Shown here piece by piece: positions 1 to 64,000 of a DNA stretch of 64,000 nt (its first letter is position 1; each line of letters begins with the position of its first letter). Location: assembly GCF_000015725.1 (NCBI RefSeq), contig NC_008825.1, positions 3,658,001 to 3,722,000 on the forward strand, read 5' to 3'. A program made the position numbers and the translations under genes. Source of the DNA: Methylibium petroleiphilum PM1 (GTDB taxonomy: Bacteria; Pseudomonadota; Gammaproteobacteria; Burkholderiales; Burkholderiaceae_C). The notes beneath the pieces are model-generated. The model did not search any database. It had not been told where the DNA came from and saw only the letters and a program-made list of their open reading frames with translations.

Positions 1-5271
<5,271 letters not shown>

Positions 5272-5617
5272 TGATCACTCCGTGTCGAACGAGCACCGCC
5301 CGGCCTAGGCGACACTCTTTCGGCGACTGGCGACGCAGACCTTGCGTCTGCTGCTTGGTGGCTGGCCACTACCAGCCGCTGGCGGACAACCAGGGCATTG
5401 CACCCCAGCCCGACCAAACCGGTTCCCTGCAGTCGTTTCAGAGAACACTTGGAAACCCCCAAGGGAGACTTCCAGGTGCTCACGGCCCTCGGAGAAACCC
5501 TCGATTATGACCTCGAGGATCTTTCTGACACCCCCCAAGGGCTAATGAGAGGGATCGCTCCAGGAAGCGCAAAAGGCTGGGGCCGATCCGGCACCCAGCC
5601 CCGTGCGCCGCGTCTGA
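5272..5617 (-). other. rplL-rpoB spacer
   Basis: This is a 346-bp non-coding gap between rplL and rpoB on the transcribed (minus) strand. In enterobacteria the corresponding spacer carries a partial terminator and an RNase III site that set the ratio of ribosomal protein to polymerase synthesis. Here an attenuator-like hairpin is present at its 5' end (separate entry). The rest contains only short open frames without a ribosome binding site, and two similar CCCTTGGGGG stretches near 5461 and 5531. I see no gene in it. Confidence 0.6.
5571..5600 (-). terminator. attenuator/partial terminator after rplL
   Basis: On the minus strand GGCTGGG (5594-5600) pairs with CCCAGCC (5575-5581); three more inner base pairs (GCC/GGC) follow a one-base bulge, and TTTT comes directly after the stem at 5571-5574. 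It starts 18 bp past the rplL stop codon. The short U-tract suggests partial termination, which fits the lower need for rpoBC than for L7/L12. Confidence 0.65.
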
Positions 5618-5995
5618 TTACTTCAGCTCGGCCTTCGCGCCGGCTTCCACCAGCTTCTTCACAGCCGCTTCGGCGTCGGCCTTGGCCACCGCTTCCTTCA
5701 CGTTCTTCGGAGCGCCATCGACCAGGTCCTTGGCTTCCTTCAGGCCCAGGCCCGTCAGTTCGCGCACGGCCTTGATGACCGACACCTTGTTCGCGCCGGC
5801 CTCGAGCAGAACGACGTTGAACTCGGTCTTCTCTTCCACCGCAGCAGCAGCGCCACCACCACCGCCGGCAGCCGGGGCGGCCATCGCGGCGGCGGACACG
5901 CCGAACTTCTCTTCGATGGCCTTGACCAGCTCGTTGAGCTCCATCACCGACATGCTGTCGAGGGCGGTCAGGAATGCGTCTTTATCGAATGCCAT
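5618..5995 (-). CDS. rplL: 50S ribosomal protein L7/L12
   Basis: Ribosomal stalk protein of 125 residues that recruits translation GTPases. The N-terminal dimerisation part (residues 1-35, [20 protein letters not shown]) is followed by an Ala/Gly hinge (about 36-53, with [12 protein letters not shown]) and the compact C-terminal domain with the family signature [20 protein letters not shown] and [16 protein letters not shown]. It lies 36 bp after rplJ, whose product anchors its dimers, in the same operon. Confidence 0.98.
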
Positions 5996-6031
5996 TTTGG
6001 TTCCTAGATATGCGTTGAAATTGAATGAAGA

Positions 6032-6556
6032 TCAGGCGGCGGCAGCCTCGGCGGGCGCGGCTTCCGCCGACCCCCCTCGCTGCTCGGCCAGCGCGGCCAG
6101 TACGCGCGCGATGCGCGAGACCGGCGACTGCATCAGTCCCAGCAGCTGCGACAGCAGCACTTCCTTGCTCGGGATCGATGCCAGCGCCTTCACGCCCTCG
6201 GCGTCCAGGGCCTTGCCGGCATAGGCGCCGGCCTTGATCACCAGCTTGTCGTTGCCCTTTGCGAAGTCCGCGATGACTTTGGCTGCTGCCACAGCGTCTT
6301 CGGAGAAGCCGTAGATCAGCGGGCCAGCCATGCTCCCGGCGGCCACTTCGAACGAGGTGCCAGCGACGGCACGGCGAGCGAGCGTGTTCTTCAGCACGTG
6401 AAGATAGACGCCCTTCTCGCGCGCCTGCTTGCGCAGCGCGTTCAAGTGTTCCACCGTGAGTCCGCGGTACTCGGCCAGCGCCAGCGTCTGTGCCTTGGCC
6501 ACCTGGGCCGACACCTGCGCCACGACGGCTTCTTTCTCGTTGCGATTCAGACTCAA
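6032..6556 (-). CDS. rplJ: 50S ribosomal protein L10
   Basis: L10 (174 residues) forms the base of the L7/L12 stalk and, in the family, represses its own operon by binding the mRNA leader. The start codon is TTG at 6556, supported by AAAGGAG seven bases upstream and by the family-typical N terminus ([37 protein letters not shown]). The C-terminal Ala-rich helix that binds L7/L12 is present (residues 150-174). The 5' leader carries an L10-type regulatory RNA. Confidence 0.97.
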
Positions 6557-6582
6557 GGTCCACTCCTTTGCTTATGCGCCCC

Positions 6583-6785
6583 GGACCTTGCGGTCCGCGG
6601 CACCCACTTCAGCGACCTTCTGTCCAGGAACCCCGCCGATCACGAATCGCTTCGTCCTCGACGGCCATGCCCGTTCAGCGGGATCGCCATCTGCGCTGGC
6701 TTCGTCGCCGACCCTTCGGCCGACACCTCATTTAGGCGGCTCGCGCCGCACCAACGGTCTTTGACGGCCCGCGCCGGATTGCCCC
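6583..6785 (-). promoter_or_regulatory. ribosomal protein L10 leader RNA (rplJ 5' leader)
   Basis: The 304-bp rplA-rplJ gap contains no gene. On the minus strand it carries the conserved-looking segment GTCAAAGACCGTTGGTG (about 6748-6764), next to a GGCGGC/GCCGCC hairpin (6735-6749), and further on a GGACC-GCAA-GGTCC hairpin with a GNRA-type loop (6583-6596) just ahead of the rplJ ribosome binding site. The AAAGACCGUUGG-like sequence resembles the kink-turn region of known L10 leaders, where L10(L12)4 binds to repress translation. The exact limits are my estimate. Confidence 0.6.
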
Positions 6786-6860
6786 GAGAGGCTCACCGGC
6801 ACGACCCACCAATTCAGCCGGATCTCGCGCCAGACACTCGCGAGACCCTTGTCCGATGTA

Positions 6861-7568
6861 TCAGCCCTGCGCGGCGGCGTTGATCGACGCCACGTCCACG
6901 CGCACGCCGACACCCATGGTCGACGACACCGCGACCTTGCGCAGGTAGATGCCCTTGCTGGTCGCCGGCTTGGCCTTGTTGAGCGCCTCGATCAGCGCCT
7001 GCAGGTTGCCCTTGAGCTTGTCGCCGTCGAACGAGCGGCGGCCCAGCGTCGTGTGGATGATCCCGGCCTTGTCGACGCGGAACTGCACCTGGCCGGCCTT
7101 GGCGTTCTTCACTGCGGTGGCCACGTCGGGCGTCACGGTACCGACCTTCGGGTTCGGCATCAGGCCGCGCGGGCCCAGGATCTGGCCCAGCGTACCGACG
7201 ATCCGCATCGTGTCCGGCGACGCGATCACGACATCGAAGTTCAGGTTGCCGGCCTTGACCTGTTCGGCCAGGTCTTCCATGCCGACCACGTCGGCGCCGG
7301 CGGCCTTGGCTTCCTCGGCCTTGGCGCCCTGGGCGAACACCGCCACGCGCTTGGTCTTGCCGGTCCCGTTGGGCAGCACGACGGCGCCGCGGACCACCTG
7401 GTCTGACTTCTTCGCATCGATGCCGAGTTGCACGGACACGTCGATCGATTCGTCGAACTTCGCGGTCGCGCAGTCACGCACGATCTTGAAGGCATCGTCG
7501 ATCGCGTACAGCTTCAGGCTGTCGACCTTGCCCTCGAGGGCCTTCTGGCGTTTGGTGAGCTTGGCCAT
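6861..7568 (-). CDS. rplA: 50S ribosomal protein L1
   Basis: L1 forms the mobile L1 stalk at the ribosomal E site and typically represses the rplK-rplA transcript. The product has 235 residues. I chose the ATG at 7568 ([11 protein letters not shown], the usual L1 start), because GGAGG lies nine bases upstream of it; the in-frame GTG at 7577 abuts the GGAGG directly and would leave no spacing. Signature segments include [14 protein letters not shown] and the [16 protein letters not shown] motif. Only 1 bp separates it from the rplK stop codon, so translation is probably coupled. Confidence 0.97.
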
Positions 7569-7569
7569 G

Positions 7570-8001
7570 TCAGACACCCTCCGTGGTGACGCCCATCGAG
7601 CGGGCGGTGCCCGCGATGGTGCGGACCGCAGCGTCCAGGTCGGCCGCCGTCAGGTCCTTGGTCTTGGTCTTGGCGATCTCCTCGAGCTGGGCCCGGGTGA
7701 TCTTGCCGACCTTGTCGGTGTGCGGCTTGGACGAGCCCTTGTCGAGCTTGATCGCCTTCTTGATCAGCACCGTGGCGGGCGGCGATTTCAGCACGAAGGT
7801 GAAGCTCTTGTCCGCGAACGCGGTGATCACCACCGGCAGCACGAGGCCGGGTTCCATCGACTGGGTCTGGGCGTTGAACGCCTTGCAGAACTCCATGATG
7901 TTGAGGCCGCGCTGACCCAGCGCGGGACCGATCGGGGGCGACGGATTCGCCTTGCCGGCCGGGATTTGCAGCTTGATGAAGCCGACAATCTTCTTGGCCA
8001 T
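7570..8001 (-). CDS. rplK: 50S ribosomal protein L11
   Basis: L11 (143 residues) binds the GTPase-associated centre of 23S rRNA and is needed for RelA activation. The N-terminal domain has the Pro-rich signature [20 protein letters not shown]; the C-terminal RNA-binding domain includes [30 protein letters not shown] lies eight bases upstream of the ATG. The 164-bp gap upstream to nusG (8002-8165) contains GC-rich palindromic stretches that could hold an L1 binding site, but I cannot define one. Confidence 0.98.
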
Positions 8002-8165
8002 GTGTTTCTCCTAGAACCTCCCTCGCGGCCTGCGCTGGAGGTCGAGTGCAAACGCCAGGGACTGGTTACCCGGGCTCCTCACACCGATGTCACGTCACCG
8101 GCAGCAACGGATGGCGTCTGGCGCCTGCCTTGCGGCGCGCCGCCCCGCCATCGGGGCTGAATGCA

Positions 8166-8744
8166 TCAGACCTTCTCGACCTCGTGGAAATCCAGTTCCA
8201 CCGGCGTCGAGCGGCCGAAGATCGTCACCGAGACGCGCACCTTCGACTTGTCGTAGTTGACTTCTTCGATGGCACCGTTGAAGTCGGTGAACGGGCCTTC
8301 CTTGACGCGCACCAGTTCGCCCACTTCCCACTCGACCTTGGGGCGCGGCTTCTCGATGCCTTCCTGCATCTGGTGCACGATCTTCATCACCTCGGCCTCG
8401 GAAATCGGCGCCGGGCGGTTCTTCGCGCCGCCGACGAAGCCGGTGACTTTGGAGGTGTGCTTCACCAGATGCCAGGACTCATCGTCCATCAGCATCTCGA
8501 CCAGCACGTAGCCGGGGAAGAAGCGGCGCTCGGTCACGGCCTTCTTGCCGTTCTTCATCTCGACCACTTCCTCGGTCGGGACGAGGATGCGGCCGAACTT
8601 GGCCTGCATGCCGGCACGGTCGATGCGTTCGCGCAGGTTGCGTTCGACGGCCTTCTCCATGCCGGAGTAGGCATGCACCACGTACCAGCGCAGCGGGCTG
8701 GCGGGTACGGCGTCGGTGGTGGCTGGGGTCTGGACTTCGCTCAT
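8166..8744 (-). CDS. nusG: transcription termination/antitermination factor NusG
   Basis: NusG (192 residues) binds RNA polymerase and couples it to Rho or to ribosomal S10. The start is ATG at 8744 ([20 protein letters not shown]) with GAGG ten bases upstream; the open frame extends further upstream into secE but without support. The NGN domain begins with [19 protein letters not shown] and includes [20 protein letters not shown]; the C-terminal KOW motif is [19 protein letters not shown]. It lies 17 bp after secE, the usual arrangement. Confidence 0.98.
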
Positions 8745-8761
8745 GTTCAACCTCGCGCCTT

Positions 8762-9145
8762 TCAGCGCCTCCAACCCAGGATCAAGTCGTACAGCGCCCA
8801 CTCCAGGGTCTTGTCGGTCAGCCACAGGAACAGCGCCATCACGAACACGAAGGCGAACACATAGCCCGTCATCTGGATCGCTTCCTTGCGGCTTGGCCAC
8901 ACGACCTTGCGCAGTTCACGGACCGAGTCTCGGCCGAAGCCGGCCAGCGCCTTGCCCGGCTCGGCCGTGAAGAACACGGCCACGCCGGCGACCATCAGTC
9001 CCAGCAGCGCGGCCACGCGCAGCCACAGGTCCTGCTTGCCGAGCAGGTAGAACGCGGCGACCGCGGCGACGACCAGCAAGCCCGCGGCGGCGAGCTTGGC
9101 CTTGTCAGCGCCGGTGGAAACGGTTTCGACGGTTGGGTTGTTCAT
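8762..9145 (-). CDS. secE: preprotein translocase subunit SecE
   Basis: SecE is the small essential subunit of the SecYEG channel in the inner membrane. With 127 residues it is of the three-helix E. coli type: hydrophobic segments at about 19-36, 43-60 and 92-110. The amphipathic signature [19 protein letters not shown] precedes the last membrane helix. It lies directly downstream of tRNA-Trp and upstream of nusG. Confidence 0.97.
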
Positions 9146-9277
9146 CTTGCTTCGGTTCGATCACGAGGGCCGCCCTACAGCAGCAAGGCCCGCGGGGTCC
9201 GTGGACTCCCTGCGGGCCGCTGCGCGCCGGCATGTGCGTTCGATTCGATCAGTGCCTGTCGGACTCCGGGCGATGCG

Positions 9278-9353
9278 TGGCAGGGGCAGAGGGAATCGAA
9301 CCCCCAACCTTCGGTTTTGGAGACCGACGCTCTGCCAATTGAGCTATACCCCT
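9278..9353 (-). tRNA. tRNA-Trp (anticodon CCA)
   Basis: A complete cloverleaf reads on the minus strand: acceptor AGGGGTA, D-arm GCTC..GAGC, anticodon loop CTCCAAA giving CCA, T-arm GGGGGTTCGATTCCCTC, and a genome-encoded CCA end. It sits between tuf and secE, as in many beta- and gammaproteobacteria. Confidence 0.97.
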
Positions 9354-9371
9354 ACGCAACCCTTGAAATGA

Positions 9372-10562
<1,191 letters not shown>

Positions 10563-10614
10563 CTCGATCTCCTGAAGGTCGCGGGTGACAGTTGCTTGAG
10601 AGTGCGTGCGAAGG

Positions 10615-10689
<75 letters not shown>

Positions 10690-10790
10690 ATCGATACTGG
10701 TCTGCGCCCGGCTCGACAGAACCAAGGCACACATCACTACCGACCGCCGAACCTTCCCATCGCCAGAAGGCCCGCAAACCCGTGGAACTG

Positions 10791-10864
10791 TGGAGCGGGA
10801 GACGGGAATCGAACCCGCGTCATTAGCTTGGAAGGCTAGGGTTCTACCATTGAACTACTCCCGC
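10791..10864 (-). tRNA. tRNA-Gly (anticodon TCC)
   Basis: The acceptor stem GCGGGAG/CTCCCGC is perfect, the D-arm reads GTTCAATGGTAGAAC, the anticodon loop CTTCCAA gives TCC, the T-arm is GCGGGTTCGATTCCCGT, and CCA is encoded. Confidence 0.97.
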
Positions 10865-10960
10865 CCTGGGAGTCACTGCCCGGACCGGCACAGCCAGCAC
10901 ATCACACGGTTTTGCGGCCCCGAAAGACCACGGCACTCTCAAACGAAAAACGATTCGCCC

Positions 10961-11046
10961 TGGTGGAGGAGGCTGGATTCGAACCAGCGTAGGCGTAAGC
11001 CAACAGATTTACAGTCTGCCCCCTTTAGCCACTCGGGCACCCCTCC
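10961..11046 (-). tRNA. tRNA-Tyr (anticodon GTA)
   Basis: A class II tRNA of 86 nt with a long variable arm, acceptor GGAGGGG, anticodon loop CTGTAAA giving GTA, T-arm GCTGGTTCGAATCCAGC and encoded CCA. It is the first gene of the tRNA-tuf operon; the predicted transcription start lies only about 8 bp upstream. Confidence 0.97.
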
Positions 11047-11060
11047 GGGACGAGCCCGCG

Positions 11061-11088
11061 ACTATATCACGGCGCCTTCGGCGGACAA
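11061..11088 (-). promoter_or_regulatory. sigma70-type promoter of the tRNA-Tyr/Gly/Thr-tuf operon
   Basis: On the minus strand a -35-like TTGTCC (11083-11088) is followed after 16 bp by TATAGT (11061-11066). The predicted start (about 11054) is a few bases before tRNA-Tyr. A GC-rich stretch follows the -10 element (CGCGGGC), which resembles a stringent discriminator. Confidence 0.7.
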
Positions 11089-11115
11089 GCATCATCCCCC
11101 GGCCCCGCGCCGGAT

Positions 11116-11823
11116 TCAGGCGCCCAGCGACCAGTCGAGCGGCCGGCCGGCGCGCGCCAGGAAGTCGGCCGAGGCCGAGAAATGCCCACAGCCGATAAAG
11201 GGCAGCGGCGGCCGGCGCGCCGACAGCGGCGACGGGTGGTTGGCCTGCCAGATGCGGTGCGGCCCGCCACCGGCGGCCACGACGGCCGCCTTGGCCTGGG
11301 CGTGCGCGCCCCACAGCAGGAAAGCCACCGGCTGAGGCTGCCGCGCGACTGCCGCGATCAGCGAGTCAGTGAGCACTTCCCATCCGAATTTCGCATGACT
11401 GCCGGGCAGGCCATCCTCGACGCTCAGGCTGGTGTTGAGCAGCAGGACGCCGCGCCGCGCCCAGGCGAGCAGGCTGCCCGAGGCCGGCATCGGTTGACCG
11501 AGGTCGCGCTGCAGTTCCGCGAAGATATTGCGCAGGCTGGGCGGAGGGCGCACCCCGGTGGGCACCGAGAACGCCAGCCCCTCGGCCTGGCCGGGGCCGT
11601 GGTACGGGTCCTGGCCCAGGATGACGGCACGCACCGAGTCCAGCGGCGTCAGTTGCAGCGCCCGCAGCGGCTGCGGCGGGTAGACGGTTGCGCCGGCCGC
11701 GCGGCGCGCGGCGAGCCGCTCCATTAGTCTCTGCCCGGCGACCGAGCCGCGGAAGGCGCCGACCACCGGCCGCCAGCCGGCGTCGAGGGCCTCGTCGTCC
11801 AGCGCGCTATCGGCGGCGGTCAC
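11116..11823 (-). CDS. ung: uracil-DNA glycosylase
   Basis: Removes uracil from DNA as the first step of base excision repair. 235 residues from the GTG at 11823, six bases after the trpC stop; the first ATG is about 33 codons later and would cut into the conserved N-terminal part (WRPVVGAFRGS). The water-activating motif GQDPYHGPGQAEGLAFSVP (Asp72) and the C-terminal HPSPLSARR motif (catalytic His) are both intact, as are LLLNTSLSVEDG and LWGAHAQAK. It appears to be the last gene of the trpEGDC transcript. Confidence 0.95.
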   Translation of the reverse strand: MTAADSALDDEALDAGWRPVVGAFRGSVAGQRLMERLAARRAAGATVYPPQPLRALQLTPLDSVRAVILGQDPYHGPGQAEGLAFSVPTGVRPPPSLRNIFAELQRDLGQPMPASGSLLAWARRGVLLLNTSLSVEDGLPGSHAKFGWEVLTDSLIAAVARQPQPVAFLLWGAHAQAKAAVVAAGGGPHRIWQANHPSPLSARRPPLPFIGCGHFSASADFLARAGRPLDWSLGA

Positions 11824-11828
11824 GCGCC

Positions 11829-12632
11829 TCAGCCGAACAGCGCGGCCAGCGCCAAGCCGGGATCGGGCGCGCGCATGAAGGCTTCGCCGACCAGGAAGGC
11901 GTGCACCTGGGCCTCGCGCATGCGCCGCACGTCGGCCGGAGCGAGGATGCCGCTCTCGGTCACCAGCAGGCGGTCCGGCGGCACGCGCGGCAACAGGCCC
12001 AGCGTGGTGTCGAGCGTGACCTCGAAGGTCCGCAGGTTGCGGTTGTTGATGCCGACCAGCGGAGTCTTCAGCCGCAGCGCGCGGTCGAGTTCGGCGCCGT
12101 CGTGCACCTCGACCAGCACCGCCAGGCCGATCGCCTGCGCCACCGCTTCCAGGTCGGCCATCTGGGCGTCGGCCAGGCAGGCGGCGATCAGCAGGATGCA
12201 GTCGGCACCCATCTCGCGCGCCTCGAACACCTGGTAGTCGTCGACCATGAAGTCCTTGCGCAGCACCGGCAGCGGGCAGGCGGCGCGGGCGGCCAACAGG
12301 TAGTCGACCGAGCCCTGGAAGAAGCGCTCGTCGGTCAGCACCGACAGGCAGGCCGCGCCGTGGCGGGCGTAGCTCTCGGCGATCGCCGCCGGCACGAAGT
12401 GCTCGCGCAGCACGCCCTTGCTCGGGCTGGCCTTCTTGACCTCGGCGATCACCGCCGGCCGGCCGGCCGCGACGCACCCGCGCAGCGCGCCGGTGAAGTC
12501 GCGCAGGTCGGCGCGCCGTTCGGCCGACTCTGCGTCGGCGCGCAGCGAGGCAAGGGAGCGCCGCTTGCGCGCGGCCACGATCTCGTCCCGCTTGACCGCG
12601 ACGATCTTCTGCAGGATGTCTTCGCCGCTCAC
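11829..12632 (-). CDS. trpC: indole-3-glycerol-phosphate synthase
   Basis: Closes the indole ring in tryptophan synthesis (CdRP to indoleglycerol phosphate); a single-domain, TIM-barrel enzyme of 267 residues. The GTG start at 12632 overlaps the trpD stop (GTGA). Family motifs in order: [66 protein letters not shown] and VTESGI. Catalytic Lys and Glu residues are in place. Distal enzymes (trpF, trpB, trpA) are not in the window, which is usual in this group. Confidence 0.97.
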
Positions 12633-13663
12633 GCCGCCCCCTTGAGCCGGCGCGTCGTCGCGACGAACCGCTCGAGCGTCTTCGCCGCCGCACCCGAGGC
12701 CACCGCCTCGCGCGCCTGGCGCACACCCTCGCCGATCGATGGCGCGACGTCGGCGGCGTACAGCGCCGCGCCGGCGTTGAGCAGCACGATGTCGCGCACC
12801 GGCCCTGCCTCGTCGGCGAGCGCGCGGCGGATGCAGCCGACCGACTCGTCCTTGCTCGCCACCTTCAACCCCCGGGTGTCGTAGACCGGCAGGCCGAAGT
12901 CGCTCGGATGCACCGTGTACTCGCGCACCTCGCCGTCCTTCAGCTCGCCGATCAGCGTCTCGCCGGACAGCGAGATCTCGTCCATGCCGTTCATGCCGTA
13001 GACCACCAGCACGTGGCGCGAGCCCAGGCGCTGCAGCACGCGCACCTGGATGCCGACCAAGTCGGGGTGGAACACGCCCATCAGCTGGTTCGGCGCGCCC
13101 GCCGGGTTGGTGAGCGGCCCGAGGATGTTGAAGATCGTGCGCACACCGAGTTCCTTGCGCACCGGGCCGGCGTGCTTCATCGCCGGGTGGTGGTTGGGCG
13201 CGAACATGAACCCGATGCCCGACTCGGCCAGGCACTCGGCCACCTGCGCCGGCGCGAGGTCGATGCTGGCGCCCAGCGCCTCGAGCACGTCGGCGCTGCC
13301 CGAGGTGGAGGACACGCTGCGCCCACCGTGCTTGGCCACGCGCGCGCCGGCTGCCGCCGCGACGAACATCGCGGTGGTCGAGATGTTGAAGGTGTGGGCG
13401 GCGTCGCCGCCGGTGCCGCACAGGTCGACCAGGTGCTCGGTGTCGGCCACCGGCACCGGCGTCGCGAACTCGCGCATCACGGTGGCCGCAGCGGCGATCT
13501 CGCCGATGCTCTCCTTCTTGACGCGCAGGCCCACCGCCAGCGCGGCGATCATCACCGGCGACATCTCGCCGCTCATGATGCGTCGCATCAGGTGCAGCAT
13601 CTCGTCGTGGAAGATCTCGCGGTGCTCGATCGTGCGCTGAAGGGCGGCGGTGTCCGTGATCAT
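12629..13663 (-). CDS. trpD: anthranilate phosphoribosyltransferase
   Basis: Transfers phosphoribosyl from PRPP to anthranilate; 344 residues. The PRPP/Mg-binding signatures are present: [17 protein letters not shown] near residue 80, [21 protein letters not shown] near 110, and the anthranilate loop [12 protein letters not shown]. Its ATG follows the trpG stop with no gap, and its stop overlaps the trpC start, so translation of the four genes is probably coupled. Confidence 0.97.
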
Positions 13664-14233
13664 CTAGCGAGCTCCTTCGAGGAAGTTCTTCAGCATCGCG
13701 TGGCCATGCTCGGTCAGGATGGACTCGGGGTGGAACTGCACTCCCTCGATCGGCAGCGAGCGGTGGCGCACGCCCATGATCTCGCCGTCCGGCGTGGTCG
13801 CGCTCACCGCCAGCTCGGCCGGTAGCGTCGCGCGCTCGATCGCCAGCGAGTGGTAGCGGATCACGTTGAAGCGCTCGGGCAGGTTCGCGAACACACCGTG
13901 CCGGTCGGTCGTGATCTCGCTCGCCTTGCCGTGCATCTGCACCTGGGCGCGCACGATGCGTCCGCCCAGCGCCGCGCCGATCGCCTGGTGACCCAGGCAC
14001 ACGCCCAGGATCGGCAGCCTGCCGGCGAAGTGGCGGATCGATTCGACACAGATGCCGGCCTCGGCCGGCGAGCAGGGGCCGGGCGAGAGCACCAGGCGAT
14101 CGGGCCGCAGCGCCTCGATCTCGGTCAGCGTGATCTCGTCGTTTCGGAACACCTTCACCTCCTCGCCGAGCTCGGCGAAGTACTGCACCAGGTTGAAGGT
14201 GAAGCTGTCGTAGTTGTCGATCATCAGGAGCAT
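13664..14233 (-). CDS. trpG: anthranilate synthase component II (glutamine amidotransferase)
   Basis: Supplies ammonia from glutamine to TrpE. 189 residues, a class I amidotransferase with the nucleophile Cys in [10 protein letters not shown] and the His/Glu pair in [10 protein letters not shown] near the C terminus. It could also serve p-aminobenzoate synthesis, as single TrpG/PabA proteins do. It starts one base after the trpE stop codon (TGACATG). Confidence 0.96.
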
Positions 14234-14234
14234 G

Positions 14235-15710
14235 TCAGAAGCCCTCCTCGACCAGCTCCGCCGCGCGCAGTACGGCGCGCGCCTTGTGCTCGGTTTCCTT
14301 CCACTCCAGCTCGGGCACCGAGTCGGCCACGATGCCGGCCGCCGCCTGCACGTAGAGCACGTTGTCCTTGACGATGCCGGTGCGGATCGCGATCGCGACG
14401 TCCATGTCGCCAGCGAAGCTCAGGTAGCCGCAGGCGCCGCCGTAGATGCCGCGCTGCACCGGTTCGAGCTCGTCGATGATCTCCATCGCGCGGATCTTCG
14501 GCGCGCCGCTCAACGTGCCGGCCGGGAAGGTCGCGCGCAGCACGTCCATGTTGGTCGTGCCCGGCTTCAGCAGGCCCTCGACGTTGCTGACGATGTGCAT
14601 CACGTGCGAGTAGCGCTCGACCGCGAAGGCTTCGGTCACCTTGACCGAGCCGGTCTGCGCGATGCGGCCGATGTCGTTGCGCGCCAGGTCGATCAGCATC
14701 AGGTGCTCGGCGCGCTCCTTCGGGTCAGCCAGCAGCTCGGCCTCGACCGCGAGGTCGCGCTCGGGCGTCGCGCCACGCGGTCGGGTGCCAGCTAGCGGGC
14801 GGATCGTGACCTTCTGGCCCTCGGGCACCTGCTCGTGGCGCACCAGGATCTCGGGCGAGGCGCCGACGATCTGGAAGTCGCCCATGTCATAGAAGTACAT
14901 GTACGGCGACGGGTTCATCGAGCGCAGCGCACGGTACAGCGACAGCGGACTCTCGGTGTAGCGCTTGCGCAGGCGCTGGCCGAACACGATCTGCATGCAG
15001 TCGCCGGCTGCGATGTACTCCTTGCAGCGCAGCACCGCGGCCTCGTAGTCGGCGCGCGCGAACTCGCGCTCCACCGCGTGCGAGGGGCCGCGCTTCACGG
15101 CCGGCGCGGTCACGCTGTAGCGCAGTCGGTCATTCAGCTCGGCCAGCCGCTTCTTGCCGCGGAAGTAGGCCTCGGGCTGCGACGGATCGGCGTAGACGAT
15201 CAGGTAGAGCCGCCCCGACAGGTTGTCGATGACCGCCAGCTCCTCGGTCTGCAGCAGCTGGATGTCGGGTGTGCCGATGCCGCCCTCGCGCCGCGCGCTG
15301 GCCAGCTTGGGCTCCATGAAGCGCACCGCCTCGTAGCCGAAGTAGCCGGCGAGGCCGCCGCAGAAGCGCGGCAGGCCGGGCCGCAGCGCCACCTTGAAGC
15401 GGCTCTGGTAGGCCTCGATGAAGTCCAGCGGGTTGCCGTGGTGCGTCTCGGTCACCTGGCCGTCGGTCACCACCTCGCAGTGCTCGCCGGTGGCGCGCAG
15501 CAACGTGCGCGCCGGCAGGCCGATGAAGGAGTAGCGCCCGAAGCGCTCGCCCCCGACCACCGACTCGAGCAGGAAGCTCAGCGGCCGGCCTCCGGCCAGC
15601 TTCAGGTACAGCGACAGCGGGGTTTCCAGGTCGGCGAGCGCCTCGCCGATCAACGGAATGCGGTTGTAGCCCTGCTCGGCCAGGCTCTTGAATTCGAGTT
15701 CGGTGATCAC
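14235..15710 (-). CDS. trpE: anthranilate synthase component I
   Basis: Converts chorismate to anthranilate; committed step of tryptophan synthesis. 491 residues from GTG at 15710, chosen because GGAGGG lies eight bases upstream and the family N terminus ([19 protein letters not shown]) begins there. The feedback-inhibition element [18 protein letters not shown] is intact near residue 55, so tryptophan sensitivity is expected. Chorismate-binding motifs [23 protein letters not shown] and [18 protein letters not shown] are present. The 5' leader carries a predicted attenuator. Confidence 0.97.
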
Positions 15711-15775
15711 GTCAGGGCCCTCCGTGGCCCAGGCCCACCCGGGAGCGGGCGGCCGCGCAAACAAGACATCGGGTG

Positions 15776-15838
15776 GCTGCGAAGACCGGCGTGAAGCCGG
15801 CCAGACGCAGCGTCGCGGGTCAGCCGGCCCGGCGACGC
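15776..15838 (-). promoter_or_regulatory. candidate trp attenuator (alternative stem-loops)
   Basis: On the minus strand GCGTCGC (15832-15838) pairs perfectly with GCGACGC (15810-15816); this '1:2' stem begins at the last base of the second Trp codon of the leader peptide. A second stem pairs GCTGCG (15806-15811) with CGCAGC (15776-15781) and encloses a GGCCGGC/GCCGGTC stem. Two identical AGCCGGCC octamers (15795-15802, 15822-15829) contain the self-complementary GCCGGC and can pair with each other as a '2:3' antiterminator, excluding both other stems. No good U-tract directly follows the last stem; TCTTGTTT comes nine bases on. Confidence 0.6.
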
Positions 15839-15894
15839 CAGGGCCAGGCTCCCCGGTCGTGAGACCCCGTGATGTGCTTGCGCGACATGAACAT
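15820..15894 (-). CDS. trpL: trp operon leader peptide (24 codons)
   Basis: A short open frame on the minus strand from ATG at 15894 to TGA at 15820. It encodes 24 residues starting MFMSRKHITG and ending W-P-W-R-R-R-A-G; Trp17 and Trp19 are two of only 24 codons, just before the stem-loops that precede trpE. The stop codon lies in the loop of the first stem, as in classical attenuators. There is no Shine-Dalgarno sequence, and the predicted transcription start is at or next to the ATG, so it may be leaderless, as reported for the trpE leader of Sinorhizobium meliloti. It is too short for normal gene calling. Confidence 0.72.
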   Translation of the reverse strand: MFMSRKHITGSHDRGAWPWRRRAG

Positions 15895-15900
15895 GAGGCC

Positions 15901-15906
15901 AGTCTA
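15901..15906 (-). promoter_or_regulatory. candidate -10 element of the trp promoter
   Basis: TGCTAGACT on the minus strand is an extended -10-like element (TAGACT at 15901-15906). A start seven bases further would fall on the A of the leader-peptide ATG. No convincing -35 hexamer is seen at 17 bp. Confidence 0.45.
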
Positions 15907-16099
15907 GCAGGCGCCGCGGGCCGAAGTCCGGTCGCCGTGGGGCCACGCCCCCCTCTCCCTCGCGCAGCCCCCGTTTGCGGGGAGGTGCCTGTTCACGGGG
16001 TGGTCGGGCCTGCGCTCGGCCGCTTAGTCTCCGCTGCACAGAAGCCTCTCTCGTCACTGTCATCACACAGCGACGACGAACGAGGCAAGGAGGACATCG

Positions 16100-17761
16100 T
16101 TGGACAAGCTATCGAGAGTGCGTCTGCTCATGACGAGTTGCGCGGCCGGCGCCCTGACCGCCTGTGGTGGGGGAGGCGGAGACGCCATGCCGTCGTCGGC
16201 CATCGGCAGCGCAGCGGGCGGATCGGCCCGCGCCGTCGCTGCCGCAGAGCCCGGTGAAGTGGTCTGGACCCAATGCGCCATCGAAGAGCAGGTCTGCAGC
16301 TTCACCGGCACCAAGGAAGTCCGCTACGGCTACAACGGCATCTACGCGACCGCCACCTTCACCAACCGCGTCATCTGCGGCAACAACGCCTTCGGCGATC
16401 CGGCGCCCGGCCGTGACAAGGTGTGCGAGATCGTACTGGACACCGCCGCACCGGCGCCAGCTCCGGCTCCCGCGCCGGGGCCCGCACCCGAGGCCTGGAC
16501 GTTCTGCGCGAACGAGCGGGGTGTCTGCACCTTCACCGGAACGCAGCTGGTGCGCTTCGGCACTACCGGAGCGTATGTGACGGCCTTGCACACCGGCTCC
16601 GTTGCCTGCGACAACCGCGTTTTCGGCGATCCCGCCTACGGCGTCGAGAAGCACTGCGATGTCGCTCCGGCGCCGGAGGGCCCGCCGCCCCCGGCGCCCG
16701 CGCCGAGCCCCTGGACGCAATGCGCGTTCGAGGACCAGACCTGCAGCTTTGTCGGCACAAAGCAGGTTCGCTACGGCTACAGCGGCGTCTACGCGACCGG
16801 CACGTTCACGAATGGCGTAAGGTGCGGCAACGGCGCCTTCGGTGATCCGGCTCCAGGACGCGACAAGGTGTGCGAGATCTCGAACGATGAGGTGCCCCCG
16901 CCGCCCCCCCCGGCTCCCGACCCCAACGGCGTGACCTGGGCCTTCTGCGGCACCGAACGGTCCACCTGCACCCTGACCGGCACGCAACTCGTGCGATTCG
17001 GCGCCAACGGCGTCTTCGTGACCGGGACGTTCACCGGCATGGTCGCCTGCGACAACAGCATCTTCGGGGATCCCGCCTACGGCGTGGAGAAGCACTGCGA
17101 GATCGGGACGCCCAACTCCATCCCCGAGCCCTCGCCGGGGTCGGTGGTGCCGGGCATCTGGGTCGCAATGGGCTCCTCCACTGCGGAAGGGACCGGCACC
17201 AGCGTGCCCGTCACGGCATGGACGGCGCGGCTGCAAGCCGATGTGTACGCCAAGGGCGTGACCCTGAACAATCTGGCACTCAGCGGAGCCACCACGTACA
17301 CCGGCTTGCCCACATCGTCACCTGCCGTTCCCGATCGTCCCGCACCCAACGGTGCCTACAACATCGAGGCCGCACTGGCATTCAGTCCGAAACTTGTGAT
17401 CGTCGCCTATCCCACCAACGACACATCGAACGACTACACCGTGTCCGAAACGGTCAACAACCTGCTCGCCATTCGCGCCGCGGCGCTCGCTCAGGGCGTG
17501 CCCGTGATCGTGCAAGGCACTCAGCCGCGCGATCTCACGGAAGAGCAGCTCGCGCTGTTGCCGCAGATCGATGAGCAACTGGCAGGCGCCATCGGTCCCT
17601 GCTTCGTCGAGGTGCGCTCAGCCTTGCAGGGCCCGACCGGTCAGATCCGCTCCATCTATTCCGCTGGTGACGGCACGCATCTGAACGATGCCGGGCACGA
17701 ACTCATCTTCAATCGCATCAAGTCCGTGCTCACCAGCGGGCAGTGCGTCCCCGCCTTCTAG
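16100..17761 (+). CDS. secreted SGNH/GDSL-hydrolase lipoprotein with four N-terminal repeats
   Basis: 553 residues from TTG at 16100, which has AAGGAGG six bases upstream. The N terminus looks like a lipoprotein signal (LMTSCAAGALTAC, then a Gly run). Four repeats of about 58 residues follow (starting near 55, 131, 205 and 278), each with W-x-x-C, C-x-F/L-x-GT, VR(Y/F)G, FGDP and a final Cys; Pro-rich linkers separate them. Repeats 1 and 3 match each other best, as do 2 and 4, so a two-repeat unit was duplicated. The C-terminal SGNH hydrolase domain (about 350-553) shows MGSST (nucleophile Ser), PTND (block III) and GDGTHLNDAGH (block V Asp/His). Probable role: deacetylation or ester cleavage on an extracellular glycan, with the repeats as binding modules. 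Substrate unknown. Confidence 0.8.
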   Translation: MDKLSRVRLLMTSCAAGALTACGGGGGDAMPSSAIGSAAGGSARAVAAAEPGEVVWTQCAIEEQVCSFTGTKEVRYGYNGIYATATFTNRVICGNNAFGDPAPGRDKVCEIVLDTAAPAPAPAPAPGPAPEAWTFCANERGVCTFTGTQLVRFGTTGAYVTALHTGSVACDNRVFGDPAYGVEKHCDVAPAPEGPPPPAPAPSPWTQCAFEDQTCSFVGTKQVRYGYSGVYATGTFTNGVRCGNGAFGDPAPGRDKVCEISNDEVPPPPPPAPDPNGVTWAFCGTERSTCTLTGTQLVRFGANGVFVTGTFTGMVACDNSIFGDPAYGVEKHCEIGTPNSIPEPSPGSVVPGIWVAMGSSTAEGTGTSVPVTAWTARLQADVYAKGVTLNNLALSGATTYTGLPTSSPAVPDRPAPNGAYNIEAALAFSPKLVIVAYPTNDTSNDYTVSETVNNLLAIRAAALAQGVPVIVQGTQPRDLTEEQLALLPQIDEQLAGAIGPCFVEVRSALQGPTGQIRSIYSAGDGTHLNDAGHELIFNRIKSVLTSGQCVPAF

Positions 17762-17786
17762 CCCTGCCTTTCGGCTGACGATAGCC

Positions 17787-17819
17787 CTGCGCTAGCACCC
17801 CAAAACGGTGCTAGCGCAG
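17787..17819. repeat. 13-bp perfect inverted repeat downstream of the SGNH gene
   Basis: CTGCGCTAGCACC (17787-17799) and its exact reverse complement (17807-17819) are separated by seven bases. It lies 25 bp after the stop codon and probably ends that transcript, although no T-run follows. A second small hairpin, ACCCTGT/ACAGGGT, is at 17890-17906. The rest of the 221-bp gap holds nothing I can name. Confidence 0.6.
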
Positions 17820-17982
17820 CGGATGATCCCGGGAGTGCTTCATCGCGGCGCAACACTAGCCTGCGGCGCCGCAACATGGAGCAATTGCAACCCTGTTCCA
17901 CAGGGTCTTCTCGAGCATGAGTAACACGCGACAACCCGGCACATTTGAGATTCGAGCTTGAACCGTTCCGGTCCGTGTCGTC

Positions 17983-18297
17983 ATGAGCGCAGAAACCGCC
18001 CCGTTGCTTCCTCCGATCGAAAAGCCCTACCTGGTGCTCCTCGAGCCCGCGTCGGGACGGGCCGCGGCCTACGACGCCCAGAACCGCCTGTTGACCGACC
18101 GCGCCAGCGAGCGGCTGGTGGCCTTCGCGCTGGAGCGCCATGTCCACAGCGAGTACTGGGATGACCTGAAGGACCTGGGCATGCCGCGCCAGCGGCCGAG
18201 TTGGGCGCCGGGTGACAACCTCAGCGGCTGCACCCTCTACTGGCTGCGCAACGGCTGGTCCAAGTTCCGCGACCTGCTCGACACGCCGGACGCCTGA
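17983..18297 (+). CDS. conserved hypothetical protein, 104 residues
   Basis: Small soluble protein without a signal peptide or membrane segment. The sequence is coherent (KPYLVLLEPASGRAAAYDAQ at 15-34; a Trp/Tyr-rich C-terminal half with SEYWDDLKDLG and CTLYWLRNGWSKFRDLLD) and shows normal codon bias, so I regard it as real. I do not recognise the family. It converges on rpe with only 28 bp between the stop codons. Confidence 0.6.
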   Translation: MSAETAPLLPPIEKPYLVLLEPASGRAAAYDAQNRLLTDRASERLVAFALERHVHSEYWDDLKDLGMPRQRPSWAPGDNLSGCTLYWLRNGWSKFRDLLDTPDA

Positions 18298-18325
18298 GGC
18301 CCGGCACAGCAACCCACTCGCTGCC

Positions 18326-19015
18326 TCAGGCGGCGAGCCGCGCGCGCATCGCGTCGATCACCGCCTTGTAGTCCGGCTGGCCGAAGATCGCGCTGCCGGC
18401 GACGAAGGTGTCGGCCCCGGCATCGGCGGCCGCGCGGATGTTGTCGGTCTTGATGCCGCCGTCCACCTCGAGGCGGATGTCGCGTCCGCTGGCGTCGATC
18501 AGCTGCCTCACGCGCGCCAGCTTCTTCAGGGTCGACGGGATGAAGCTCTGCCCGCCGAAGCCGGGGTTCACGCTCATCAGCAGAACCAGGTCGACCTTGT
18601 CGATCACCCACTCCAGCACGTCGAGCGAGGCGGCCGGGTTGAACACCAGGCCGGCCTGGCAGCCGGCGTCCTTGATCAACTGCAGCGTGCGGTCCACGTG
18701 GGTGCTGGCGTCGGGGTGGAAGCTCACCAGGTCGGCACCGGCCTTGGCGAAGGCCTGCGCCAGCGCATCGACCGGCTGCACCATCAGGTGCACGTCGATC
18801 GGCACGCGCACGCCGGCGGCGGTGACCGCGTGCTTGCGCAGGGCCTCGCAGACCATCGGCCCGAAGGTGAGGTTGGGTACGTAATGGTTGTCCATCACGT
18901 CGAAGTGGATCCAGTCGGCGCCGGCGGCGATGACATCCTTCACCTCCTCGCCCAGGCGGGCGAAGTCGGCCGACAGCAGGCTCGGGGCGATACGGAAGTG
19001 GCGTTGCGGGGACAT
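18326..19015 (-). CDS. rpe: ribulose-phosphate 3-epimerase
   Basis: Interconverts ribulose-5-phosphate and xylulose-5-phosphate in the pentose phosphate and Calvin pathways. 229 residues, TIM barrel. Motifs: APSLLSADF at the N terminus, [17 protein letters not shown] (metal-binding His/Asp), VDVHLMV-type [27 protein letters not shown] and the second catalytic Asp in LEVDGGI. It is divergent from the TPR gene; in related genomes rpe, apaG, gph and trpE are often neighbours, which fits the nearby trp operon. Confidence 0.97.
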
Positions 19016-19153
19016 GGCGGCGATCGGTCACGGAGGGTCGGCGTGCGCCGATTCTAGGGAGCGCGGTCGCCGGCCGCGTGGATCGGCATCAGCCCGCATA
19101 GCCATGCGGCGCGCCGCTGGCTACGCTGCGCGACGCGTCCTCGCCCTCTCACC

Positions 19154-20761
19154 ATGCAACGACCCGCCCCCCGCTCCGCACGCGGCCCCCACCCGGCCGA
19201 GGTGAACGCCGTGCTCGCGCACTGCCAGGCCGGCCGCTGGCCGGAGGCAGAGACCGCAGCGGCGCGGCTGTTGAAGAGCCACCCGCAGGATGCGGCCCTG
19301 CACAACCTGCACGGCACGGCCTGCTCGGAACAGCACAAGCTCGACGCCGCGGCGGCCAGCTTCCGCCGGGCGGCGGCGCTGGCGCCGCAGTCGGCCGAAC
19401 TGCTGTTCAACCTGGCCGCCACCTGCGGCCGCCTGGGCCGGCTCGACGAGGCCGTGGCCGCCTACCGGCGGTCCGTCGCGCTGAAGCCCGACTTCGCGGT
19501 GGCGCACTACAACCTCGGCACCGCGCTCAAGGATTTGCAGCAGCTCGACGAGGCCGTCACCAGCCTGCGGCGCGCGGTGGCGCTGCAGCCGGGCTACGCC
19601 GCCGCGCACGCGAACCTCGGCGCCGTGCGCCAGGCCCAGGGCCATCTCGACGACGCCATCGCGTGCTACCGCGCCGCGCTGGCGATCACGCCCACCGCCC
19701 GGGCGCACCTGAGCCTCGCCTCGGCGCTGCGTGCGCACGGCCTGCTCGACGCCGCGGCCGCCAGCCTGCGTGACGCGCTCGCGCTCGACCCGGCCTACGC
19801 CGACGCCCACAACAATCTCGGCGAGACGCTGTGGGACCAGGGCCGTGTCGACGATGCGCTGGCCAGCTACCGCGCCGCACACCGCCTCGATCCCGCGCAC
19901 CCCGAGGCCAACCACAACCTCGGCGTCCTGCTCCAGGCCGCCGGGCAATGGGGCGATGCCATCGCCTGCTTCGAGCGTTCGCAGCTGCGCGACTGGCAGG
20001 AGCGGCGCCTCTACTGCCTGTACAAGACCGAGCGCTACGCCGAGTTCCGCGCCGCGCTGGCGCCGATGCTGTCCGCCAGCCCGCACCGCTCGCCCTTTCT
20101 CGCCACGCTGTCGGCGCACCACGCCGCGAACTTCGCCGAACCCGACCCCTACGGTTTCTGCCGCACGCCGCTCGATTTCGTGCAGCATGCCCGCATCGAC
20201 GCGTTGGCCGCGCCGGGCAGCGCCCTCGTCACCGAGTTGCTGCGCGACATCGAACACGCCGAGATCGCCGAACGCAAGCAGGGCCGGCTGCACCACGGCA
20301 TCCAGTCGGCCGGCAACCTGTTCAAGCGCCCCGAGGACTCGTTCCGCCGCCTCGCGGCGCTGATCGGGCAGGCGGTCGTCGCCTACCGCGCGAAGTGGGC
20401 CGGCGCCGATTGCGAGTACGCGCGCGCCTTCCCCGCCGACCCGGTGTTCAGCAGCTCGTGGTACGTGAAGATGCGGCAGGGCGGCCACCTCACCTCGCAC
20501 ATCCACGAGACCGGCTGGCTGAGCGGCGTGGTGTACCTGGCACTGCCGCCGCGCGCCGAGGGCAGCGACGACGGCTGCATCGAGTTCAGCACCGACGGCG
20601 ACGGTTATCCGCGCCGGCACGAGCACTTCCCGCGCCGGGTGCTGGCGCCTCAGGTCGGCGACCTGGTGCTGTTCCCGTCGTCGCTGTTCCACCGCACGCT
20701 GCCGTTCCGCGCCGACGCCGACCGCGTGTGCATCGCCTTCGATATCGCGCCCGGTCCCTAG
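19154..20761 (+). CDS. TPR-repeat protein with C-terminal 2OG-Fe(II) oxygenase domain
   Basis: 535 residues. About seven tetratricopeptide repeats fill residues 15-290 (for example VAAYRRSVALKPDFAVAHYN and DALASYRAAHRLDPAHPEAN). The C-terminal 200 residues look like the putative 2OG-Fe(II) oxygenase family: HIHETGWLSGVVYLALP supplies the His-x-His metal pair, and LVLFPSSLFHRTLPF plus DRVCIAFD supply the distal His and the Arg that binds 2-oxoglutarate. Probable role: hydroxylation of a protein or small molecule, with the TPRs binding the substrate protein. Target unknown. It lies 10 bp upstream of apaG. Confidence 0.8.
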   Translation: MQRPAPRSARGPHPAEVNAVLAHCQAGRWPEAETAAARLLKSHPQDAALHNLHGTACSEQHKLDAAAASFRRAAALAPQSAELLFNLAATCGRLGRLDEAVAAYRRSVALKPDFAVAHYNLGTALKDLQQLDEAVTSLRRAVALQPGYAAAHANLGAVRQAQGHLDDAIACYRAALAITPTARAHLSLASALRAHGLLDAAAASLRDALALDPAYADAHNNLGETLWDQGRVDDALASYRAAHRLDPAHPEANHNLGVLLQAAGQWGDAIACFERSQLRDWQERRLYCLYKTERYAEFRAALAPMLSASPHRSPFLATLSAHHAANFAEPDPYGFCRTPLDFVQHARIDALAAPGSALVTELLRDIEHAEIAERKQGRLHHGIQSAGNLFKRPEDSFRRLAALIGQAVVAYRAKWAGADCEYARAFPADPVFSSSWYVKMRQGGHLTSHIHETGWLSGVVYLALPPRAEGSDDGCIEFSTDGDGYPRRHEHFPRRVLAPQVGDLVLFPSSLFHRTLPFRADADRVCIAFDIAPGP

Positions 20762-20771
20762 AATCCGGGGC

Positions 20772-21146
20772 ATGGCACGTCCCGAGTTCACCATCAGCGT
20801 CGTCGCGCGCTACCTGCCCGAGCAATCGGCCCCCGAGCAACAGGCGTACGCGTTCTCGTACTCGGTGACCATCGTCAACAGCGGCGATGTGCCCGCCCAG
20901 CTGATCGGCCGCCACTGGCTGATCACCGACGCCAGCGGCGCCCGGCAGGAGGTACGCGGCCTGGGCGTCATCGGCCAGCAGCCGCTCCTGCAGCCCGGTG
21001 AGCAGTTCGAATACCAGAGCTGGGCCCGCATTGCCGCGCCTCGCGGCCAGATGCAGGGCAGCTACTTCTGCATGAGCGCCGACGCACAGGCCTTCGAGGC
21101 CGCGATCCCGCCGTTCGAGCTGTCGCAGCACTCGGCGCTGCATTGA
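20772..21146 (+). CDS. apaG: ApaG/CorD family protein
   Basis: 124-residue single-domain immunoglobulin-like protein linked genetically to Co/Mg efflux; the biochemical role is not settled. Family motifs: YAFSYSVTIVNSG, QLIGRHWLITDASG and the conserved glycine-rich turn GVIGQQPLLQPGEQFEYQSW followed by PRGQMQGSYFCM. Start ATG 20772. Its stop codon overlaps the TTG start of the next gene. Confidence 0.95.
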   Translation: MARPEFTISVVARYLPEQSAPEQQAYAFSYSVTIVNSGDVPAQLIGRHWLITDASGARQEVRGLGVIGQQPLLQPGEQFEYQSWARIAAPRGQMQGSYFCMSADAQAFEAAIPPFELSQHSALH

Positions 21147-23245
21147 ACCGGCCGCGCTTGGACACGCCCCGCTTGCGGCGCAAGCCCACCGGCCGACGCG
21201 GCTGGGACCTCACCGCGCTGCTCAACGCGGCCGACCCGCGCGCCGGCATGCCCGAGCGCCACCTGTGGCTGGTGCGCCTGGTCGAATGGCTGCGCCACCC
21301 GGGGCGCCTCCGCGAGGAACTGGGCGGCGATGCCGCCGAGCCCACCGTCGAGACCACACTGCTGCCACTGCGGCGCCTGCGGCACCTGCTCAACGTGCTC
21401 GACCGCAACCCCGGGCCGCGCGCCGACGTGGTCGGGATGCTGCGCGCCTTCCGCAGCGAGATCGACCTGGCCACCCTGCTGGCCGACTTCGGGTTCGCGC
21501 AGCGGGTCGCCGTGTTCAGCGAGTTCGGCGATCGGATGCGCTCGCGCTTCCTGCCCGCCACGCCGGCCACCACGGACCTCGCGCAGCTGTTCGGCCTGCT
21601 GTTCAGCGATCCGCGCGACACCGAATGGCTGGCCGCAATCGACGACGCCACGCTGACGCGGCTGACCACGCTTTTCGCCGAGGCCCGGCCGGCGGCCGAG
21701 CCGCCGCTCGGCTGGCGGGCGCCGTTCTTCGACGCGCTGCTGATCCTGGCCTCGCAGGTCGGTGCTGCCGGTGCCACCGGCGCGGTACGCCAGCGCATGA
21801 GCCCCGAGCTGCTGGTCGACAAGCCCTTCCGCCAGCTGCTGCGGGCCGCCGAGCGTCTGTGCGAGGCGGCCGAGGGCGGCGACGAGGCCGCGCTGCTGCG
21901 CGAGGCACAGTACCTGCGCGCGCTCCTCGACGCGTGCCGGCGGGCTGCCGACAGCGTGAGCCAGCACCTCGAGGAACACGGCGTGTCGGTCGACCTGGTG
22001 TTCCAGGTCGACCAGCTGCGCGCCCGCACCGTGCGCGTCGACGCGCTGCTGGCCTGCGCGCTGGCGCCGGCCGGCTCGCGCGAGCGCGAGATGGTGCACC
22101 TGGTGGCCGGGCTGGCGCGCGTCGCATCCGAACGGCGCAGCATCCGCGCGCTGTTCGCGCGGCAGTACTCGATGCTGGCGCGCAAGGTCGCCGAGCGCAG
22201 CGCCGAGACCGGCGAGCACTACATCACCCGCACCCGCGGCGAGTGGTGGGCGATGCTGCGCAAGGCGCTCGGCGGCGGGGCGGTGCTGGCCGGCACCACC
22301 TTCATGAAGTTCCTGGTGCTCGCGCTCGGGCTGTCGGCCTTCTGGGCCGGCTTCGGCGCCGGGCTCAACTATGCGGCGAGCTTCGTCCTCATCTACCTGC
22401 TGCACTGGACGGTCGCCACCAAGCAGCCGGCCATGACCGCGCCGGCCATGGCCGCCAAGCTCGACGACGTGGGCAACGACGCGGCCGTGGAAGACTTCGT
22501 CGACGAGGTCGCGCACCTGATCCGTTCGCAGGCCGCCGGCATCGTCGGCAACCTGGCCATGGTGGCACCGGTGGTGCTGGGCGTGCAGTGGCTCGCCACC
22601 CAGGCCTTCGGTGCGCCGCTGGTCGGCGTGCAGGACGCCGGGCACGTGCTGCACAGCCTCACCGCGCTGGGCCCGACACCGTTCTACGCGGCCTTCACTG
22701 GCGTGCTGTTGTTCGCCTCCAGCCTGTTCGGCGGCTGGGCCGAGAACTGGTTCGTGCTGCACCAACTCGACAGCGCGATCCGCTGGAACCCGCGCATCCT
22801 CGCGCGGCTGGGTGCGCCGCGCGCAGAGCGCTGGTCGCGCTGGTGGCGCGCCAACATCTCGGGCCTGGTCGCCAACATCTCGCTCGGCCTGATGCTCGGC
22901 ATCGTGCCGGTGCTGGCGGCCTTCTTCGCGCTGCCGCTGGATGTGCGCCACGTGACGCTGTCGACCGGGCAGATCGCCGCGGCGCTCGGGGCCCTCGGCA
23001 TGCAGGCGCTGCGCGAACCGGCGTTCTGGTGGTGCGTGGCCGCGATCCCGCTCACCGGCGCACTCAACCTCGGCGTGAGTTTCTTCCTCGCCTTCAAGGT
23101 GGCGATGCGCTCGCGTGGCATCCGCGTCGCCGATCGCTCGCGCATCTACGCGGCGCTGCGGCGCCGCCTGCGCACCCGTTTCATCAGCTTCCTGCTGCCG
23201 CCGCGCGCCGCAGCCCCGGCCGGCGAGGCCCGCGGGCCGACGTGA
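21143..23245 (+). CDS. Gcr-type 'site-specific recombinase' family membrane protein
   Basis: 700 residues from a TTG that overlaps the apaG stop (TTGA). The family (often labelled site-specific recombinase Gcr) has no recognisable recombinase catalytic motif here. Instead the C-terminal half is strongly hydrophobic, with segments near 390-430 (TFMKFLVLALGLSAFWAGFG), 470-490, 515-535, 585-610 and 630-660. The N-terminal half is helical and soluble (LLPLRRLRHLLNVLDRN). I therefore read it as an integral membrane protein of unknown role. The first ATG (21248) would remove conserved-looking sequence, so TTG is preferred. Confidence 0.75.
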   Translation: MNRPRLDTPRLRRKPTGRRGWDLTALLNAADPRAGMPERHLWLVRLVEWLRHPGRLREELGGDAAEPTVETTLLPLRRLRHLLNVLDRNPGPRADVVGMLRAFRSEIDLATLLADFGFAQRVAVFSEFGDRMRSRFLPATPATTDLAQLFGLLFSDPRDTEWLAAIDDATLTRLTTLFAEARPAAEPPLGWRAPFFDALLILASQVGAAGATGAVRQRMSPELLVDKPFRQLLRAAERLCEAAEGGDEAALLREAQYLRALLDACRRAADSVSQHLEEHGVSVDLVFQVDQLRARTVRVDALLACALAPAGSREREMVHLVAGLARVASERRSIRALFARQYSMLARKVAERSAETGEHYITRTRGEWWAMLRKALGGGAVLAGTTFMKFLVLALGLSAFWAGFGAGLNYAASFVLIYLLHWTVATKQPAMTAPAMAAKLDDVGNDAAVEDFVDEVAHLIRSQAAGIVGNLAMVAPVVLGVQWLATQAFGAPLVGVQDAGHVLHSLTALGPTPFYAAFTGVLLFASSLFGGWAENWFVLHQLDSAIRWNPRILARLGAPRAERWSRWWRANISGLVANISLGLMLGIVPVLAAFFALPLDVRHVTLSTGQIAAALGALGMQALREPAFWWCVAAIPLTGALNLGVSFFLAFKVAMRSRGIRVADRSRIYAALRRRLRTRFISFLLPPRAAAPAGEARGPT

Positions 23246-23258
23246 GTACGCGAGCGCC

Positions 23259-23402
23259 TCAGGCCGGCGGCGGCAGCGTGGGCGGATCGTCCGGCGGCGG
23301 CGCGCGGCGCTCGCCGCCTCGGCGGCCCGAGAACATCGTCCACCAGACGATGAAGACCAGGCAGGCCAGTGCGGCCAGTGCCTCCAGCAGAAGGAGTCCC
23401 AT
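23259..23402 (-). CDS. small membrane protein, 47 residues
   Basis: Minus-strand open frame starting ATG at 23402, two bases inside the divergent mltA start. It encodes one clear membrane helix (residues 2-23, LLLLEALAALACLVFIVWW), then TMFSGRRGGERR and a Pro-rich tail. The pattern of helix followed by a basic stretch fits a small inner-membrane protein with its C terminus in the cytoplasm. I see no good ribosome binding site, and it could be a chance frame; the plausible protein composition makes me keep it. Confidence 0.45.
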   Translation of the reverse strand: MGLLLLEALAALACLVFIVWWTMFSGRRGGERRAPPPDDPPTLPPPA

Positions 23403-24594
23403 GTTCGTGAAGAAGATCCTGGCGCCGCGGTGGCTGTTGGCCGGGATGGTAGGCGCACTGGCCGCCTGCAGCACGGCGCCGCCGGCCGGCCCCACGCCGC
23501 CATCGCCCACCTCGCCCGCTGCGCCGCCCACGGCCGCGCCGGCCCCGGCGGCCGCAGCCCTGCCGCCGCCGCTGCTGCGCGAGAACGCCCGCTGGCAGCC
23601 GGTGCCCTGGAGCGACCTGCCCGGCTGGGAGGTCGACGCCACGGGGCGTGTCTGGCCGGCGCTGCTGGCCGGCTGTTCGAAGCCGGCCCCCGGCTGGGCC
23701 GCCGCCTGCGCCAGCGCCAAGGCGCTCGATGCGCCCGACGACGCCCGCGTCCGCGCCTGGCTGCAGCGCACGCTGACGCCCTACCGCGTCACCGCGCTCG
23801 ACGGTCGCGGCGAGGGCCTCGCCACCGGCTACTTCGAGCCGCTGGTCGCCGCCTCGCGCCAGCGCAGCAAGAGCTACAGCGTGCCGCTCTACGCGGCGCC
23901 GCCGAACCTGGCACTGCGCAAGCCCTGGTACACGCGCGCCGAGATCGAGACGCTGCCGGCAGCGCGCGCCGCACTGAAGGGGCGCGAGATCGCCTGGATC
24001 GCCGACCCACTGGACGCGCTGCTGCTGCAGGTGCAGGGCTCGGGCCGGCTCGCAATCACCGAGCCCGACGGCCGCCGGCAGACCGTGCGCCTCGCCTACG
24101 GCGGCCACAACGACCAACCCTACCAGTCGGTCGGCCGCTGGCTGGTCGAGCGTGGTGCGTTCACGCTGGAGCAAGCCTCGTGGCCGGCCATCAAGGCCTG
24201 GGCGCGCGCCAACCCCGGTCGCGTGTCGGAGATGCTGGCCGCGAACCCGCGCTACGTGTTCTTCCGCGAGGAGCCGCTGCCCGATCCGTCGATCGGCGCG
24301 GTCGGCGCGCAGGGCGTGCCGCTGACGCCGGGCCGCTCGATCGCGGTCGATCCGCGCGCCATTCCCTACGGTACGCCCGTGTGGCTCGACACCACCGAGC
24401 CGCAGCCCTGGAGCGCCACGCCCCCCCCGCCGCGGCCACTGCAGCGACTGGTGATGGCGCAGGACACCGGCAGCGCCATCACCGGCGCCGTGCGCGCCGA
24501 CTACTACTGGGGCTGGGCCGAGGGCGCCGAGGACCGCGCCGGCCGCATGAAGCAACCGCTGCGGATGTGGGTGCTGTGGCCCGTCACGCGCTGA
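23401..24594 (+). CDS. mltA: membrane-bound lytic murein transglycosylase A
   Basis: Cleaves peptidoglycan to anhydromuropeptides at the outer membrane. 397 residues; AGGAG precedes the ATG at 23401. The lipobox LAAC (Cys22) follows a short signal, then a Pro/Ala linker. MltA-domain motifs: GYFEPLVAASRQRSKSYSVPLY, DALLLQVQGSGRL and the 3D domain with GRSIAVDPRAIPYGTPVWLDT and VMAQDTGSAITGAVRADYYWG, which includes the catalytic Asp residues. Its 3' end overlaps the end of the convergent LnmK-like gene by 11 bp. Confidence 0.95.
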   Translation: MFVKKILAPRWLLAGMVGALAACSTAPPAGPTPPSPTSPAAPPTAAPAPAAAALPPPLLRENARWQPVPWSDLPGWEVDATGRVWPALLAGCSKPAPGWAAACASAKALDAPDDARVRAWLQRTLTPYRVTALDGRGEGLATGYFEPLVAASRQRSKSYSVPLYAAPPNLALRKPWYTRAEIETLPAARAALKGREIAWIADPLDALLLQVQGSGRLAITEPDGRRQTVRLAYGGHNDQPYQSVGRWLVERGAFTLEQASWPAIKAWARANPGRVSEMLAANPRYVFFREEPLPDPSIGAVGAQGVPLTPGRSIAVDPRAIPYGTPVWLDTTEPQPWSATPPPPRPLQRLVMAQDTGSAITGAVRADYYWGWAEGAEDRAGRMKQPLRMWVLWPVTR

Positions 24595-25465
24595 GGCCAT
24601 CGCCGTCGACCGGCGCGCGCCGCTTGCGCGTCAGCACGTCGGCCAGGCGGGCGCCGTCGCCGGTGCGTCGCACCTCGCACCAGTGCGACAGCCCGTCGGG
24701 CGACTCCTGCACGCCGCGCAGCAGCACCGTCAGCGATTCGCCGACGTTCACGTTGCCGTAGAACGCCAGTTCGCGCTCCGCCAGCCGCGGCAGCGCCGTC
24801 GAGCCGAACCACGCCCCCTCGGCGCGGTCGACGATCGCCTGGAAGCTCGCGAAGTAAAGCAGGTCGGCGCCATTGAAGTCGTTGTGCGGGCAGGGCTGGA
24901 ACCGGAACTCGCGCAACGGCGCGCCGCGCTCCGATTCCGGCCCGAAGTCCGGCTGCCATTGCCCGCTGCGCAGGGCCCGTCCCCGCTCGGCCAGTTGCAG
25001 GGCGCAGGTGGTCAGCGCGGCCCGCTCGATATCGGCCTCGGGCGCGGCGGTGGTCGCCGGCACCGCGGCGCGGACCACGCTGCGGTTGTCGCCGGCGCGC
25101 TCGCGCCGCACGAAGGTGGACAGCATCTCGACCTGCGCATGCGTGCCGTCGCGCCCCCGCAGCTCGTGCAGGCCGAAGTGCTGCGAGCGCCCCACCGGCA
25201 GGCAGCGCGAGACGACGCGCAGGCGGTCGTTCTCCGCCACCCGGTCCAGCCGTGCGTGGCGGATGCGCACGGCGGTGAACGCCGCATAGGCCTTGCGGCC
25301 CCCGGCGTCGCGGAAATCGGGCCGGGCCCGGCCCTGCCGGCGGGCCAGCGCGAGCCAGTGCTGGTGGCCGCATTCCTTCAGCAGCCAGTTCTCCGACAGG
25401 CCCGTCGGGCACAGCTGGGGCATGCCGGCGACGAAGCGCCCGGACTGCAGCGCGGCTGCCGTCAC
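24584..25465 (-). CDS. LnmK-type/Pnap_2097-family biosynthetic protein
   Basis: 293 residues from GTG at 25465, which overlaps the nitH stop (GTGA). The sequence has the double hot-dog features of LnmK-like proteins: GMPQLCPTGLSENWLLKECG at the N terminus, a middle segment VEMLSTFVRRE and a second half with FNGADLLYFASFQAIVDRAE. LnmK in leinamycin synthesis is a bifunctional acyltransferase/decarboxylase; Pnap_2097 proteins are its homologues in Nit1C-like clusters. It is the last gene of the cluster, so I infer an acyl-transfer or thioesterase step in the cluster product. Function otherwise unknown. Confidence 0.7.
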   Translation of the reverse strand: MTAAALQSGRFVAGMPQLCPTGLSENWLLKECGHQHWLALARRQGRARPDFRDAGGRKAYAAFTAVRIRHARLDRVAENDRLRVVSRCLPVGRSQHFGLHELRGRDGTHAQVEMLSTFVRRERAGDNRSVVRAAVPATTAAPEADIERAALTTCALQLAERGRALRSGQWQPDFGPESERGAPLREFRFQPCPHNDFNGADLLYFASFQAIVDRAEGAWFGSTALPRLAERELAFYGNVNVGESLTVLLRGVQESPDGLSHWCEVRRTGDGARLADVLTRKRRAPVDGDGLSA

Positions 25466-26745
25466 GACAGCCAGGGCTCGGCCAGCTCGCGCGCAGCCGG
25501 CGTTCCGGCGACCGGCGCGCGCGCCTCGATCTGCTCGGCCAAGTAGAGCGCGTCGCGCGCCACCCCCGAGAAGCGGCCCGAGCCCCAGGTGTGCAGCCAG
25601 GGCAGGCCGATGAAGTAGAGCCCCGGCAGCGCGGTCACGCCGCGCACGTGGCCGGGCTGCCCGCGGCCGTTGAACACAGGCGCGTCGAGCCAGCTGAAAT
25701 CGGGCGAGAAGCCGATGCACCAGATCACCGCGCCGATGCCGGACTCGCGCAGCGACAGCCGCGTGCGCTCGGCCGCCGGCTCCCACACCGGCCGGTAGAC
25801 CGACGGCGGCGGCACGTCGAGGCCGGCCTTCTCGATGTGCTTGTCGATCGCGGCGTTGATGCCGTTGTAGATGCGGTCGGCGTGGTCGAGGTTGGCGCGG
25901 AGGTCGGGGTTGAAGTGCAGCGTGTCGCCCTCCAGGCCATTCAGCAGCCCATAGAGCTCCATGCCCTCGTTCGCGAACTTGCGCAGGTCGATGTCGCGCC
26001 CGCCGTCGCGGCCGGTGACGTAGTGGTTGGTGTTGTCGCGCACGCCCTCGCGCAGCGGGTGCTCGTGCACCGGCATGTCGTAGTAGCCCATGTCGGCCAG
26101 CCAGTCGACCACGTCCTTGCCGCGGTAGAAGCGCGCGCAGCGCGGCGCGTCGCCGGTCGCCATCACCACCTGGCGGCCGGCCAGGTGCAGGTCCTCGGCG
26201 ATCTGCGCGCCCGACTGGCCGTTGCCCACCACCAGCACCTTGCCGGGCGGCAGCGCCTGCGCATTGCGGTACTGCTCCGAGTGGATCTGCAGCAGATCGC
26301 GCGGCAGCCGCTCGGCCAGCCGCGGGATGATGGGCTGGTGGTATCCGCCCGATGCCACCACCAGCTGGTCGGCGCTGTAGTGGCCCTGCGAGGTGGCGAT
26401 CTCGAAGCCGCCGCCGGCGCGCGGCGCGGCGCGCTGCACCGTCAGGCCGCTGCGCACCGGCGCGGCCACGTGCTTCACGAAGCCATCGAGGTACTCGATG
26501 ATCTCGTCCTTCTTCATGAAGCCGTGCGGGTCGCTGCCGGCGTACTCCCAGCCCGGCAGCTTGCACTGCCAGTTGGGCGTGACGAGGCAGAAGCTGTCCC
26601 AGCGCTGCGTGCGCCAGGCGTGCAGCGGCGAGCGCTTCTCGAGCACGATGTGGTCGATGCCGCGCTGCTGCAGGTAGTAGCTCAGCGACAGGCCGGCCTG
26701 GCCGCCGCCGACGATGGCGACGCTGTGGTGTTCTGCGTTGGGGTT
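25462..26745 (-). CDS. nitH: Nit1C flavin-dependent oxidoreductase (MSMEG_0569 family)
   Basis: 427-residue class B flavoprotein monooxygenase-like enzyme. The FAD-binding GxGxxG motif is VAIVGGGQAGLSLSYYLQQRG at the N terminus; a second Rossmann motif VLVVGNGQSGAQIAEDL (about 183-199) binds NADPH. WRTQRWDSFCLVTPNWQCKLPG and the terminal WLHTWGSGRFSGVARDALYLAEQ are typical of this family. In cyanotrophic Pseudomonas the homologue is one of the Nit1C genes associated with cyanide assimilation, where an oxygenation step has been proposed. It overlaps the downstream LnmK-like gene. Confidence 0.88.
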   Translation of the reverse strand, partial: NPNAEHHSVAIVGGGQAGLSLSYYLQQRGIDHIVLEKRSPLHAWRTQRWDSFCLVTPNWQCKLPGWEYAGSDPHGFMKKDEIIEYLDGFVKHVAAPVRSGLTVQRAAPRAGGGFEIATSQGHYSADQLVVASGGYHQPIIPRLAERLPRDLLQIHSEQYRNAQALPPGKVLVVGNGQSGAQIAEDLHLAGRQVVMATGDAPRCARFYRGKDVVDWLADMGYYDMPVHEHPLREGVRDNTNHYVTGRDGGRDIDLRKFANEGMELYGLLNGLEGDTLHFNPDLRANLDHADRIYNGINAAIDKHIEKAGLDVPPPSVYRPVWEPAAERTRLSLRESGIGAVIWCIGFSPDFSWLDAPVFNGRGQPGHVRGVTALPGLYFIGLPWLHTWGSGRFSGVARDALYLAEQIEARAPVAGTPAARELAEPWLS

Positions 26746-26771
26746 CATGGCGAGGGTCCTTCTTGCTCGGG

Positions 26772-27056
26772 TCAGGCTTCGTCGAAGCGCAGCACTTCCA
26801 CCTCGGCCTGCGCGTCGAAGCGCCCGGCGGTGGCCTCGATCTGCGCCAGCTGGTCCATCGCCATCGAGCAGGCGTAGCCGAACTTGGCACGCACGCGCTC
26901 GGAGGCGATGTGCAGCGCCTCGCGGCTGCGGTCCAGGAACTCCGGCAGCGGGTAGCTGCTGCCGGGGACGAGGTAGTCCTTGATCACCAGCGACGGCGAG
27001 TAGCAGCGCGTCTCGCTGCGATCGGGCCAGCGCAGGTGGAAATGCATCGCGGGCAT
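26772..27056 (-). CDS. nitG: Nit1C small protein (MSMEG_0570 family nitrogen starvation response)
   Basis: 94 residues (MPAMHFHLRWPDRSETRCYS...). Characteristic segments are the early HLRWPDRSE, SLVIKDYLVPGSSYPLPEFL and the helical part ALHIASERVRAKFGYACSMA. No catalytic motif is evident; homologues occur only with other Nit1C genes, so a carrier or structural role is likely. ATG 27056 is preferred; a second in-frame ATG follows three codons later. It lies between the glycosyltransferase and nitH. Confidence 0.82.
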   Translation of the reverse strand: MPAMHFHLRWPDRSETRCYSPSLVIKDYLVPGSSYPLPEFLDRSREALHIASERVRAKFGYACSMAMDQLAQIEATAGRFDAQAEVEVLRFDEA

Positions 27057-27082
27057 GGGGCGAATCTCCAGGCAACGTGAGG

Positions 27083-28351
27083 TCAGGAAACGACAGGGGC
27101 GGCGTCCATCGCGGCCGGTTCGGTGGGCACCGCCGCGGCGAGCGGCACGCCATGACCGACCAGCGCCCGCATCGCGCGGTACAGCGCGACGTGGCGCGCG
27201 GCGCTGGCCGTCCAGCTGTAGCGCCGGCAGACCTCGGGCACGGCCCGGGCCAGCGCCTGCGCGCGCTCCGGTTCGCAGGCCCGCGCCATCGCGTCGGCGA
27301 TCGACAGCGGGTTCAGCGGGTCGGCCCAGCAGGCCTCGCCGTGCCGTTCGTCGGCCGGCAGGTACTCGGTGAACGGCGCCTGGCGCGACACCACGACCGG
27401 CGTGCCGCAGGCCAGTGCCTCCAGCACCACCAGGCCGAAGCCCTCGCGCAGCGAGGCCATCACCAGCACGTCGGCGGCACGGAACAGCGCCGGCATCTCG
27501 TCGTCGGCGACGGTGCCGGTGATCACCACGTCGGCCCCCGGCCCGACGCGCAGGCCGCTGGCGGCCAGCGCCTCGGTGAACTCGCGCGCATAGCGGTCGT
27601 GGTCGAGCAGGCTGGCACCGCCGGCGATCACCAGCTGCGCCTGCGGCTGCCGCGCCCGCAGGGCCGCAAAGGCCTGCAGCACACGCACCGTGTTCTTGCG
27701 CTCCTCGATGCCCCCCACCGCCAGGTAGACCGGCGCGTCGTGGGCCGCGCCGACGCGCAGGCCGAAGCGGCGCCGCACGCGCGCATCGGCCGCGCCGGCT
27801 TGGCGGCCGTAGCGCTGCAGGTCGACGCCGTTGTGAACCAGCGCCGCGGCCACGCCGTGCTCGCGCCGCAGCGTGTCGCACCAGGTCTGGCTGACGCACA
27901 GCACCTGGCGCGCGCGCAGGAAGGCGCGTTCCTGCCAGGCCATCACGCGCGCGTCGTCGAAGCGGTCGAGGTGGTGCACGGTGCGCACGAAGCCGTCGAT
28001 CAGGCCGCGCTCCTGCAGCGTCGCAAGCGCGTTGCCGCCGATGCCATCCTGGGCGTGCAGCACGTCCCAGCCAACCCCGCGCTCCAGCCGCGGCGCGAGA
28101 TGGTCGATGCAGGCGTCGCGGCGCGACGCGACCATGCTCGCCAGATCGGCGGGCGCCGGCGCCACCGGCACCAGCTCGACCGCGCAACGCGGCGTGCGGA
28201 ACAGCGCCTGCCCGGGCAGCGCCGGCGCCATCACCGTCACCTCGTGGCCGGCCTCGTGCAATGCATCGGCCAGTTCCAGCGTGTGGATGACGCCACCGCG
28301 CGGATGGACCGAATGGGTCAGCAGGCCGATGCGCAGGCGACGGCTAGACAT
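27083..28351 (-). CDS. family-4-like glycosyltransferase (MSMEG_0565 family)
   Basis: 422 residues, GT-B fold. The N-terminal half has IGLLTHSVHPRGGVIHTLEL, and the C-terminal nucleotide-sugar domain has YLAVGGIEERKNTVRVLQAF, VITGTVADDEMPALFRAADV and the E-x7-E motif in REGFGLVVLEALACGTPVV. In the canonical nitBCDEFGH order this gene is an insertion between nitF and nitG; the same family accompanies the mycobacterial cluster. Its start overlaps the nitF stop by 8 bp, so it belongs to the operon. It implies that the cluster makes or modifies a glycosylated product. Confidence 0.85.
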   Translation of the reverse strand: MSSRRLRIGLLTHSVHPRGGVIHTLELADALHEAGHEVTVMAPALPGQALFRTPRCAVELVPVAPAPADLASMVASRRDACIDHLAPRLERGVGWDVLHAQDGIGGNALATLQERGLIDGFVRTVHHLDRFDDARVMAWQERAFLRARQVLCVSQTWCDTLRREHGVAAALVHNGVDLQRYGRQAGAADARVRRRFGLRVGAAHDAPVYLAVGGIEERKNTVRVLQAFAALRARQPQAQLVIAGGASLLDHDRYAREFTEALAASGLRVGPGADVVITGTVADDEMPALFRAADVLVMASLREGFGLVVLEALACGTPVVVSRQAPFTEYLPADERHGEACWADPLNPLSIADAMARACEPERAQALARAVPEVCRRYSWTASAARHVALYRAMRALVGHGVPLAAAVPTEPAAMDAAPVVS

Positions 28352-29372
28352 GGGCCGGCTCCCGCGGCACGACGGCTCGCGCGCCGATGAAGGGTTGCGC
28401 CACCAGGTCCCACAGCAGCGCGCTCGTCTCGCCGTCGCGCAGATGCAGCTGCGGGGTCGCCGTGACCTCGCCGACCGCGGCACAGGCGATGCCCTGCGAC
28501 TCGAAATGCCGCGCCACCGCGGCTGCCTGCGCCGGCCGCACGCTGAACACGTAGCCGTAGCTCGGAAAGGACTGCAGCCAGCGCAGCAGCGGCACGCCGG
28601 GCGGGCGCGGGATCGCCTGCACGTCGATCACGCCGCCGACCTGCGAGCACTCCAGCAGCATCAGCGCCGTGCCCACGGCGCCGGCCATGCTGATGTCCTT
28701 GGCCGCATCGCACAGGCCGCTCTCGGCCAGCGCCGGCAGCAGCTCGAGGTCGGCGCGCAGGCGCTCGGCCGGCGCGCGGGTCGACGCGTCCCAGTAGGGG
28801 TTGGGCTCCTGGTAGGCGCCGCGCAGGTCGATCGCCATCACCAGCGTGTCGCCGGGGCGGGCGTTGAAGCTCGTCAGCAGCGTCTTCGCTCGGCCGAGGA
28901 TCGCCACCGCGAGCTGGCCGCCGACCGCCTGGTTGTTGCTGTGGCCGCCGACGATCGGCACGCCGTAGCGCTGCGAGGCGGCCGCCAGGCCCTCGAGCAC
29001 CTGCTGGCCCGGCGCCATGCCGCGGCTCCACAGCGCGTCGACCACGGCGATCGGCCGCCCGCCCATCGCGCAGATGTCGCTCACGTTGACCATCACGCCG
29101 CAATAGCCGGCGAACCAGGGCATGCGCTGCACGAAGTCGTCGACGAAACCCTCGATCGCGAACAGCAGGTAGCCGCCGTCGCCGTCGGGGATCGCCGCAC
29201 AGTCGTCGCCGACGCCCACCGCCTGGCCCAGCGCGGCGGTGCCGCCCGGCAGCGCGGCCGACAGCGCCGACACCACGTCGCTGATGTCGCGCTTGTGTGC
29301 GAAGCCGCGCCCGCGCAGCAACGCCGAGGCGAGCCCGTCGAGCCCCCCCTGTCCCAGCATTGCATCCTCCAT
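28344..29372 (-). CDS. nitF: Nit1C AIR-synthase-like ATP-binding protein (sll0787 family)
   Basis: 342 residues related to PurM/SelD/ThiL. The glycine-rich N-terminal segment AVGVGDDCAAIPDGDGGYLLFAIEG, the VNVSDICAMGGRPIAVVDAL motif and AKDISMAGAVGTALMLLE match the two halves of the AIR synthase fold that bind ATP and metal. The family probably phosphorylates a carbonyl or carboxyl oxygen of an unknown substrate. It lies 10 bp after nitE; in mycobacteria the two are fused, which supports a joint role. Confidence 0.85.
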   Translation of the reverse strand: MEDAMLGQGGLDGLASALLRGRGFAHKRDISDVVSALSAALPGGTAALGQAVGVGDDCAAIPDGDGGYLLFAIEGFVDDFVQRMPWFAGYCGVMVNVSDICAMGGRPIAVVDALWSRGMAPGQQVLEGLAAASQRYGVPIVGGHSNNQAVGGQLAVAILGRAKTLLTSFNARPGDTLVMAIDLRGAYQEPNPYWDASTRAPAERLRADLELLPALAESGLCDAAKDISMAGAVGTALMLLECSQVGGVIDVQAIPRPPGVPLLRWLQSFPSYGYVFSVRPAQAAAVARHFESQGIACAAVGEVTATPQLHLRDGETSALLWDLVAQPFIGARAVVPREPAHV

Positions 29373-29382
29373 GCGGCCCCCG

Positions 29383-29970
29383 TCAGGCGCGGGCCCGGCT
29401 CTGCGCCACGTAGCCGGTCAGCGGATCGTGGCAGGGCGGGTAGTGCGCCAGATCGGCCTGCATCAGGCCGTGCGGTCGGCCGTGCAGCGTCTCGTCCTTC
29501 AGCCACTGCCAGTGCAGCCGCTCGAACAGCGGGCGGTTCTGTGCCTGCACGTGCGCCAGGAAGAGGCGCGCGCCGCGCGCGCGTGCGCTGCTCACCGCCA
29601 GCCGGATCAGCGTCGCACCGAGCCGGCCGTGGCTGCGGAAGGCCGGGTGCACCGCGAGGCGCGAGCCCCACCACACGCCCTCGTCGCCCTCGTTCTGGCC
29701 AGGATGGATGCGCACCGTGCCGACCACCTGGTCGCTCATGCCGCCCACGCAGGACAGCGCCACCAGCGGCTGCGCATGTGCATCGATCGCGTCGATGTCG
29801 TCGCCGCCGCCGAACAGGCCCTGCTCGATGCAGAACACCAGGCGGCGCAGGCGCCGCGCCTCGTTGATCTCCCAGGCACCATCGGCCCACTTGACGCGGA
29901 ACTCGCAGGGGGTGAAGGCGGTGGGCAGGTCGCACATCGGCTCGGGGGCCGTGGGAGCGGTGCGCATCAT
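29383..29970 (-). CDS. nitE: Nit1C GNAT N-acetyltransferase (MSMEG_0567/Sll0786 family)
   Basis: 195 residues. The acetyl-CoA-binding region of the GNAT fold is visible as WWGSRLAVHPAFRSHGRLGATLIRLAVSSARARG (the R/Q-x-x-G-x-G/A motif is RSHGRLGA). The N terminus contains FRVKWADGAWEINEARRLRRLVFCIEQGLF, typical for this family. ATG at 29970 overlaps the nitD stop (ATGA); a second in-frame ATG is the next codon. Substrate unknown. Confidence 0.85.
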   Translation of the reverse strand: MMRTAPTAPEPMCDLPTAFTPCEFRVKWADGAWEINEARRLRRLVFCIEQGLFGGGDDIDAIDAHAQPLVALSCVGGMSDQVVGTVRIHPGQNEGDEGVWWGSRLAVHPAFRSHGRLGATLIRLAVSSARARGARLFLAHVQAQNRPLFERLHWQWLKDETLHGRPHGLMQADLAHYPPCHDPLTGYVAQSRARA

Positions 29971-31103
29971 GATTCGTAGACCGACAACGAGGAGCACGCC
30001 CCGCACTTGCCGCAACCCGCCTTGATGTCGGCCGAGCGCAGCCCGCCGGCGCTCACCATCGCACCCAGCGGCTCCAGCACAGCCTTCATGAACTCGGGGC
30101 TCGGCGACGGATGGTCCTCGAGCGGCGTGCCGCTGATCGGCACGAAGGGCACGACGAAGGGGTAGACACCCAGCGCCACCAGCTTCTCGGCGATCGAGAG
30201 GATGGCCTCGCGCGTGTCGCCCAGGCCGGCGAGGATGTAGGTCGACACCTGACCGCGGCCGAACACGCCGACCGCCGCCTCGAAGCTCTCCAGGTAGCGC
30301 TCGACCGGCACGGTGGCCTTGCCCGGCATGACGCGTTCGCGCAGTTCGGGCGTCACCACCTCGAGGTGCATGCCCAGTGTGTCGATGCCGGCGGCCTTCA
30401 TGCGCACGAACCACTGGTCGGTATCCGGCGGTTCGCACTGCGCCTGGATCGGGAGGTCGACCGCCGCACGGATGGCGAATGCGCTGTCGCACAGCACCTG
30501 CGCGCCGCGGTCGGGCGTGGGCGGCGTGCCGGTGGTCATGACCATGTGCTTCACGCCGTCGAGCAGCACCGCGGCGCGCGCCACCTCGGCGAGCTGCTCC
30601 GGCGTCTTGTGCGCCACCGTGCGGCCGGCCGCGAGGCTCTGGCCGATCGCGCAGAACTTGCAGGTCTTGCGGCGGCTCTCGTAGCGGATGCAGGTCTGCA
30701 GCACCGTGGTCGCCAGCACGTCCGAGCCGTGCAGCGTGGCGATGTGCGAGTACGGCACGCCGTCGAAGGTCTGCAGCGCATAGAAGCGCGGCGCCTTCGG
30801 GAAGGCGACGCGCGCGATCGGGATGCTGCCGCGCGTCAGACGGCTCGTGCCGTCGGCGTCGGGCGCCTCGGCGACGAAGGGCGAGGCCCAGGCGCCGTGG
30901 GTGTGCACCGGCACCATGATCGTGTGGCCGTCGACCGTCACCGCCTTGTGGTCCGACGGCCCCGCGCCGCCGCGCCGGCTGGCGACGCCGGCGTTCGGCG
31001 AACCCGGGTCAGCCAGCCGCAACCCGAAGGACTGCAGCTCGGTCATCAGCCGGCGGCTCTCCGGCGACAGGGGCGTGGCGGGGCTGAGGGGCGGCGTGCT
31101 CAT
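29967..31103 (-). CDS. nitD: Nit1C radical SAM protein (MSMEG_0568 family)
   Basis: 378 residues from ATG at 31103 (GGAG nine bases upstream). The cluster motif is unusual: [14 protein letters not shown] gives Cys-x9-Cys-x2-Cys instead of the usual CxxxCxx[14 protein letters not shown] and [19 protein letters not shown] match the radical SAM barrel of the biotin-synthase-like type. A C-terminal Cys group ([10 protein letters not shown]) could bind a second metal cluster. It begins 95 bp inside the nitC frame. Confidence 0.88.
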
Positions 31104-32085
31104 GGGAGGAACTCCGGAAGGTCGCGGGAACGGCAGGGGCAAGGGCGGCCGCGGTCATCGACGTCGAGGTCGTGGCCGGGCGGTCGTCGATCAGGAGGCT
31201 CAGCAGCTCGGGGCGCGCGTAGTGGCCCACCGAGTCCATCATGCGTTTGCGCTTGGCGATCAGCGCCATGTCGAGGTCGGCATAGACGATGCCCTCGCCC
31301 TCGGTCAGCGGCGTGCACAGGTCCTTGCCCTCGGGCGAGACGATGGCGGTGTGGCAGCCGCCGCGCAGCGCCTTCTGCAGGCCGGCGTCGGGCGTGATCG
31401 CGGCGATCTGCGCGTCGGTCAGCCAGCCGGTGGCGTTGACGACGAAGCAGCCCGACTCCAGCGCGTGGTGGCGAATCGTCACCGCCATCTGGTCGGCGAA
31501 GATCTGCCCGACCATCGAGCCGGGAAACTGCGCGCAGTGGATCTCCTCGTGCTGCGTCATCAGCGCGTAGCGCGCCAGCGGGTTGTAGTGCTCCCAGCAG
31601 GCCAGCGCGCCGACGCGGCCGACCGCGCTGTCCACCACCTTCAGCCCGGCGCCGTCGCCCTGGCCCCAGACCATGCGCTCGTGATAGGTCGGGGTGATCT
31701 TGCGGCGCTTCAGGATCAGCGCACCGTCGGCGTCGAACACCAGCTGGGTGTTGTAGAGGCTGCCGTGGTCTCGCTCGTTGACGCCGAGCACGACGACGAT
31801 GCCGCGCGCGCGGGCCCGCTCGCCGACCGCCTGCGTGACCGGCCCGGGCACCACCACCGCGTGCTCCATCAGCCGCAGGTGCGGCGCGCCCTGCAGCACC
31901 GGCGGCAGCACGAACGAGAAGTAGGGGTAGTAGGGCACGAAGGTTTCGGGGAACACCACGATCCCCGCGCCGCGCCCGGCCGCCTCGTCGATCGCCGCGA
32001 GCACGCGCTCGAGCGTGCCCTCGGGCCGCTCGAGATCGGGCGCGATCTGGACCGCGGCAGCGCGGACGGTGCGAGGGGGACTCAT
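31009..32085 (-). CDS. nitC: Nit1C nitrilase (Nit6803/sll0784 family)
   Basis: 358 residues. Hydrolyses a nitrile to carboxylate and ammonia. The triad is complete: Glu47 in [14 protein letters not shown], Lys129 in [19 protein letters not shown] and Cys163 in [17 protein letters not shown]. Synechocystis homologues are broad-range nitrilases, so the natural substrate is open. The ATG at 32085 has GGAGA seven bases upstream. The last 50 residues are low-complexity (Thr/Ala/Pro/His-rich) and part of them overlap the nitD start, so the true stop of the ancestral gene may have been earlier. Confidence 0.92.
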
Positions 32086-32156
32086 CTCAGGATCTCCATG
32101 ACGGTTCGACGAGAAGCCGGGCGCAGGCCGAGGCACGGCCCACCGAGTGGACGCCG

Positions 32157-32216
32157 CGGGTCCGGCTCCGCCGGCCCGCCAGCGTCGCCCCCTTCGAGGG
32201 GGAGCGGCGCAGCCGC
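32157..32216. repeat. triple-hairpin element between nitB and nitC
   Basis: Three adjacent inverted repeats: CCGGC/GCCGG (inside 32157-32178), CCCCC-ttcga-GGGGG (32188-32202) and GCGGC-gca-GCCGC (32204-32216). They lie inside the operon, 10 bp after the nitB stop (reading on the minus strand), and may protect the 3' end of the nitB message or partly end transcription so that nitB is made in excess. A similar element is at 51682-51737, which suggests a repeat family. Confidence 0.5.
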
Positions 32217-32226
32217 AACGGGGTGT

Positions 32227-32709
32227 TCAAAGTGTCCAGGTGTCGAGGATGAAGGCGTCGGCCTTGCGGTGCAGCAGGATGATGTCCAGCACGTCCAGCG
32301 GACTGATCGGGCGGATGCCCTCGATCAGCGCGCCCTCGCCGTGGCCGTAGAGCGCCTGCAGCGCGAAGCGGCAGGCGTAGACCTTCCCGCCCTCGGCGAT
32401 GAACTTGGCGATCTGGTTGTTGAAGTTCTGGTGACCGGGGAAGGCCTCGTCGCCGAGCGTCGGGAAGCCGCGCTTGACACCCAGCGTCACGCCGGGGCCG
32501 TAGAGCAGCACCGAGGTCTCGAAGCCCTTGCGCTGCAGCCGCGTGGCCTGCAGCAGGTTGACGAAGCCGATCGAGCCTTCGAAGGCGACGGTGTGGAAGG
32601 TGACCAGGGCCTTCTCGCCCGGGGCGGCCTTCACGTCCTCGAAGACCTTCTCTTCGTAGTCGACGAGGAACTCGCCTTTCTCGTTGGCGGGGCGGGTGAC
32701 TTTGGGCAT
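32227..32709 (-). CDS. nitB: Nit1C nitrogen starvation response protein (MSMEG_0572/Sll0783 family)
   Basis: 160 residues, DsrE/DsrF-like small protein. Characteristic are [47 protein letters not shown] and [20 protein letters not shown]. The family is induced on nitrogen starvation in cyanobacteria and is the first Nit1C gene. Its Cys (KVYACRF) is in the position used by DsrE-type sulfur or ligand carriers, but no reaction is known. GGAG precedes the ATG, and a sigma54-type promoter lies 75 bp upstream. Confidence 0.88.
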
Positions 32710-32784
32710 GGCGGACTCCGTTGGCGGTTGGCGGTTGACAGGGGTCGAAGGAGGAAAGAAAGGCGCTGAGCGCAGCCGGCTCTT

Positions 32785-32800
32785 TGCACGCGGTGTGCCA
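32785..32800 (-). promoter_or_regulatory. sigma54 (-24/-12) promoter of the Nit1C operon
   Basis: The minus strand reads TGGCACACCGCGTGCA. Against the consensus TGGCACrNNNNTTGCW it has all six of TGGCAC, the purine and four of the five in TTGCW, with GG and GC at the correct spacing. The start would be near 32774, leaving a 65-base leader before nitB. An 8-bp inverted repeat CACGGCGG/CCGCCGTG sits directly upstream. Confidence 0.72.
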
Positions 32801-32825
32801 CGGCGGCCCCGCCGTGCAGCCCGGC

Positions 32826-33057
32826 GATGCGATCAATGGGCGATCAAGAAGCCGCGGCGCGGTCGCCGTCGACCGCTTCTTTTTTCGAAGGCTCGCCGGG
32901 GCGTGGAAAGACCCCTTTTCCACAGGGGAATGCACGCACCGGCGTGAGGCGCCGCGATGCGATCAATGCCTCCGATCAACGGCCCACGGCGCACCGCACC
33001 TGGGCACCGTCGCTCGCCGCGGGCCACCCGGTGATGGCATGAACGATGCAATCAATG
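32826..33057. repeat. three GATGCRATCAATG direct repeats in the nitB-mocR region
   Basis: GATGCGATCAATG occurs at 32826-32838 and 32956-32968, and GATGCAATCAATG at 33045-33057, all on the plus strand. After the first two, a further CGATCAA follows 11 and 13 bp later (32841-32847, 32973-32979). They are the obvious candidate binding sites for the MocR-type regulator encoded next to them; such regulators bind direct repeats. The third copy spans the regulator's first possible start codon. The 336-bp region holds no gene. Confidence 0.7.
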
Positions 33058-34491
33058 CGCCATCCCGACCCCCTGCCCTCGCCCTTCATCCCCATGGCCG
33101 CCGCCAAACCCATGCAGCACTGGCTGCGCCGACTCGAGGGCAGCGACCGGCCCGCCTACCTGCTGATCGCCGACCTGATCGCCGAGGACCTGCGCACCGG
33201 CCGGCTCGGCGCGCAGGAGCGCCTGCCCACGCTGCGCCAGTTGGCCGACAGCCTGCGGCTCAACTACACCACGGTGGCGCGCGCCTATGGCGAGGCGCGC
33301 AAGCGCGGGCTGATCGACTCGCGTCCCGGCATGGGCACCTACGTGCGCGGGCGCAGCCCGGCCGTGCCGCTGCGCGGCGGCAGCGGCGCGGAGATGACGA
33401 TGAACCTGCCGCCGGAGCCCGAGGACCCGGCGCTGGTCGAGCGCCTGCGCGACAGCGCCCGCGAGCTGATGGCCCGCAGCGACCTGTACACGCTGATGCG
33501 CTATCAGGATTTCGGCGGCTCGCCCGAGGACAAGGACGCCGCGGTGCAGTGGCTGCGCCACCGTTTGCCGGACTGCAGCGCCGAGCGCGTGCTGGTCTGC
33601 CCCGGCATCCACAGCGCGCTGGCCGCACTGGTGTCGCAGCTGGCGCGGCCGGGCGAGCTGGTGTGCGTGGAGTCGCTCACCTACCCGGGCATCAAGGCGA
33701 TCGCCACCCAGCTCGGCGTGCAGCTGCACGCGCTGGCGCTCGACGACGAAGGCCCGAGTGCGGCCGACTTCGAACAGGCCTGCAAGACCCTCAAGCCCAA
33801 GGCGCTGTACTGCAACCCGACGCTGCTGAACCCGACCACGCTCACCACCTCGAAGCGGCGGCGCGAGGCGCTGGCCGACATCGCGCTGCGCTACAGCGTG
33901 CCGATCGTCGAGGACGACGCCTACTCGATGCTGCCGCGCGAGGTGCCGCCGCCGCTGGCGCTGCTGGCGCCGGAGCTCACCTACTACGTCACCGGTTTCA
34001 GCAAGTGTCTCGGCGCGGGCCTGCGCACCGCCTACGTCAGTGCGCCCAGCGAACGCCAGGCCCAGCGGCTGGCCGGCGCGCTGCGCGCCACCACGGTGAT
34101 GGCGTCGCCGGTGACCAATGCGCTGGCCACCCGCTGGGTCGTCGACGGCAGCGCGCAGGCGATGCTGCAGGCGATCCGCAACGAGTCGATCGCCAGGCAG
34201 GCGATGGCGGCCCGCCACCTGGCGCGCCACGCGGTGCAGGCGCAGCCGGAGGGCTTCCACCTCTGGCTGCCGCTGTCCTCTTCGTGGAGCACGGTGGAGT
34301 TCGCGTCCTACCTGCGCACCCAGGGCGTCGGCGTGGTGGCCAGCGCCGCCTTCTCGACCGACGGCGATCCGCCGGACGCGGTGCGCATCTGCCTCGGCGG
34401 CCCGCTGACGCGCGAGGACTGCGACGCCGCGCTGCGGCTGATCGCCGACACGCTGGACCACCCGCTGCATCCGCACGCCACCGTGATGTAG
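33046..34491 (+). CDS. MocR/GabR-type regulator (GntR winged helix fused to PLP aminotransferase fold)
   Basis: 481 residues from ATG 33046; ATGs at 33055 and 33094 are alternatives, and the last may be the true start because the first two lie in an operator-like repeat. The N-terminal winged helix (about 35-105) contains LPTLRQLADSLRLNYTTVARAYGEARKRGLIDSRPGMGTYV. The aminotransferase-like domain has the PLP Lys (K320) in TGFSKCLGAGLRTAYV, and VEDDAYSMLP supplies the cofactor-stacking Asp. It probably senses an amino compound and regulates the divergent Nit1C operon. Confidence 0.9.
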   Translation: MQSMRHPDPLPSPFIPMAAAKPMQHWLRRLEGSDRPAYLLIADLIAEDLRTGRLGAQERLPTLRQLADSLRLNYTTVARAYGEARKRGLIDSRPGMGTYVRGRSPAVPLRGGSGAEMTMNLPPEPEDPALVERLRDSARELMARSDLYTLMRYQDFGGSPEDKDAAVQWLRHRLPDCSAERVLVCPGIHSALAALVSQLARPGELVCVESLTYPGIKAIATQLGVQLHALALDDEGPSAADFEQACKTLKPKALYCNPTLLNPTTLTTSKRRREALADIALRYSVPIVEDDAYSMLPREVPPPLALLAPELTYYVTGFSKCLGAGLRTAYVSAPSERQAQRLAGALRATTVMASPVTNALATRWVVDGSAQAMLQAIRNESIARQAMAARHLARHAVQAQPEGFHLWLPLSSSWSTVEFASYLRTQGVGVVASAAFSTDGDPPDAVRICLGGPLTREDCDAALRLIADTLDHPLHPHATVM

Positions 34492-34530
34492 GCCGGTCCG
34501 GCGCCCGGGGCTCGGCGGCACAATGCGCCC

Positions 34531-35451
34531 ATGCCCGAGCTCCTCCGCGACTGGTTCGCCGTCGTCCGCAGCGCGGCCCGCTACTGGCTGGACAGCCAGG
34601 CCTTCGTGTACGCCGCGGCGCTGGCCTTCTTCACGGTGTTCTCGATCGCGCCGGTGGTCATCGTCGCGGTCGCGGTCATCGGCCTGGTGCTCGGCGAGCA
34701 GGCCGCGCAGGGCCAGCTGATGGCGCAGCTCGAGGCCGTGATCGGCGCGCAGGCCGCCGGCTTCGTGCAGTCGGCGGTGGCCGGCGCGCGCTTCGAGCGC
34801 AACGGCCTGTGGCCCACGCTGCTGGGCTTCGGGCTGATCCTGCTGGGCGCGACCACGGTGTTCGCGCAGCTGCAGAAGTCGCTCAACGCGATCTGGTCGG
34901 TCGCGCCCAGCCCCTCGCGCAACACGCTGCTGCTGCTCGTCAAGACCCGCGTGCTGTCGCTCACCGTGGTGCTGGCGATCGGCTTCGTGCTGCTGGTCTC
35001 GCTGCTGCTCAGCGTGGCGGTGCGTGCGGTGATGGTGTTCGCCGAGGCCTGGCTGCCGGTGCCGGCCTGGACGCTGGGCCTGCTGGACATCGGCCTGTCG
35101 CTGGGGGTGGTGACGCTGCTGTTCGCCGCGATGTTCCGCATCCTGCCCGACGTGGTGCTGGCCTGGCGCGACGTGTGGATGGGCGCGGCCGTCACCGCGG
35201 GTCTGTTCACGATCGGGCGCTCGCTGATCGCGCTCTACCTCACCCACACCGCCACCGGCTCGGCCTACGGCGCGGCCGGCTCGCTGGTGCTGCTGCTGGT
35301 GTGGGTCAACTACTCGTCGCTGATCCTGCTGTTCGGTGCCGCGTTCACGCGCGCCCACCTGGAGGCGCGTGGCCGCCCGATCGTGCCGCGCGCCACCGCC
35401 ATGGCCGTGCAGCGCGAACTGGTACCGCGCCCGCCGTCCGCGCAGGCGTAA
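34531..35451 (+). CDS. YihY/BrkB family inner-membrane protein
   Basis: 306 residues with six membrane segments (about 25-55, 92-115, 137-165, 180-205, 212-235 and 245-275). Family motifs: YAAALAFFTVFSIAPVVIVAVA at the start, LQKSLNAIW, and GAAGSLVLLLVWVNYSSLILLFGAAF near the end. Once called ribonuclease BN by mistake; the actual role is unknown (possibly transport). It follows the MocR gene by 39 bp. Confidence 0.92.
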   Translation: MPELLRDWFAVVRSAARYWLDSQAFVYAAALAFFTVFSIAPVVIVAVAVIGLVLGEQAAQGQLMAQLEAVIGAQAAGFVQSAVAGARFERNGLWPTLLGFGLILLGATTVFAQLQKSLNAIWSVAPSPSRNTLLLLVKTRVLSLTVVLAIGFVLLVSLLLSVAVRAVMVFAEAWLPVPAWTLGLLDIGLSLGVVTLLFAAMFRILPDVVLAWRDVWMGAAVTAGLFTIGRSLIALYLTHTATGSAYGAAGSLVLLLVWVNYSSLILLFGAAFTRAHLEARGRPIVPRATAMAVQRELVPRPPSAQA

Positions 35452-35487
35452 GCTGTGGCGCCAGCGCAAGGCCGAGCAGGAGGCGCC

Positions 35488-35931
35488 ATGACCCCGACCC
35501 CGAATCCACATGCCCGCATCGCACGGCGGGCGCTGTTGCAGGCGGCGGCCTGCGCCGCGCTGACCCTGCCGGCCGCCGCCCGCGCGCAGGCGCTGCCTGC
35601 CGCACCGAAGGTCGACCTGGAAACGGCGCGCACCGCCGCGGCCGCCGGCCAGGCCCTGCTGATCGACATCCGCGAACCGGACGAGCACGCCGCGACCGGC
35701 GTCGCGCCGGGCGCACTGCGCCTGCCACTGAGCCAGATCAAGGAGCGGCAGTCCGAGATCCCGCGCGATCCGGCCCGGCCGGTGCTGCTGATCTGCCGCA
35801 CGCAGAACCGCTCCAGCAAGCTGGCCGCGATGCTGCAGGCGCAGGGCTACACCAACGTGAGCTATGTGGACGGCGGCATGAAGGAGTGGACCGGGCGCCA
35901 CTTCCCGACCGAGGCGCCGCCACCACGCTGA
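35488..35931 (+). CDS. exported rhodanese-like protein
   Basis: 147 residues from ATG 35488, which has AGGAGG five bases upstream (an in-frame upstream start has no such support). The N terminus ARIARRALLQAAACAALTLPAAARAQA is a Tat- or Sec-type signal with a twin Arg. The rhodanese domain has LLIDIREPDEHAATGVAPGALRLPLSQI and the active-site Cys loop LLICRTQNRSSK, followed by GGMKEW. Rhodanese transfers sulfane sulfur, in vitro to cyanide, which may not be chance beside a Nit1C cluster. Periplasmic location inferred. Confidence 0.88.
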   Translation: MTPTPNPHARIARRALLQAAACAALTLPAAARAQALPAAPKVDLETARTAAAAGQALLIDIREPDEHAATGVAPGALRLPLSQIKERQSEIPRDPARPVLLICRTQNRSSKLAAMLQAQGYTNVSYVDGGMKEWTGRHFPTEAPPPR

Positions 35932-35962
35932 ACGCGCGGTGCGCGCGAGCGACGCCGCCGCG

Positions 35963-36436
35963 TCAGAGCCCCAGTTCGCTCAAGCCGGCGTGATCGTCGG
36001 GGCGCCGTCCGAGCGGCCACTTGAAGAGACGCTGGCCCTCGACGATCGGCAGGTCGTTGATGCTCGCGTAGCGGCGTGCCATCAGGCCTTGCGGCGTGAA
36101 CTCCCAGTTCTCGTTGCCATAGCTGCGGAACCACTGGCCCGAGTCGTCGCGCCATTCGTAGGCGAAACGCACCGCGATACGCGGGCCGTCGCAGGCCCAC
36201 AGCTCCTTGATCAGCCGGTAGTCCAGCTCGCGCGCCCACTTGCGCTGCAGGAAGGCGCGCACCTGCTCGCGGCCGAACGGGAATTCGCTTCGGTTGCGCC
36301 AGCGCGTGTCCTCGGTATAGACGCGCACCACCACGTCGGGATCGCGGGTGTTCCAGGCGTCCTCGGCCAGGCGCACCTTCCGGCTTGCGCTCTCCACGGT
36401 GAAGGGCGGAACGGGCGGTCGGGTCTCGGTGGTCAT
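35963..36436 (-). CDS. DUF1348 NTF2-like protein
   Basis: 157 residues, SnoaL/NTF2-like fold. Recognised by [29 protein letters not shown] and [21 protein letters not shown] followed by [10 protein letters not shown]. No catalytic data known to me. It lies 16 bp after cynS and is the last gene of the transporter-cyanase operon. Confidence 0.88.
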
Positions 36437-36452
36437 GACGCAGATCCTGCCG

Positions 36453-36896
36453 TCAGTATGTTTTGTAGGGAAGGAACTTCCCGCTCATCGTGATGCTGAC
36501 CCGGTCGCCGGCAGGGTGGGGCTCGCGCTGCAGGTCCATCTTGAAATCGATCGCGCTCATGATGCCGTCGCCGAACTCCTCGTGGATCAGTTCCTTGAAG
36601 GTCGTGCCGTACACGCTGACCAGTTCGTAGAAGCGGTAGATCAGCGGGTCGGTGGGCACGGTGGTGGGCAGCGAGCCCTTGTAGGGCACCACCATCAGCC
36701 ACTTCTGTTCGGCATCGCTGAGGCTGAAGATCTCGCCGACGATGCCGGCCTGCTCCTTCGTCAGCGTCATCTGGCCGAGGCAGGCCGCCGTCGTCCATTC
36801 CTTGCTGAGGCCGACCTTGGCGGCGATATCGGACCACTTCAGGCCCTTGGCCACCTTGGTGGCGACGATCTTTTCGGTGACTTCGAGACGGCTCAT
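36453..36896 (-). CDS. cynS: cyanate hydratase (cyanase)
   Basis: Converts cyanate and bicarbonate to ammonia and CO2. 147 residues, close to the 156 of E. coli. The N-terminal POU-like helical domain (1-75) is followed by the catalytic domain: Arg88 and Glu91 in [21 protein letters not shown] and Ser114 in [10 protein letters not shown] correspond to Arg96, Glu99 and Ser122 of the E. coli enzyme. It is downstream of an ABC transporter of the nitrate/cyanate type. This gives ammonia from cyanate, alongside the Nit1C operon 4 kb away on the same strand. Confidence 0.96.
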
Positions 36897-36967
36897 GGCG
36901 TGCTCCGGTGGGGTGGGACAAAGGGAGGGGTGATCGAGGGCGTGCGTGGACGAGCGGATGACATCGC

Positions 36968-37894
36968 TCACACCACTCGCTGCAGCGGCACCCGGTTCGG
37001 CGAGGCCACGCCGGTGACCAGCGCGGCGGGTTCGGTGTCGGCCTCCGGCCAGGCATCGACGCCCGGATGCACTTCGGGTGGAAACGCCGGCGCGCGACCG
37101 TGCGCCAGGTCCTTCGAGCGCGCGACGAGGAAGTCGACCAGGTGGTTGCGGATGCGGTAGTACTGCGGGTCGTGGTGCAGCGTGGCGCGCTGGCGGTCGC
37201 GCGGCATGGTGTTGCGCACGATCTCGGCCACCCGCGCCTGCGGGCCGTTGCTCATCAGCAGGATCTTGTCGGCCAGCAGGATGGCCTCGTCGACGTCGTG
37301 CGTGATCATGAAGACGGTCTGGTGCGTCTCGGCGCAGATCTTCAGCAGTTCGTCCTGGATGCTGCCGCGCGTCAGCGCGTCGAGCGCACCGAAGGGTTCG
37401 TCGAGCAGCAGCATCTTGGGTTCGATCGCGAAGGCGCGCGCGATGCCCACGCGCTGCTTCATGCCGCCCGACAGGGCCGACGGTTTCTTGTCGATGGCAT
37501 GCCCCAGGCCGACCATCGTCACGTACTTCTCGACCTGCGCCTCGACCTGCGACGCGGCCCAGTCGGGCCACTTGCTGCGCACCGCGAAGGCGATGTTGCG
37601 GCGCACGCTGAGCCAGGGCATCAGCGCATGGCCCTGGAAGACCACGCCACGCTCGAGGCTCGGGCCGGCGACCTCGCGGCCGTCCATGAACACGTGGCCG
37701 GCGCTCGCCTGCTCCAGGCCCGCGAGCACGTTGAGGATGGTGGTCTTGCCGCAACCGCTGTGGCCGACGATGCAGACGAACTCGCCCTTCGCAACGCCGA
37801 AGTTGACGCCGTCGAACACCGGCTCGGAGGAGCCGGGGTAGGTCTTGGCCAGGCCCTCGATCTTGAGGAAGGGGGTGGGTGAGTTCATGGGCAT
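36968..37894 (-). CDS. nitrate/cyanate-type ABC transporter ATP-binding protein
   Basis: 308 residues. Walker A GHSGCGKTT, ABC signature LSGGMKQRVGIARA, Walker B MLLLDEPFGALD and the H-loop ITHD are all present, so it is an active NrtD/SsuB-like ATPase. A 60-residue C-terminal tail (after LLMSNGPQARVAEIVRN) is longer than in sulfonate ATPases and typical of the nitrate/cyanate group. Start ATG 37894 or, two codons later, 37888; neither has a clear ribosome binding site. A 309-bp gap with strong inverted repeats separates it from the permease gene. Confidence 0.92.
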   Translation of the reverse strand: MPMNSPTPFLKIEGLAKTYPGSSEPVFDGVNFGVAKGEFVCIVGHSGCGKTTILNVLAGLEQASAGHVFMDGREVAGPSLERGVVFQGHALMPWLSVRRNIAFAVRSKWPDWAASQVEAQVEKYVTMVGLGHAIDKKPSALSGGMKQRVGIARAFAIEPKMLLLDEPFGALDALTRGSIQDELLKICAETHQTVFMITHDVDEAILLADKILLMSNGPQARVAEIVRNTMPRDRQRATLHHDPQYYRIRNHLVDFLVARSKDLAHGRAPAFPPEVHPGVDAWPEADTEPAALVTGVASPNRVPLQRVV

Positions 37895-37933
37895 GGGCCG
37901 GTCTTGCGCATCTGGCTTGCTTGCACCGAGCAC

Positions 37934-38009
37934 GCAAGGGTGAGGCTGAGGCCGCGGTCGCTTCGCTGGGGTACCAGAGGCGCGCCCGCGGCCTCAGCCT
38001 CACCCTTGC
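37934..38009. repeat. 24-bp perfect inverted repeat in the transporter operon
   Basis: The arms at 37934-37957 and 37986-38009 (beginning GCAAGGGTGAGG) are exact reverse complements, with a 28-base loop. Transcribed, it would form a very stable hairpin between the permease and ATPase genes. Confidence 0.75.
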
Positions 38010-38055
38010 CAGACGCACCGTGCGTTGCAGTGGTCGAATCCCTCCGCTGCATCCC

Positions 38056-38169
38056 GGCCCGAGGGCGGTGGGCTGTGCGGGCGCCCTCGCGGAGCGAGCA
38101 GCGCAGCGGACCTTCGCCGGCAGGCGAAGGCGGCACAGTGAAGCTCGCGCAGGCCACCGCCCTCGGGCC
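38056..38169. repeat. second, nested inverted repeat in the transporter operon
   Basis: GGCCCGAGGGCGGTGG (38056-38071) is the exact reverse complement of 38154-38169. Nested inside are CTGTGC/GCACAG (38073-38078, 38133-38138) and CCTTCGCC-ggca-GGCGAAGG (38111-38130). The whole 37895-38203 gap has no credible gene. Confidence 0.7.
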
Positions 38170-38203
38170 GCACGCCGAAGCGGCCCGCGAACAACGAAGG
38201 AGG

Positions 38204-39091
38204 TCAATCCACATACGTCACCGCCTTCTGCGCCCGCGCGAACAGCAGGTCCAGCAGCATGCCGACCACACCGATCACCAGGATCGCGAAGATCACGTTG
38301 GTGAGCGACAGGTTGTTCCACTCGTTCCACACGAAGTAGCCGATGCCGGTGCCGCCGACCAGCATCTCGGCGGCCACGATCACCAGCCAGGCGATGCCCA
38401 TGCTGATGCGCATGCCCGTCAGGATGGTGGGCGCCGCCGCCGGGAGGATCACCTCGAAGGCCTTGCGCAGCGGGCTCACCTCCAGCGTCCTGGCCACGTT
38501 GAGCCATTCGCGCCGCACGCCGGCCACGCCGAAGGCGGTGTTGATCAACATCGGCCAGACCGAGCAGATGAAGATCACGAAGATGCCGCTGATCGACGAG
38601 TCCTTGATCGTGTAGAGCGCCAGCGGCATCCAGGCCAGCGGCGAGATCGGCTTGAGCACCTGGATGAACGGATCGAGCGCACGGTAGACCAGCGGGCTCA
38701 TGCCGATCAGGAAGCCCAGCGGGATCGCGACCAGGGCCGCCAGCGCGAAGCCCAGCCCCACCCGCCCCAGCGAATAGGCAAGCTGCAGGCCGATCCCCTT
38801 GTCGTTCGGGCCGTTGTCGTAGAACGGGCGCGACAGGTGCTCGACCATCTTGCTGCCCAGCTGGGCCGGTGTCGGGAAGCCGGAGCGGCCGGCGGTCGAG
38901 CCGGCCTCGGCACCCGGCTCCTTGCCGAGCAGGCGGGCGTACTCGATCTGTTCCGGCGTCATCGTCGCGGCCGGCGCCGCCGCGCTGCCCGCCGCCGGCC
39001 GCGTGGCGAGCTGCCACACGCCCAGCAGCAGCGCGAGGATCAGCGCAGACAGCAGGCCGGCGCGCAGGTCGAGCGAACGGGTTCCGTCCAT
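38204..39091 (-). CDS. nitrate/cyanate-type ABC transporter permease
   Basis: 295 residues. One N-terminal membrane helix (about 12-29), a periplasmic segment, then five or six further helices. The permease EAA-type loop is VARTLEVSPLRKAFEVILPAAAPTILTGMR, and SLGRVGLGFALAALVAIPLGFLIG opens the BPD domain. It pairs with the ATPase and the binding protein on either side, probably importing cyanate or nitrate; cynS in the operon favours cyanate. Confidence 0.92.
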   Translation of the reverse strand: MDGTRSLDLRAGLLSALILALLLGVWQLATRPAAGSAAAPAATMTPEQIEYARLLGKEPGAEAGSTAGRSGFPTPAQLGSKMVEHLSRPFYDNGPNDKGIGLQLAYSLGRVGLGFALAALVAIPLGFLIGMSPLVYRALDPFIQVLKPISPLAWMPLALYTIKDSSISGIFVIFICSVWPMLINTAFGVAGVRREWLNVARTLEVSPLRKAFEVILPAAAPTILTGMRISMGIAWLVIVAAEMLVGGTGIGYFVWNEWNNLSLTNVIFAILVIGVVGMLLDLLFARAQKAVTYVD

Positions 39092-39106
39092 GGCCGTCCG
39101 ATCCGC

Positions 39107-40501
39107 TCAGGTGCGCTTGATCGCGAAGCTGCCGAGGTAGGGCTCGGGCTGCTCGGGGTCGAACACCTTGCCCATGATCGTGAACTTCGGGTACGCGCCG
39201 TCGGGCACCTTCTGGTCGAGCTGCTTCATCGTCTTCCTGGCGTCGGTCAGCAGGAACACCTTCTCGGCGATCTGCCGGTAGTTCACGTCGCCCTTCACGT
39301 AGCCCCAGCGCTTCATCTGCGTGAGCATCCACACGGCCATGCTCTGCCAGGGGATGGGGTCGAAGTCGGCGCGGTCGGGCACGTTCCTCACGTTGCCCAG
39401 GCCGTCGGCGAACCGGCCGGTCAGCACCTGCGCCACCACCGTCTCGGGCTGGTTCAGGTAGGCCTGCGGCGAGATCACCTTGGCGATCAGCTCGCGGTTC
39501 TCGGGCTTGCGTGCCATCGCCGCGGCGGTGAGCACCGCGCGGTAGAGCGCCGCGAAGGTGTTGGGGTTCTGCTGGATGAACTCGGTGCTGGTGCCGAAGG
39601 CGCAGCACGGGTGGCCGTTCCACAGGTCCTTGGTCAGCAGGTGCAGGAAGCCCACCTCCTCGAACACCGCTCGCTGGTTGAAGGGATCCGGGCCGAGGTA
39701 GCCGTCGATGTTGCCGGCGCGCAGGTTGGCCACCATCTCCGGCGGCGGCACCACGCGGATCTGGATGTCGCGGTCCGGGTCCAGCCCGGCCTCGGCCACG
39801 TAGTAGCGCAGCAGGAAGTTGTGCATCGAGTACTCGAACGGCACCGCGAACTTGAAGCCCTTCCAGTCCTTCGGGTCGCGCTTGTCCTTGTGCTTGACGT
39901 GCAGCGTGATCGCCTGGCCGTTGGTGTTCTGGATCGTCGCCACGTTCATCGGCGTGGCGTTGGAGCCCACGCCCATGCTGATGGCCAGCGGCATCGGGCT
40001 CAGGAAGTGCGTGGCGTCGTACTCCTTGTTGAGCATCTTGTCGCGGATCAGCGCCCAGCCGGCCGTCTTGACCACCTGCACATTGAGGCCCTGCTTCGAG
40101 TAGAAGCCCAGCGGGTGGGCCATGATCAGCGGCGTGGCGCAGGTGATCGGGATGAAGCCGATCTTCAGGTCCTTCTTCTCGGGCGCCGCGGCGGCCTGCG
40201 CCAGGGCCTGCAGCGGGGCGATCGGCAGCACGCTGGCAATGGCCGCCATCGCCGTGCCCTTGCCCACCGCACGCAGGAAACGGCGCCGCACCGCATCCTG
40301 CGGGAACAGCGCCTTCACCAGCGTGGCCTCGACGAAGGCATTCGAGTCGGCCTCGAAGTCGGCCGTCTCGCTGCGGCGGCGCAGCTCGGTGCTGGCGTCC
40401 TCGGCCGCGTGCTCGGCGGCGGAGCCGTGGCGGCCGCAGCTGCACCGCATCAGCAGCGGCCGGTCGGCATCGTACGGGTCGATATCGCGCGCATCACTCA
40501 T
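39107..40501 (-). CDS. CmpA/NrtA family ABC transporter substrate-binding protein
   Basis: 464 residues. The binding-protein domain begins near residue 110 (LKIGFIPITCATPLIMAHPLGFYSKQGLNV) and includes NGQAITLHVKH, FEYSMHNFLLRYYV and GNIDGYLGPDPFNQRAVFEE. The N terminus is odd: about 70 residues with a CSCGRH motif (Cys20, Cys22, His25) come before a twin-arginine signal (RRRFLRAVGKG at 72-82, then a hydrophobic stretch to LQALAQA). Tat export suggests cofactor-dependent or pre-folded transport. Likely substrate cyanate or nitrate; bicarbonate cannot be excluded. Confidence 0.9.
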   Translation of the reverse strand: MSDARDIDPYDADRPLLMRCSCGRHGSAAEHAAEDASTELRRRSETADFEADSNAFVEATLVKALFPQDAVRRRFLRAVGKGTAMAAIASVLPIAPLQALAQAAAAPEKKDLKIGFIPITCATPLIMAHPLGFYSKQGLNVQVVKTAGWALIRDKMLNKEYDATHFLSPMPLAISMGVGSNATPMNVATIQNTNGQAITLHVKHKDKRDPKDWKGFKFAVPFEYSMHNFLLRYYVAEAGLDPDRDIQIRVVPPPEMVANLRAGNIDGYLGPDPFNQRAVFEEVGFLHLLTKDLWNGHPCCAFGTSTEFIQQNPNTFAALYRAVLTAAAMARKPENRELIAKVISPQAYLNQPETVVAQVLTGRFADGLGNVRNVPDRADFDPIPWQSMAVWMLTQMKRWGYVKGDVNYRQIAEKVFLLTDARKTMKQLDQKVPDGAYPKFTIMGKVFDPEQPEPYLGSFAIKRT

Positions 40502-40582
40502 CGGGCACCCCTTGCGTTGTGGCTCGGGATCGATGCTAGGGAAGGCGTGTGCCGCGCGCGATCGTGCGCAGCGGCGATGTTT

Positions 40583-40600
40583 TGTAGGGGAGGCCCTACA
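40583..40600. promoter_or_regulatory. palindrome upstream of the transporter-cyanase operon
   Basis: TGTAGGG-gagg-CCCTACA, 7-bp arms with a 4-bp spacer, 82 bp upstream of the binding-protein start. Its symmetry and position suggest an operator; no T-run follows, so it is unlikely to be a terminator of the protease gene. It is part of a 13-base sequence repeated at the other end of the operon (see findings). Confidence 0.5.
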
Positions 40601-40607
40601 CGGCGGC

Positions 40608-41675
40608 CTACTGCAGGCGCAGCTCCAGGTAGGCCTGCTCGCGGAACACGGTCAGCGTCGTGCCGCTGACCGAGCGCCAGGCCAGCAGCGCCCGCGCCAG
40701 GTCACCGCTGTGGCCGATGGGACGGCCGTTCATGCCGACGATGATGTCGCCCACCTGCAGGCCGATGCGCTCGGCCAGCGAGTCCAGGCCGACCTCGCCG
40801 ACGCGCGCCCCGGACGCATAGGCCCGGCGCGCGTCCAGCGCGACGAAAGGCGCCACGTCGTCGAACTCGGCGCCCAGCCGAGGCCGGGCAACGTGGCCCT
40901 GGTCGCGCAGCTCGCCGACGATCTGCATCACGATCTCGATCGGGATCGACAGGCTCACGCCGCCGGAGCCCTCGGCGCCGACGACGGTGCGGGTGTTCAT
41001 GCCGACGATCGCGCCGCTGCCGTCGAGCAGCGGTCCGCCCGAGTTGCCCGGGTTGAGGGCGAGGTCGCTCTGGATGAACAGCAGCTCCTGGTCCTCCGCG
41101 AAATGACGGTCGGTCCCGCCGACGATGCCGGCCACCACCGACCGGTTCAGTCCGTAGGGCTCACCCACCGCCAGCACCCAGTCGCCTGGCCGCAGCGCCG
41201 CCGAACGGCCCTGTGGCGGCGGCTCCGGGAGCACGAGCGGCACGCGCAGCAGCGCGATGTCGGCCATCTCGTCCTCGCCCACCAGCGTGGCGGCGACGAT
41301 GCGCCGGTCCGGCAGCCGGACCGCAATGCGCTGGCTGCCGGCCACCGCATGCGAGGCCGTGACGATCAGGCCCTCGGCGCCGGAGATCACGAAGCCGGCG
41401 CCGATGCGGTCGGCCACGCGTCCTGCACCGACGCGACGCCGGGCCTCGGGCTTCTGCAGTTCGGCGGCCGAATACTCCAGGCCGACACCGAACACGCCCA
41501 CCGCCGCCGAGAGCCCCTGCCGCAGGGCCGGCGCAAAGCTTGCCGGCGGCATGCGCGGCGGGTCCGCATCGGGCGCCTTCGGGTGGGCACACGACGTCAG
41601 CAGCGCGGACGCACCGGCCGCGGCGAGCGCCGCCGCTCCCACTGTGCGGCACCAGCGGGCCTTCGCGCCGCTCAC
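40608..41675 (-). CDS. trypsin-like serine protease with C-terminal PDZ domain (DegP/HtrA-like), lipoprotein
   Basis: 355 residues from GTG 41675. This start gives a normal lipoprotein signal (GAKARWCRTVGAAAL, then LLTSC); ATGs at 41729 and 41762 overlap the upstream zinc-finger gene and give an unusually long n-region. The catalytic triad is His in IVTASHAVAG, Asp in EMADIALLRVP and Ser in NPGNSGGPLLDGSG. One PDZ domain (about 260-355) follows with AERIGLQVGDIIVGMNGRPIG. Probably envelope protein quality control. Confidence 0.85.
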   Translation of the reverse strand: MSGAKARWCRTVGAAALAAAGASALLTSCAHPKAPDADPPRMPPASFAPALRQGLSAAVGVFGVGLEYSAAELQKPEARRRVGAGRVADRIGAGFVISGAEGLIVTASHAVAGSQRIAVRLPDRRIVAATLVGEDEMADIALLRVPLVLPEPPPQGRSAALRPGDWVLAVGEPYGLNRSVVAGIVGGTDRHFAEDQELLFIQSDLALNPGNSGGPLLDGSGAIVGMNTRTVVGAEGSGGVSLSIPIEIVMQIVGELRDQGHVARPRLGAEFDDVAPFVALDARRAYASGARVGEVGLDSLAERIGLQVGDIIVGMNGRPIGHSGDLARALLAWRSVSGTTLTVFREQAYLELRLQ

Positions 41676-41703
41676 CCGGCCCGAGGCCACGGATCGCGGC
41701 GGT

Positions 41704-42099
41704 TCATGAATAGGCCGCACGCCCGGCATGGTGTTCGTGTTCGTGTTCGTGCTCGCAATCATCGCAGCGGCTGGCCTGTGGCCGCTCGATCAGGCGCGCC
41801 GGCTCGATCGGTGCGCCGCATTCGACGCAATGACCATAGCGCCCGGTCTCGAACCGCGCGAGCGCCGCGCGCACCTCGCCGAGCACGACCGCGTCGGGCC
41901 GCGGCGCGGCGGATTCGGCGATGGCTGCACCATCGCACAGGCGGGTGGTGATCGTCTCGGCCATGTCCACCAGACGGCGCTCCAGGTCGATCAAGCGGTG
42001 CCGCAACAGGCTGCGGGTCGGTTCCTGGAGCCCGGCGGGGCAGACACCGCGAGGCGCGCCGGAGCTCACCGTCCGAAGAGTCGTCAGCGTCGGGCGCAT
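41704..42099 (-). CDS. TraR/DksA-type zinc-finger protein with a Glu-His tail
   Basis: 131 residues. The C4 zinc finger is CVECGAPIEPARLIERPQASRCDDC (CxxC-x17-CxxC), preceded by a helical part FETGRYGH. The tail after the finger is an alternating Glu-His run (EHEHEHEHH), encoded by a hexanucleotide repeat at about 41730-41755. It may bind metal or be a slippage product. DksA-like proteins act in the secondary channel of RNA polymerase. An FNR-like box lies 41.5 bp upstream of its predicted start. Confidence 0.82.
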   Translation of the reverse strand: MRPTLTTLRTVSSGAPRGVCPAGLQEPTRSLLRHRLIDLERRLVDMAETITTRLCDGAAIAESAAPRPDAVVLGEVRAALARFETGRYGHCVECGAPIEPARLIERPQASRCDDCEHEHEHEHHAGRAAYS

Positions 42100-42147
42100 G
42101 GAGTACCTCCGATTCCTTGCTCGCGCTCCGTGCGCGGCGTCCGGAAC

Positions 42148-42188
42148 ACTCTAGCCAGCCCCCCGCGCCGTGGCTTGCGCTGCATCAA
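42148..42188 (-). promoter_or_regulatory. FNR/Anr-type promoter of the traR-like gene
   Basis: TTGCGCTGCATCAA (42175-42188; plus-strand reading, right half perfect for TTGAT-N4-ATCAA) is followed on the minus strand by TAGAGT (42148-42153). The box centre at 42181.5 is 41 bp from the predicted start near 42140, the class II activator position. Confidence 0.55.
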
Positions 42189-42228
42189 GCACGCCGCCCG
42201 AAGGACCACGCGCCCGCAGCCTCTGCAC

Positions 42229-42270
42229 TTGATCCTGGACAAGTCCGGGCGCCGTCGCGGCTCCTAGACT
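42229..42270 (+). promoter_or_regulatory. FNR/Anr-type promoter of the usp gene
   Basis: TTGATCCTGGACAA (42229-42242, left half perfect) is followed by TAGACT (42265-42270). A start near 42277 places the box centre at -41.5 and leaves a 31-base leader. It is back to back with the traR-like promoter. Confidence 0.6.
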
Positions 42271-42307
42271 GGAACGACTGGCGGGCTTCCGATCGAGGCA
42301 CCTTCTC

Positions 42308-42751
42308 ATGTTCAAGCACCTTCTGGTTCCCGTCGACGGCAGCGCGCTGTCGGAACGCGCGATGCAGGCGAGCATCGACTTCGCCCGCCAGCTCGGCGCG
42401 TCGATCACCGCGTTCATCGCCGAGCCGCCCACACCCCCCGCGGGTTCGACCCACAGCGCGGCCCGCTATCTGCGCGACCTGGAGACCCACGCCCAGGTCG
42501 CGGCCGAGCATGCACGCGGCGTGCTGTCGGCGTTCGAGCGGCGCGCCAGCGACGCCGGCATTCCGTTCGACGGCTGCTTCGCGCAGGCCCACGAGATCGA
42601 CGCCGCCATTGCGGACGCCGCACGCCAGCGCGGCTGCGATCTGATCGTGATGGTGACGCACGGTCGCGGACTGTTCGGCGAGTGGCTGTTCGGCTCGCAG
42701 ACCCGGGGCGTGATGGTGCGCAGCAAGCTGCCGCTGCTGATGCTGCATTGA
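42308..42751 (+). CDS. universal stress protein (UspA family)
   Basis: 147 residues, single Usp domain. The N-terminal strand and P-loop-like part is FKHLLVPVDGSALSERAM; the C-terminal ATP-binding motif reads LIVMVTHGRGLFGEWLFGSQTRGVMVRS, which matches the G-2x-G-9x-G(S/T) pattern, so it may bind ATP. It lies 19 bp upstream of a second zinc-finger gene. Anaerobic induction is predicted from the FNR-like box. Confidence 0.92.
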   Translation: MFKHLLVPVDGSALSERAMQASIDFARQLGASITAFIAEPPTPPAGSTHSAARYLRDLETHAQVAAEHARGVLSAFERRASDAGIPFDGCFAQAHEIDAAIADAARQRGCDLIVMVTHGRGLFGEWLFGSQTRGVMVRSKLPLLMLH

Positions 42752-42770
42752 AATCTCGAGGACCCTCCGC

Positions 42771-43139
42771 ATGAACACCCGACCCTGCGCGGACCTCCGC
42801 GACGACCTGCTGGCCCGCGAGGCCCGACTGCGCGATGAGCTGCGCGCCCACCGCGCCCGGCTGCTCGAGCCCGCGGCGGCCACCGGCAACACCTTCGTCG
42901 CCGGCAGCGAAGGCGCGGCGGCCGACGCCGAAGACGAGCTCGACATCACGCTGATCAGCCACTGGCAGCGCGAGCTCGACGAGGTGAGCGCCGCGCTGCA
43001 GCGGCTGAACACCGGCAGCTACGGTCACTGCGAGCGCTGCGGCGAGCCGATCGGTCTGCCGCGGCTTCGTGCGCTGCCCGAGGCCCGCCACTGCCTGGAC
43101 TGCCAGGAGCAGGCCGACCGGGCGGTCCATCGCACCTGA
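42771..43139 (+). CDS. TraR/DksA-type zinc-finger protein
   Basis: 122 residues with a helical N-terminal part (RDDLLAREARLRDELRAHRARL) and a C-terminal C4 finger CERCGEPIGLPRLRALPEARHCLDC (CxxC-x17-CxxC). ELDEVSAALQRLNTGSYGHC matches the family. The coiled-coil tip acid pair of true DksA is not evident, so it may be a DksA-like regulator with a different effect. In the usp operon; its stop is 4 bp from that of the convergent DUF4010 gene. Confidence 0.88.
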   Translation: MNTRPCADLRDDLLAREARLRDELRAHRARLLEPAAATGNTFVAGSEGAAADAEDELDITLISHWQRELDEVSAALQRLNTGSYGHCERCGEPIGLPRLRALPEARHCLDCQEQADRAVHRT

Positions 43140-43143
43140 CGGC

Positions 43144-44388
43144 TCACCACCACGCGACGCTCCAGGCGAGCGCCAGGCTGACGGTCAGCGCCAGCCCGAC
43201 GCGCAGTGCGTAGGCACGACCTCCTGCCACCATCGCCACACCGCAGCGCGTCATCGTGTTGGCGCTGACGGCGAGCAGAACGCCGTGCAGCAGGGCCTCG
43301 GTCGGCAGTTCGCCCGCCGCGTGCAGCGCGGCCAGCGATGCGATCGGCGCATGCGCATCGACCAGCGCGGCGAGCACCACGCTCAGCTCCAGTCCGACAT
43401 CGCCGTAGTGGCGTTGCGCATTGCCCACCAGCAGCGCGACCAGGCCGAGCGTCAGTGCCACCGCGAGGGCTTCCCGCGGTCGCAGCGCGCTGCGCGGCGG
43501 ACCCGCCGGCGGTTCGTGCACCGCCCCGGCCGTGCGCAGCGACAGCAGCCCGACCGCCAGCGCACCCGCCGCACCGGCCAGCGCCGGCAGCAGCAGCGCC
43601 GCCGCGGCCGGTGGCGACAGCAGGACGCTGATCAGCAACGCCTGCAACCAGGTGGCCACACCCGACAACACCGCCCCACCCGCCAGCAGCGCCGCCTGCT
43701 CGGGCCGCTCGCGCGCCCGGCCGCCGAGCGAGGCCACCGTGGCAGTGCTCGACACGAAGCCCGACACCAGCCCGGCTGCCAGCACGCCGCCCCGCGGTCC
43801 CAGCGCACGCAGCGCCACCTGGCCTGCCGCCTGCATCGCCAGGATCAGCAGCACCAGGGCGGCGAGCGGGCGGGGATCGATCCCTCCCAGGGCATCGAGC
43901 GATCGCGCCGGGATCAGGGGCAGCACGATGAGCGCCAGCGCCGTCAGCAGCAGCCCATCGTGCAACTCCTGCTCGCTGAGCAGCTCGGTTGCGAAGCGGT
44001 GCAGGCGTTCACGTGCTGCCAGCAGCACCGCCAGCCCCGCACCGCAGGCCGCCCCGAGGGCCGGCGAGAGGACCGACTGCACGCCGATCAGGTAGGTGGT
44101 GAACAGCGCCAGCTCGGTCGTCAGGCCAGGATCGCGCGAACGGCTCTTCGCGTGCGACAGCGCGGCCAGCCCGGCCACCAGCAGGGCGCCGACGATCACC
44201 AGCCCGGGCACCGGCACCCACTGCGCCAGGCCGCCGGTGGCGGCCGCGACGGCAAAGCTGCGCAGGCCCGCGGCTTCGCGGTCCCGACCGCGGCCCTTGC
44301 GGCGCTCGCGCTCGACGCCGATCAGCAGGCCGGCACCGAGGGCCACCGCGAGGCCGAGGGCACCGTCCGGCAGCGTGACCCCGCTCAC
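43144..44388 (-). CDS. MgtC/DUF4010 family membrane protein
   Basis: 414 residues, about 12 hydrophobic segments. The N terminus LGLAVALGAGLLIGVERERRKG is the MgtC-type motif; the C-terminal DUF4010 part includes GLVSGFVSSTATVASLGGRAR and HGVLLAVSANTMTRCGVAMV. GTG 44388 overlaps the stop of the MBL gene. Role unknown; magnesium- or acid-related stress is inferred from the family. Confidence 0.85.
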   Translation of the reverse strand: MSGVTLPDGALGLAVALGAGLLIGVERERRKGRGRDREAAGLRSFAVAAATGGLAQWVPVPGLVIVGALLVAGLAALSHAKSRSRDPGLTTELALFTTYLIGVQSVLSPALGAACGAGLAVLLAARERLHRFATELLSEQELHDGLLLTALALIVLPLIPARSLDALGGIDPRPLAALVLLILAMQAAGQVALRALGPRGGVLAAGLVSGFVSSTATVASLGGRARERPEQAALLAGGAVLSGVATWLQALLISVLLSPPAAAALLLPALAGAAGALAVGLLSLRTAGAVHEPPAGPPRSALRPREALAVALTLGLVALLVGNAQRHYGDVGLELSVVLAALVDAHAPIASLAALHAAGELPTEALLHGVLLAVSANTMTRCGVAMVAGGRAYALRVGLALTVSLALAWSVAWW

Positions 44389-45740
44389 AGGTCCAGCGCC
44401 GCGCCGTGTTCCGGCACCGACACGCGCCAGCCCAGTTCGTCCTGGATGCGCAGCCGCAGCGTGTCGGCCGCCACCGGCTCGCCGTGGACGACGAAGCAGC
44501 GCTCGGGCGGTGTCTCGAAGCCGCGCAACCACTCCATCAGCCCGTCGGCATCGGCATGGCCGGAGAAGCCTTCGAGGTGGCTCACGGTGGCCTTCACCGC
44601 GACGTACTCGCCGTGGATCTTGACCTCGCGCGCACCGCCCACCAGCGCCGCGCCGCGCGTGCCGCCGACCTGGAAGCCGGGGAACACGATGTGGTTGCGC
44701 GGGTTGGGCGCCAGCGCCTTCAGGTGGTGCAGCACGCGCCCGCCGGTGGCCATGCCGCTGGCCGAGATGATGACCTTGGGCCAGCGCTGGCGCGTCAGGC
44801 GCTCGGACGCCTCGGGCCCGGCGACCAGCGTCACATCGTCGGTCAGCGTGGCCGCCTCGCGCGGCGTGATGCGCAGCAGCTTGCGGTGGCGCTGGTACAG
44901 CGCGGTCGCGGTGCTCGCCATCGGGCTGTCTAGAAAGAGCGGCAGGTCGGCCGGGATCTCGCCGGCCGCCTTGAGCCGCTGCAGCACCAGCAGCAGGGCC
45001 TGCGCGCGACCGACGGCGAACGACGGCAGCAGCACGCTGCCGCCGCGGCGCACCGTGGCACGCACGATCTCGCCCAGATGCGCCTGCACGTCGTCGCGCG
45101 GATGGCAGCGGTTGCCATAGGTCGACTCGATCAGCAGCACATCGGCCTGCGCCACGCGGCCCGGCGCGGGCATCAGCAGGTCGTCGCCGCGACCGAGATC
45201 GCCCGAGAACACCAGCGTGCGGCCGTTCGCGCGCACGCTCACCGACATCGCCCCCAGCAGGTGGCCGGCGGGGGTGAACTCGATGCGGGCGTCGCCGACG
45301 CGCACACCGCGCCCGGCCGGGGCCACGCCGATGCGGGCGATGGCGCGCTTGGCGTCGGCCACGCCGTACAGCGGCAGGGCCGGCGCATGCCGCGACCAGC
45401 CGCCGCGGTTGGCGCGGCGTGCGTCCTCCTCCTGCAGGTGGGCGCTGTCGAGCAGCAGCACCTCGGCGAGGTCGCGCGTGGCGGCGGAGGCATACACCGG
45501 GCCCTTGAATCCCTGCCTCACCAGCACCGGCAGCCAGCCGCAGTGGTCGAGGTGGGCGTGGCTCAGCACGACCGCGTCGATCTGCGCCGGCGGCACCGCC
45601 AGCGGCGCCCAGTTGCGCTCGCGCAGCGTCTTGTAGCCCTGGAACAGGCCGCAGTCGAGCAGCACGCGCGCGCCGCCCATCTCGACCAGGTGCTTCGAGC
45701 CGGTGACGGTGTCGGCGGCGCCGAGGAAGGTGAGCTTCAT
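44385..45740 (-). CDS. MBL-fold metallo-hydrolase with beta-CASP/RNA-specificity domain
   Basis: 451 residues, related to CPSF73/RNase J-like exonucleases. The metal motif is LSHAHLDHCG (HxHxDH), with further ligands in GHLLGAMSV and FSGDLGRGDDLL. The beta-CASP core has IESTYGNRCHPRDD and LPSFAVGRAQALLLVLQ, and the RMMBL end has FSGHADADGLMEWL and VVHGEPVAADTL. Probable RNA processing or decay. The upstream FNR-like box and neighbouring stress genes suggest use at low oxygen. Confidence 0.9.
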   Translation of the reverse strand: MKLTFLGAADTVTGSKHLVEMGGARVLLDCGLFQGYKTLRERNWAPLAVPPAQIDAVVLSHAHLDHCGWLPVLVRQGFKGPVYASAATRDLAEVLLLDSAHLQEEDARRANRGGWSRHAPALPLYGVADAKRAIARIGVAPAGRGVRVGDARIEFTPAGHLLGAMSVSVRANGRTLVFSGDLGRGDDLLMPAPGRVAQADVLLIESTYGNRCHPRDDVQAHLGEIVRATVRRGGSVLLPSFAVGRAQALLLVLQRLKAAGEIPADLPLFLDSPMASTATALYQRHRKLLRITPREAATLTDDVTLVAGPEASERLTRQRWPKVIISASGMATGGRVLHHLKALAPNPRNHIVFPGFQVGGTRGAALVGGAREVKIHGEYVAVKATVSHLEGFSGHADADGLMEWLRGFETPPERCFVVHGEPVAADTLRLRIQDELGWRVSVPEHGAALDL

Positions 45741-45826
45741 GCGCGTCGGTGGCCCGCGGGCCAGTGCATCGGACACGCCGCACTCTGGCACAGCCGGCGC
45801 GCAACGGCGCCGCGACTCGCCGGCGG

Positions 45827-45840
45827 CTGACCTGGATCAA
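45827..45840 (-). promoter_or_regulatory. FNR/Anr-like box upstream of the MBL gene
   Basis: On the minus strand TTGATCCAGGTCAG, left half perfect, right half 3 of 5. Its centre is 93 bp upstream of the MBL start codon; a CAGAGT (-10-like) at 45782-45787 would put it near -58. Confidence 0.45.
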
Positions 45841-45877
45841 GCTCACGTTCCGCCACCGGCCGCCCGGCCGCGCGCCG

Positions 45878-46558
45878 TCAGACCTGCATCAGCTCCTGCC
45901 GCACCGCGTACAACGCCAGCTCCACGTCGTTGCGCACCCCGGTCTTCTCGAGGATGCGGGCGCGGTAGGTGCTCACCGTGTTGGACGACAGCACCAGCTG
46001 CTCGGCGATCTCGCCGACGCTCTTGCCGGCCGCGAGCAGGCCGAACACCTGGTACTCGCGGTGCGACAGGCGCTCGTGCAGCGGGGCCTCGTCGTCGCCG
46101 ACGCCGCCCTTCCTGCTGCCGATGCCGGCCCCCACCGCGCCCGCCAGCTGCTCGGCGACGCTGGGGGTGATGAAGAGCTTGCCCTGCGCCACCCTGCGGA
46201 TGGCGTCGATCATCTGCTCGCTGTCGGCGCTCTTGTTCAGGTAGCCGGCCGCGCCGAGCTTGAGGCTGCGCACCGCGTACTGCCGGTCGGGATAGGTGCT
46301 GAGCATCAGCACCGGCAACCTCGGGAACTCGGCCTTCAGCGACTTCAGCACGTCGAGTCCGTCGCGCTGCGGCATCGCGATGTCGAGCAGCACCACGTCG
46401 GGCGGCGTGCCGGCGGCGGCGCCGGCGCGCACCAGGGTCATCGCGTCGGGGCCGTTGCCGGCTTCGCCGGCCAGCGCGATGTCCCCGGCGTCGGCCAGGA
46501 TCTGCTTGATGCCCTGGCGCACGATCACGTGGTCGTCGCAGATGACGACGCGGATCAT
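45878..46558 (-). CDS. NarL/FixJ-type response regulator
   Basis: 226 residues. The receiver domain has the acidic pair in VVICDDHVIVRQG, the phospho-Asp in VVLLDIAMPQRDG, and the Thr/Lys switch residues in LMLSTYPD and GYLNKSAD. The C-terminal LuxR helix-turn-helix is LSHREYQVFGLLAAGKSVGEIAEQLVLSSNTVSTYRARI. Its ATG overlaps the stop of the kinase gene (ATGA), so they form a pair. Target genes are unknown; the adjacent low-oxygen group is a candidate. Confidence 0.95.
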   Translation of the reverse strand: MIRVVICDDHVIVRQGIKQILADAGDIALAGEAGNGPDAMTLVRAGAAAGTPPDVVLLDIAMPQRDGLDVLKSLKAEFPRLPVLMLSTYPDRQYAVRSLKLGAAGYLNKSADSEQMIDAIRRVAQGKLFITPSVAEQLAGAVGAGIGSRKGGVGDDEAPLHERLSHREYQVFGLLAAGKSVGEIAEQLVLSSNTVSTYRARILEKTGVRNDVELALYAVRQELMQV

Positions 46559-47787
46559 GGCCGCTCCTCCGGCGCGAGCGGCATCACCAACCGCACCAGC
46601 GTGCCCTGGCCGGGCGCGCTGTCGATCGTGAGGCGCCCGCCGAAGTGTGCCGCGCGCTCGCGCATGCCCATCACGCCGTAGCTGCGCGGGTCGTTCAGCG
46701 CCTCGGCGGTGGTGCCGACGCCATCGTCGCGCACATCGAGGTAGAGCACCGGCTCGGGCGGCGCATCGACCACGATGCGGATGCCGACGCGACGCGCCTT
46801 CGCATGCCGCGCGATGTTCGACAGCAGCTCCTGGAAGATGCGGAACACCGCGATCGCCGACCCGCCCTCGGGCGGCGCGACGCCGGCGGCCACGTGCACC
46901 TGGATGTCGGCCTCCAGCTCGGCGCTCTCCAGCCACTCCTGGGCCTGCCACTCCAGCGCGGCCCACAGGCCCTGGTGATCGAGGATGCTGGGCCGCAGGT
47001 CGGTGATGATGCGGCCGACCTTGTCGACCGCGGTGTCGATCAGCGCGCCCATGCCCTCGCACTTGGCGGCCAGCGGCAGGCGGTCGGCGACGCGCTTCTC
47101 GAGCCAGTTGACGTCCATCTTCAGCGCCACCAGCAGCGAGCCGAGTTCGTCGTGGATCTCGCGGGCGATGCGGGTGCGCTCCTCTTCGCGCACCGTCTCC
47201 AGGTAGGCCGAGAGCCGGCGCCGCTGCGCGAGCGCGTCGCTGAGCGCGCGGGTGCGCTCGGCGACGCGCTGCTCCAGCCGGTCGTTGGTGCGTTCGAGCT
47301 CGCGCTTGGCGCGCACCAGCTGTTCCTCGGCCTGCTTGCGCGCGGTGATGTCGACGAAGGTGACCACCGCACCCACCACCGCGCCGGCCTCGACGATGGG
47401 GTAGGACGAGTACTCGGCCTGAAAGGAGCTGTCGTCGGCGCGCCACAGCACCTCGTGGTCGATGCGGCACGGCAGCCCGCGGCGGAAGGCGTTGAAGATC
47501 GGACAGTCCGCCTCGGCGTAATGCGCACCGTTGCCGTGCGAGTGGTGGATCAGCGCATGCATGTTGCGGCCGAGCACCTCTTCGGTGCGGTAGCCCAGGC
47601 CCTGGGCGGCGGCGCGGTTCATGAAAGTGCAGCAGCCGTCGATGTCGATGCCGAAGATGCCGTCCCCGGTCGATTCGAGCAGCAGCGTGAGACGGTCCTG
47701 CCACGGCGTGCCGTCGTGGCGCGGCACGGCCCGAGGCGCCGCCGAGGCGGGCGGCAGGGCGGCAGGGTCGGGCGAACAGACGTGCAT
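46555..47787 (-). CDS. PAS-domain HisKA_3-type sensor histidine kinase
   Basis: 410 residues, no membrane segment, so a cytoplasmic sensor. The PAS domain (about 32-155) starts LLLESTGDGIFGIDIDGCCTFMNRAAA; a coiled coil follows (about 155-200). The phosphoacceptor His is in EEERTRIAREIHDELGSLLV. The HATPase domain has ELLSNIARHAKARRV (N box), LDVRDDGVG and GVMGMRERAAHFGG. Three Cys in the PAS region (Cys53, Cys54, CPIF) might serve redox sensing, but this is a guess. Confidence 0.93.
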   Translation of the reverse strand: MHVCSPDPAALPPASAAPRAVPRHDGTPWQDRLTLLLESTGDGIFGIDIDGCCTFMNRAAAQGLGYRTEEVLGRNMHALIHHSHGNGAHYAEADCPIFNAFRRGLPCRIDHEVLWRADDSSFQAEYSSYPIVEAGAVVGAVVTFVDITARKQAEEQLVRAKRELERTNDRLEQRVAERTRALSDALAQRRRLSAYLETVREEERTRIAREIHDELGSLLVALKMDVNWLEKRVADRLPLAAKCEGMGALIDTAVDKVGRIITDLRPSILDHQGLWAALEWQAQEWLESAELEADIQVHVAAGVAPPEGGSAIAVFRIFQELLSNIARHAKARRVGIRIVVDAPPEPVLYLDVRDDGVGTTAEALNDPRSYGVMGMRERAAHFGGRLTIDSAPGQGTLVRLVMPLAPEERP

Positions 47788-47942
47788 GCTCGACTTGGCG
47801 CAAGCCGTGTGCCACCGATCGGTTCGCGCGGCAAGGGTTTGCCCGGGTGCCGGCCCGGTGTTGCAAGAGCTTGCCGACAGGCGCCACGTCGCGGGCTATC
47901 CTCGATCGTCGTGATGCTCCCGCCGCCAGGCCGTCCGTCGAG

Positions 47943-49436
47943 ATGCCCGCTGTTCCCGCTGCCCGTGCCGAGAACGACGCCGATCGCGTGGCGCACCTGC
48001 GCCGCTTCGAGATCCTCGACAGCCTGCCCGAGGGGGCCTACGACGACATCGTGGCGCTGGCCTCGCAGCTCTGCGGCGCGCCGATCGCGCTGATCTCGCT
48101 GGTCGACGCCGAACGCCAGTGGTTCAAGGCCCGCGTCGGCCTCGAGGCCCAGGAGACCCCGCGCGACCTGGCCTTCTGCGACCACGCGCTGCTGCGGCCG
48201 GACGCGGTGTTCACGATCCCCGACGCCCATGCCGACCCGCGCTTCGCCGACAACCCGCTGGTCACCGGGCCGCCGCACATCCGCTTCTACGCCGGTGCAC
48301 CGATCCTCGTGGAGGGCGGGCTGCCGATGGGCACGGTGTGCGTCATCGACACGCAGCCGCGCCTGCTGGCGCCGGCCCAGGCCGCGGCGCTGCAGGCCCT
48401 GGCACGCCAGACCGCGGCGCTGCTGGCGCTGCGTGCGCACACGCGCCTGGCGCAGCAGCAGGCGGCCGAACTGGCGAAGACCTCGGCCGAGGCGCAGCGC
48501 GAGCGGCAGCGCAGCGCGGAGTTGCTGGACCTGGTGCTGCGCGGCGGCAACCTCGGTCTCTGGGACATCCACGTGCCCTCCAGCGTCTGGACCGCGAACG
48601 CGCGCGAACTCGAGATGCTGGGGCATGCCGCCGACGGGGCCGGGCCGAGCACCACCGACTGGCGCACGCTGATCCATCCCGACGACTGGCCGCAGGTGCG
48701 GGCCGCGCTGCAGGCCCACCTGGGCGGCGCGGCGCCGGCCTTCCAGTGCGAGCACCGCATGCGGCATCGCGCGGGCCACTGGATCTGGGTGCAGAGCCAT
48801 GCGGTGGTGGTCGACCGCAGCGCGGACGGGCAGCCGCTGCGCGTGGTCGGCACGCACCGCGACGTGACGCGCCGCAAGGAGGCCGAGGCCGAGATCGAGC
48901 TGGCGCATGCGCGGCTGCAGCAGCTGTCGACGACCGATGCGCTGACCGGGGTGGGCAACCGGCGCCATTTCGACGACTGCCTGGCCCGCGAGTGGGCGCG
49001 CAGCGCGCGGACACACCAGCCGCTGGCGCTGCTGATGATCGACATCGACCACTTCAAGCTCTACAACGACCGCTACGGCCACCCTGCCGGCGACGACTGC
49101 CTGCGCCGCGTGGCCGAGCTCATCACCGCCTGCGCGCGGCGCGGCGGCGAGATCGTGGCGCGCTACGGCGGCGAGGAGTTCGCGGTGCTGCTGCCGGGCA
49201 CGCCGATCGATGGCGCGCGGGCCGTCGCGCAGCGCTGCCTGCAGGCGCTGCGCGACGGCGCGATCGAGCACCTGGCATCGCCGACCGACGGCGTGGTGTC
49301 GCTGAGCATCGGCGTGGCCGTGCGGGTGGCGGGCAAGTCGATCGAGCCCAAGGCCCTCACCGACGCGGCAGACGCCGCGCTCTACGAGGCCAAGCGCGGC
49401 GGCCGGGACCGGCTGGCCGTCGGTACCGCGGGCTGA
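47943..49436 (+). CDS. GAF-PAS-GGDEF diguanylate cyclase
   Basis: 497 residues from ATG 47943. The GAF domain (about 15-165) contains FEILDSLPEGAYDDIVALASQ and DLAFCDHALLR; the PAS part (about 195-320) contains GGNLGLWDIHVPSSVWTANA and ends GTHRDVTRRKEAEAE. The GGDEF domain has TDALTGVGNRRHFDD and the active RYGGEEF motif. The inhibitory RxxD site is replaced by RGGE, so product inhibition may be weak. Makes cyclic di-GMP; signal unknown. Divergent from the histidine kinase with 155 bp between them. Confidence 0.93.
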   Translation: MPAVPAARAENDADRVAHLRRFEILDSLPEGAYDDIVALASQLCGAPIALISLVDAERQWFKARVGLEAQETPRDLAFCDHALLRPDAVFTIPDAHADPRFADNPLVTGPPHIRFYAGAPILVEGGLPMGTVCVIDTQPRLLAPAQAAALQALARQTAALLALRAHTRLAQQQAAELAKTSAEAQRERQRSAELLDLVLRGGNLGLWDIHVPSSVWTANARELEMLGHAADGAGPSTTDWRTLIHPDDWPQVRAALQAHLGGAAPAFQCEHRMRHRAGHWIWVQSHAVVVDRSADGQPLRVVGTHRDVTRRKEAEAEIELAHARLQQLSTTDALTGVGNRRHFDDCLAREWARSARTHQPLALLMIDIDHFKLYNDRYGHPAGDDCLRRVAELITACARRGGEIVARYGGEEFAVLLPGTPIDGARAVAQRCLQALRDGAIEHLASPTDGVVSLSIGVAVRVAGKSIEPKALTDAADAALYEAKRGGRDRLAVGTAG

Positions 49437-49456
49437 GCGCGGCAGCGGCGCCGCGC
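49437..49456. terminator. hairpin between convergent genes
   Basis: GCGCGGC (49437-49443) pairs with GCCGCGC (49450-49456), loop of six bases, in the 45-bp gap between the stops of the GGDEF gene and the exported-protein gene. No clear T-run on either strand, but the position fits a bidirectional terminator. Confidence 0.45.
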
Positions 49457-49481
49457 GCGTCGGCGCAGCGGTCCGATGGGA

Positions 49482-50192
49482 TCAGGGCAGCGTGACGCGC
49501 ATCTGCACCACGTAGCGCCGGTCGCGCGCGATCTCGGCGCTGGACAGCACCCCGCGTTCGCTGCGTCGCTCGCTGCCGCCGTCGCTGGCGACGGTGACCC
49601 ACTCACCGAGCGGCAGCTGCACCGTGGTCAGCAGGCCGGCGCGGTCGATGCTGCCCTCGGGCTGGGGCTGGCCGCGGAAGTCGTAGCGCGAGGGCATGCC
49701 GCCGGAGGCCAGCGCGCTGGCCTCGGTGCGCACTTCCACCGTGACCGGCGAGCCGCCGCCGGGCCAACGGGGCCGCACCGCGACGCTGCGCCCGGTGTCG
49801 ACGTAGCTGCTGCCGGCGATCGCGCCGGGGCCGCTGGGCGTCCACACCACCTCCAGCCAGGTCAGCGGCACGGACGCGCCCACGTTCAGCATTCCCTGAC
49901 CGCCGTTGAGCACGAGCAGCCGGTGCTGCGCATCGCCCGATCGGTCGCCGCTGCGCGACTCGAGCGTCACGCCGGCGCGGCCGGACACCTGGCCGTTCGG
50001 CCCCACCGTCACCGCACCGTCGCGCAGGCCGCCGCCGCTGGCCGTGAAGCTGGACTCGTCGCCCTGGCGCACCTCGACCAGCAGGTTGCGCTGCGGCAGC
50101 GCAGAGGCCGGCGGCGCCGCGGCCACGCCACCGGGCAGCACCAGCGCGGCCAGGCCGAGCGCGCAGAGGAAGGAAGGCAGGGCGCGAGACAT
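49482..50192 (-). CDS. exported protein of unknown function
   Basis: 236 residues with a Sec signal peptide (residues 1-25, FLCALGLAALVLPGGVAAA). The mature part is Gly/Ser/Val-rich and predicted to be mostly beta strand (RNLLVEVRQGDESSFTASGG, HRLLVLNGGQGMLNVG, RYVVQMRVTLP). No catalytic motif seen. RQGDESS and SLT-like segments recall proteins that accompany secretin-type systems, but I would not name it. Codon use matches neighbours. Confidence 0.7.
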   Translation of the reverse strand: MSRALPSFLCALGLAALVLPGGVAAAPPASALPQRNLLVEVRQGDESSFTASGGGLRDGAVTVGPNGQVSGRAGVTLESRSGDRSGDAQHRLLVLNGGQGMLNVGASVPLTWLEVVWTPSGPGAIAGSSYVDTGRSVAVRPRWPGGGSPVTVEVRTEASALASGGMPSRYDFRGQPQPEGSIDRAGLLTTVQLPLGEWVTVASDGGSERRSERGVLSSAEIARDRRYVVQMRVTLP

Positions 50193-50201
50193 TCGCGGAG
50201 C

Positions 50202-50651
50202 TTAGTACGTGGCGGGTGGAGTGCGTCTTCGCGCCGGCTGGCGGCGCCGTGGCGCCGGGACGGCCGGCGGGACCGCGTGGCGGGCGAGCAGCGCGGCCAG
50301 CGCCTCGGGATCGCTCTGCGCCAGAGCCTCGACGGCGGCCGACGCCGCCTCGCGCCGCTCGCGCCGCTGCCGGTCCTTGATGGTCTCCACCTCGACGGCC
50401 AGCGTCCGCAGGCATTGCAGTGCGGTCTGCGCCTGCGCCGCGCGCTCGGGCGTGGCGTCGGGCTGCTGGCCGAGCACCACCTCGCTGAGCCAGCCGAGCT
50501 GCTTGCCGTAGCTGGCCACGTCGAACACCGCGCGTTCGACGTCGGCGTCGCCGGCCGTCGGGCGGATCCCGCTGAAGATGTCCTGCGTGACCGCACCGCT
50601 CAGCGGAAAGTGAAGCTGCGGCGCCCAGTGGAGCCAGAACCAGGGAAACAT
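50202..50651 (-). CDS. conserved hypothetical protein, 149 residues
   Basis: Starts MFPWFWLHWAPQLHFPLSG with AGGAGG seven bases upstream. The middle is helical (QTALQCLRTLAVEVETIKDRQ), and the C terminus is very basic and Pro-rich ([15 protein letters not shown]). The aromatic N terminus could associate with membrane but is too short for a normal helix. I do not recognise a family. It lies 9 bp upstream of the exported-protein gene, so they form an operon. Confidence 0.65.
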   Translation of the reverse strand: MFPWFWLHWAPQLHFPLSGAVTQDIFSGIRPTAGDADVERAVFDVASYGKQLGWLSEVVLGQQPDATPERAAQAQTALQCLRTLAVEVETIKDRQRRERREAASAAVEALAQSDPEALAALLARHAVPPAVPAPRRRQPARRRTPPATY

Positions 50652-50676
50652 CGGCAATCCTCCTCGCGGGTTGTCG

Positions 50677-51213
50677 TCATCCGCCGGGTGGCGCGAACTC
50701 GCACACCACCGCGTCGCCCAGGTGCAGCATGCCACCGGCCAGCACCCGCGCGGTGACACCGCCATGCCCGCGCACCGCGCTGTAGCCCCCCGGACCGAGC
50801 GCCTCCTCCATGCGCGAGCAGGGCTCGCAGGGGCCGGTGAGCTCGAGCAGCACGTCGGCGCCGATGCGCAGGCGCAGCGGCTGGTCGCGGAACAGCGTGC
50901 GCACGGCCAGCAGGTTCAGCCCCGACACCAGGAGGTTGCGGCGCAGCGCATCGGCGGTCACCTCCGGCCGTCCCGCCAGTGCGGCGATGACCGGCAGGTG
51001 CTCGGCCTGCAGCAGCGTGACCTGGCGCTTGCCGCCCAGGCCGCGCCCCGTGGCGCTGCGATCGCCGTGCAGGCCGAGGCCGGCGAGCGCCTGCGCGGAC
51101 GCCACCGCCTGCACCGACGCGCGGCGCTGCGGGCGCAGCAGGATGGCGTCGAGCCGCCCCGGCTGCGCGTGGCGGCGCGTCAGCTCGCGCAGCGACGGGG
51201 CGGCTTCGCTCAC
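50677..51213 (-). CDS. MOSC-domain protein
   Basis: 178 residues from GTG 51213, which overlaps the DUF1304 stop. MOSC domains (as in molybdenum cofactor sulfurase and YiiM) bind sulfur through a conserved Cys: here [28 protein letters not shown] contains Cys-x-x-Cys at the expected place, and [22 protein letters not shown] is the family's N-terminal signature. Substrate unknown; a molybdenum-enzyme detoxification role is possible. Confidence 0.88.
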
Positions 51214-51572
51214 CGACCGGCCAGCCACAGCAGCGCCAACCCGGCTGCCGCCGGCAGCGCCTGCACGTAGAGGATCTTGCGGCTGGCGGTGGCGGCGCCG
51301 TACAGCCCCGCGACCAGCACGCACAGCAGGAAGAAGACCTTCACGCCACTGCCGGCGGCGCCCAGGCTCAGGCCCCAGAACAGGCCGGCGGCCAGGAAGC
51401 CGTTGTAGAGCCCCTGGTTGGCGGCCAGCACCTTGGAGGCCGCCGCCGCTTCCGGCGTCTGGCCGAAGGCGCGCAGGCCGGCCGGCTTGTCCCACAGGAA
51501 CATCTCCAGCACGAGGATGTAGACGTGCAGCAGCGCGACGAGCGCCACCACGGTGTCGGCGAGCAGGGCCAT
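51210..51572 (-). CDS. DUF1304 membrane protein
   Basis: 120 residues with four membrane helices (about 5-25, 52-70, 76-94, 100-117). The family motif [23 protein letters not shown] is present, as is [16 protein letters not shown]. No function is known. It overlaps the start of the MOSC gene by 4 bp. Confidence 0.9.
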
Positions 51573-51681
51573 GAGCGCATCTCCTGTGAGGGAACCGGGG
51601 CGCCGGCCGGGGCCGCGCGCGGCCCGATGATGCCGCGCGGCGGACGCGCCGGCGACCGGCTCTCGAGGAAACGCCGGGCCG

Positions 51682-51737
51682 CCCCAGGTTTCCTCGCCCC
51701 CCGCGGGGGGCGGGCTGGGCGCAGCCCGGCCCTGGGG
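51682..51737. repeat. branched hairpin element downstream of the Lrp gene
   Basis: An outer stem CCCCAGG/CCTGGGG (51682-51688, 51731-51737) encloses two hairpins: CGCCCCCCG/CGGGGGGCG (51695-51712) and GGGCT/AGCCC with a GGGCGC loop. It begins 5 bp after the Lrp stop (minus strand) and probably ends that transcript. The layout resembles 32157-32216; elements like this are common between genes in this group. The remainder of the 169-bp gap is empty. Confidence 0.55.
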
Positions 51738-51741
51738 GTGC

Positions 51742-52335
51742 TCAGTGGCGCCCGGCGCGCTCCAGGTGCTGCAGCGGAAGCGCCGCGCCGGCCTTCACCT
51801 CGCCGAGCGAGAAGCTGGTGTGCAGGTCCTTGAAGTTGGGCAGGTTCAGCAGCGTCTCCAGCGCCAGCGCCGAGAAGGCGTCCAGGTCGGTCGTCATGAC
51901 CTGCAGCTCGAAGGTGCCCGATCCGCTGATGTAGTGGCAGGCGATGACCTGCGGGATGCGGCGGATCGCCTCCTCCAGCGCACGCGTCGCCGCGGCCGTG
52001 TTGCGCTCGGCGTCGACGCGCACGAAGGCCAGCACGCCCAGGCCGATCTTGCGGCGGTCGATCTCGGCGCGGTACCCGCGGATGTAGCCCTGCGTCTCCA
52101 GCCACTTCACGCGCCGCCAGGTCGGCGCGGTGGACAGCCCGATGCGCGCGGCCAGCTCGGCGTTCGACAGCCGCGCGTCCTGCTGCAGCGCACCGAGGAT
52201 CGCGACGTCGTAGCGGTCGAGCGCGGCGTGCGGCGCGTCGTCGCCGGCCGGGTCGGGTGCGGCCTCCGCAGCGGCCGGCCGCGCCAGCGACCGCGCGATT
52301 CGGGTTTGCCCTGAAGTCTGCTTTTTCGATGCCAT
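51742..52335 (-). CDS. Lrp/AsnC family transcriptional regulator
   Basis: 197 residues from ATG 52335. The extra 45-residue N terminus is Ala/Pro-rich; the helix-turn-helix follows: LDRYDVAILGALQQDARLSNAELAARIGLSTAPTWRRVKWLE. The C-terminal RAM domain (about 100-190) includes AFVRVDAERNT, HYISGSGTFELQVMTTD and LLNLPNFKDLHTSFSLGEVK. Divergent from the indolepyruvate oxidoreductase gene, with a palindrome between, so it very probably controls that gene in response to an aromatic or other amino acid. Confidence 0.93.
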   Translation of the reverse strand: MASKKQTSGQTRIARSLARPAAAEAAPDPAGDDAPHAALDRYDVAILGALQQDARLSNAELAARIGLSTAPTWRRVKWLETQGYIRGYRAEIDRRKIGLGVLAFVRVDAERNTAAATRALEEAIRRIPQVIACHYISGSGTFELQVMTTDLDAFSALALETLLNLPNFKDLHTSFSLGEVKAGAALPLQHLERAGRH

Positions 52336-52357
52336 TCGTTTTCTTCCTCGCAAATTT

Positions 52358-52374
52358 GAGCAACAACGTTGCTC
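52358..52374. promoter_or_regulatory. probable Lrp-type operator
   Basis: GAGCAAC-aac-GTTGCTC, a perfect 7-bp inverted repeat with 3-bp spacer; outer TT/AA pairs extend it after one mismatch. It lies 23 bp upstream of the regulator start and 91 bp upstream of the oxidoreductase start. Confidence 0.6.
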
Positions 52375-52464
52375 CAAGCATGCCCCAGCGGGCACACAAA
52401 GAAAAGACTTCCCCGCACGCTTTGCCTACACTGCCCGCAGGCCCGCCGCAGGAGTTCCGCCGCC

Positions 52465-55400
52465 ATGAATGCGCCCCTTCCCGAGTCCATCCGTCGCGCG
52501 CTCGAGACGGTCACGCTCGACGACAAGTACGCCCTCGAGACCGGGCAGGCCTTCATGAGCGGGGTGCAGGCGCTGGTGCGGCTGCCAATGCTGCAGCAGC
52601 AGCGCGATGCCACCGCCGGGCTGGACACCGCGGGTTTCATCAGCGGCTACCGCGGCTCGCCGCTGGGCGGCTACGACCAGGCGCTGTGGCAGGCGCAGAA
52701 GCACCTCGCGGCCCACCAGGTGGTGTTCCAGCCGGGCGTCAACGAGGAGCTGGCCGCCACCGCGGTGTGGGGCACCCAGCAGCTCGATCTTTACCCGCAG
52801 AGCCGCAAGCACGACGGCGTGTTCGGCATCTGGTACGGCAAGGGCCCGGGCGTGGACCGCTGCTCCGACGTGTTCAAGCACGCCAACATGGCGGGCACCG
52901 CGAAGCACGGCGGCGTGATCGCGATCGCCGGCGACGACCACATCGCCAAGAGCAGCACCGCGGCCCACCAGAGCGACCACATCTTCAAGGCCTGCGGGCT
53001 GCCGCTGTTCTTCCCGGCTAGCGTGCAGGAGATCCTCGACATGGGGCTGCACGCCTTCGCGATGAGCCGCTTCTCCGGCGTGTGGGCGGGCATGAAGACC
53101 ATCCAGGAGGTGGTGGAGTCGTCCGCATCGATCTCGGTCGACCCCGACCGCGTGAAGATCGTGCTGCCGGAGGACTTCCCGATGCCCGCCGGCGGCCTGC
53201 ACATCCGCTGGCCCGACGCGCCGCTGGAGCAGGAAGCGCGGCTGATGAACCACAAGTGGTACGCGGCACTGGCCTATGTGCGCGCGAACCGGCTCAACCA
53301 CACGGTGATCGACTCGCCGCACGCGCGGCTCGGGCTGATCTCCAGCGGCAAGGCCTACAACGACACGCGCCAGGCGCTGCACGACCTGGGCCTGGACGAC
53401 GCGGCCTGCCGCCGCCTCGGCATCCGGCTGCACAAGGTGGGCGTGGTGTGGCCGCTGGAGGCCACCATCACGCGCGAGTTCGCCACCGGCCTGCAGGAAA
53501 TCCTGGTGATCGAGGAGAAGCGCCAGGTCATCGAGTATCAGCTGAAGGAAGAGCTCTACAACTGGCGACCCGACGTGCGGCCCAACGTGCTGGGCAAGTT
53601 CGACGAATCGGAGGGCGACCTGTCGGGCGGCGAATGGAGCCAGCCCAACCCGAGCGGCAACTGGCTGCTGCGCGCCCAGGCCGACCTGACGCCGGCGATC
53701 ATCGCCCGCGCGATCGGCAAGCGGCTGCTCAAGCTCGGCGGCCTGGACACCGACACGCGCGCCCACGTCGAGGCGCGGCTGGCGCTGATCGACGCGAAGG
53801 AACGCGCGCTGGCCGCGAGCACGCAGGACACCGGCGACCGCGCGCCGTGGTTCTGCAGCGGCTGTCCGCACAACACCAGCACCCGCGTGCCCGAGGGCTC
53901 GCGCGCGGTGGCCGGCATCGGCTGCCACTACATGACGGTGTGGATGGACCGCAGCACCACCACCTTCTCGCAGATGGGTGGCGAGGGCGTGAGCTGGGTC
54001 GGCCAGGCGCCGTTCACCACCGACCGCCACGTGTTCGCCAACCTCGGCGACGGCACCTATTACCACTCGGGCCTGCTGGCGGTGCGCCAGAGCATCGCGG
54101 CGAAGGTGAACATCACCTACAAGATCCTGTTCAACGACGCGGTGGCGATGACTGGCGGCCAGCCGGTCGACGGCACGCTGCGTGTGCCCGAGATGACCCG
54201 CGAACTCGACGCCGAGGGCGCGAAGCGCATCGTCGTGGTGACCGACGAGCCGCGCAAGTACGACGGCGTGACCGGCCTCGCGCCCGGCGTGACGGTGAAG
54301 CACCGCGACGAGCTCGACGCGGTACAGCGCGAGCTGCGCGAAGTTCCCGGCTGCACCGTCCTCATCTACGACCAGACCTGCGCCACCGAGAAGCGGCGCC
54401 GCCGCAAGCGCGGCACGATGGCCACGCCGGCCGAGACGGTGGTGATCAACGAGCTGGTGTGCGAGGGCTGCGGCGACTGCTCGGTGCAGAGCAACTGCCT
54501 GTCGGTCGAGCCGGTCGAGACGCCGTTCGGCCGCAAGCGCCGCATCAACCAGAGCAGCTGCAACAAGGACTACTCCTGCCTGAAGGGCTTCTGCCCGAGC
54601 TTCGTGACGGTGACCGGCGGCACGCTGAAGAAGCCGCAGCGCGACGCCGCGCACGACCCGCACCGCGGACCGCCGTTGCCCGACCCGGTGCTGCCGCGGG
54701 CCGACAGCGCCTGGGGCATCGTGGTCGCCGGCGTCGGCGGCACCGGCGTCATCACCATCGGCCAGCTGCTCGGCATGGCCGCCCACCTCGAGGGCAAGGG
54801 CGTCGTCACGCAGGACGCCGCCGGCCTGGCGCAGAAGGGCGGCGCGACCTGGAGCCACATCCAGATCGCCAACCGGCCCGAGGCCCTCTACTGCACCAGG
54901 GTCGGCACCGCCGAGGCCGACCTGGTGATCGCCTGCGACCCCATCGTCGCAGCCAAGAAGGACACGCTCGCGGTGATGCGCGAGGGCCGCACCCACGTGG
55001 CGCTGAACACCCACGGTGCGCCGACCGCGGCCTTCGTCGGCAACCCCGACTGGCAGTTCCAGGGCGGGCGCTGCGAGGCGGTGATCGAGCAGGCCTGCGG
55101 CGGCGCCGCGCAGGTGGGCAGGTTCGACGCCGACCGGCTGGCGACCGCGCTGCTCGGCGACGCGATCTACACCAACCCGCTGATGCTGGGCTACGCCTGG
55201 CAGAAGGGCTGGGTGCCCCTGGGCGAGGCCGCGCTGCTGCGCGCCATCGAGCTCAACGGCGTGCAGGTCGAGCGCAACCGGGCCGCCTTCGCCTGGGGCC
55301 GGCGCGCGGCACACGACCTCGCCGCGGTGCAGGCCCTCACCGCGACGGCGCAGGTGATCGCCTTCGTGAAGAAGCCCGCGCTCGACGAGCTACTGGCCAC

Positions 55401-56025
55401 GCGCGCCGACTTCCTCACCGGCTACCAGAACGCGGCCTACGCGCAGACCTACCGCGCCTTCGTCGACAAGGTGCGCGCCGCCGAGGCGCCGCTGCAGTCG
55501 ACCCGGCTCGCCGAGACGGTGTCGCGCTACCTGTTCAAGCTGATGGCCTGCAAGGACGAGTACGAGGTGGCGCGCCTGCACGCCGACCCGGCCTTCCACG
55601 CGAAGATCGCCGCGCAGTTCGACGGCGAGGTGAAGCTGGGCTACCACCTCGCGCCGCCGGGGCTGGCGAAGAAGAACGCGCGCGGCGAGCCGCTGAAGCG
55701 GCGCTATGGCCCGTGGATGCTGGGGGCCTTCCGGCTGCTGGCGCGGCTCAAGGGCCTGCGCGGCACGGCGCTCGACCCCTTCGGCCGCACCGAGGAGCGC
55801 CGCACCGAGCGCGCGCTGGTCGGCGAGTACCGCGCCTGCATCGAGGAGCTGCTGGCGACGCTGGACGCGCCGCGGCTGGCGCTGGCGGTGGAGATCGCCG
55901 CGATCCCGGAGGACATCCGCGGCTACGGCCACGTGAAGGCCCGGCACCTGGCGGACGCGCGGGCGAAGTGGAGCGGCCTGATGGCGCAGTGGCGTACCGG
56001 GTCGCCACAGCGCGCGGCAGCGTGA
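52465..56025 (+). CDS. fused indolepyruvate ferredoxin oxidoreductase
   Basis: 1186 residues: the alpha and beta subunits of the archaeal enzyme in one chain. Oxidatively decarboxylates aryl (and perhaps branched) 2-oxo acids to acyl-CoA. The N-terminal part has GYRGSPLGGYDQALW and GVNEELAATAVWGTQQ; the thiamine-diphosphate part has FANLGDGTYYHSG and ILFNDAVAMTGGQPVDG. A ferredoxin-like segment carries CEGCGDCSVQSNC with later Cys residues, fit for Fe-S clusters. The gamma-type domain starts IVVAGVGGTGVITIGQLLG. It is used in phenylalanine, tyrosine or tryptophan breakdown. Confidence 0.93.
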   Translation: MNAPLPESIRRALETVTLDDKYALETGQAFMSGVQALVRLPMLQQQRDATAGLDTAGFISGYRGSPLGGYDQALWQAQKHLAAHQVVFQPGVNEELAATAVWGTQQLDLYPQSRKHDGVFGIWYGKGPGVDRCSDVFKHANMAGTAKHGGVIAIAGDDHIAKSSTAAHQSDHIFKACGLPLFFPASVQEILDMGLHAFAMSRFSGVWAGMKTIQEVVESSASISVDPDRVKIVLPEDFPMPAGGLHIRWPDAPLEQEARLMNHKWYAALAYVRANRLNHTVIDSPHARLGLISSGKAYNDTRQALHDLGLDDAACRRLGIRLHKVGVVWPLEATITREFATGLQEILVIEEKRQVIEYQLKEELYNWRPDVRPNVLGKFDESEGDLSGGEWSQPNPSGNWLLRAQADLTPAIIARAIGKRLLKLGGLDTDTRAHVEARLALIDAKERALAASTQDTGDRAPWFCSGCPHNTSTRVPEGSRAVAGIGCHYMTVWMDRSTTTFSQMGGEGVSWVGQAPFTTDRHVFANLGDGTYYHSGLLAVRQSIAAKVNITYKILFNDAVAMTGGQPVDGTLRVPEMTRELDAEGAKRIVVVTDEPRKYDGVTGLAPGVTVKHRDELDAVQRELREVPGCTVLIYDQTCATEKRRRRKRGTMATPAETVVINELVCEGCGDCSVQSNCLSVEPVETPFGRKRRINQSSCNKDYSCLKGFCPSFVTVTGGTLKKPQRDAAHDPHRGPPLPDPVLPRADSAWGIVVAGVGGTGVITIGQLLGMAAHLEGKGVVTQDAAGLAQKGGATWSHIQIANRPEALYCTRVGTAEADLVIACDPIVAAKKDTLAVMREGRTHVALNTHGAPTAAFVGNPDWQFQGGRCEAVIEQACGGAAQVGRFDADRLATALLGDAIYTNPLMLGYAWQKGWVPLGEAALLRAIELNGVQVERNRAAFAWGRRAAHDLAAVQALTATAQVIAFVKKPALDELLATRADFLTGYQNAAYAQTYRAFVDKVRAAEAPLQSTRLAETVSRYLFKLMACKDEYEVARLHADPAFHAKIAAQFDGEVKLGYHLAPPGLAKKNARGEPLKRRYGPWMLGAFRLLARLKGLRGTALDPFGRTEERRTERALVGEYRACIEELLATLDAPRLALAVEIAAIPEDIRGYGHVKARHLADARAKWSGLMAQWRTGSPQRAAA

Positions 56026-56936
56026 GTGACCCCCGCCTTCCCGCGTCGGAGACACCCCCCGACCCGCGGCGCGACTTTCTCGCCATCGACGCAGCGCAAC
56101 GGCACGACGCCGCCGCGCGCCGCCCGCTCCACCTGGGCGGCCGGGCCGTGGGCTCGGTCGCGGCCGGCGCACTGCCGGTGCTCCGAGCACATGCGCCGTG
56201 GCTGCAGGAGCGCGAAGACGGCGTGCTGAGCACCGCGCTGCGCGACGAGGCGCTCGACGCCGCCTTCGCCGTCACGCATGCGGCACTGCGCGAGCGCGGC
56301 CTGATCACCGACTGGCGCAACGAAACCTATGCCGTCGTGCCGGCCTGAGGCGCGCCGGTGCTGGCGCGGATCGAGCGCGCGGCCGCGCGCTTCTGGGGCA
56401 CGCTGACCTTCGGCGCGCATGCCAACGGCTACGTCGCCGGGCCCGACGGCCGCCCGAGCCACCTGTGGATCGCACAGCGCTCGCCGCACAAGCCCACCGA
56501 CCCCGGCAAGTTCGACAACCTGATCGGCGGTGGCGTGCCGCACGGCCAGACGCCGTTCGAGACGCTGGTGCGCGAAGGCTGGGAAGAGGCGGGCCTGGCC
56601 GCCGACCTCGTGCGCCGGGCCACGCGCGGCCGGGTCATCGACCTGCAGCGGGCGCTGCCCGACTGCGCCGGCCACGGCCTGCAGCGCGAGCAGCTGTTCG
56701 TCTACGACCTGGCGCTGCCGCCCGGCGTGCAGCCGTGCAACCAGGACGGCGAGGTCGCCTCGCTGCAATTGCTGCCGGTGGCCGAGGCGCTGGCACTGGC
56801 GGGCGGCGACACGATGACGGTCGATGCCGCGCTGGCGACGCTGGATTTCGCGCTGCGCTGGCGACTCCTCGGGGAGCGCGAGCATGCCGCGCTCACGGCG
56901 CGCACGGCCGGGCTGTTCGGCGCAATGCCGGACTGA
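56022..56936 (+). pseudogene. DUF4743-Nudix hydrolase interrupted by an in-frame TGA
   Basis: The GTG at 56022 overlaps the oxidoreductase stop. Frame 1 runs for 108 residues (DUF4743-type N-terminal domain, ...RNETYAVVPA) to TGA at 56346-56348, then continues in the same frame as GAPVLARIERAAARFWGTLT and through the complete Nudix part to 56936. The Nudix box GGGVPHGQTPFETLVREGWEEAGL has Gln for the usual Glu at the first acidic position but keeps REGWEEAGL. Read through, it would be 304 residues, normal for the family. Either a nonsense mutation, a sequencing error at one base, or two polypeptides (a GTG at 56358 could restart). Confidence 0.7.
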
Positions 56937-56965
56937 GCGCACGTGGAGCGCTCGTCCATGGCGCC

Positions 56966-58048
56966 TCAGAACTCGAACAGCGTGAGCCCCAGCCCCAGGC
57001 TGGTCTGGCGGAAGTTGTAGTCGAGCAGGGTCTCGCCGTAGCCGCTGAACAGCTGCACGTACCAGCGCAACGCGCGCGGGCTGCCGGGCTCGACCGGGAA
57101 GGTCCAGTCGAACTGCACGGCGCCGCGCCGCAGGTCGCGGAAGTTGGTACGCCACAGCAGCGCGGCGGTCGCGCGGCCGGGGGTCCAGTTCAGCGTCACG
57201 TCGCCGCGACCGCGGTAGCTGGTGAGATCGGGGTTGTCGTCGTCATCGGCGTTCTCGCGCACGCGCCGGTTCAGGCGCAGCGCGATCGAGACGTCCTCGC
57301 GCTCGAAGCCGGCGCCCGCGTAGACGCGGTTCCAGCTGCGCGACAGCGGCTTGGTCTGGCCGTTGGACTGGTGGGCGAAGGCCAGCATGCCGTAGCGCCA
57401 CTGCCAGCCCCACGGCAGCGCCCGCAGACCCTCGGGCACCGGCACCACGTACATCACCTCGGGTTCGTAGTCGCTGCTGCGGAAGGGGGCGGAATCGCCC
57501 TTGTTGTAGAGCTGCCAGAGCGACTGCTGCGTGTAGCCGACCCAGAGGTCGGCGTCGGGCAGCAGCACGCTCTGCGCGATCTTGGTCCGCAGCGAGAGCT
57601 GGAACTTGGCCTCCACGCGCTTGTAGTCGCCGAGTTCGGCCGTGCGGTCCGGGCTGGGGCTGGACGGACGGGTGTTCAGGCGCGTGGTCACGTGCACCGG
57701 CAGCAGGAAGTTGGGTCGGTAGCCGGTGAAGTTGAAGGTGCCGCGCTTGTCGGCGCGGTCGAGTTCCCAGTACTTGGACAGGAAGCTCGGTGCCGGAGTC
57801 GGCGGACCCTGCAGGCCGTTGCCGCCCACTTCCGGTGCCGGCCGGGCGACCACGTCGGGCGTGCGGCCGGCCGGCACCACCGGCACCGGCGGCGCCTCGC
57901 GGCCGGCCAGCCGGTCGTAGCAGGCCAGCCGCAGGCCGTCGTCGGTGAGCGCCGCGCAATCGGCCAGCGCGGGCGCCGCTGCCTCCTGCGCCGACACGAC
58001 AGCCCAGGGCCAGGCCAGCAGCAGGACGGAGAGGGCGGTCGACTTCAT
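56966..58048 (-). CDS. pldA: outer-membrane phospholipase A
   Basis: 360 residues. Signal peptide 1-20 (TALSVLLLAWPWAVVSA). OMPLA is a 12-strand barrel; the catalytic segment FAHQSNGQTKPLSRSWNRVY contains the His, Ser and Asn of the active site. The tail ends in Phe (LGLGLTLFEF), the outer-membrane assembly signal. An extra 90-residue N-terminal segment (DCAALTDDGLRLACYDRLAG with two Cys, then Pro-rich) is usual for betaproteobacterial members. Active as a calcium-dependent dimer when the outer membrane is disturbed. Confidence 0.94.
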   Translation of the reverse strand: MKSTALSVLLLAWPWAVVSAQEAAAPALADCAALTDDGLRLACYDRLAGREAPPVPVVPAGRTPDVVARPAPEVGGNGLQGPPTPAPSFLSKYWELDRADKRGTFNFTGYRPNFLLPVHVTTRLNTRPSSPSPDRTAELGDYKRVEAKFQLSLRTKIAQSVLLPDADLWVGYTQQSLWQLYNKGDSAPFRSSDYEPEVMYVVPVPEGLRALPWGWQWRYGMLAFAHQSNGQTKPLSRSWNRVYAGAGFEREDVSIALRLNRRVRENADDDDNPDLTSYRGRGDVTLNWTPGRATAALLWRTNFRDLRRGAVQFDWTFPVEPGSPRALRWYVQLFSGYGETLLDYNFRQTSLGLGLTLFEF

Positions 58049-58237
58049 GGGCAGTGGCCAGGCGGCTCGGGTCGGGGAGGCCGGCCGATTCTGCGGGACG
58101 GCAGCGATCCGGGCAGGGGCACGGGGGCTTGGCGCATCGAACTCTTGCATTTTTTTGAAGTGACGCGACAAGCCCTGTGAACTTGCGGGCCCCAAACAAT
58201 CACTACAGTGCGTGCACTTCGACGCCCCGATTCCTGC

Positions 58238-58798
58238 ATGAGCCTGCCGACCGTCAGCCCCCGCTACTCCGCCCCCGCGATCGCGCTGCACTGGCTGCTG
58301 GCGCTGGCCATCCTGGGCAGCATGGGCCTGGGCTGGTACATGAGCGACCTGCCGTTCTCGCCGCAGCGCCTGAAGTTCTACAACTGGCACAAGTGGGCCG
58401 GCATCACGATCCTGGCGCTGTCGCTGCTGCGCCTGCTGTGGCGCCTGACGCACCGCCCGCCGGCGCTGCCGGCACCGATCGCCACCGCGATGCCGTCATG
58501 GCAGCTGCGCGCCTACCACGCCACCCACCACCTGATGTACCTGCTGTTCTTCGCGGTGCCGCTGGTCGGCTGGGCCTACAGCTCGATGGCCGGCTTCCCG
58601 ATCGTGTGGTTCGGCGTGCTGCCGCTGCCCGACTTCGTGCCGGTCGACAAGGAACTGGCCAAGCTGGTGAAGCCGGTCCACGCGATCCTGGCCTACACGC
58701 TGCTGGCGCTGGTGGTGCTGCACGTGGCGGCCGCCCTGAAGCACCAGTTCGTCGACCGCGACGGCCTGCTGGACCGCATGCGGCCGCGCCGCGCCTGA
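58238..58798 (+). CDS. cytochrome b561
   Basis: 186 residues, four membrane helices (about 8-27, 45-64, 88-108, 145-165). Haem-ligand histidines are at ALHWLLALA, NWHKWAGI, YHATHHLMY and VLHVAAALKHQF. Di-haem quinol-oxidising type. A TACAGT at 58202-58207 with TTGCGG upstream may be its promoter. It leads an apparent operon with three yceI genes; cytochrome b561-YceI pairs are common, suggesting quinone-linked roles. Confidence 0.93.
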   Translation: MSLPTVSPRYSAPAIALHWLLALAILGSMGLGWYMSDLPFSPQRLKFYNWHKWAGITILALSLLRLLWRLTHRPPALPAPIATAMPSWQLRAYHATHHLMYLLFFAVPLVGWAYSSMAGFPIVWFGVLPLPDFVPVDKELAKLVKPVHAILAYTLLALVVLHVAAALKHQFVDRDGLLDRMRPRRA

Positions 58799-58827
58799 TG
58801 CATCGATCGATTTCCGAGGACCTCCGC

Positions 58828-59412
58828 ATGAGAAGACGCTTCACGCTCCCCCTGATGTTGCTGGCCGTCGCCGGCGTGGTGGCCGCCGCCCCGGCGCATG
58901 CGCAGGCCCCCACCGCGAAGTTGCTGCCGGCGCAGAGCGAGATCGGCTTCGTCAGCAAGCAGATGGGCGTGCCGGTGCAGGGCCAGTTCAAGAAGTTCGA
59001 CGCCCAGGTCAGCTTCGACCCGAAGCAGCCCGCGAACGGCAAGATCGCCTTCGCGATCGACACCGGCAGCGCCACCATCGGCGACCGCGACACCGATGCC
59101 GAGATGAAGAAGGGCGACTGGTTCGACACGGCCAAGTTCCCGCAGGCCACCTTCCAGTCCACCGCGATCAAGGCGCTGGGCGGCGGCAAGTTCGAGGTGG
59201 CCGGCAAGCTCGCGATCAAGGGCAGCAGCCGCGACGTGCTGGTGCCGGTCACGCTCACCCAGGCCGGCGGCACCAGCACCGCCACCGGCGCCTTCGCCAT
59301 CAAGCGCCTGGAGTTCAAGATCGGCGCCGGCGACTGGGGCGACACCTCGATGGTCGCCGACGAAGTGCAGGTGAAGTTCAAGCTCGCGCTGACCGGCGTG
59401 GGCGCGCTCTGA
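58828..59412 (+). CDS. YceI family periplasmic protein (first copy)
   Basis: 194 residues with a signal peptide (1-24, LPLMLLAVAGVVAAAPAHAQ). Lipocalin-like YceI fold that binds polyisoprenoid lipids. Motifs: QSEIGFVSKQMGVPVQGQFKKF, DTDAEMKKGDWFDTAKFPQATF and GDWGDTSMVADEVQVKF. Unlike the next two copies it has no Cys in the mature protein and is of a separate subfamily. GAGGA lies eight bases before the ATG, 27 bp after the cytochrome gene. Confidence 0.92.
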   Translation: MRRRFTLPLMLLAVAGVVAAAPAHAQAPTAKLLPAQSEIGFVSKQMGVPVQGQFKKFDAQVSFDPKQPANGKIAFAIDTGSATIGDRDTDAEMKKGDWFDTAKFPQATFQSTAIKALGGGKFEVAGKLAIKGSSRDVLVPVTLTQAGGTSTATGAFAIKRLEFKIGAGDWGDTSMVADEVQVKFKLALTGVGAL

Positions 59413-59433
59413 CCGGCGCGGCCCCGGCGCCGG
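59413..59433 (+). terminator. hairpin between the first and second yceI genes
   Basis: CCGGCGC (59413-59419) pairs with GCGCCGG (59427-59433), seven-base loop, followed by TTTCCTCC. It starts right after the stop codon. A weak terminator or a stability element for the upstream message. Confidence 0.45.
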
Positions 59434-59477
59434 TTTCCTCCCTCCCGTTTCCCAACCCCACTCTCCAGGACCCCCGC

Positions 59478-60068
59478 ATGAGCATGAAGAAGCCCTTCCT
59501 CGCCGCCGCCGCCGCCACCGCCGCCGCCCTCGCCTGCCTCGCCGGTGGCGCGCAGGCCCAGAGCGCGAGCTACGCGATCGACCCCGGCCACACCTTCGTG
59601 ACCTTCGAGGTGCTGCACTTCGGCACCTCCACCGCACGCGGCCGCTTCGACAAGAAGGAAGGCACGGTGCAGTTCGACCGCGCCGGCAAGACCGGCAAGG
59701 TGGAGATCAGCATCGACACCGCGTCGATCAACACCGGCGTCGCGGCCTTCGACAACCACCTGCGCAACGCCGACTTCTTCAACGCGGCGATGTTCCCGAC
59801 CGCCAAGTTCGTCTCCGACAAGTTCGTCTTCAGCGGCGACAAGGTCAGTGAAGTGAGCGGCACGCTGACGCTGCTGGACAAGAGCCAGCCGGTCACGCTG
59901 AAGGCGGCCAATTTCAACTGCTACGAGAACCCGCGCCTCAAGCGCGAGGTCTGCGGCGGTGACTTCGAGACCACCTTGCAGCGCAGCCAGTTCGGCATGA
60001 ACTACGGCCTGCCCAACATTCCCGACAGCGTGCGCCTGACGGTGCAGATCGAGGCGGTGAAGCAGTAA
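59478..60068 (+). CDS. YceI family periplasmic protein (second copy)
   Basis: 196 residues with a signal peptide (1-28, up to GGAQAQS). Motifs: YAIDPGHTFVTFEVLHFGTSTARGRF, HLRNADFFNAAMFPTAKF and SQFGMNYGLPNIPDSVRL. Two mature Cys residues (FNCYENPRLKREVCGGDFE) are shared with the third copy and could form a disulfide. AGGA precedes the ATG. Binds an isoprenoid lipid, probably a quinone precursor, by analogy. Confidence 0.94.
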   Translation: MSMKKPFLAAAAATAAALACLAGGAQAQSASYAIDPGHTFVTFEVLHFGTSTARGRFDKKEGTVQFDRAGKTGKVEISIDTASINTGVAAFDNHLRNADFFNAAMFPTAKFVSDKFVFSGDKVSEVSGTLTLLDKSQPVTLKAANFNCYENPRLKREVCGGDFETTLQRSQFGMNYGLPNIPDSVRLTVQIEAVKQ

Positions 60069-60123
60069 GAGTCAGCACGGCCGTCGGGGGCCGTGCGCGG
60101 CCCCCACCCAGGCCCCCCGCCGC

Positions 60124-60720
60124 ATGCGCGCCCTCCCCGCTGCCTCCCTGGCGCTCGCCCTGTCGAGCCTGGCCCTTGCCGCCACGCCGGCGGCGGCCGA
60201 ACCGGCGCGCTACACCCTCGACCCGGCGCACAGCTGGGTGCAGTTCGAGCTGTCGCACTTCGGCACCTCGACGATCCGCGGGCGGCTGGGCCCGGCCGAG
60301 GGCAGCGTGAGCCTGGACCCCGGCGCCGGCCGCGGCGAGATCGGCGTGACGATCCCGATGGCCTCGGTGAGCACCGGCCTCGCGGCGTTCGACAAGCACC
60401 TGCGCGACGCCGAGCTGCTGTCGACCACCGAGCACCCGACCGCCTGGTTCGTCTCGCGCGACCTGCGCTTCGACGCCGGCCGGCTCGCCGAACTGCGCGG
60501 CGAGCTGACGCTGCGCGGCGTGAGCCGCGGCCTGACCCTCACCGCGACGCGCTACGCCTGCCACCGCCACCCGGTGCTGCAGCGCGAGGTCTGCGGCGGC
60601 GACTTCGAGGGCCGCATCCGGCGCAGCGACTTCGGCATCGACTACGGCCTGCCCTTCGTGCGGGACGAGGTGACGCTGCGGGTGCAGGTGGAAGGCGTGC
60701 GCAGCGACCCGGCGCCCTGA
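60124..60720 (+). CDS. YceI family periplasmic protein (third copy)
   Basis: 198 residues with a signal peptide (1-25, LALALSSLALAATPAAAE). Close to the second copy along the whole length: YTLDPAHSWVQFELSHFGTSTIRGRL, HLRDAELLSTTEHPTAWF, ACHRHPVLQREVCGGDFEG and SDFGIDYGLPFVRDEVTL. The two thus arose by tandem duplication. Diverged enough (about half identical by eye) to differ in ligand. The 133-bp gap after it holds no gene. Confidence 0.92.
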   Translation: MRALPAASLALALSSLALAATPAAAEPARYTLDPAHSWVQFELSHFGTSTIRGRLGPAEGSVSLDPGAGRGEIGVTIPMASVSTGLAAFDKHLRDAELLSTTEHPTAWFVSRDLRFDAGRLAELRGELTLRGVSRGLTLTATRYACHRHPVLQREVCGGDFEGRIRRSDFGIDYGLPFVRDEVTLRVQVEGVRSDPAP

Positions 60721-60853
60721 ACCGGGCCGGCCCCGCTCGGGGGCGATCCCCCTCGACGGTGGGAGGGCCGAAGTCGCACACTCGCGAGAACATCGCGACC
60801 GCGCCGCGCACCCTGCGCCGCGCGCCTGCCCTGCTCCTGCGAGGACCTCCGCC

Positions 60854-62161
60854 ATGACCACCCCTGCCCCCTCCTTTCGCGGCCCGCGTCGGCCGCTCGT
60901 TCCGTTCGCCACCGCACTGGCCCTGTGCGCCGGCGTGGCCGGCGCTCAGCAGCCTGCCCCCAAGGCGCCGTCCAAGCCGCCGGTCGCGCAGGCCTGGATC
61001 GACGTCGCCACCTTCAGCGGCCTGGGGGCCGGCCTCGGCGGCCTGGGCGGCGGCGGCAACAACCCGCTGTCGGCGCTGGGTGGCCTGTTCGGCGTGGGCG
61101 GAGGCGGCACCGTGCCCTTCCTGTCGACGCAGTCCGGCGGCAGCGGCGGCCGCTACATGGACGTCACGCTCGCGACGCGCGCCAATCCACAGCTCGCCGA
61201 AGGCACGCAGGCGCTGCCGGCCGGGCTGCAGCTCGGCCCGGCGATCAAGCTGCTGTCGCCGAAGGACGCGAAGCCGGTGCCTGGCGACGACGGCGACGAG
61301 CGCGTCGAGGAGCCGTCCGAGAAGCCCAAGGGCCGGCTGCTGCTGTACTGGGGCTGCGGCGACACCGTGCGCGCCGGCCAGCCGCGCGTGCTCGACGTCG
61401 CCAAGCTCAAGCCCGAGGACGTGGCCAAGTTCTTCATCTCGCGCCGGGCCACGCAGCGCGGCGCGCACAGCGCCACCGGCCGGCCGCACTGGCCCAACCC
61501 GAGCGAGGGCAAGCGCGTGCCCGACGGCGGCTCGCTGGTCGGCGAGCACGAGTTCAAGGGCCAGGGCGTGCCTGAAGGCTTCAAGTTCGCGATCCCGGCG
61601 GCCAACGACCTGATGCCGGCGCTGACGCTCACCACTGCCGACAAGGCCGGCGCCACCGCGCTGGAGTGGAACGCGCTGCCGACCGCGCGCGGCTATTTCG
61701 CCGGGGCCTTCGCCGGCAGGGGCGAGCAGGCCGACGGCGCCAGCGAGATGGTGATCTGGACCTCGAGCGAGCTGCCCGACACCGGCTTCGGCCTGTTCGA
61801 CTACCAGACCAATCCGGCCGTCGAGCGCTGGGTCAAGGAGCGCGTGCTGCTCGCACCGACCACCACCCGCTGCACCGTGCCCAAGGGCGTGCTGCCGGCC
61901 GAGGGCTCGTTCCTGCGGCTGATCGCCTACGGCCCCGAGTTGAACCTCGCGCACCCGCCGCGCCCGGCCGACCCCAAGGCGGTGTGGGAGCCGCAGTGGG
62001 CGGTGAAGCTGCGCGTCAAGTCGATGACCACCGCGATGCCCGGCATGCCCTCGATGGGCGACGTGATGAAGGGCGAGGGCGGCACCGCGCCCGGCACGCC
62101 GCCGGCCGAGGAGAAGAAGCCCGGCGCACTCGATCTGCTGCGCGGCGTGCTCGGTCGCTGA
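60854..62161 (+). CDS. exported glycine-rich protein of unknown function
   Basis: 435 residues. Signal peptide up to about GVAGAQQ (residue 32), then a Gly-rich stretch (about 55-85, SGLGAGLGGLGGGGNN and GVGGGGTVPF). The rest is globular-looking with LLLYWGCGDTVRAGQPRVLD, GEHEFKGQGVPEGFKFAIPA and WNALPTARGYFAGAFAG. The last phrase resembles a fibronectin- or Kelch-like beta domain but I cannot assign it. It has GAGGA before the ATG and ends 22 bp before the RavA-type gene. Confidence 0.72.
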   Translation: MTTPAPSFRGPRRPLVPFATALALCAGVAGAQQPAPKAPSKPPVAQAWIDVATFSGLGAGLGGLGGGGNNPLSALGGLFGVGGGGTVPFLSTQSGGSGGRYMDVTLATRANPQLAEGTQALPAGLQLGPAIKLLSPKDAKPVPGDDGDERVEEPSEKPKGRLLLYWGCGDTVRAGQPRVLDVAKLKPEDVAKFFISRRATQRGAHSATGRPHWPNPSEGKRVPDGGSLVGEHEFKGQGVPEGFKFAIPAANDLMPALTLTTADKAGATALEWNALPTARGYFAGAFAGRGEQADGASEMVIWTSSELPDTGFGLFDYQTNPAVERWVKERVLLAPTTTRCTVPKGVLPAEGSFLRLIAYGPELNLAHPPRPADPKAVWEPQWAVKLRVKSMTTAMPGMPSMGDVMKGEGGTAPGTPPAEEKKPGALDLLRGVLGR

Positions 62162-62183
62162 GCGCCGCCGTCAGAATGGGGGC

Positions 62184-63584
62184 ATGGATGCCCACGCCCC
62201 TGCTCCGGACCCGGCGCGCCTGCGCGCACTGATCGACTGGCTCGAACACGGCCTGCTCGAACGCGAGGCCGCCGTGCGGCTCGCGCTGCTGGCTGCGCTG
62301 GCCGGCGAGCACGTGCTGCTGGTCGGCCCGCCCGGCACGGCCAAGAGCGCGCTGGCGCGGCGGCTGCAGCACGCCTTCGAGGGCGCACGCTGGTTCGAGC
62401 GGCTGCTGACGCGCTTCTCGGTCCCGGAGGAACTGTTCGGACCGCTGTCGCTGAAGGCGCTGGAGGACGACCGCTACGAGCGCCTGACCGAGGGCTACCT
62501 GCCCACCGCCGGCATCGCCTTCCTCGACGAGGTGTTCAAGGCCAACTCGGCGATCCTCAACGCACTGCTGACCCTGCTGAACGAACGCGAGTTCGACAAC
62601 GGCTGCGAGCGCGTGCAGACGCCGCTGGTGTGCGTGGTCGGCGCCACCAACGAGGTGCCGGCCGACGAATCGCTGCAGGCCTTCTACGACCGCTTCCTGC
62701 TGCGCGTTCCGGTGCAGCCGGTCAGCGACGCCGGCTTCGCCGCGCTGCTGGGGCTGGACGACAGTGCGCCGGGCGGCCTGCGGCCGATCACGCCCGCCGA
62801 GCGGGCCGCGATCACGGCCGCGCGTGACGCGGTGGCGCTCGACGGCGAGGTGCTGGACGCGCTGGCCGACGCGCGCCGCTTCGTGCGCGAGCAGGCCATC
62901 GCGGTGTCGGACCGCCGCTGGCGCCAGACCGTCGGGCTGCTGAAGACCGCCGCCGCGAGCAGCGGCCGCGGCGCGGTGTCACGCATCGACCTGTGGTTGC
63001 TGCCGTACTGCCTGGCCGAGCAGCCGGCGCAGCTGGCGGTGCTGAGCGACTGGGTGCATGCCACGCTGCTCGGCGCGCAGCCGCTCGAGGCCGCCTGGCT
63101 CACGCGGGCGATCGAGGCCTTCGAGCAACAGTTCGGCATCGAGTGCCAGCCGCGCCAGGACGACGGTGAAAGCGGCAAGATGGCGCTGGCGCACGCGATC
63201 GGTGGCCTGGAGCAGGGACCCGGCGTGGCCCGCATGGTGACGGCGTCGCTGGAAGCGCGGATGCTGCCGCGCTACGGGGCACGCCACATCGCGGCGCGCG
63301 TGTCGCAGCTCGACGAGGTGCTGGCGCGCGCGCACGACCACCTGCAACCGCTGCGCGCCCGCGCCGCCGCCGTGGGCCAGGCGCTGCAGCAGGCCCTGTG
63401 GCTGCCGCCGGCGCTGGCGGCGCAGATCGCCGCGGCCCATGCGGACTCGCTGCGGACCCTGGAGGCGCTGATCGCACGGCTGCAGGCGGTGCGGGCCGAC
63501 TTCGCGACGCTGCCGATCGACGCCGAGGTCACCGACCCGGCACCGGCGCCGGTGCGCTGGAGCGAAGCGGCGGCCACGGCCTGA
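62184..63584 (+). CDS. MoxR-family AAA+ ATPase, RavA type
   Basis: 466 residues. Walker A LLVGPPGTAKSALARRL (about 50), FSVPEELFGPLSLKALEDD, Walker B GIAFLDEVFKAN, sensor 1 CVVGATNEVPADE and the arginine finger region FYDRFLLRV are in the MoxR order. The C-terminal 200 residues have the helical/LARA-like extension of RavA proteins. In E. coli RavA works with the VWA protein ViaA in respiratory complex maturation; the next gene is placed like viaA. Confidence 0.9.
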   Translation: MDAHAPAPDPARLRALIDWLEHGLLEREAAVRLALLAALAGEHVLLVGPPGTAKSALARRLQHAFEGARWFERLLTRFSVPEELFGPLSLKALEDDRYERLTEGYLPTAGIAFLDEVFKANSAILNALLTLLNEREFDNGCERVQTPLVCVVGATNEVPADESLQAFYDRFLLRVPVQPVSDAGFAALLGLDDSAPGGLRPITPAERAAITAARDAVALDGEVLDALADARRFVREQAIAVSDRRWRQTVGLLKTAAASSGRGAVSRIDLWLLPYCLAEQPAQLAVLSDWVHATLLGAQPLEAAWLTRAIEAFEQQFGIECQPRQDDGESGKMALAHAIGGLEQGPGVARMVTASLEARMLPRYGARHIAARVSQLDEVLARAHDHLQPLRARAAAVGQALQQALWLPPALAAQIAAAHADSLRTLEALIARLQAVRADFATLPIDAEVTDPAPAPVRWSEAAATA

Positions 63585-63591
63585 ACGCCCG

Positions 63592-64000
63592 ATGGACCCG
63601 CGCCTGGCCGCCGTCGACCGGCCCTACGATGGCCTCGCCGCGCTGCCGCGCGAGCTGTGGCTGCCGACGCTGATCAGCGCGGTCGGGACCAGCGAGGCGC
63701 GGCTGCGGCAGGGGCCGGCCTGGCTTGCGGCGCTCGAGGCCGGCGAGTTGCCCGACGCGGCGCTCGACTTCGACGATCCGCAGGCGCTGCGGCCGTTGCG
63801 TCAGGCGATCGGCGAGCTGGGCCTGCACGAACTGGCGCGCGAGGCCCCGGCCGCAGCGCAGCAGGTGCTGCGCACGGCGCTGTGGCATCTGGACCGGCTG
63901 ATCGACCGCCCGACCGACGAGCCGCGCGAGACCGCGATCGCCGAGATGGTGGCGGCGTTCCGCGCCGAATGGACGCTGCTGCACGCCGACTGGGAGCACC
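63592..64000 (+). CDS. N-terminal part of a probable ViaA/VWA-type protein (cut by window edge)
   Basis: 136 codons from ATG 63592 to the edge without a stop (MDPRLAAVDRPYDGLAALPRELWLPTLISAVG...). Helical, acidic, no signal peptide; EWTLLHADWEH at the edge. The VWA domain itself, if present, is outside the window. The call rests only on its position 7 bp after a RavA-type gene, since MoxR and VWA genes are normally paired. Confidence 0.45.
   Translation, partial: MDPRLAAVDRPYDGLAALPRELWLPTLISAVGTSEARLRQGPAWLAALEAGELPDAALDFDDPQALRPLRQAIGELGLHELAREAPAAAQQVLRTALWHLDRLIDRPTDEPRETAIAEMVAAFRAEWTLLHADWEH

Follow-up and report, generated by a model that had tools for sequence, protein, structure and literature searches.

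Organisation of the Nit1C locus

The window (the whole 64,000-nucleotide stretch analysed, from Methylibium petroleiphilum PM1) carries nine complete open-reading frames on the minus strand between positions 24584 and 32709, none with an internal stop on inspection (Table 1). Seven are the Nit1C genes nitB to nitH, on one strand and in conserved order, the other two are a TIGR04047 glycosyltransferase gene (which we refer to as GT) and an LnmK-like gene matching TIGR04099 and TIGR04098 (which we refer to as K). An earlier note on this DNA had proposed a complete nitBCDEFGH set among nine minus-strand genes, which the intact frames bear out. Searched with TIGR04042-04049, TIGR04098 and TIGR04099, all seven Nit1C families scored above the curated NCBIfam cut-offs and all nine genes above their own, so the models do not fail at this locus. 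Overlaps join nitC and nitD (95 nt), nitD and nitE (4 nt, ATGA), nitF and GT (8 nt) and nitH and K (4 nt, GTGA), exactly as the note had given them, and its description of the genes as tightly packed holds at the operon-like gaps nitE-nitF (10 nt), GT-nitG (26 nt) and nitG-nitH (23 nt), the arrangement being loose only at nitB-nitC (141 nt). We infer that the nine genes are transcribed as an operon.

Table 1 Features of the locus in window coordinates, with model scores and cut-offs in bits
Feature	Position	Strand	Description	Score (cut-off)
MocR-type regulator	33046..34491	+	GntR/aminotransferase-like, divergent from nitB, Lys320 conserved	EhuR model 400 (480)
MocR-proximal direct-repeat box	32955..32979	-	TTGATCG-N6-TTGATCGCATCG; candidate operator; 0 expected in window shuffles	
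nitB-proximal direct-repeat box	32825..32847	-	TTGATCG-N4-TTGATCGCATCG; candidate operator; 0 expected in window shuffles	
Sigma-54 -24/-12 element	32785..32800	-	TGGCACACCGCGTGCA; weak candidate upstream of nitB; two mismatches to consensus	
nitB	32227..32709	-	MSMEG_0572/Sll0783 family, weak DsrE-like	TIGR04044 281.6 (109.85)
nitC	31009..32085	-	Nit6803-type nitrilase; ATG at 32085	TIGR04048 582.4 (502.6)
nitD	29967..31103	-	Radical SAM; Cys138, 148, 151 and C-terminal CX2CX2C (364, 367, 370)	TIGR04043 590.1 (303.7)
nitE	29383..29970	-	GNAT N-acyltransferase, marginally FeeM-like	TIGR04045 217.4 (68.45)
nitF	28344..29372	-	AIR-synthase/PurM-superfamily enzyme	TIGR04049 493.8 (321.3)
GT	27083..28351	-	GT4 glycosyltransferase, MSMEG_0565 family	TIGR04047 553.6 (259.85)
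nitG	26772..27056	-	MSMEG_0570 family, 94 aa	TIGR04042 130.9 (79.85)
nitH	25462..26748	-	Flavin-dependent oxidoreductase, MSMEG_0569 family	TIGR04046 670.1 (498.35)
K	24584..25465	-	LnmK-like acyltransferase/decarboxylase, Pnap_2097 family; GTG start, 4-nt overlap with nitH	TIGR04099 335.7 (125); TIGR04098 303.2 (100)

NitB scored 18.1 bits against PF02635, below the cut-off of 22.7, and its C113 is conserved in at least 98% of 108 homologues. The closest solved sequence to NitC is 3wuy (E 9.6e-152). The Glu-Lys-Cys triad of NitC (E47, K129, C163) shows at least 98% conservation across 106 homologues and agrees in position with that of a relative described in the accessible text of PMC4751646. 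The NitD cysteines reach at least 98% conservation over 107 homologues, and NitD has no solved relative at E ≤ 0.01; NitE is only marginally above the FeeM cut-off (PF21926, 27.3 bits, cut-off 27), and the nearest solved relatives of NitF include ThiL, PurL, SelD, PurM-type and HypE entries (E 1e-6 to 6e-3). Cys63 of NitG is invariant across 59 aligned rows. The idea, taken from a GxxCS motif, that NitG is a carrier protein was not supported, its predicted model (pLDDT 94.8) being a mixed alpha/beta fold with a best PDB match at E 0.2.

GT does lie between nitF and nitG, as the note had it, but it is no addition peculiar to this locus: it takes the same slot in 63 of 65 GT-bearing loci (in the two others, L085 and L090, it sits between nitF and nitH, and nitG was undetected), and this position was already in print for Burkholderia and Rubrivivax in 2005 (Podar et al., accessible part of PMC1199592).

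K is a recurrent Nit1C gene

K shares ~20% identity with LnmK and scored 21.6 against Pfam LnmK_N_HDF, below the cut-off of 26.5. Its predicted model (pLDDT 92.2) nevertheless fits an LnmK-type double hot-dog: the top seven PDB matches are all LnmK (best 6x7m, TM 0.75), followed by FatA-type acyl-ACP thioesterases. Tyr60 of K aligns with LnmK Tyr62, which we take to be the catalytic residue, and is invariant in 70 rows and at least 98% conserved in 81 homologues.

Among 329 genomes of the family, K occurred in eight, all belonging to the 38 with nitB above cut-off, and on the same contig ~8 kb from nitB (hypergeometric 1.6e-8, relatedness ignored). A class-wide sample of 274 genomes was too sparse for such a comparison, with K above cut-off in one (the host genome), one more match below it, and a Nit6803 nitrilase above cut-off in two. 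We took as K loci the best 80 named of 132 relatives from a scan on two peptide patterns; the alignments, which omit near-copies and short matches, cover 69 (A2) and 58 (A3) of them. A nit gene lies beside K in 79 of the 80: K follows nitH in 71, nitG in two and nitE in one, and is divergent from nitB in five, the exception being L108, where no nit gene occurs within its 14 kb. The earlier note rightly placed an LnmK homologue at the cluster end, but K is not a locus-specific addition, and it has its own NCBIfam model. All of nitB to nitH are held by 73 of the 80 loci, and K accompanies Nit1C in several arrangements in Burkholderiales, Pseudomonas, Oceanospirillaceae, Methylophilaceae, Methyloversatilis, Azospirillum and Azorhizobium. 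Some of these arrangements point to modularity: in Ralstonia L111, nitE, K and a methylmalonyl-CoA mutase form a gene run of their own, whereas Caballeronia L140 carries nitB, nitE, nitH, K and the mutase without nitC, nitD, nitF or nitG, and Paraburkholderia L143 carries nitH, K and the mutase. A sister genome whose locus is otherwise syntenic has no K.

Amongst ORFs of at least 60 aa with a GC3 signal, no other neighbour family of K was found in more than 15 of the 80 loci, and the four present in at least eight stood at scattered offsets on both strands, none at a fixed position. No carrier protein recurred near K among ORFs of at least 60 aa, a threshold that small genes may have escaped. 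Cyanase and nitrate/cyanate-type ABC genes lie ~4 kb from the cluster here; cynS was near Nit1C in just 8 of 117 fetched loci (duplicates counted), and we rejected cyanase as a regular partner.

These distributions bear on whether the cluster serves plain nitrile or cyanide assimilation, with NitC breaking down nitriles to release ammonia when nitrogen is limiting, the other genes supportive, and K and GT minor passengers. Such a role is in keeping with the use of NitC/nit1C for cyanide assimilation in Pseudomonas pseudoalcaligenes (accessible parts of PMC8567248 and PMC11049912), with the nearby cyanase region and with the sister lacking K. We consider it unlikely as a full account, however, given that K is kept with Nit1C from Burkholderiales to Azorhizobium in varied arrangements, that the reduced Caballeronia cluster does without the nitrilase, and that hydrolysis alone would leave the radical SAM, PurM-like and GT genes unexplained. 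The suggestion of the earlier note that the genes reach beyond nitrile hydrolysis is, by this reasoning, supported.

A methylmalonyl-CoA mutase adjoins K in most loci

A methylmalonyl-CoA mutase gene lies within 1.2 kb after K in 58 of the 80 loci, directly downstream in 57 and 1.2 kb off in L124, and in 56 of these 58 the measured spacing between the two matches is under 125 nt. A 5' remnant of the mutase follows K in L159, the gene is split in L117, and contig ends cut it short in L120 and L184. All four in-cluster mutases tested scored above the methylmalonyl-CoA mutase equivalog cut-off. None of the 37 Nit1C loci of the family (30 without K, 7 with) has the mutase, and the link was not visible from the window that the earlier note examined.

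Of the genomes with a cluster mutase, 57 were searched and none had a canonical mutase (≥850 bits), whereas 19 of the 23 K genomes that have no cluster mutase did (Fisher 8e-15, which overstates independence since the mutase label is phylogenetically clumped). On a K tree built from 82 of 84 sequences (without L112 and L180, and with four duplicate loci omitted) the label changes only five times, some three of these changes falling on single rows (a contig end in L121, an absence in L115, the remnant in L159). In L115 (Cupriavidus campinensis) K is present and the only mutase is a fused IcmF-type. The host genome and two other family genomes have, outside the cluster, a second mutase frame scoring 683-687 bits, so score alone does not define the cluster type. 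Of 31 Nit1C genomes in the family, 30 of them lacking K, 24 have an intact canonical mutase, so that finding one in K genomes is by itself little proof.

LnmK reportedly specifies (2R)-methylmalonyl-CoA, by the title of one study. Because a mutase follows K in 58 of 80 loci and canonical mutases are complementary to it, the predicted substrate of K is probably methylmalonyl-CoA, as for LnmK. K could instead be a hot-dog thioesterase or other acyl-CoA enzyme, tied to the mutase through shared regulation only, as the FatA-type matches and the low identity to LnmK would allow; we think this improbable in view of the seven LnmK entries at the top, the conserved Tyr60, the close spacing of K and mutase and the split of genomes by mutase type. 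Least probable is a catabolic pair in which a nitrile or its acid yields a methylmalonyl or propionyl unit that the mutase drains to succinyl-CoA, for although mutase reactions are reversible and the gene so often adjoins K, K groups with decarboxylase/acyltransferases that would destroy the catabolic substrate, and neither propionyl-CoA carboxylase nor epimerase is among the four recurring neighbour families (named by eye).

A divergent regulator and candidate operators

A MocR-type regulator gene and a pair of boxes lie just outside the stretch that the earlier note described, and were absent from it. The regulator is divergent from nitB in all 37 other family loci. It matched MocR-like models over its full length (EhuR over residues 26-476), none above its own cut-off, and an effector therefore cannot be assigned by analogy with EhuR. 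Its K320, at least 98% conserved in 98 homologues, would by analogy be the PLP lysine. EnuR/EhuR is likewise a MocR-family protein with a PLP lysine, but its consensus operator in the accessible text of PMC8739950 is an inverted repeat (ATTGT-N6-ACAAT), whereas direct repeats of TTGATCG are found here, and with the curated cut-off also missed the protein is not assigned as that ectoine regulator.

The pattern of the box pair has two sites in the whole host genome, both in the regulator-nitB gap, and TTGATCG occurs in 72 of 76 non-redundant gaps against 8.8 in shuffles (16 of 92 gaps omitted as near-copies). The MocR-type protein may bind both boxes. Sigma-54-like elements with at most two mismatches occur in 47 of the 76 gaps against 5.2 in shuffles, which bears indirectly on possible induction by nitrogen starvation or cyanide; a second site in the host gap matches the consensus equally well, and none in the window has one mismatch or fewer. 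NtrC-type sites upstream of nitB were not enriched (4 of 76 gaps against 2.2), and a sigma-70 promoter scan of 32200-33100 returned nothing.

A proposed propionyl-donating module

We regard the locus as probably a complete operon of the GT-carrying Nit1C type found in betaproteobacteria, with K, predicted to encode a methylmalonyl-CoA-consuming acyl donor, either gained here or lost in the sister. On balance we favour a pathway that makes or modifies a compound, to which a module donating propionyl groups is an optional addition; this reading and the alternatives above overlap, and our confidence in them is not meant to be divided among them. Methylmalonyl-CoA mutase, encoded outside the cluster here and right after K in most relatives, would convert succinyl-CoA to (2R)-methylmalonyl-CoA. 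Like LnmK, K would decarboxylate this product and transfer its propionyl group onto a carrier or acceptor. The GNAT NitE may acylate a pathway intermediate at an amine and GT may add a sugar, whilst the radical SAM, PurM-like, flavin and nitrilase steps would build or process the nitrogen group, and the MocR-type regulator, sensing a primary amine through PLP, would control the operon from the two direct-repeat boxes. We infer the substrate and direction of K, NitE as receiver and the amine effector.

More tentatively, and with rather less confidence than in the general reading, Nit1C could direct the biosynthesis of a nitrogen-stress metabolite, propionylation being a plug-in module of the pathway (mutase, K, NitE) that an in-cluster or housekeeping mutase supplies with (2R)-methylmalonyl-CoA, and a dedicated MocR switch could sense a primary-amine intermediate or product. 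The marginal FeeM likeness of NitE, the want of a recurring carrier, the sub-cut-off EhuR score, the unenriched NtrC sites and the K of L108 speak against the general reading, as do the clumping of the mutase label, the fused mutase of L115 and the incomplete cluster mutases. A methylmalonyl-CoA-fed step would give a concrete substrate to trace in Nit1C, which is strongly nitrogen-controlled in Mycobacterium smegmatis (accessible text of PMC6039565). With a sister pair differing at K, mutase complementarity and a two-site candidate operator, the question is directly testable.

Comparison with known systems

The recurrence of K in Nit1C, its absence from a sister genome and the linkage of a nitB-divergent MocR-type regulator with two-site boxes are, by comparison, new here. 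The consulted text of Podar et al. 2005 (PMC1199592) gives no LnmK-like gene, no MocR regulator and no conservation outside Nit1C, the word 'nitrilase' is absent from the main text of a MocR regulon survey (PMC5320631), and no title or abstract among the literature matches listed interprets K or the mutase in Nit1C. The K-mutase linkage and the mutase complementarity are likewise new, with an operon listing that includes the mutase dating from 2016: as far as the accessible text goes, the nine-ORF, Cupriavidus-like operon of the Atlantis II brine nitrilase (PMC4751646) ends, after its Nit1C genes, in genes for a conserved hypothetical protein and a methylmalonyl-CoA mutase, which is the K-mutase arrangement, but no GT is listed, the hypothetical protein is left unnamed and the operon is not connected with methylmalonyl-CoA chemistry.

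The nitBCDEFGH cluster of P. pseudoalcaligenes CECT5344 has the same seven genes in the same order, but its regulator is the sigma-54-dependent NitA (PMC8567248, PMC11049912, both in part), in contrast to the divergent MocR-type here, and the main text of PMC11049912 contains neither 'glycosyl' nor 'LnmK'. LnmK of leinamycin biosynthesis (PDB 4hzn, 6x7l-p) shares with K the fold, the aligned tyrosine and the TIGR04098 model, and differs in its low sequence identity; K has no PKS beside it in the window. Several NCBIfam models, that of GT included, are named after genes of the M. smegmatis gpr cluster (MSMEG_0565-0572), which nitrogen starvation induces via GlnR, a different regulator from that found here, and for which the phenotype reported is resistance to peroxide together with an increased ratio of NADPH to NADP (PMC6039565, in part). 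The accessible portions of PMC1199592 and PMC6039565 report Nit1C in cyanobacteria, mycobacteria and proteobacteria.

The cluster and its glycosyltransferase

The locus in the window is a known cluster in its known glycosyltransferase-bearing form, with K (the LnmK-like gene at its end) as an optional gene. The earlier note had described nine minus-strand genes, and their coordinates and overlaps were borne out on a single strand; in the HMM check it proposed, all nine proteins scored above the curated cut-offs of the expected NCBIfam models, and this is a genuine Nit1C cluster. Nitrilase residues E47, K129 and C163 and the radical SAM protein cysteines were at least 98% conserved among more than 100 homologues. 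NitG has an invariant Cys63 and a confident predicted fold, possibly a new one, whose best PDB match had an E-value of only 0.2. The gap between nitB and nitC contains an inverted repeat which is possibly an mRNA processing site, an attenuation site or a repeat element.

Both genes that the note had called extra are present, the glycosyltransferase (MSMEG_0565 family) and K, the former being no novelty of this locus, as its position between nitF and nitG was reported for Burkholderia and Rubrivivax in 2005 (available text of PMC1199592). It was found in 34 of the 37 other nitB loci of the Burkholderiaceae_C sample (absent from L086 and L104, with L073 truncated by a contig end) and comes and goes, as its label required 13 changes on the NitD tree.

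K is an optional member of Nit1C

K has an NCBIfam model of its own, and a 2016 paper listed an operon of Cupriavidus type whose last two genes encode a hypothetical protein and a methylmalonyl-CoA mutase (available text of PMC4751646). Among the 329 family genomes, nitB exceeded its cut-off in 38 and K its own in eight, all among those 38, with K ca. 8 kb from nitB on the same contig. A two-peptide-pattern scan of 84,980 named species genomes gave 132 K relatives, of which the best 80 were analysed. In these 80 loci K followed nitH in 71, nitG in two and nitE in one, was divergent from nitB in five (all Pseudomonas), and occurred without nit genes in one (L108). The complete nitB–nitH set was present in 73; the incomplete loci were truncated by contig ends (L119, L130, L158), had no detected nitG (L116), or retained nitB, nitE and nitH only (L140) or nitH only (L143). 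K belongs to Nit1C.

The nearest sister genome shares 96% identity in NitD, 97% in nitH and 90% in the convergent lytic transglycosylase gene (named by eye), and the aligned nitH and transglycosylase blocks lie 72 nt apart there versus 929 nt, with K, in the window. A second same-genus genome (L087) has ca. 860 nt of unrelated sequence at that spot, without K, and a profile search of the family sample found neither nitB nor K in two further same-genus genomes.

Methylmalonyl-CoA mutase beside K

A gene encoding a 685–700 aa protein, above the methylmalonyl-CoA mutase equivalog cut-off in all four cases tested, lies immediately 3' of K in 57 of the best 80 loci (L135 and L180 included). The mutase was 1.2 kb from K in L124, a 5' remnant in L159, fragmented in L117 and truncated by a contig end in L120 and L184; it was found in none of the 37 family loci (30 without K, seven with). 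No other neighbour family had a fixed place: the four present in at least eight loci reached at most 15 of the 80 each and varied in both offset and strand.

Mutases were searched in whole genomes for 79 of the 80 K loci (L158 left out), the window's own genome and 31 family Nit1C genomes. Full canonical enzymes scored 869–913 bits and those beside K ca. 557–743 bits. Among the 57 genomes searched that carry a cluster mutase (58 loci minus L158), none had an enzyme of at least 850 bits; of the 23 K genomes lacking a cluster mutase, 19 had such an enzyme, including the genome of the window. The four exceptions were L121, whose contig stops 65 bp past K and whose genome encodes a 724-bit enzyme on a different contig; L119, with a canonical-like fragment at the edge of a contig; L159, with the remnant; and L115, with a fused IcmF only. 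Bit score is an imperfect label, with a 683–687-bit copy elsewhere in the window's own and two other family genomes, and second mutases also in the L151 (638 bits) and L186 (481 bits) genomes.

Fisher's test of this complementarity gave 8e-15; on the K tree the label falls into clumps (five changes), and therefore few independent events lie behind that value. Despite the clumping, the split runs through dissimilar hosts: one group comprises Burkholderiaceae, Methylophilaceae, Oceanospirillaceae, Pseudomonadaceae and Derxia, the other Comamonadaceae, Azohydromonas, Methyloversatilis, Azospirillum and Azorhizobium. Counting against the complementarity, a canonical mutase is a host trait common by itself, since 24 of the 31 Nit1C genomes searched in the family (K is absent from 30 of the 31) have an intact one, and one more has a copy split across contigs.

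Structure and proposed chemistry of K

The K model (pLDDT 92.2) matched LnmK best among 350,542 PDB chains (TM 0.75), and the top seven matches were all LnmK. Tyr60 of K, conserved throughout the homologues, aligns with LnmK Tyr62, which we take to be catalytic. Methylmalonyl-CoA mutase makes the (2R) isomer from succinyl-CoA. LnmK specifies (2R)-methylmalonyl-CoA, according to a title in a citing paper's reference list. From the genome comparisons, methylmalonyl-CoA can now be proposed as the likely substrate of K. We favour NitE as the putative receiver or user of the propionyl group from K, because of the nitE–K–mutase run in L111, the reduced cluster in L140 and a marginal FeeM match. Escherichia coli MadA, a GNAT–hot-dog decarboxylase fusion (available text of PMC8666670), is an independent case of GNAT/hot-dog domain pairing.

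Coordinates of features in the window and in other loci and genomes
Feature	Location	Strand	Observation
nitG	26772-27056	-	94 aa
nitB–nitC gap	32086-32226		141 nt
Inverted repeat	32182-32202		C5-TCGAA-G5, one copy in window
Rhodanese-like gene	35488-35931	+	Small protein; best models below curated cut-offs; between MocR/YihY and cyanase genes
Cyanase and nitrate/cyanate-type ABC transporter genes	36453-40501	-	PRK02866 228 bits (cut-off 150); ca. 4 kb from nitB
Canonical methylmalonyl-CoA mutase, own genome	G000:C1:1077825-1079390		886 bits
Second mutase frame, own genome	G000:C2:490959-492524		686 bits
Second nitrilase, own genome	G000:C1:1054159-1055073		257.9 bits (below Nit6803 cut-off); ca. 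23 kb from canonical mutase
Reduced nitB–nitE–nitH–K–mutase run, Caballeronia	L140:7393-12927		Nitrilase, radical SAM, PurM-like and nitG not found in locus
Second nitE + K + mutase, Ralstonia	L111:9357-12904		Separate gene run between MocR and nitB
Two nitB copies, family genome (L106)	G440:C40:42961-47590		Equal-scoring, ca. 4 kb apart

Regulator and upstream region

In each of the 37 other family loci, a MocR-type gene is oriented divergently to nitB. Of the 75 named K loci that contain nitB, 56 have a MocR-type gene on the opposite strand and eight on the same strand; a NitA-type activator replaces it in eight, and neither regulator is intact in three (L114, split MocR; L121, contig end; L140). 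The literature searched held no description of a MocR-type regulator with candidate operator sites for Nit1C. In the 76 non-redundant gaps upstream of nitB, TTGATCG occurred in 72 (8.8 in shuffles) and TTGATCGCAT in 59 (0.6 in shuffles); 291 of 337 TTGAT(C/T/A)G sites shared one orientation as direct repeats, often as two pairs with spacings of 13 and 11 nt. The pair pattern has exactly two sites in the 4.64-Mb genome, both in the nitB–MocR gap, versus none for the reversed control. A sigma-54-like element (at most two mismatches) was found in 47 of the 76 gaps (5.2 in shuffles), in many relatives on the nitB side ca. 50–120 nt from the gap end; that of the window is weak, and NtrC sites were not enriched in the 76 gaps. 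As MocR proteins detect amines via PLP (EnuR; available text of PMC8739950), a primary amine would be a fair guess, and no more, for the effector.

Beyond the regulator, two loci from the same genus, L083 and L087, likewise have cynS and the ABC ATPase gene close to nitB, and the rhodanese-like gene was also found in sister locus L083.
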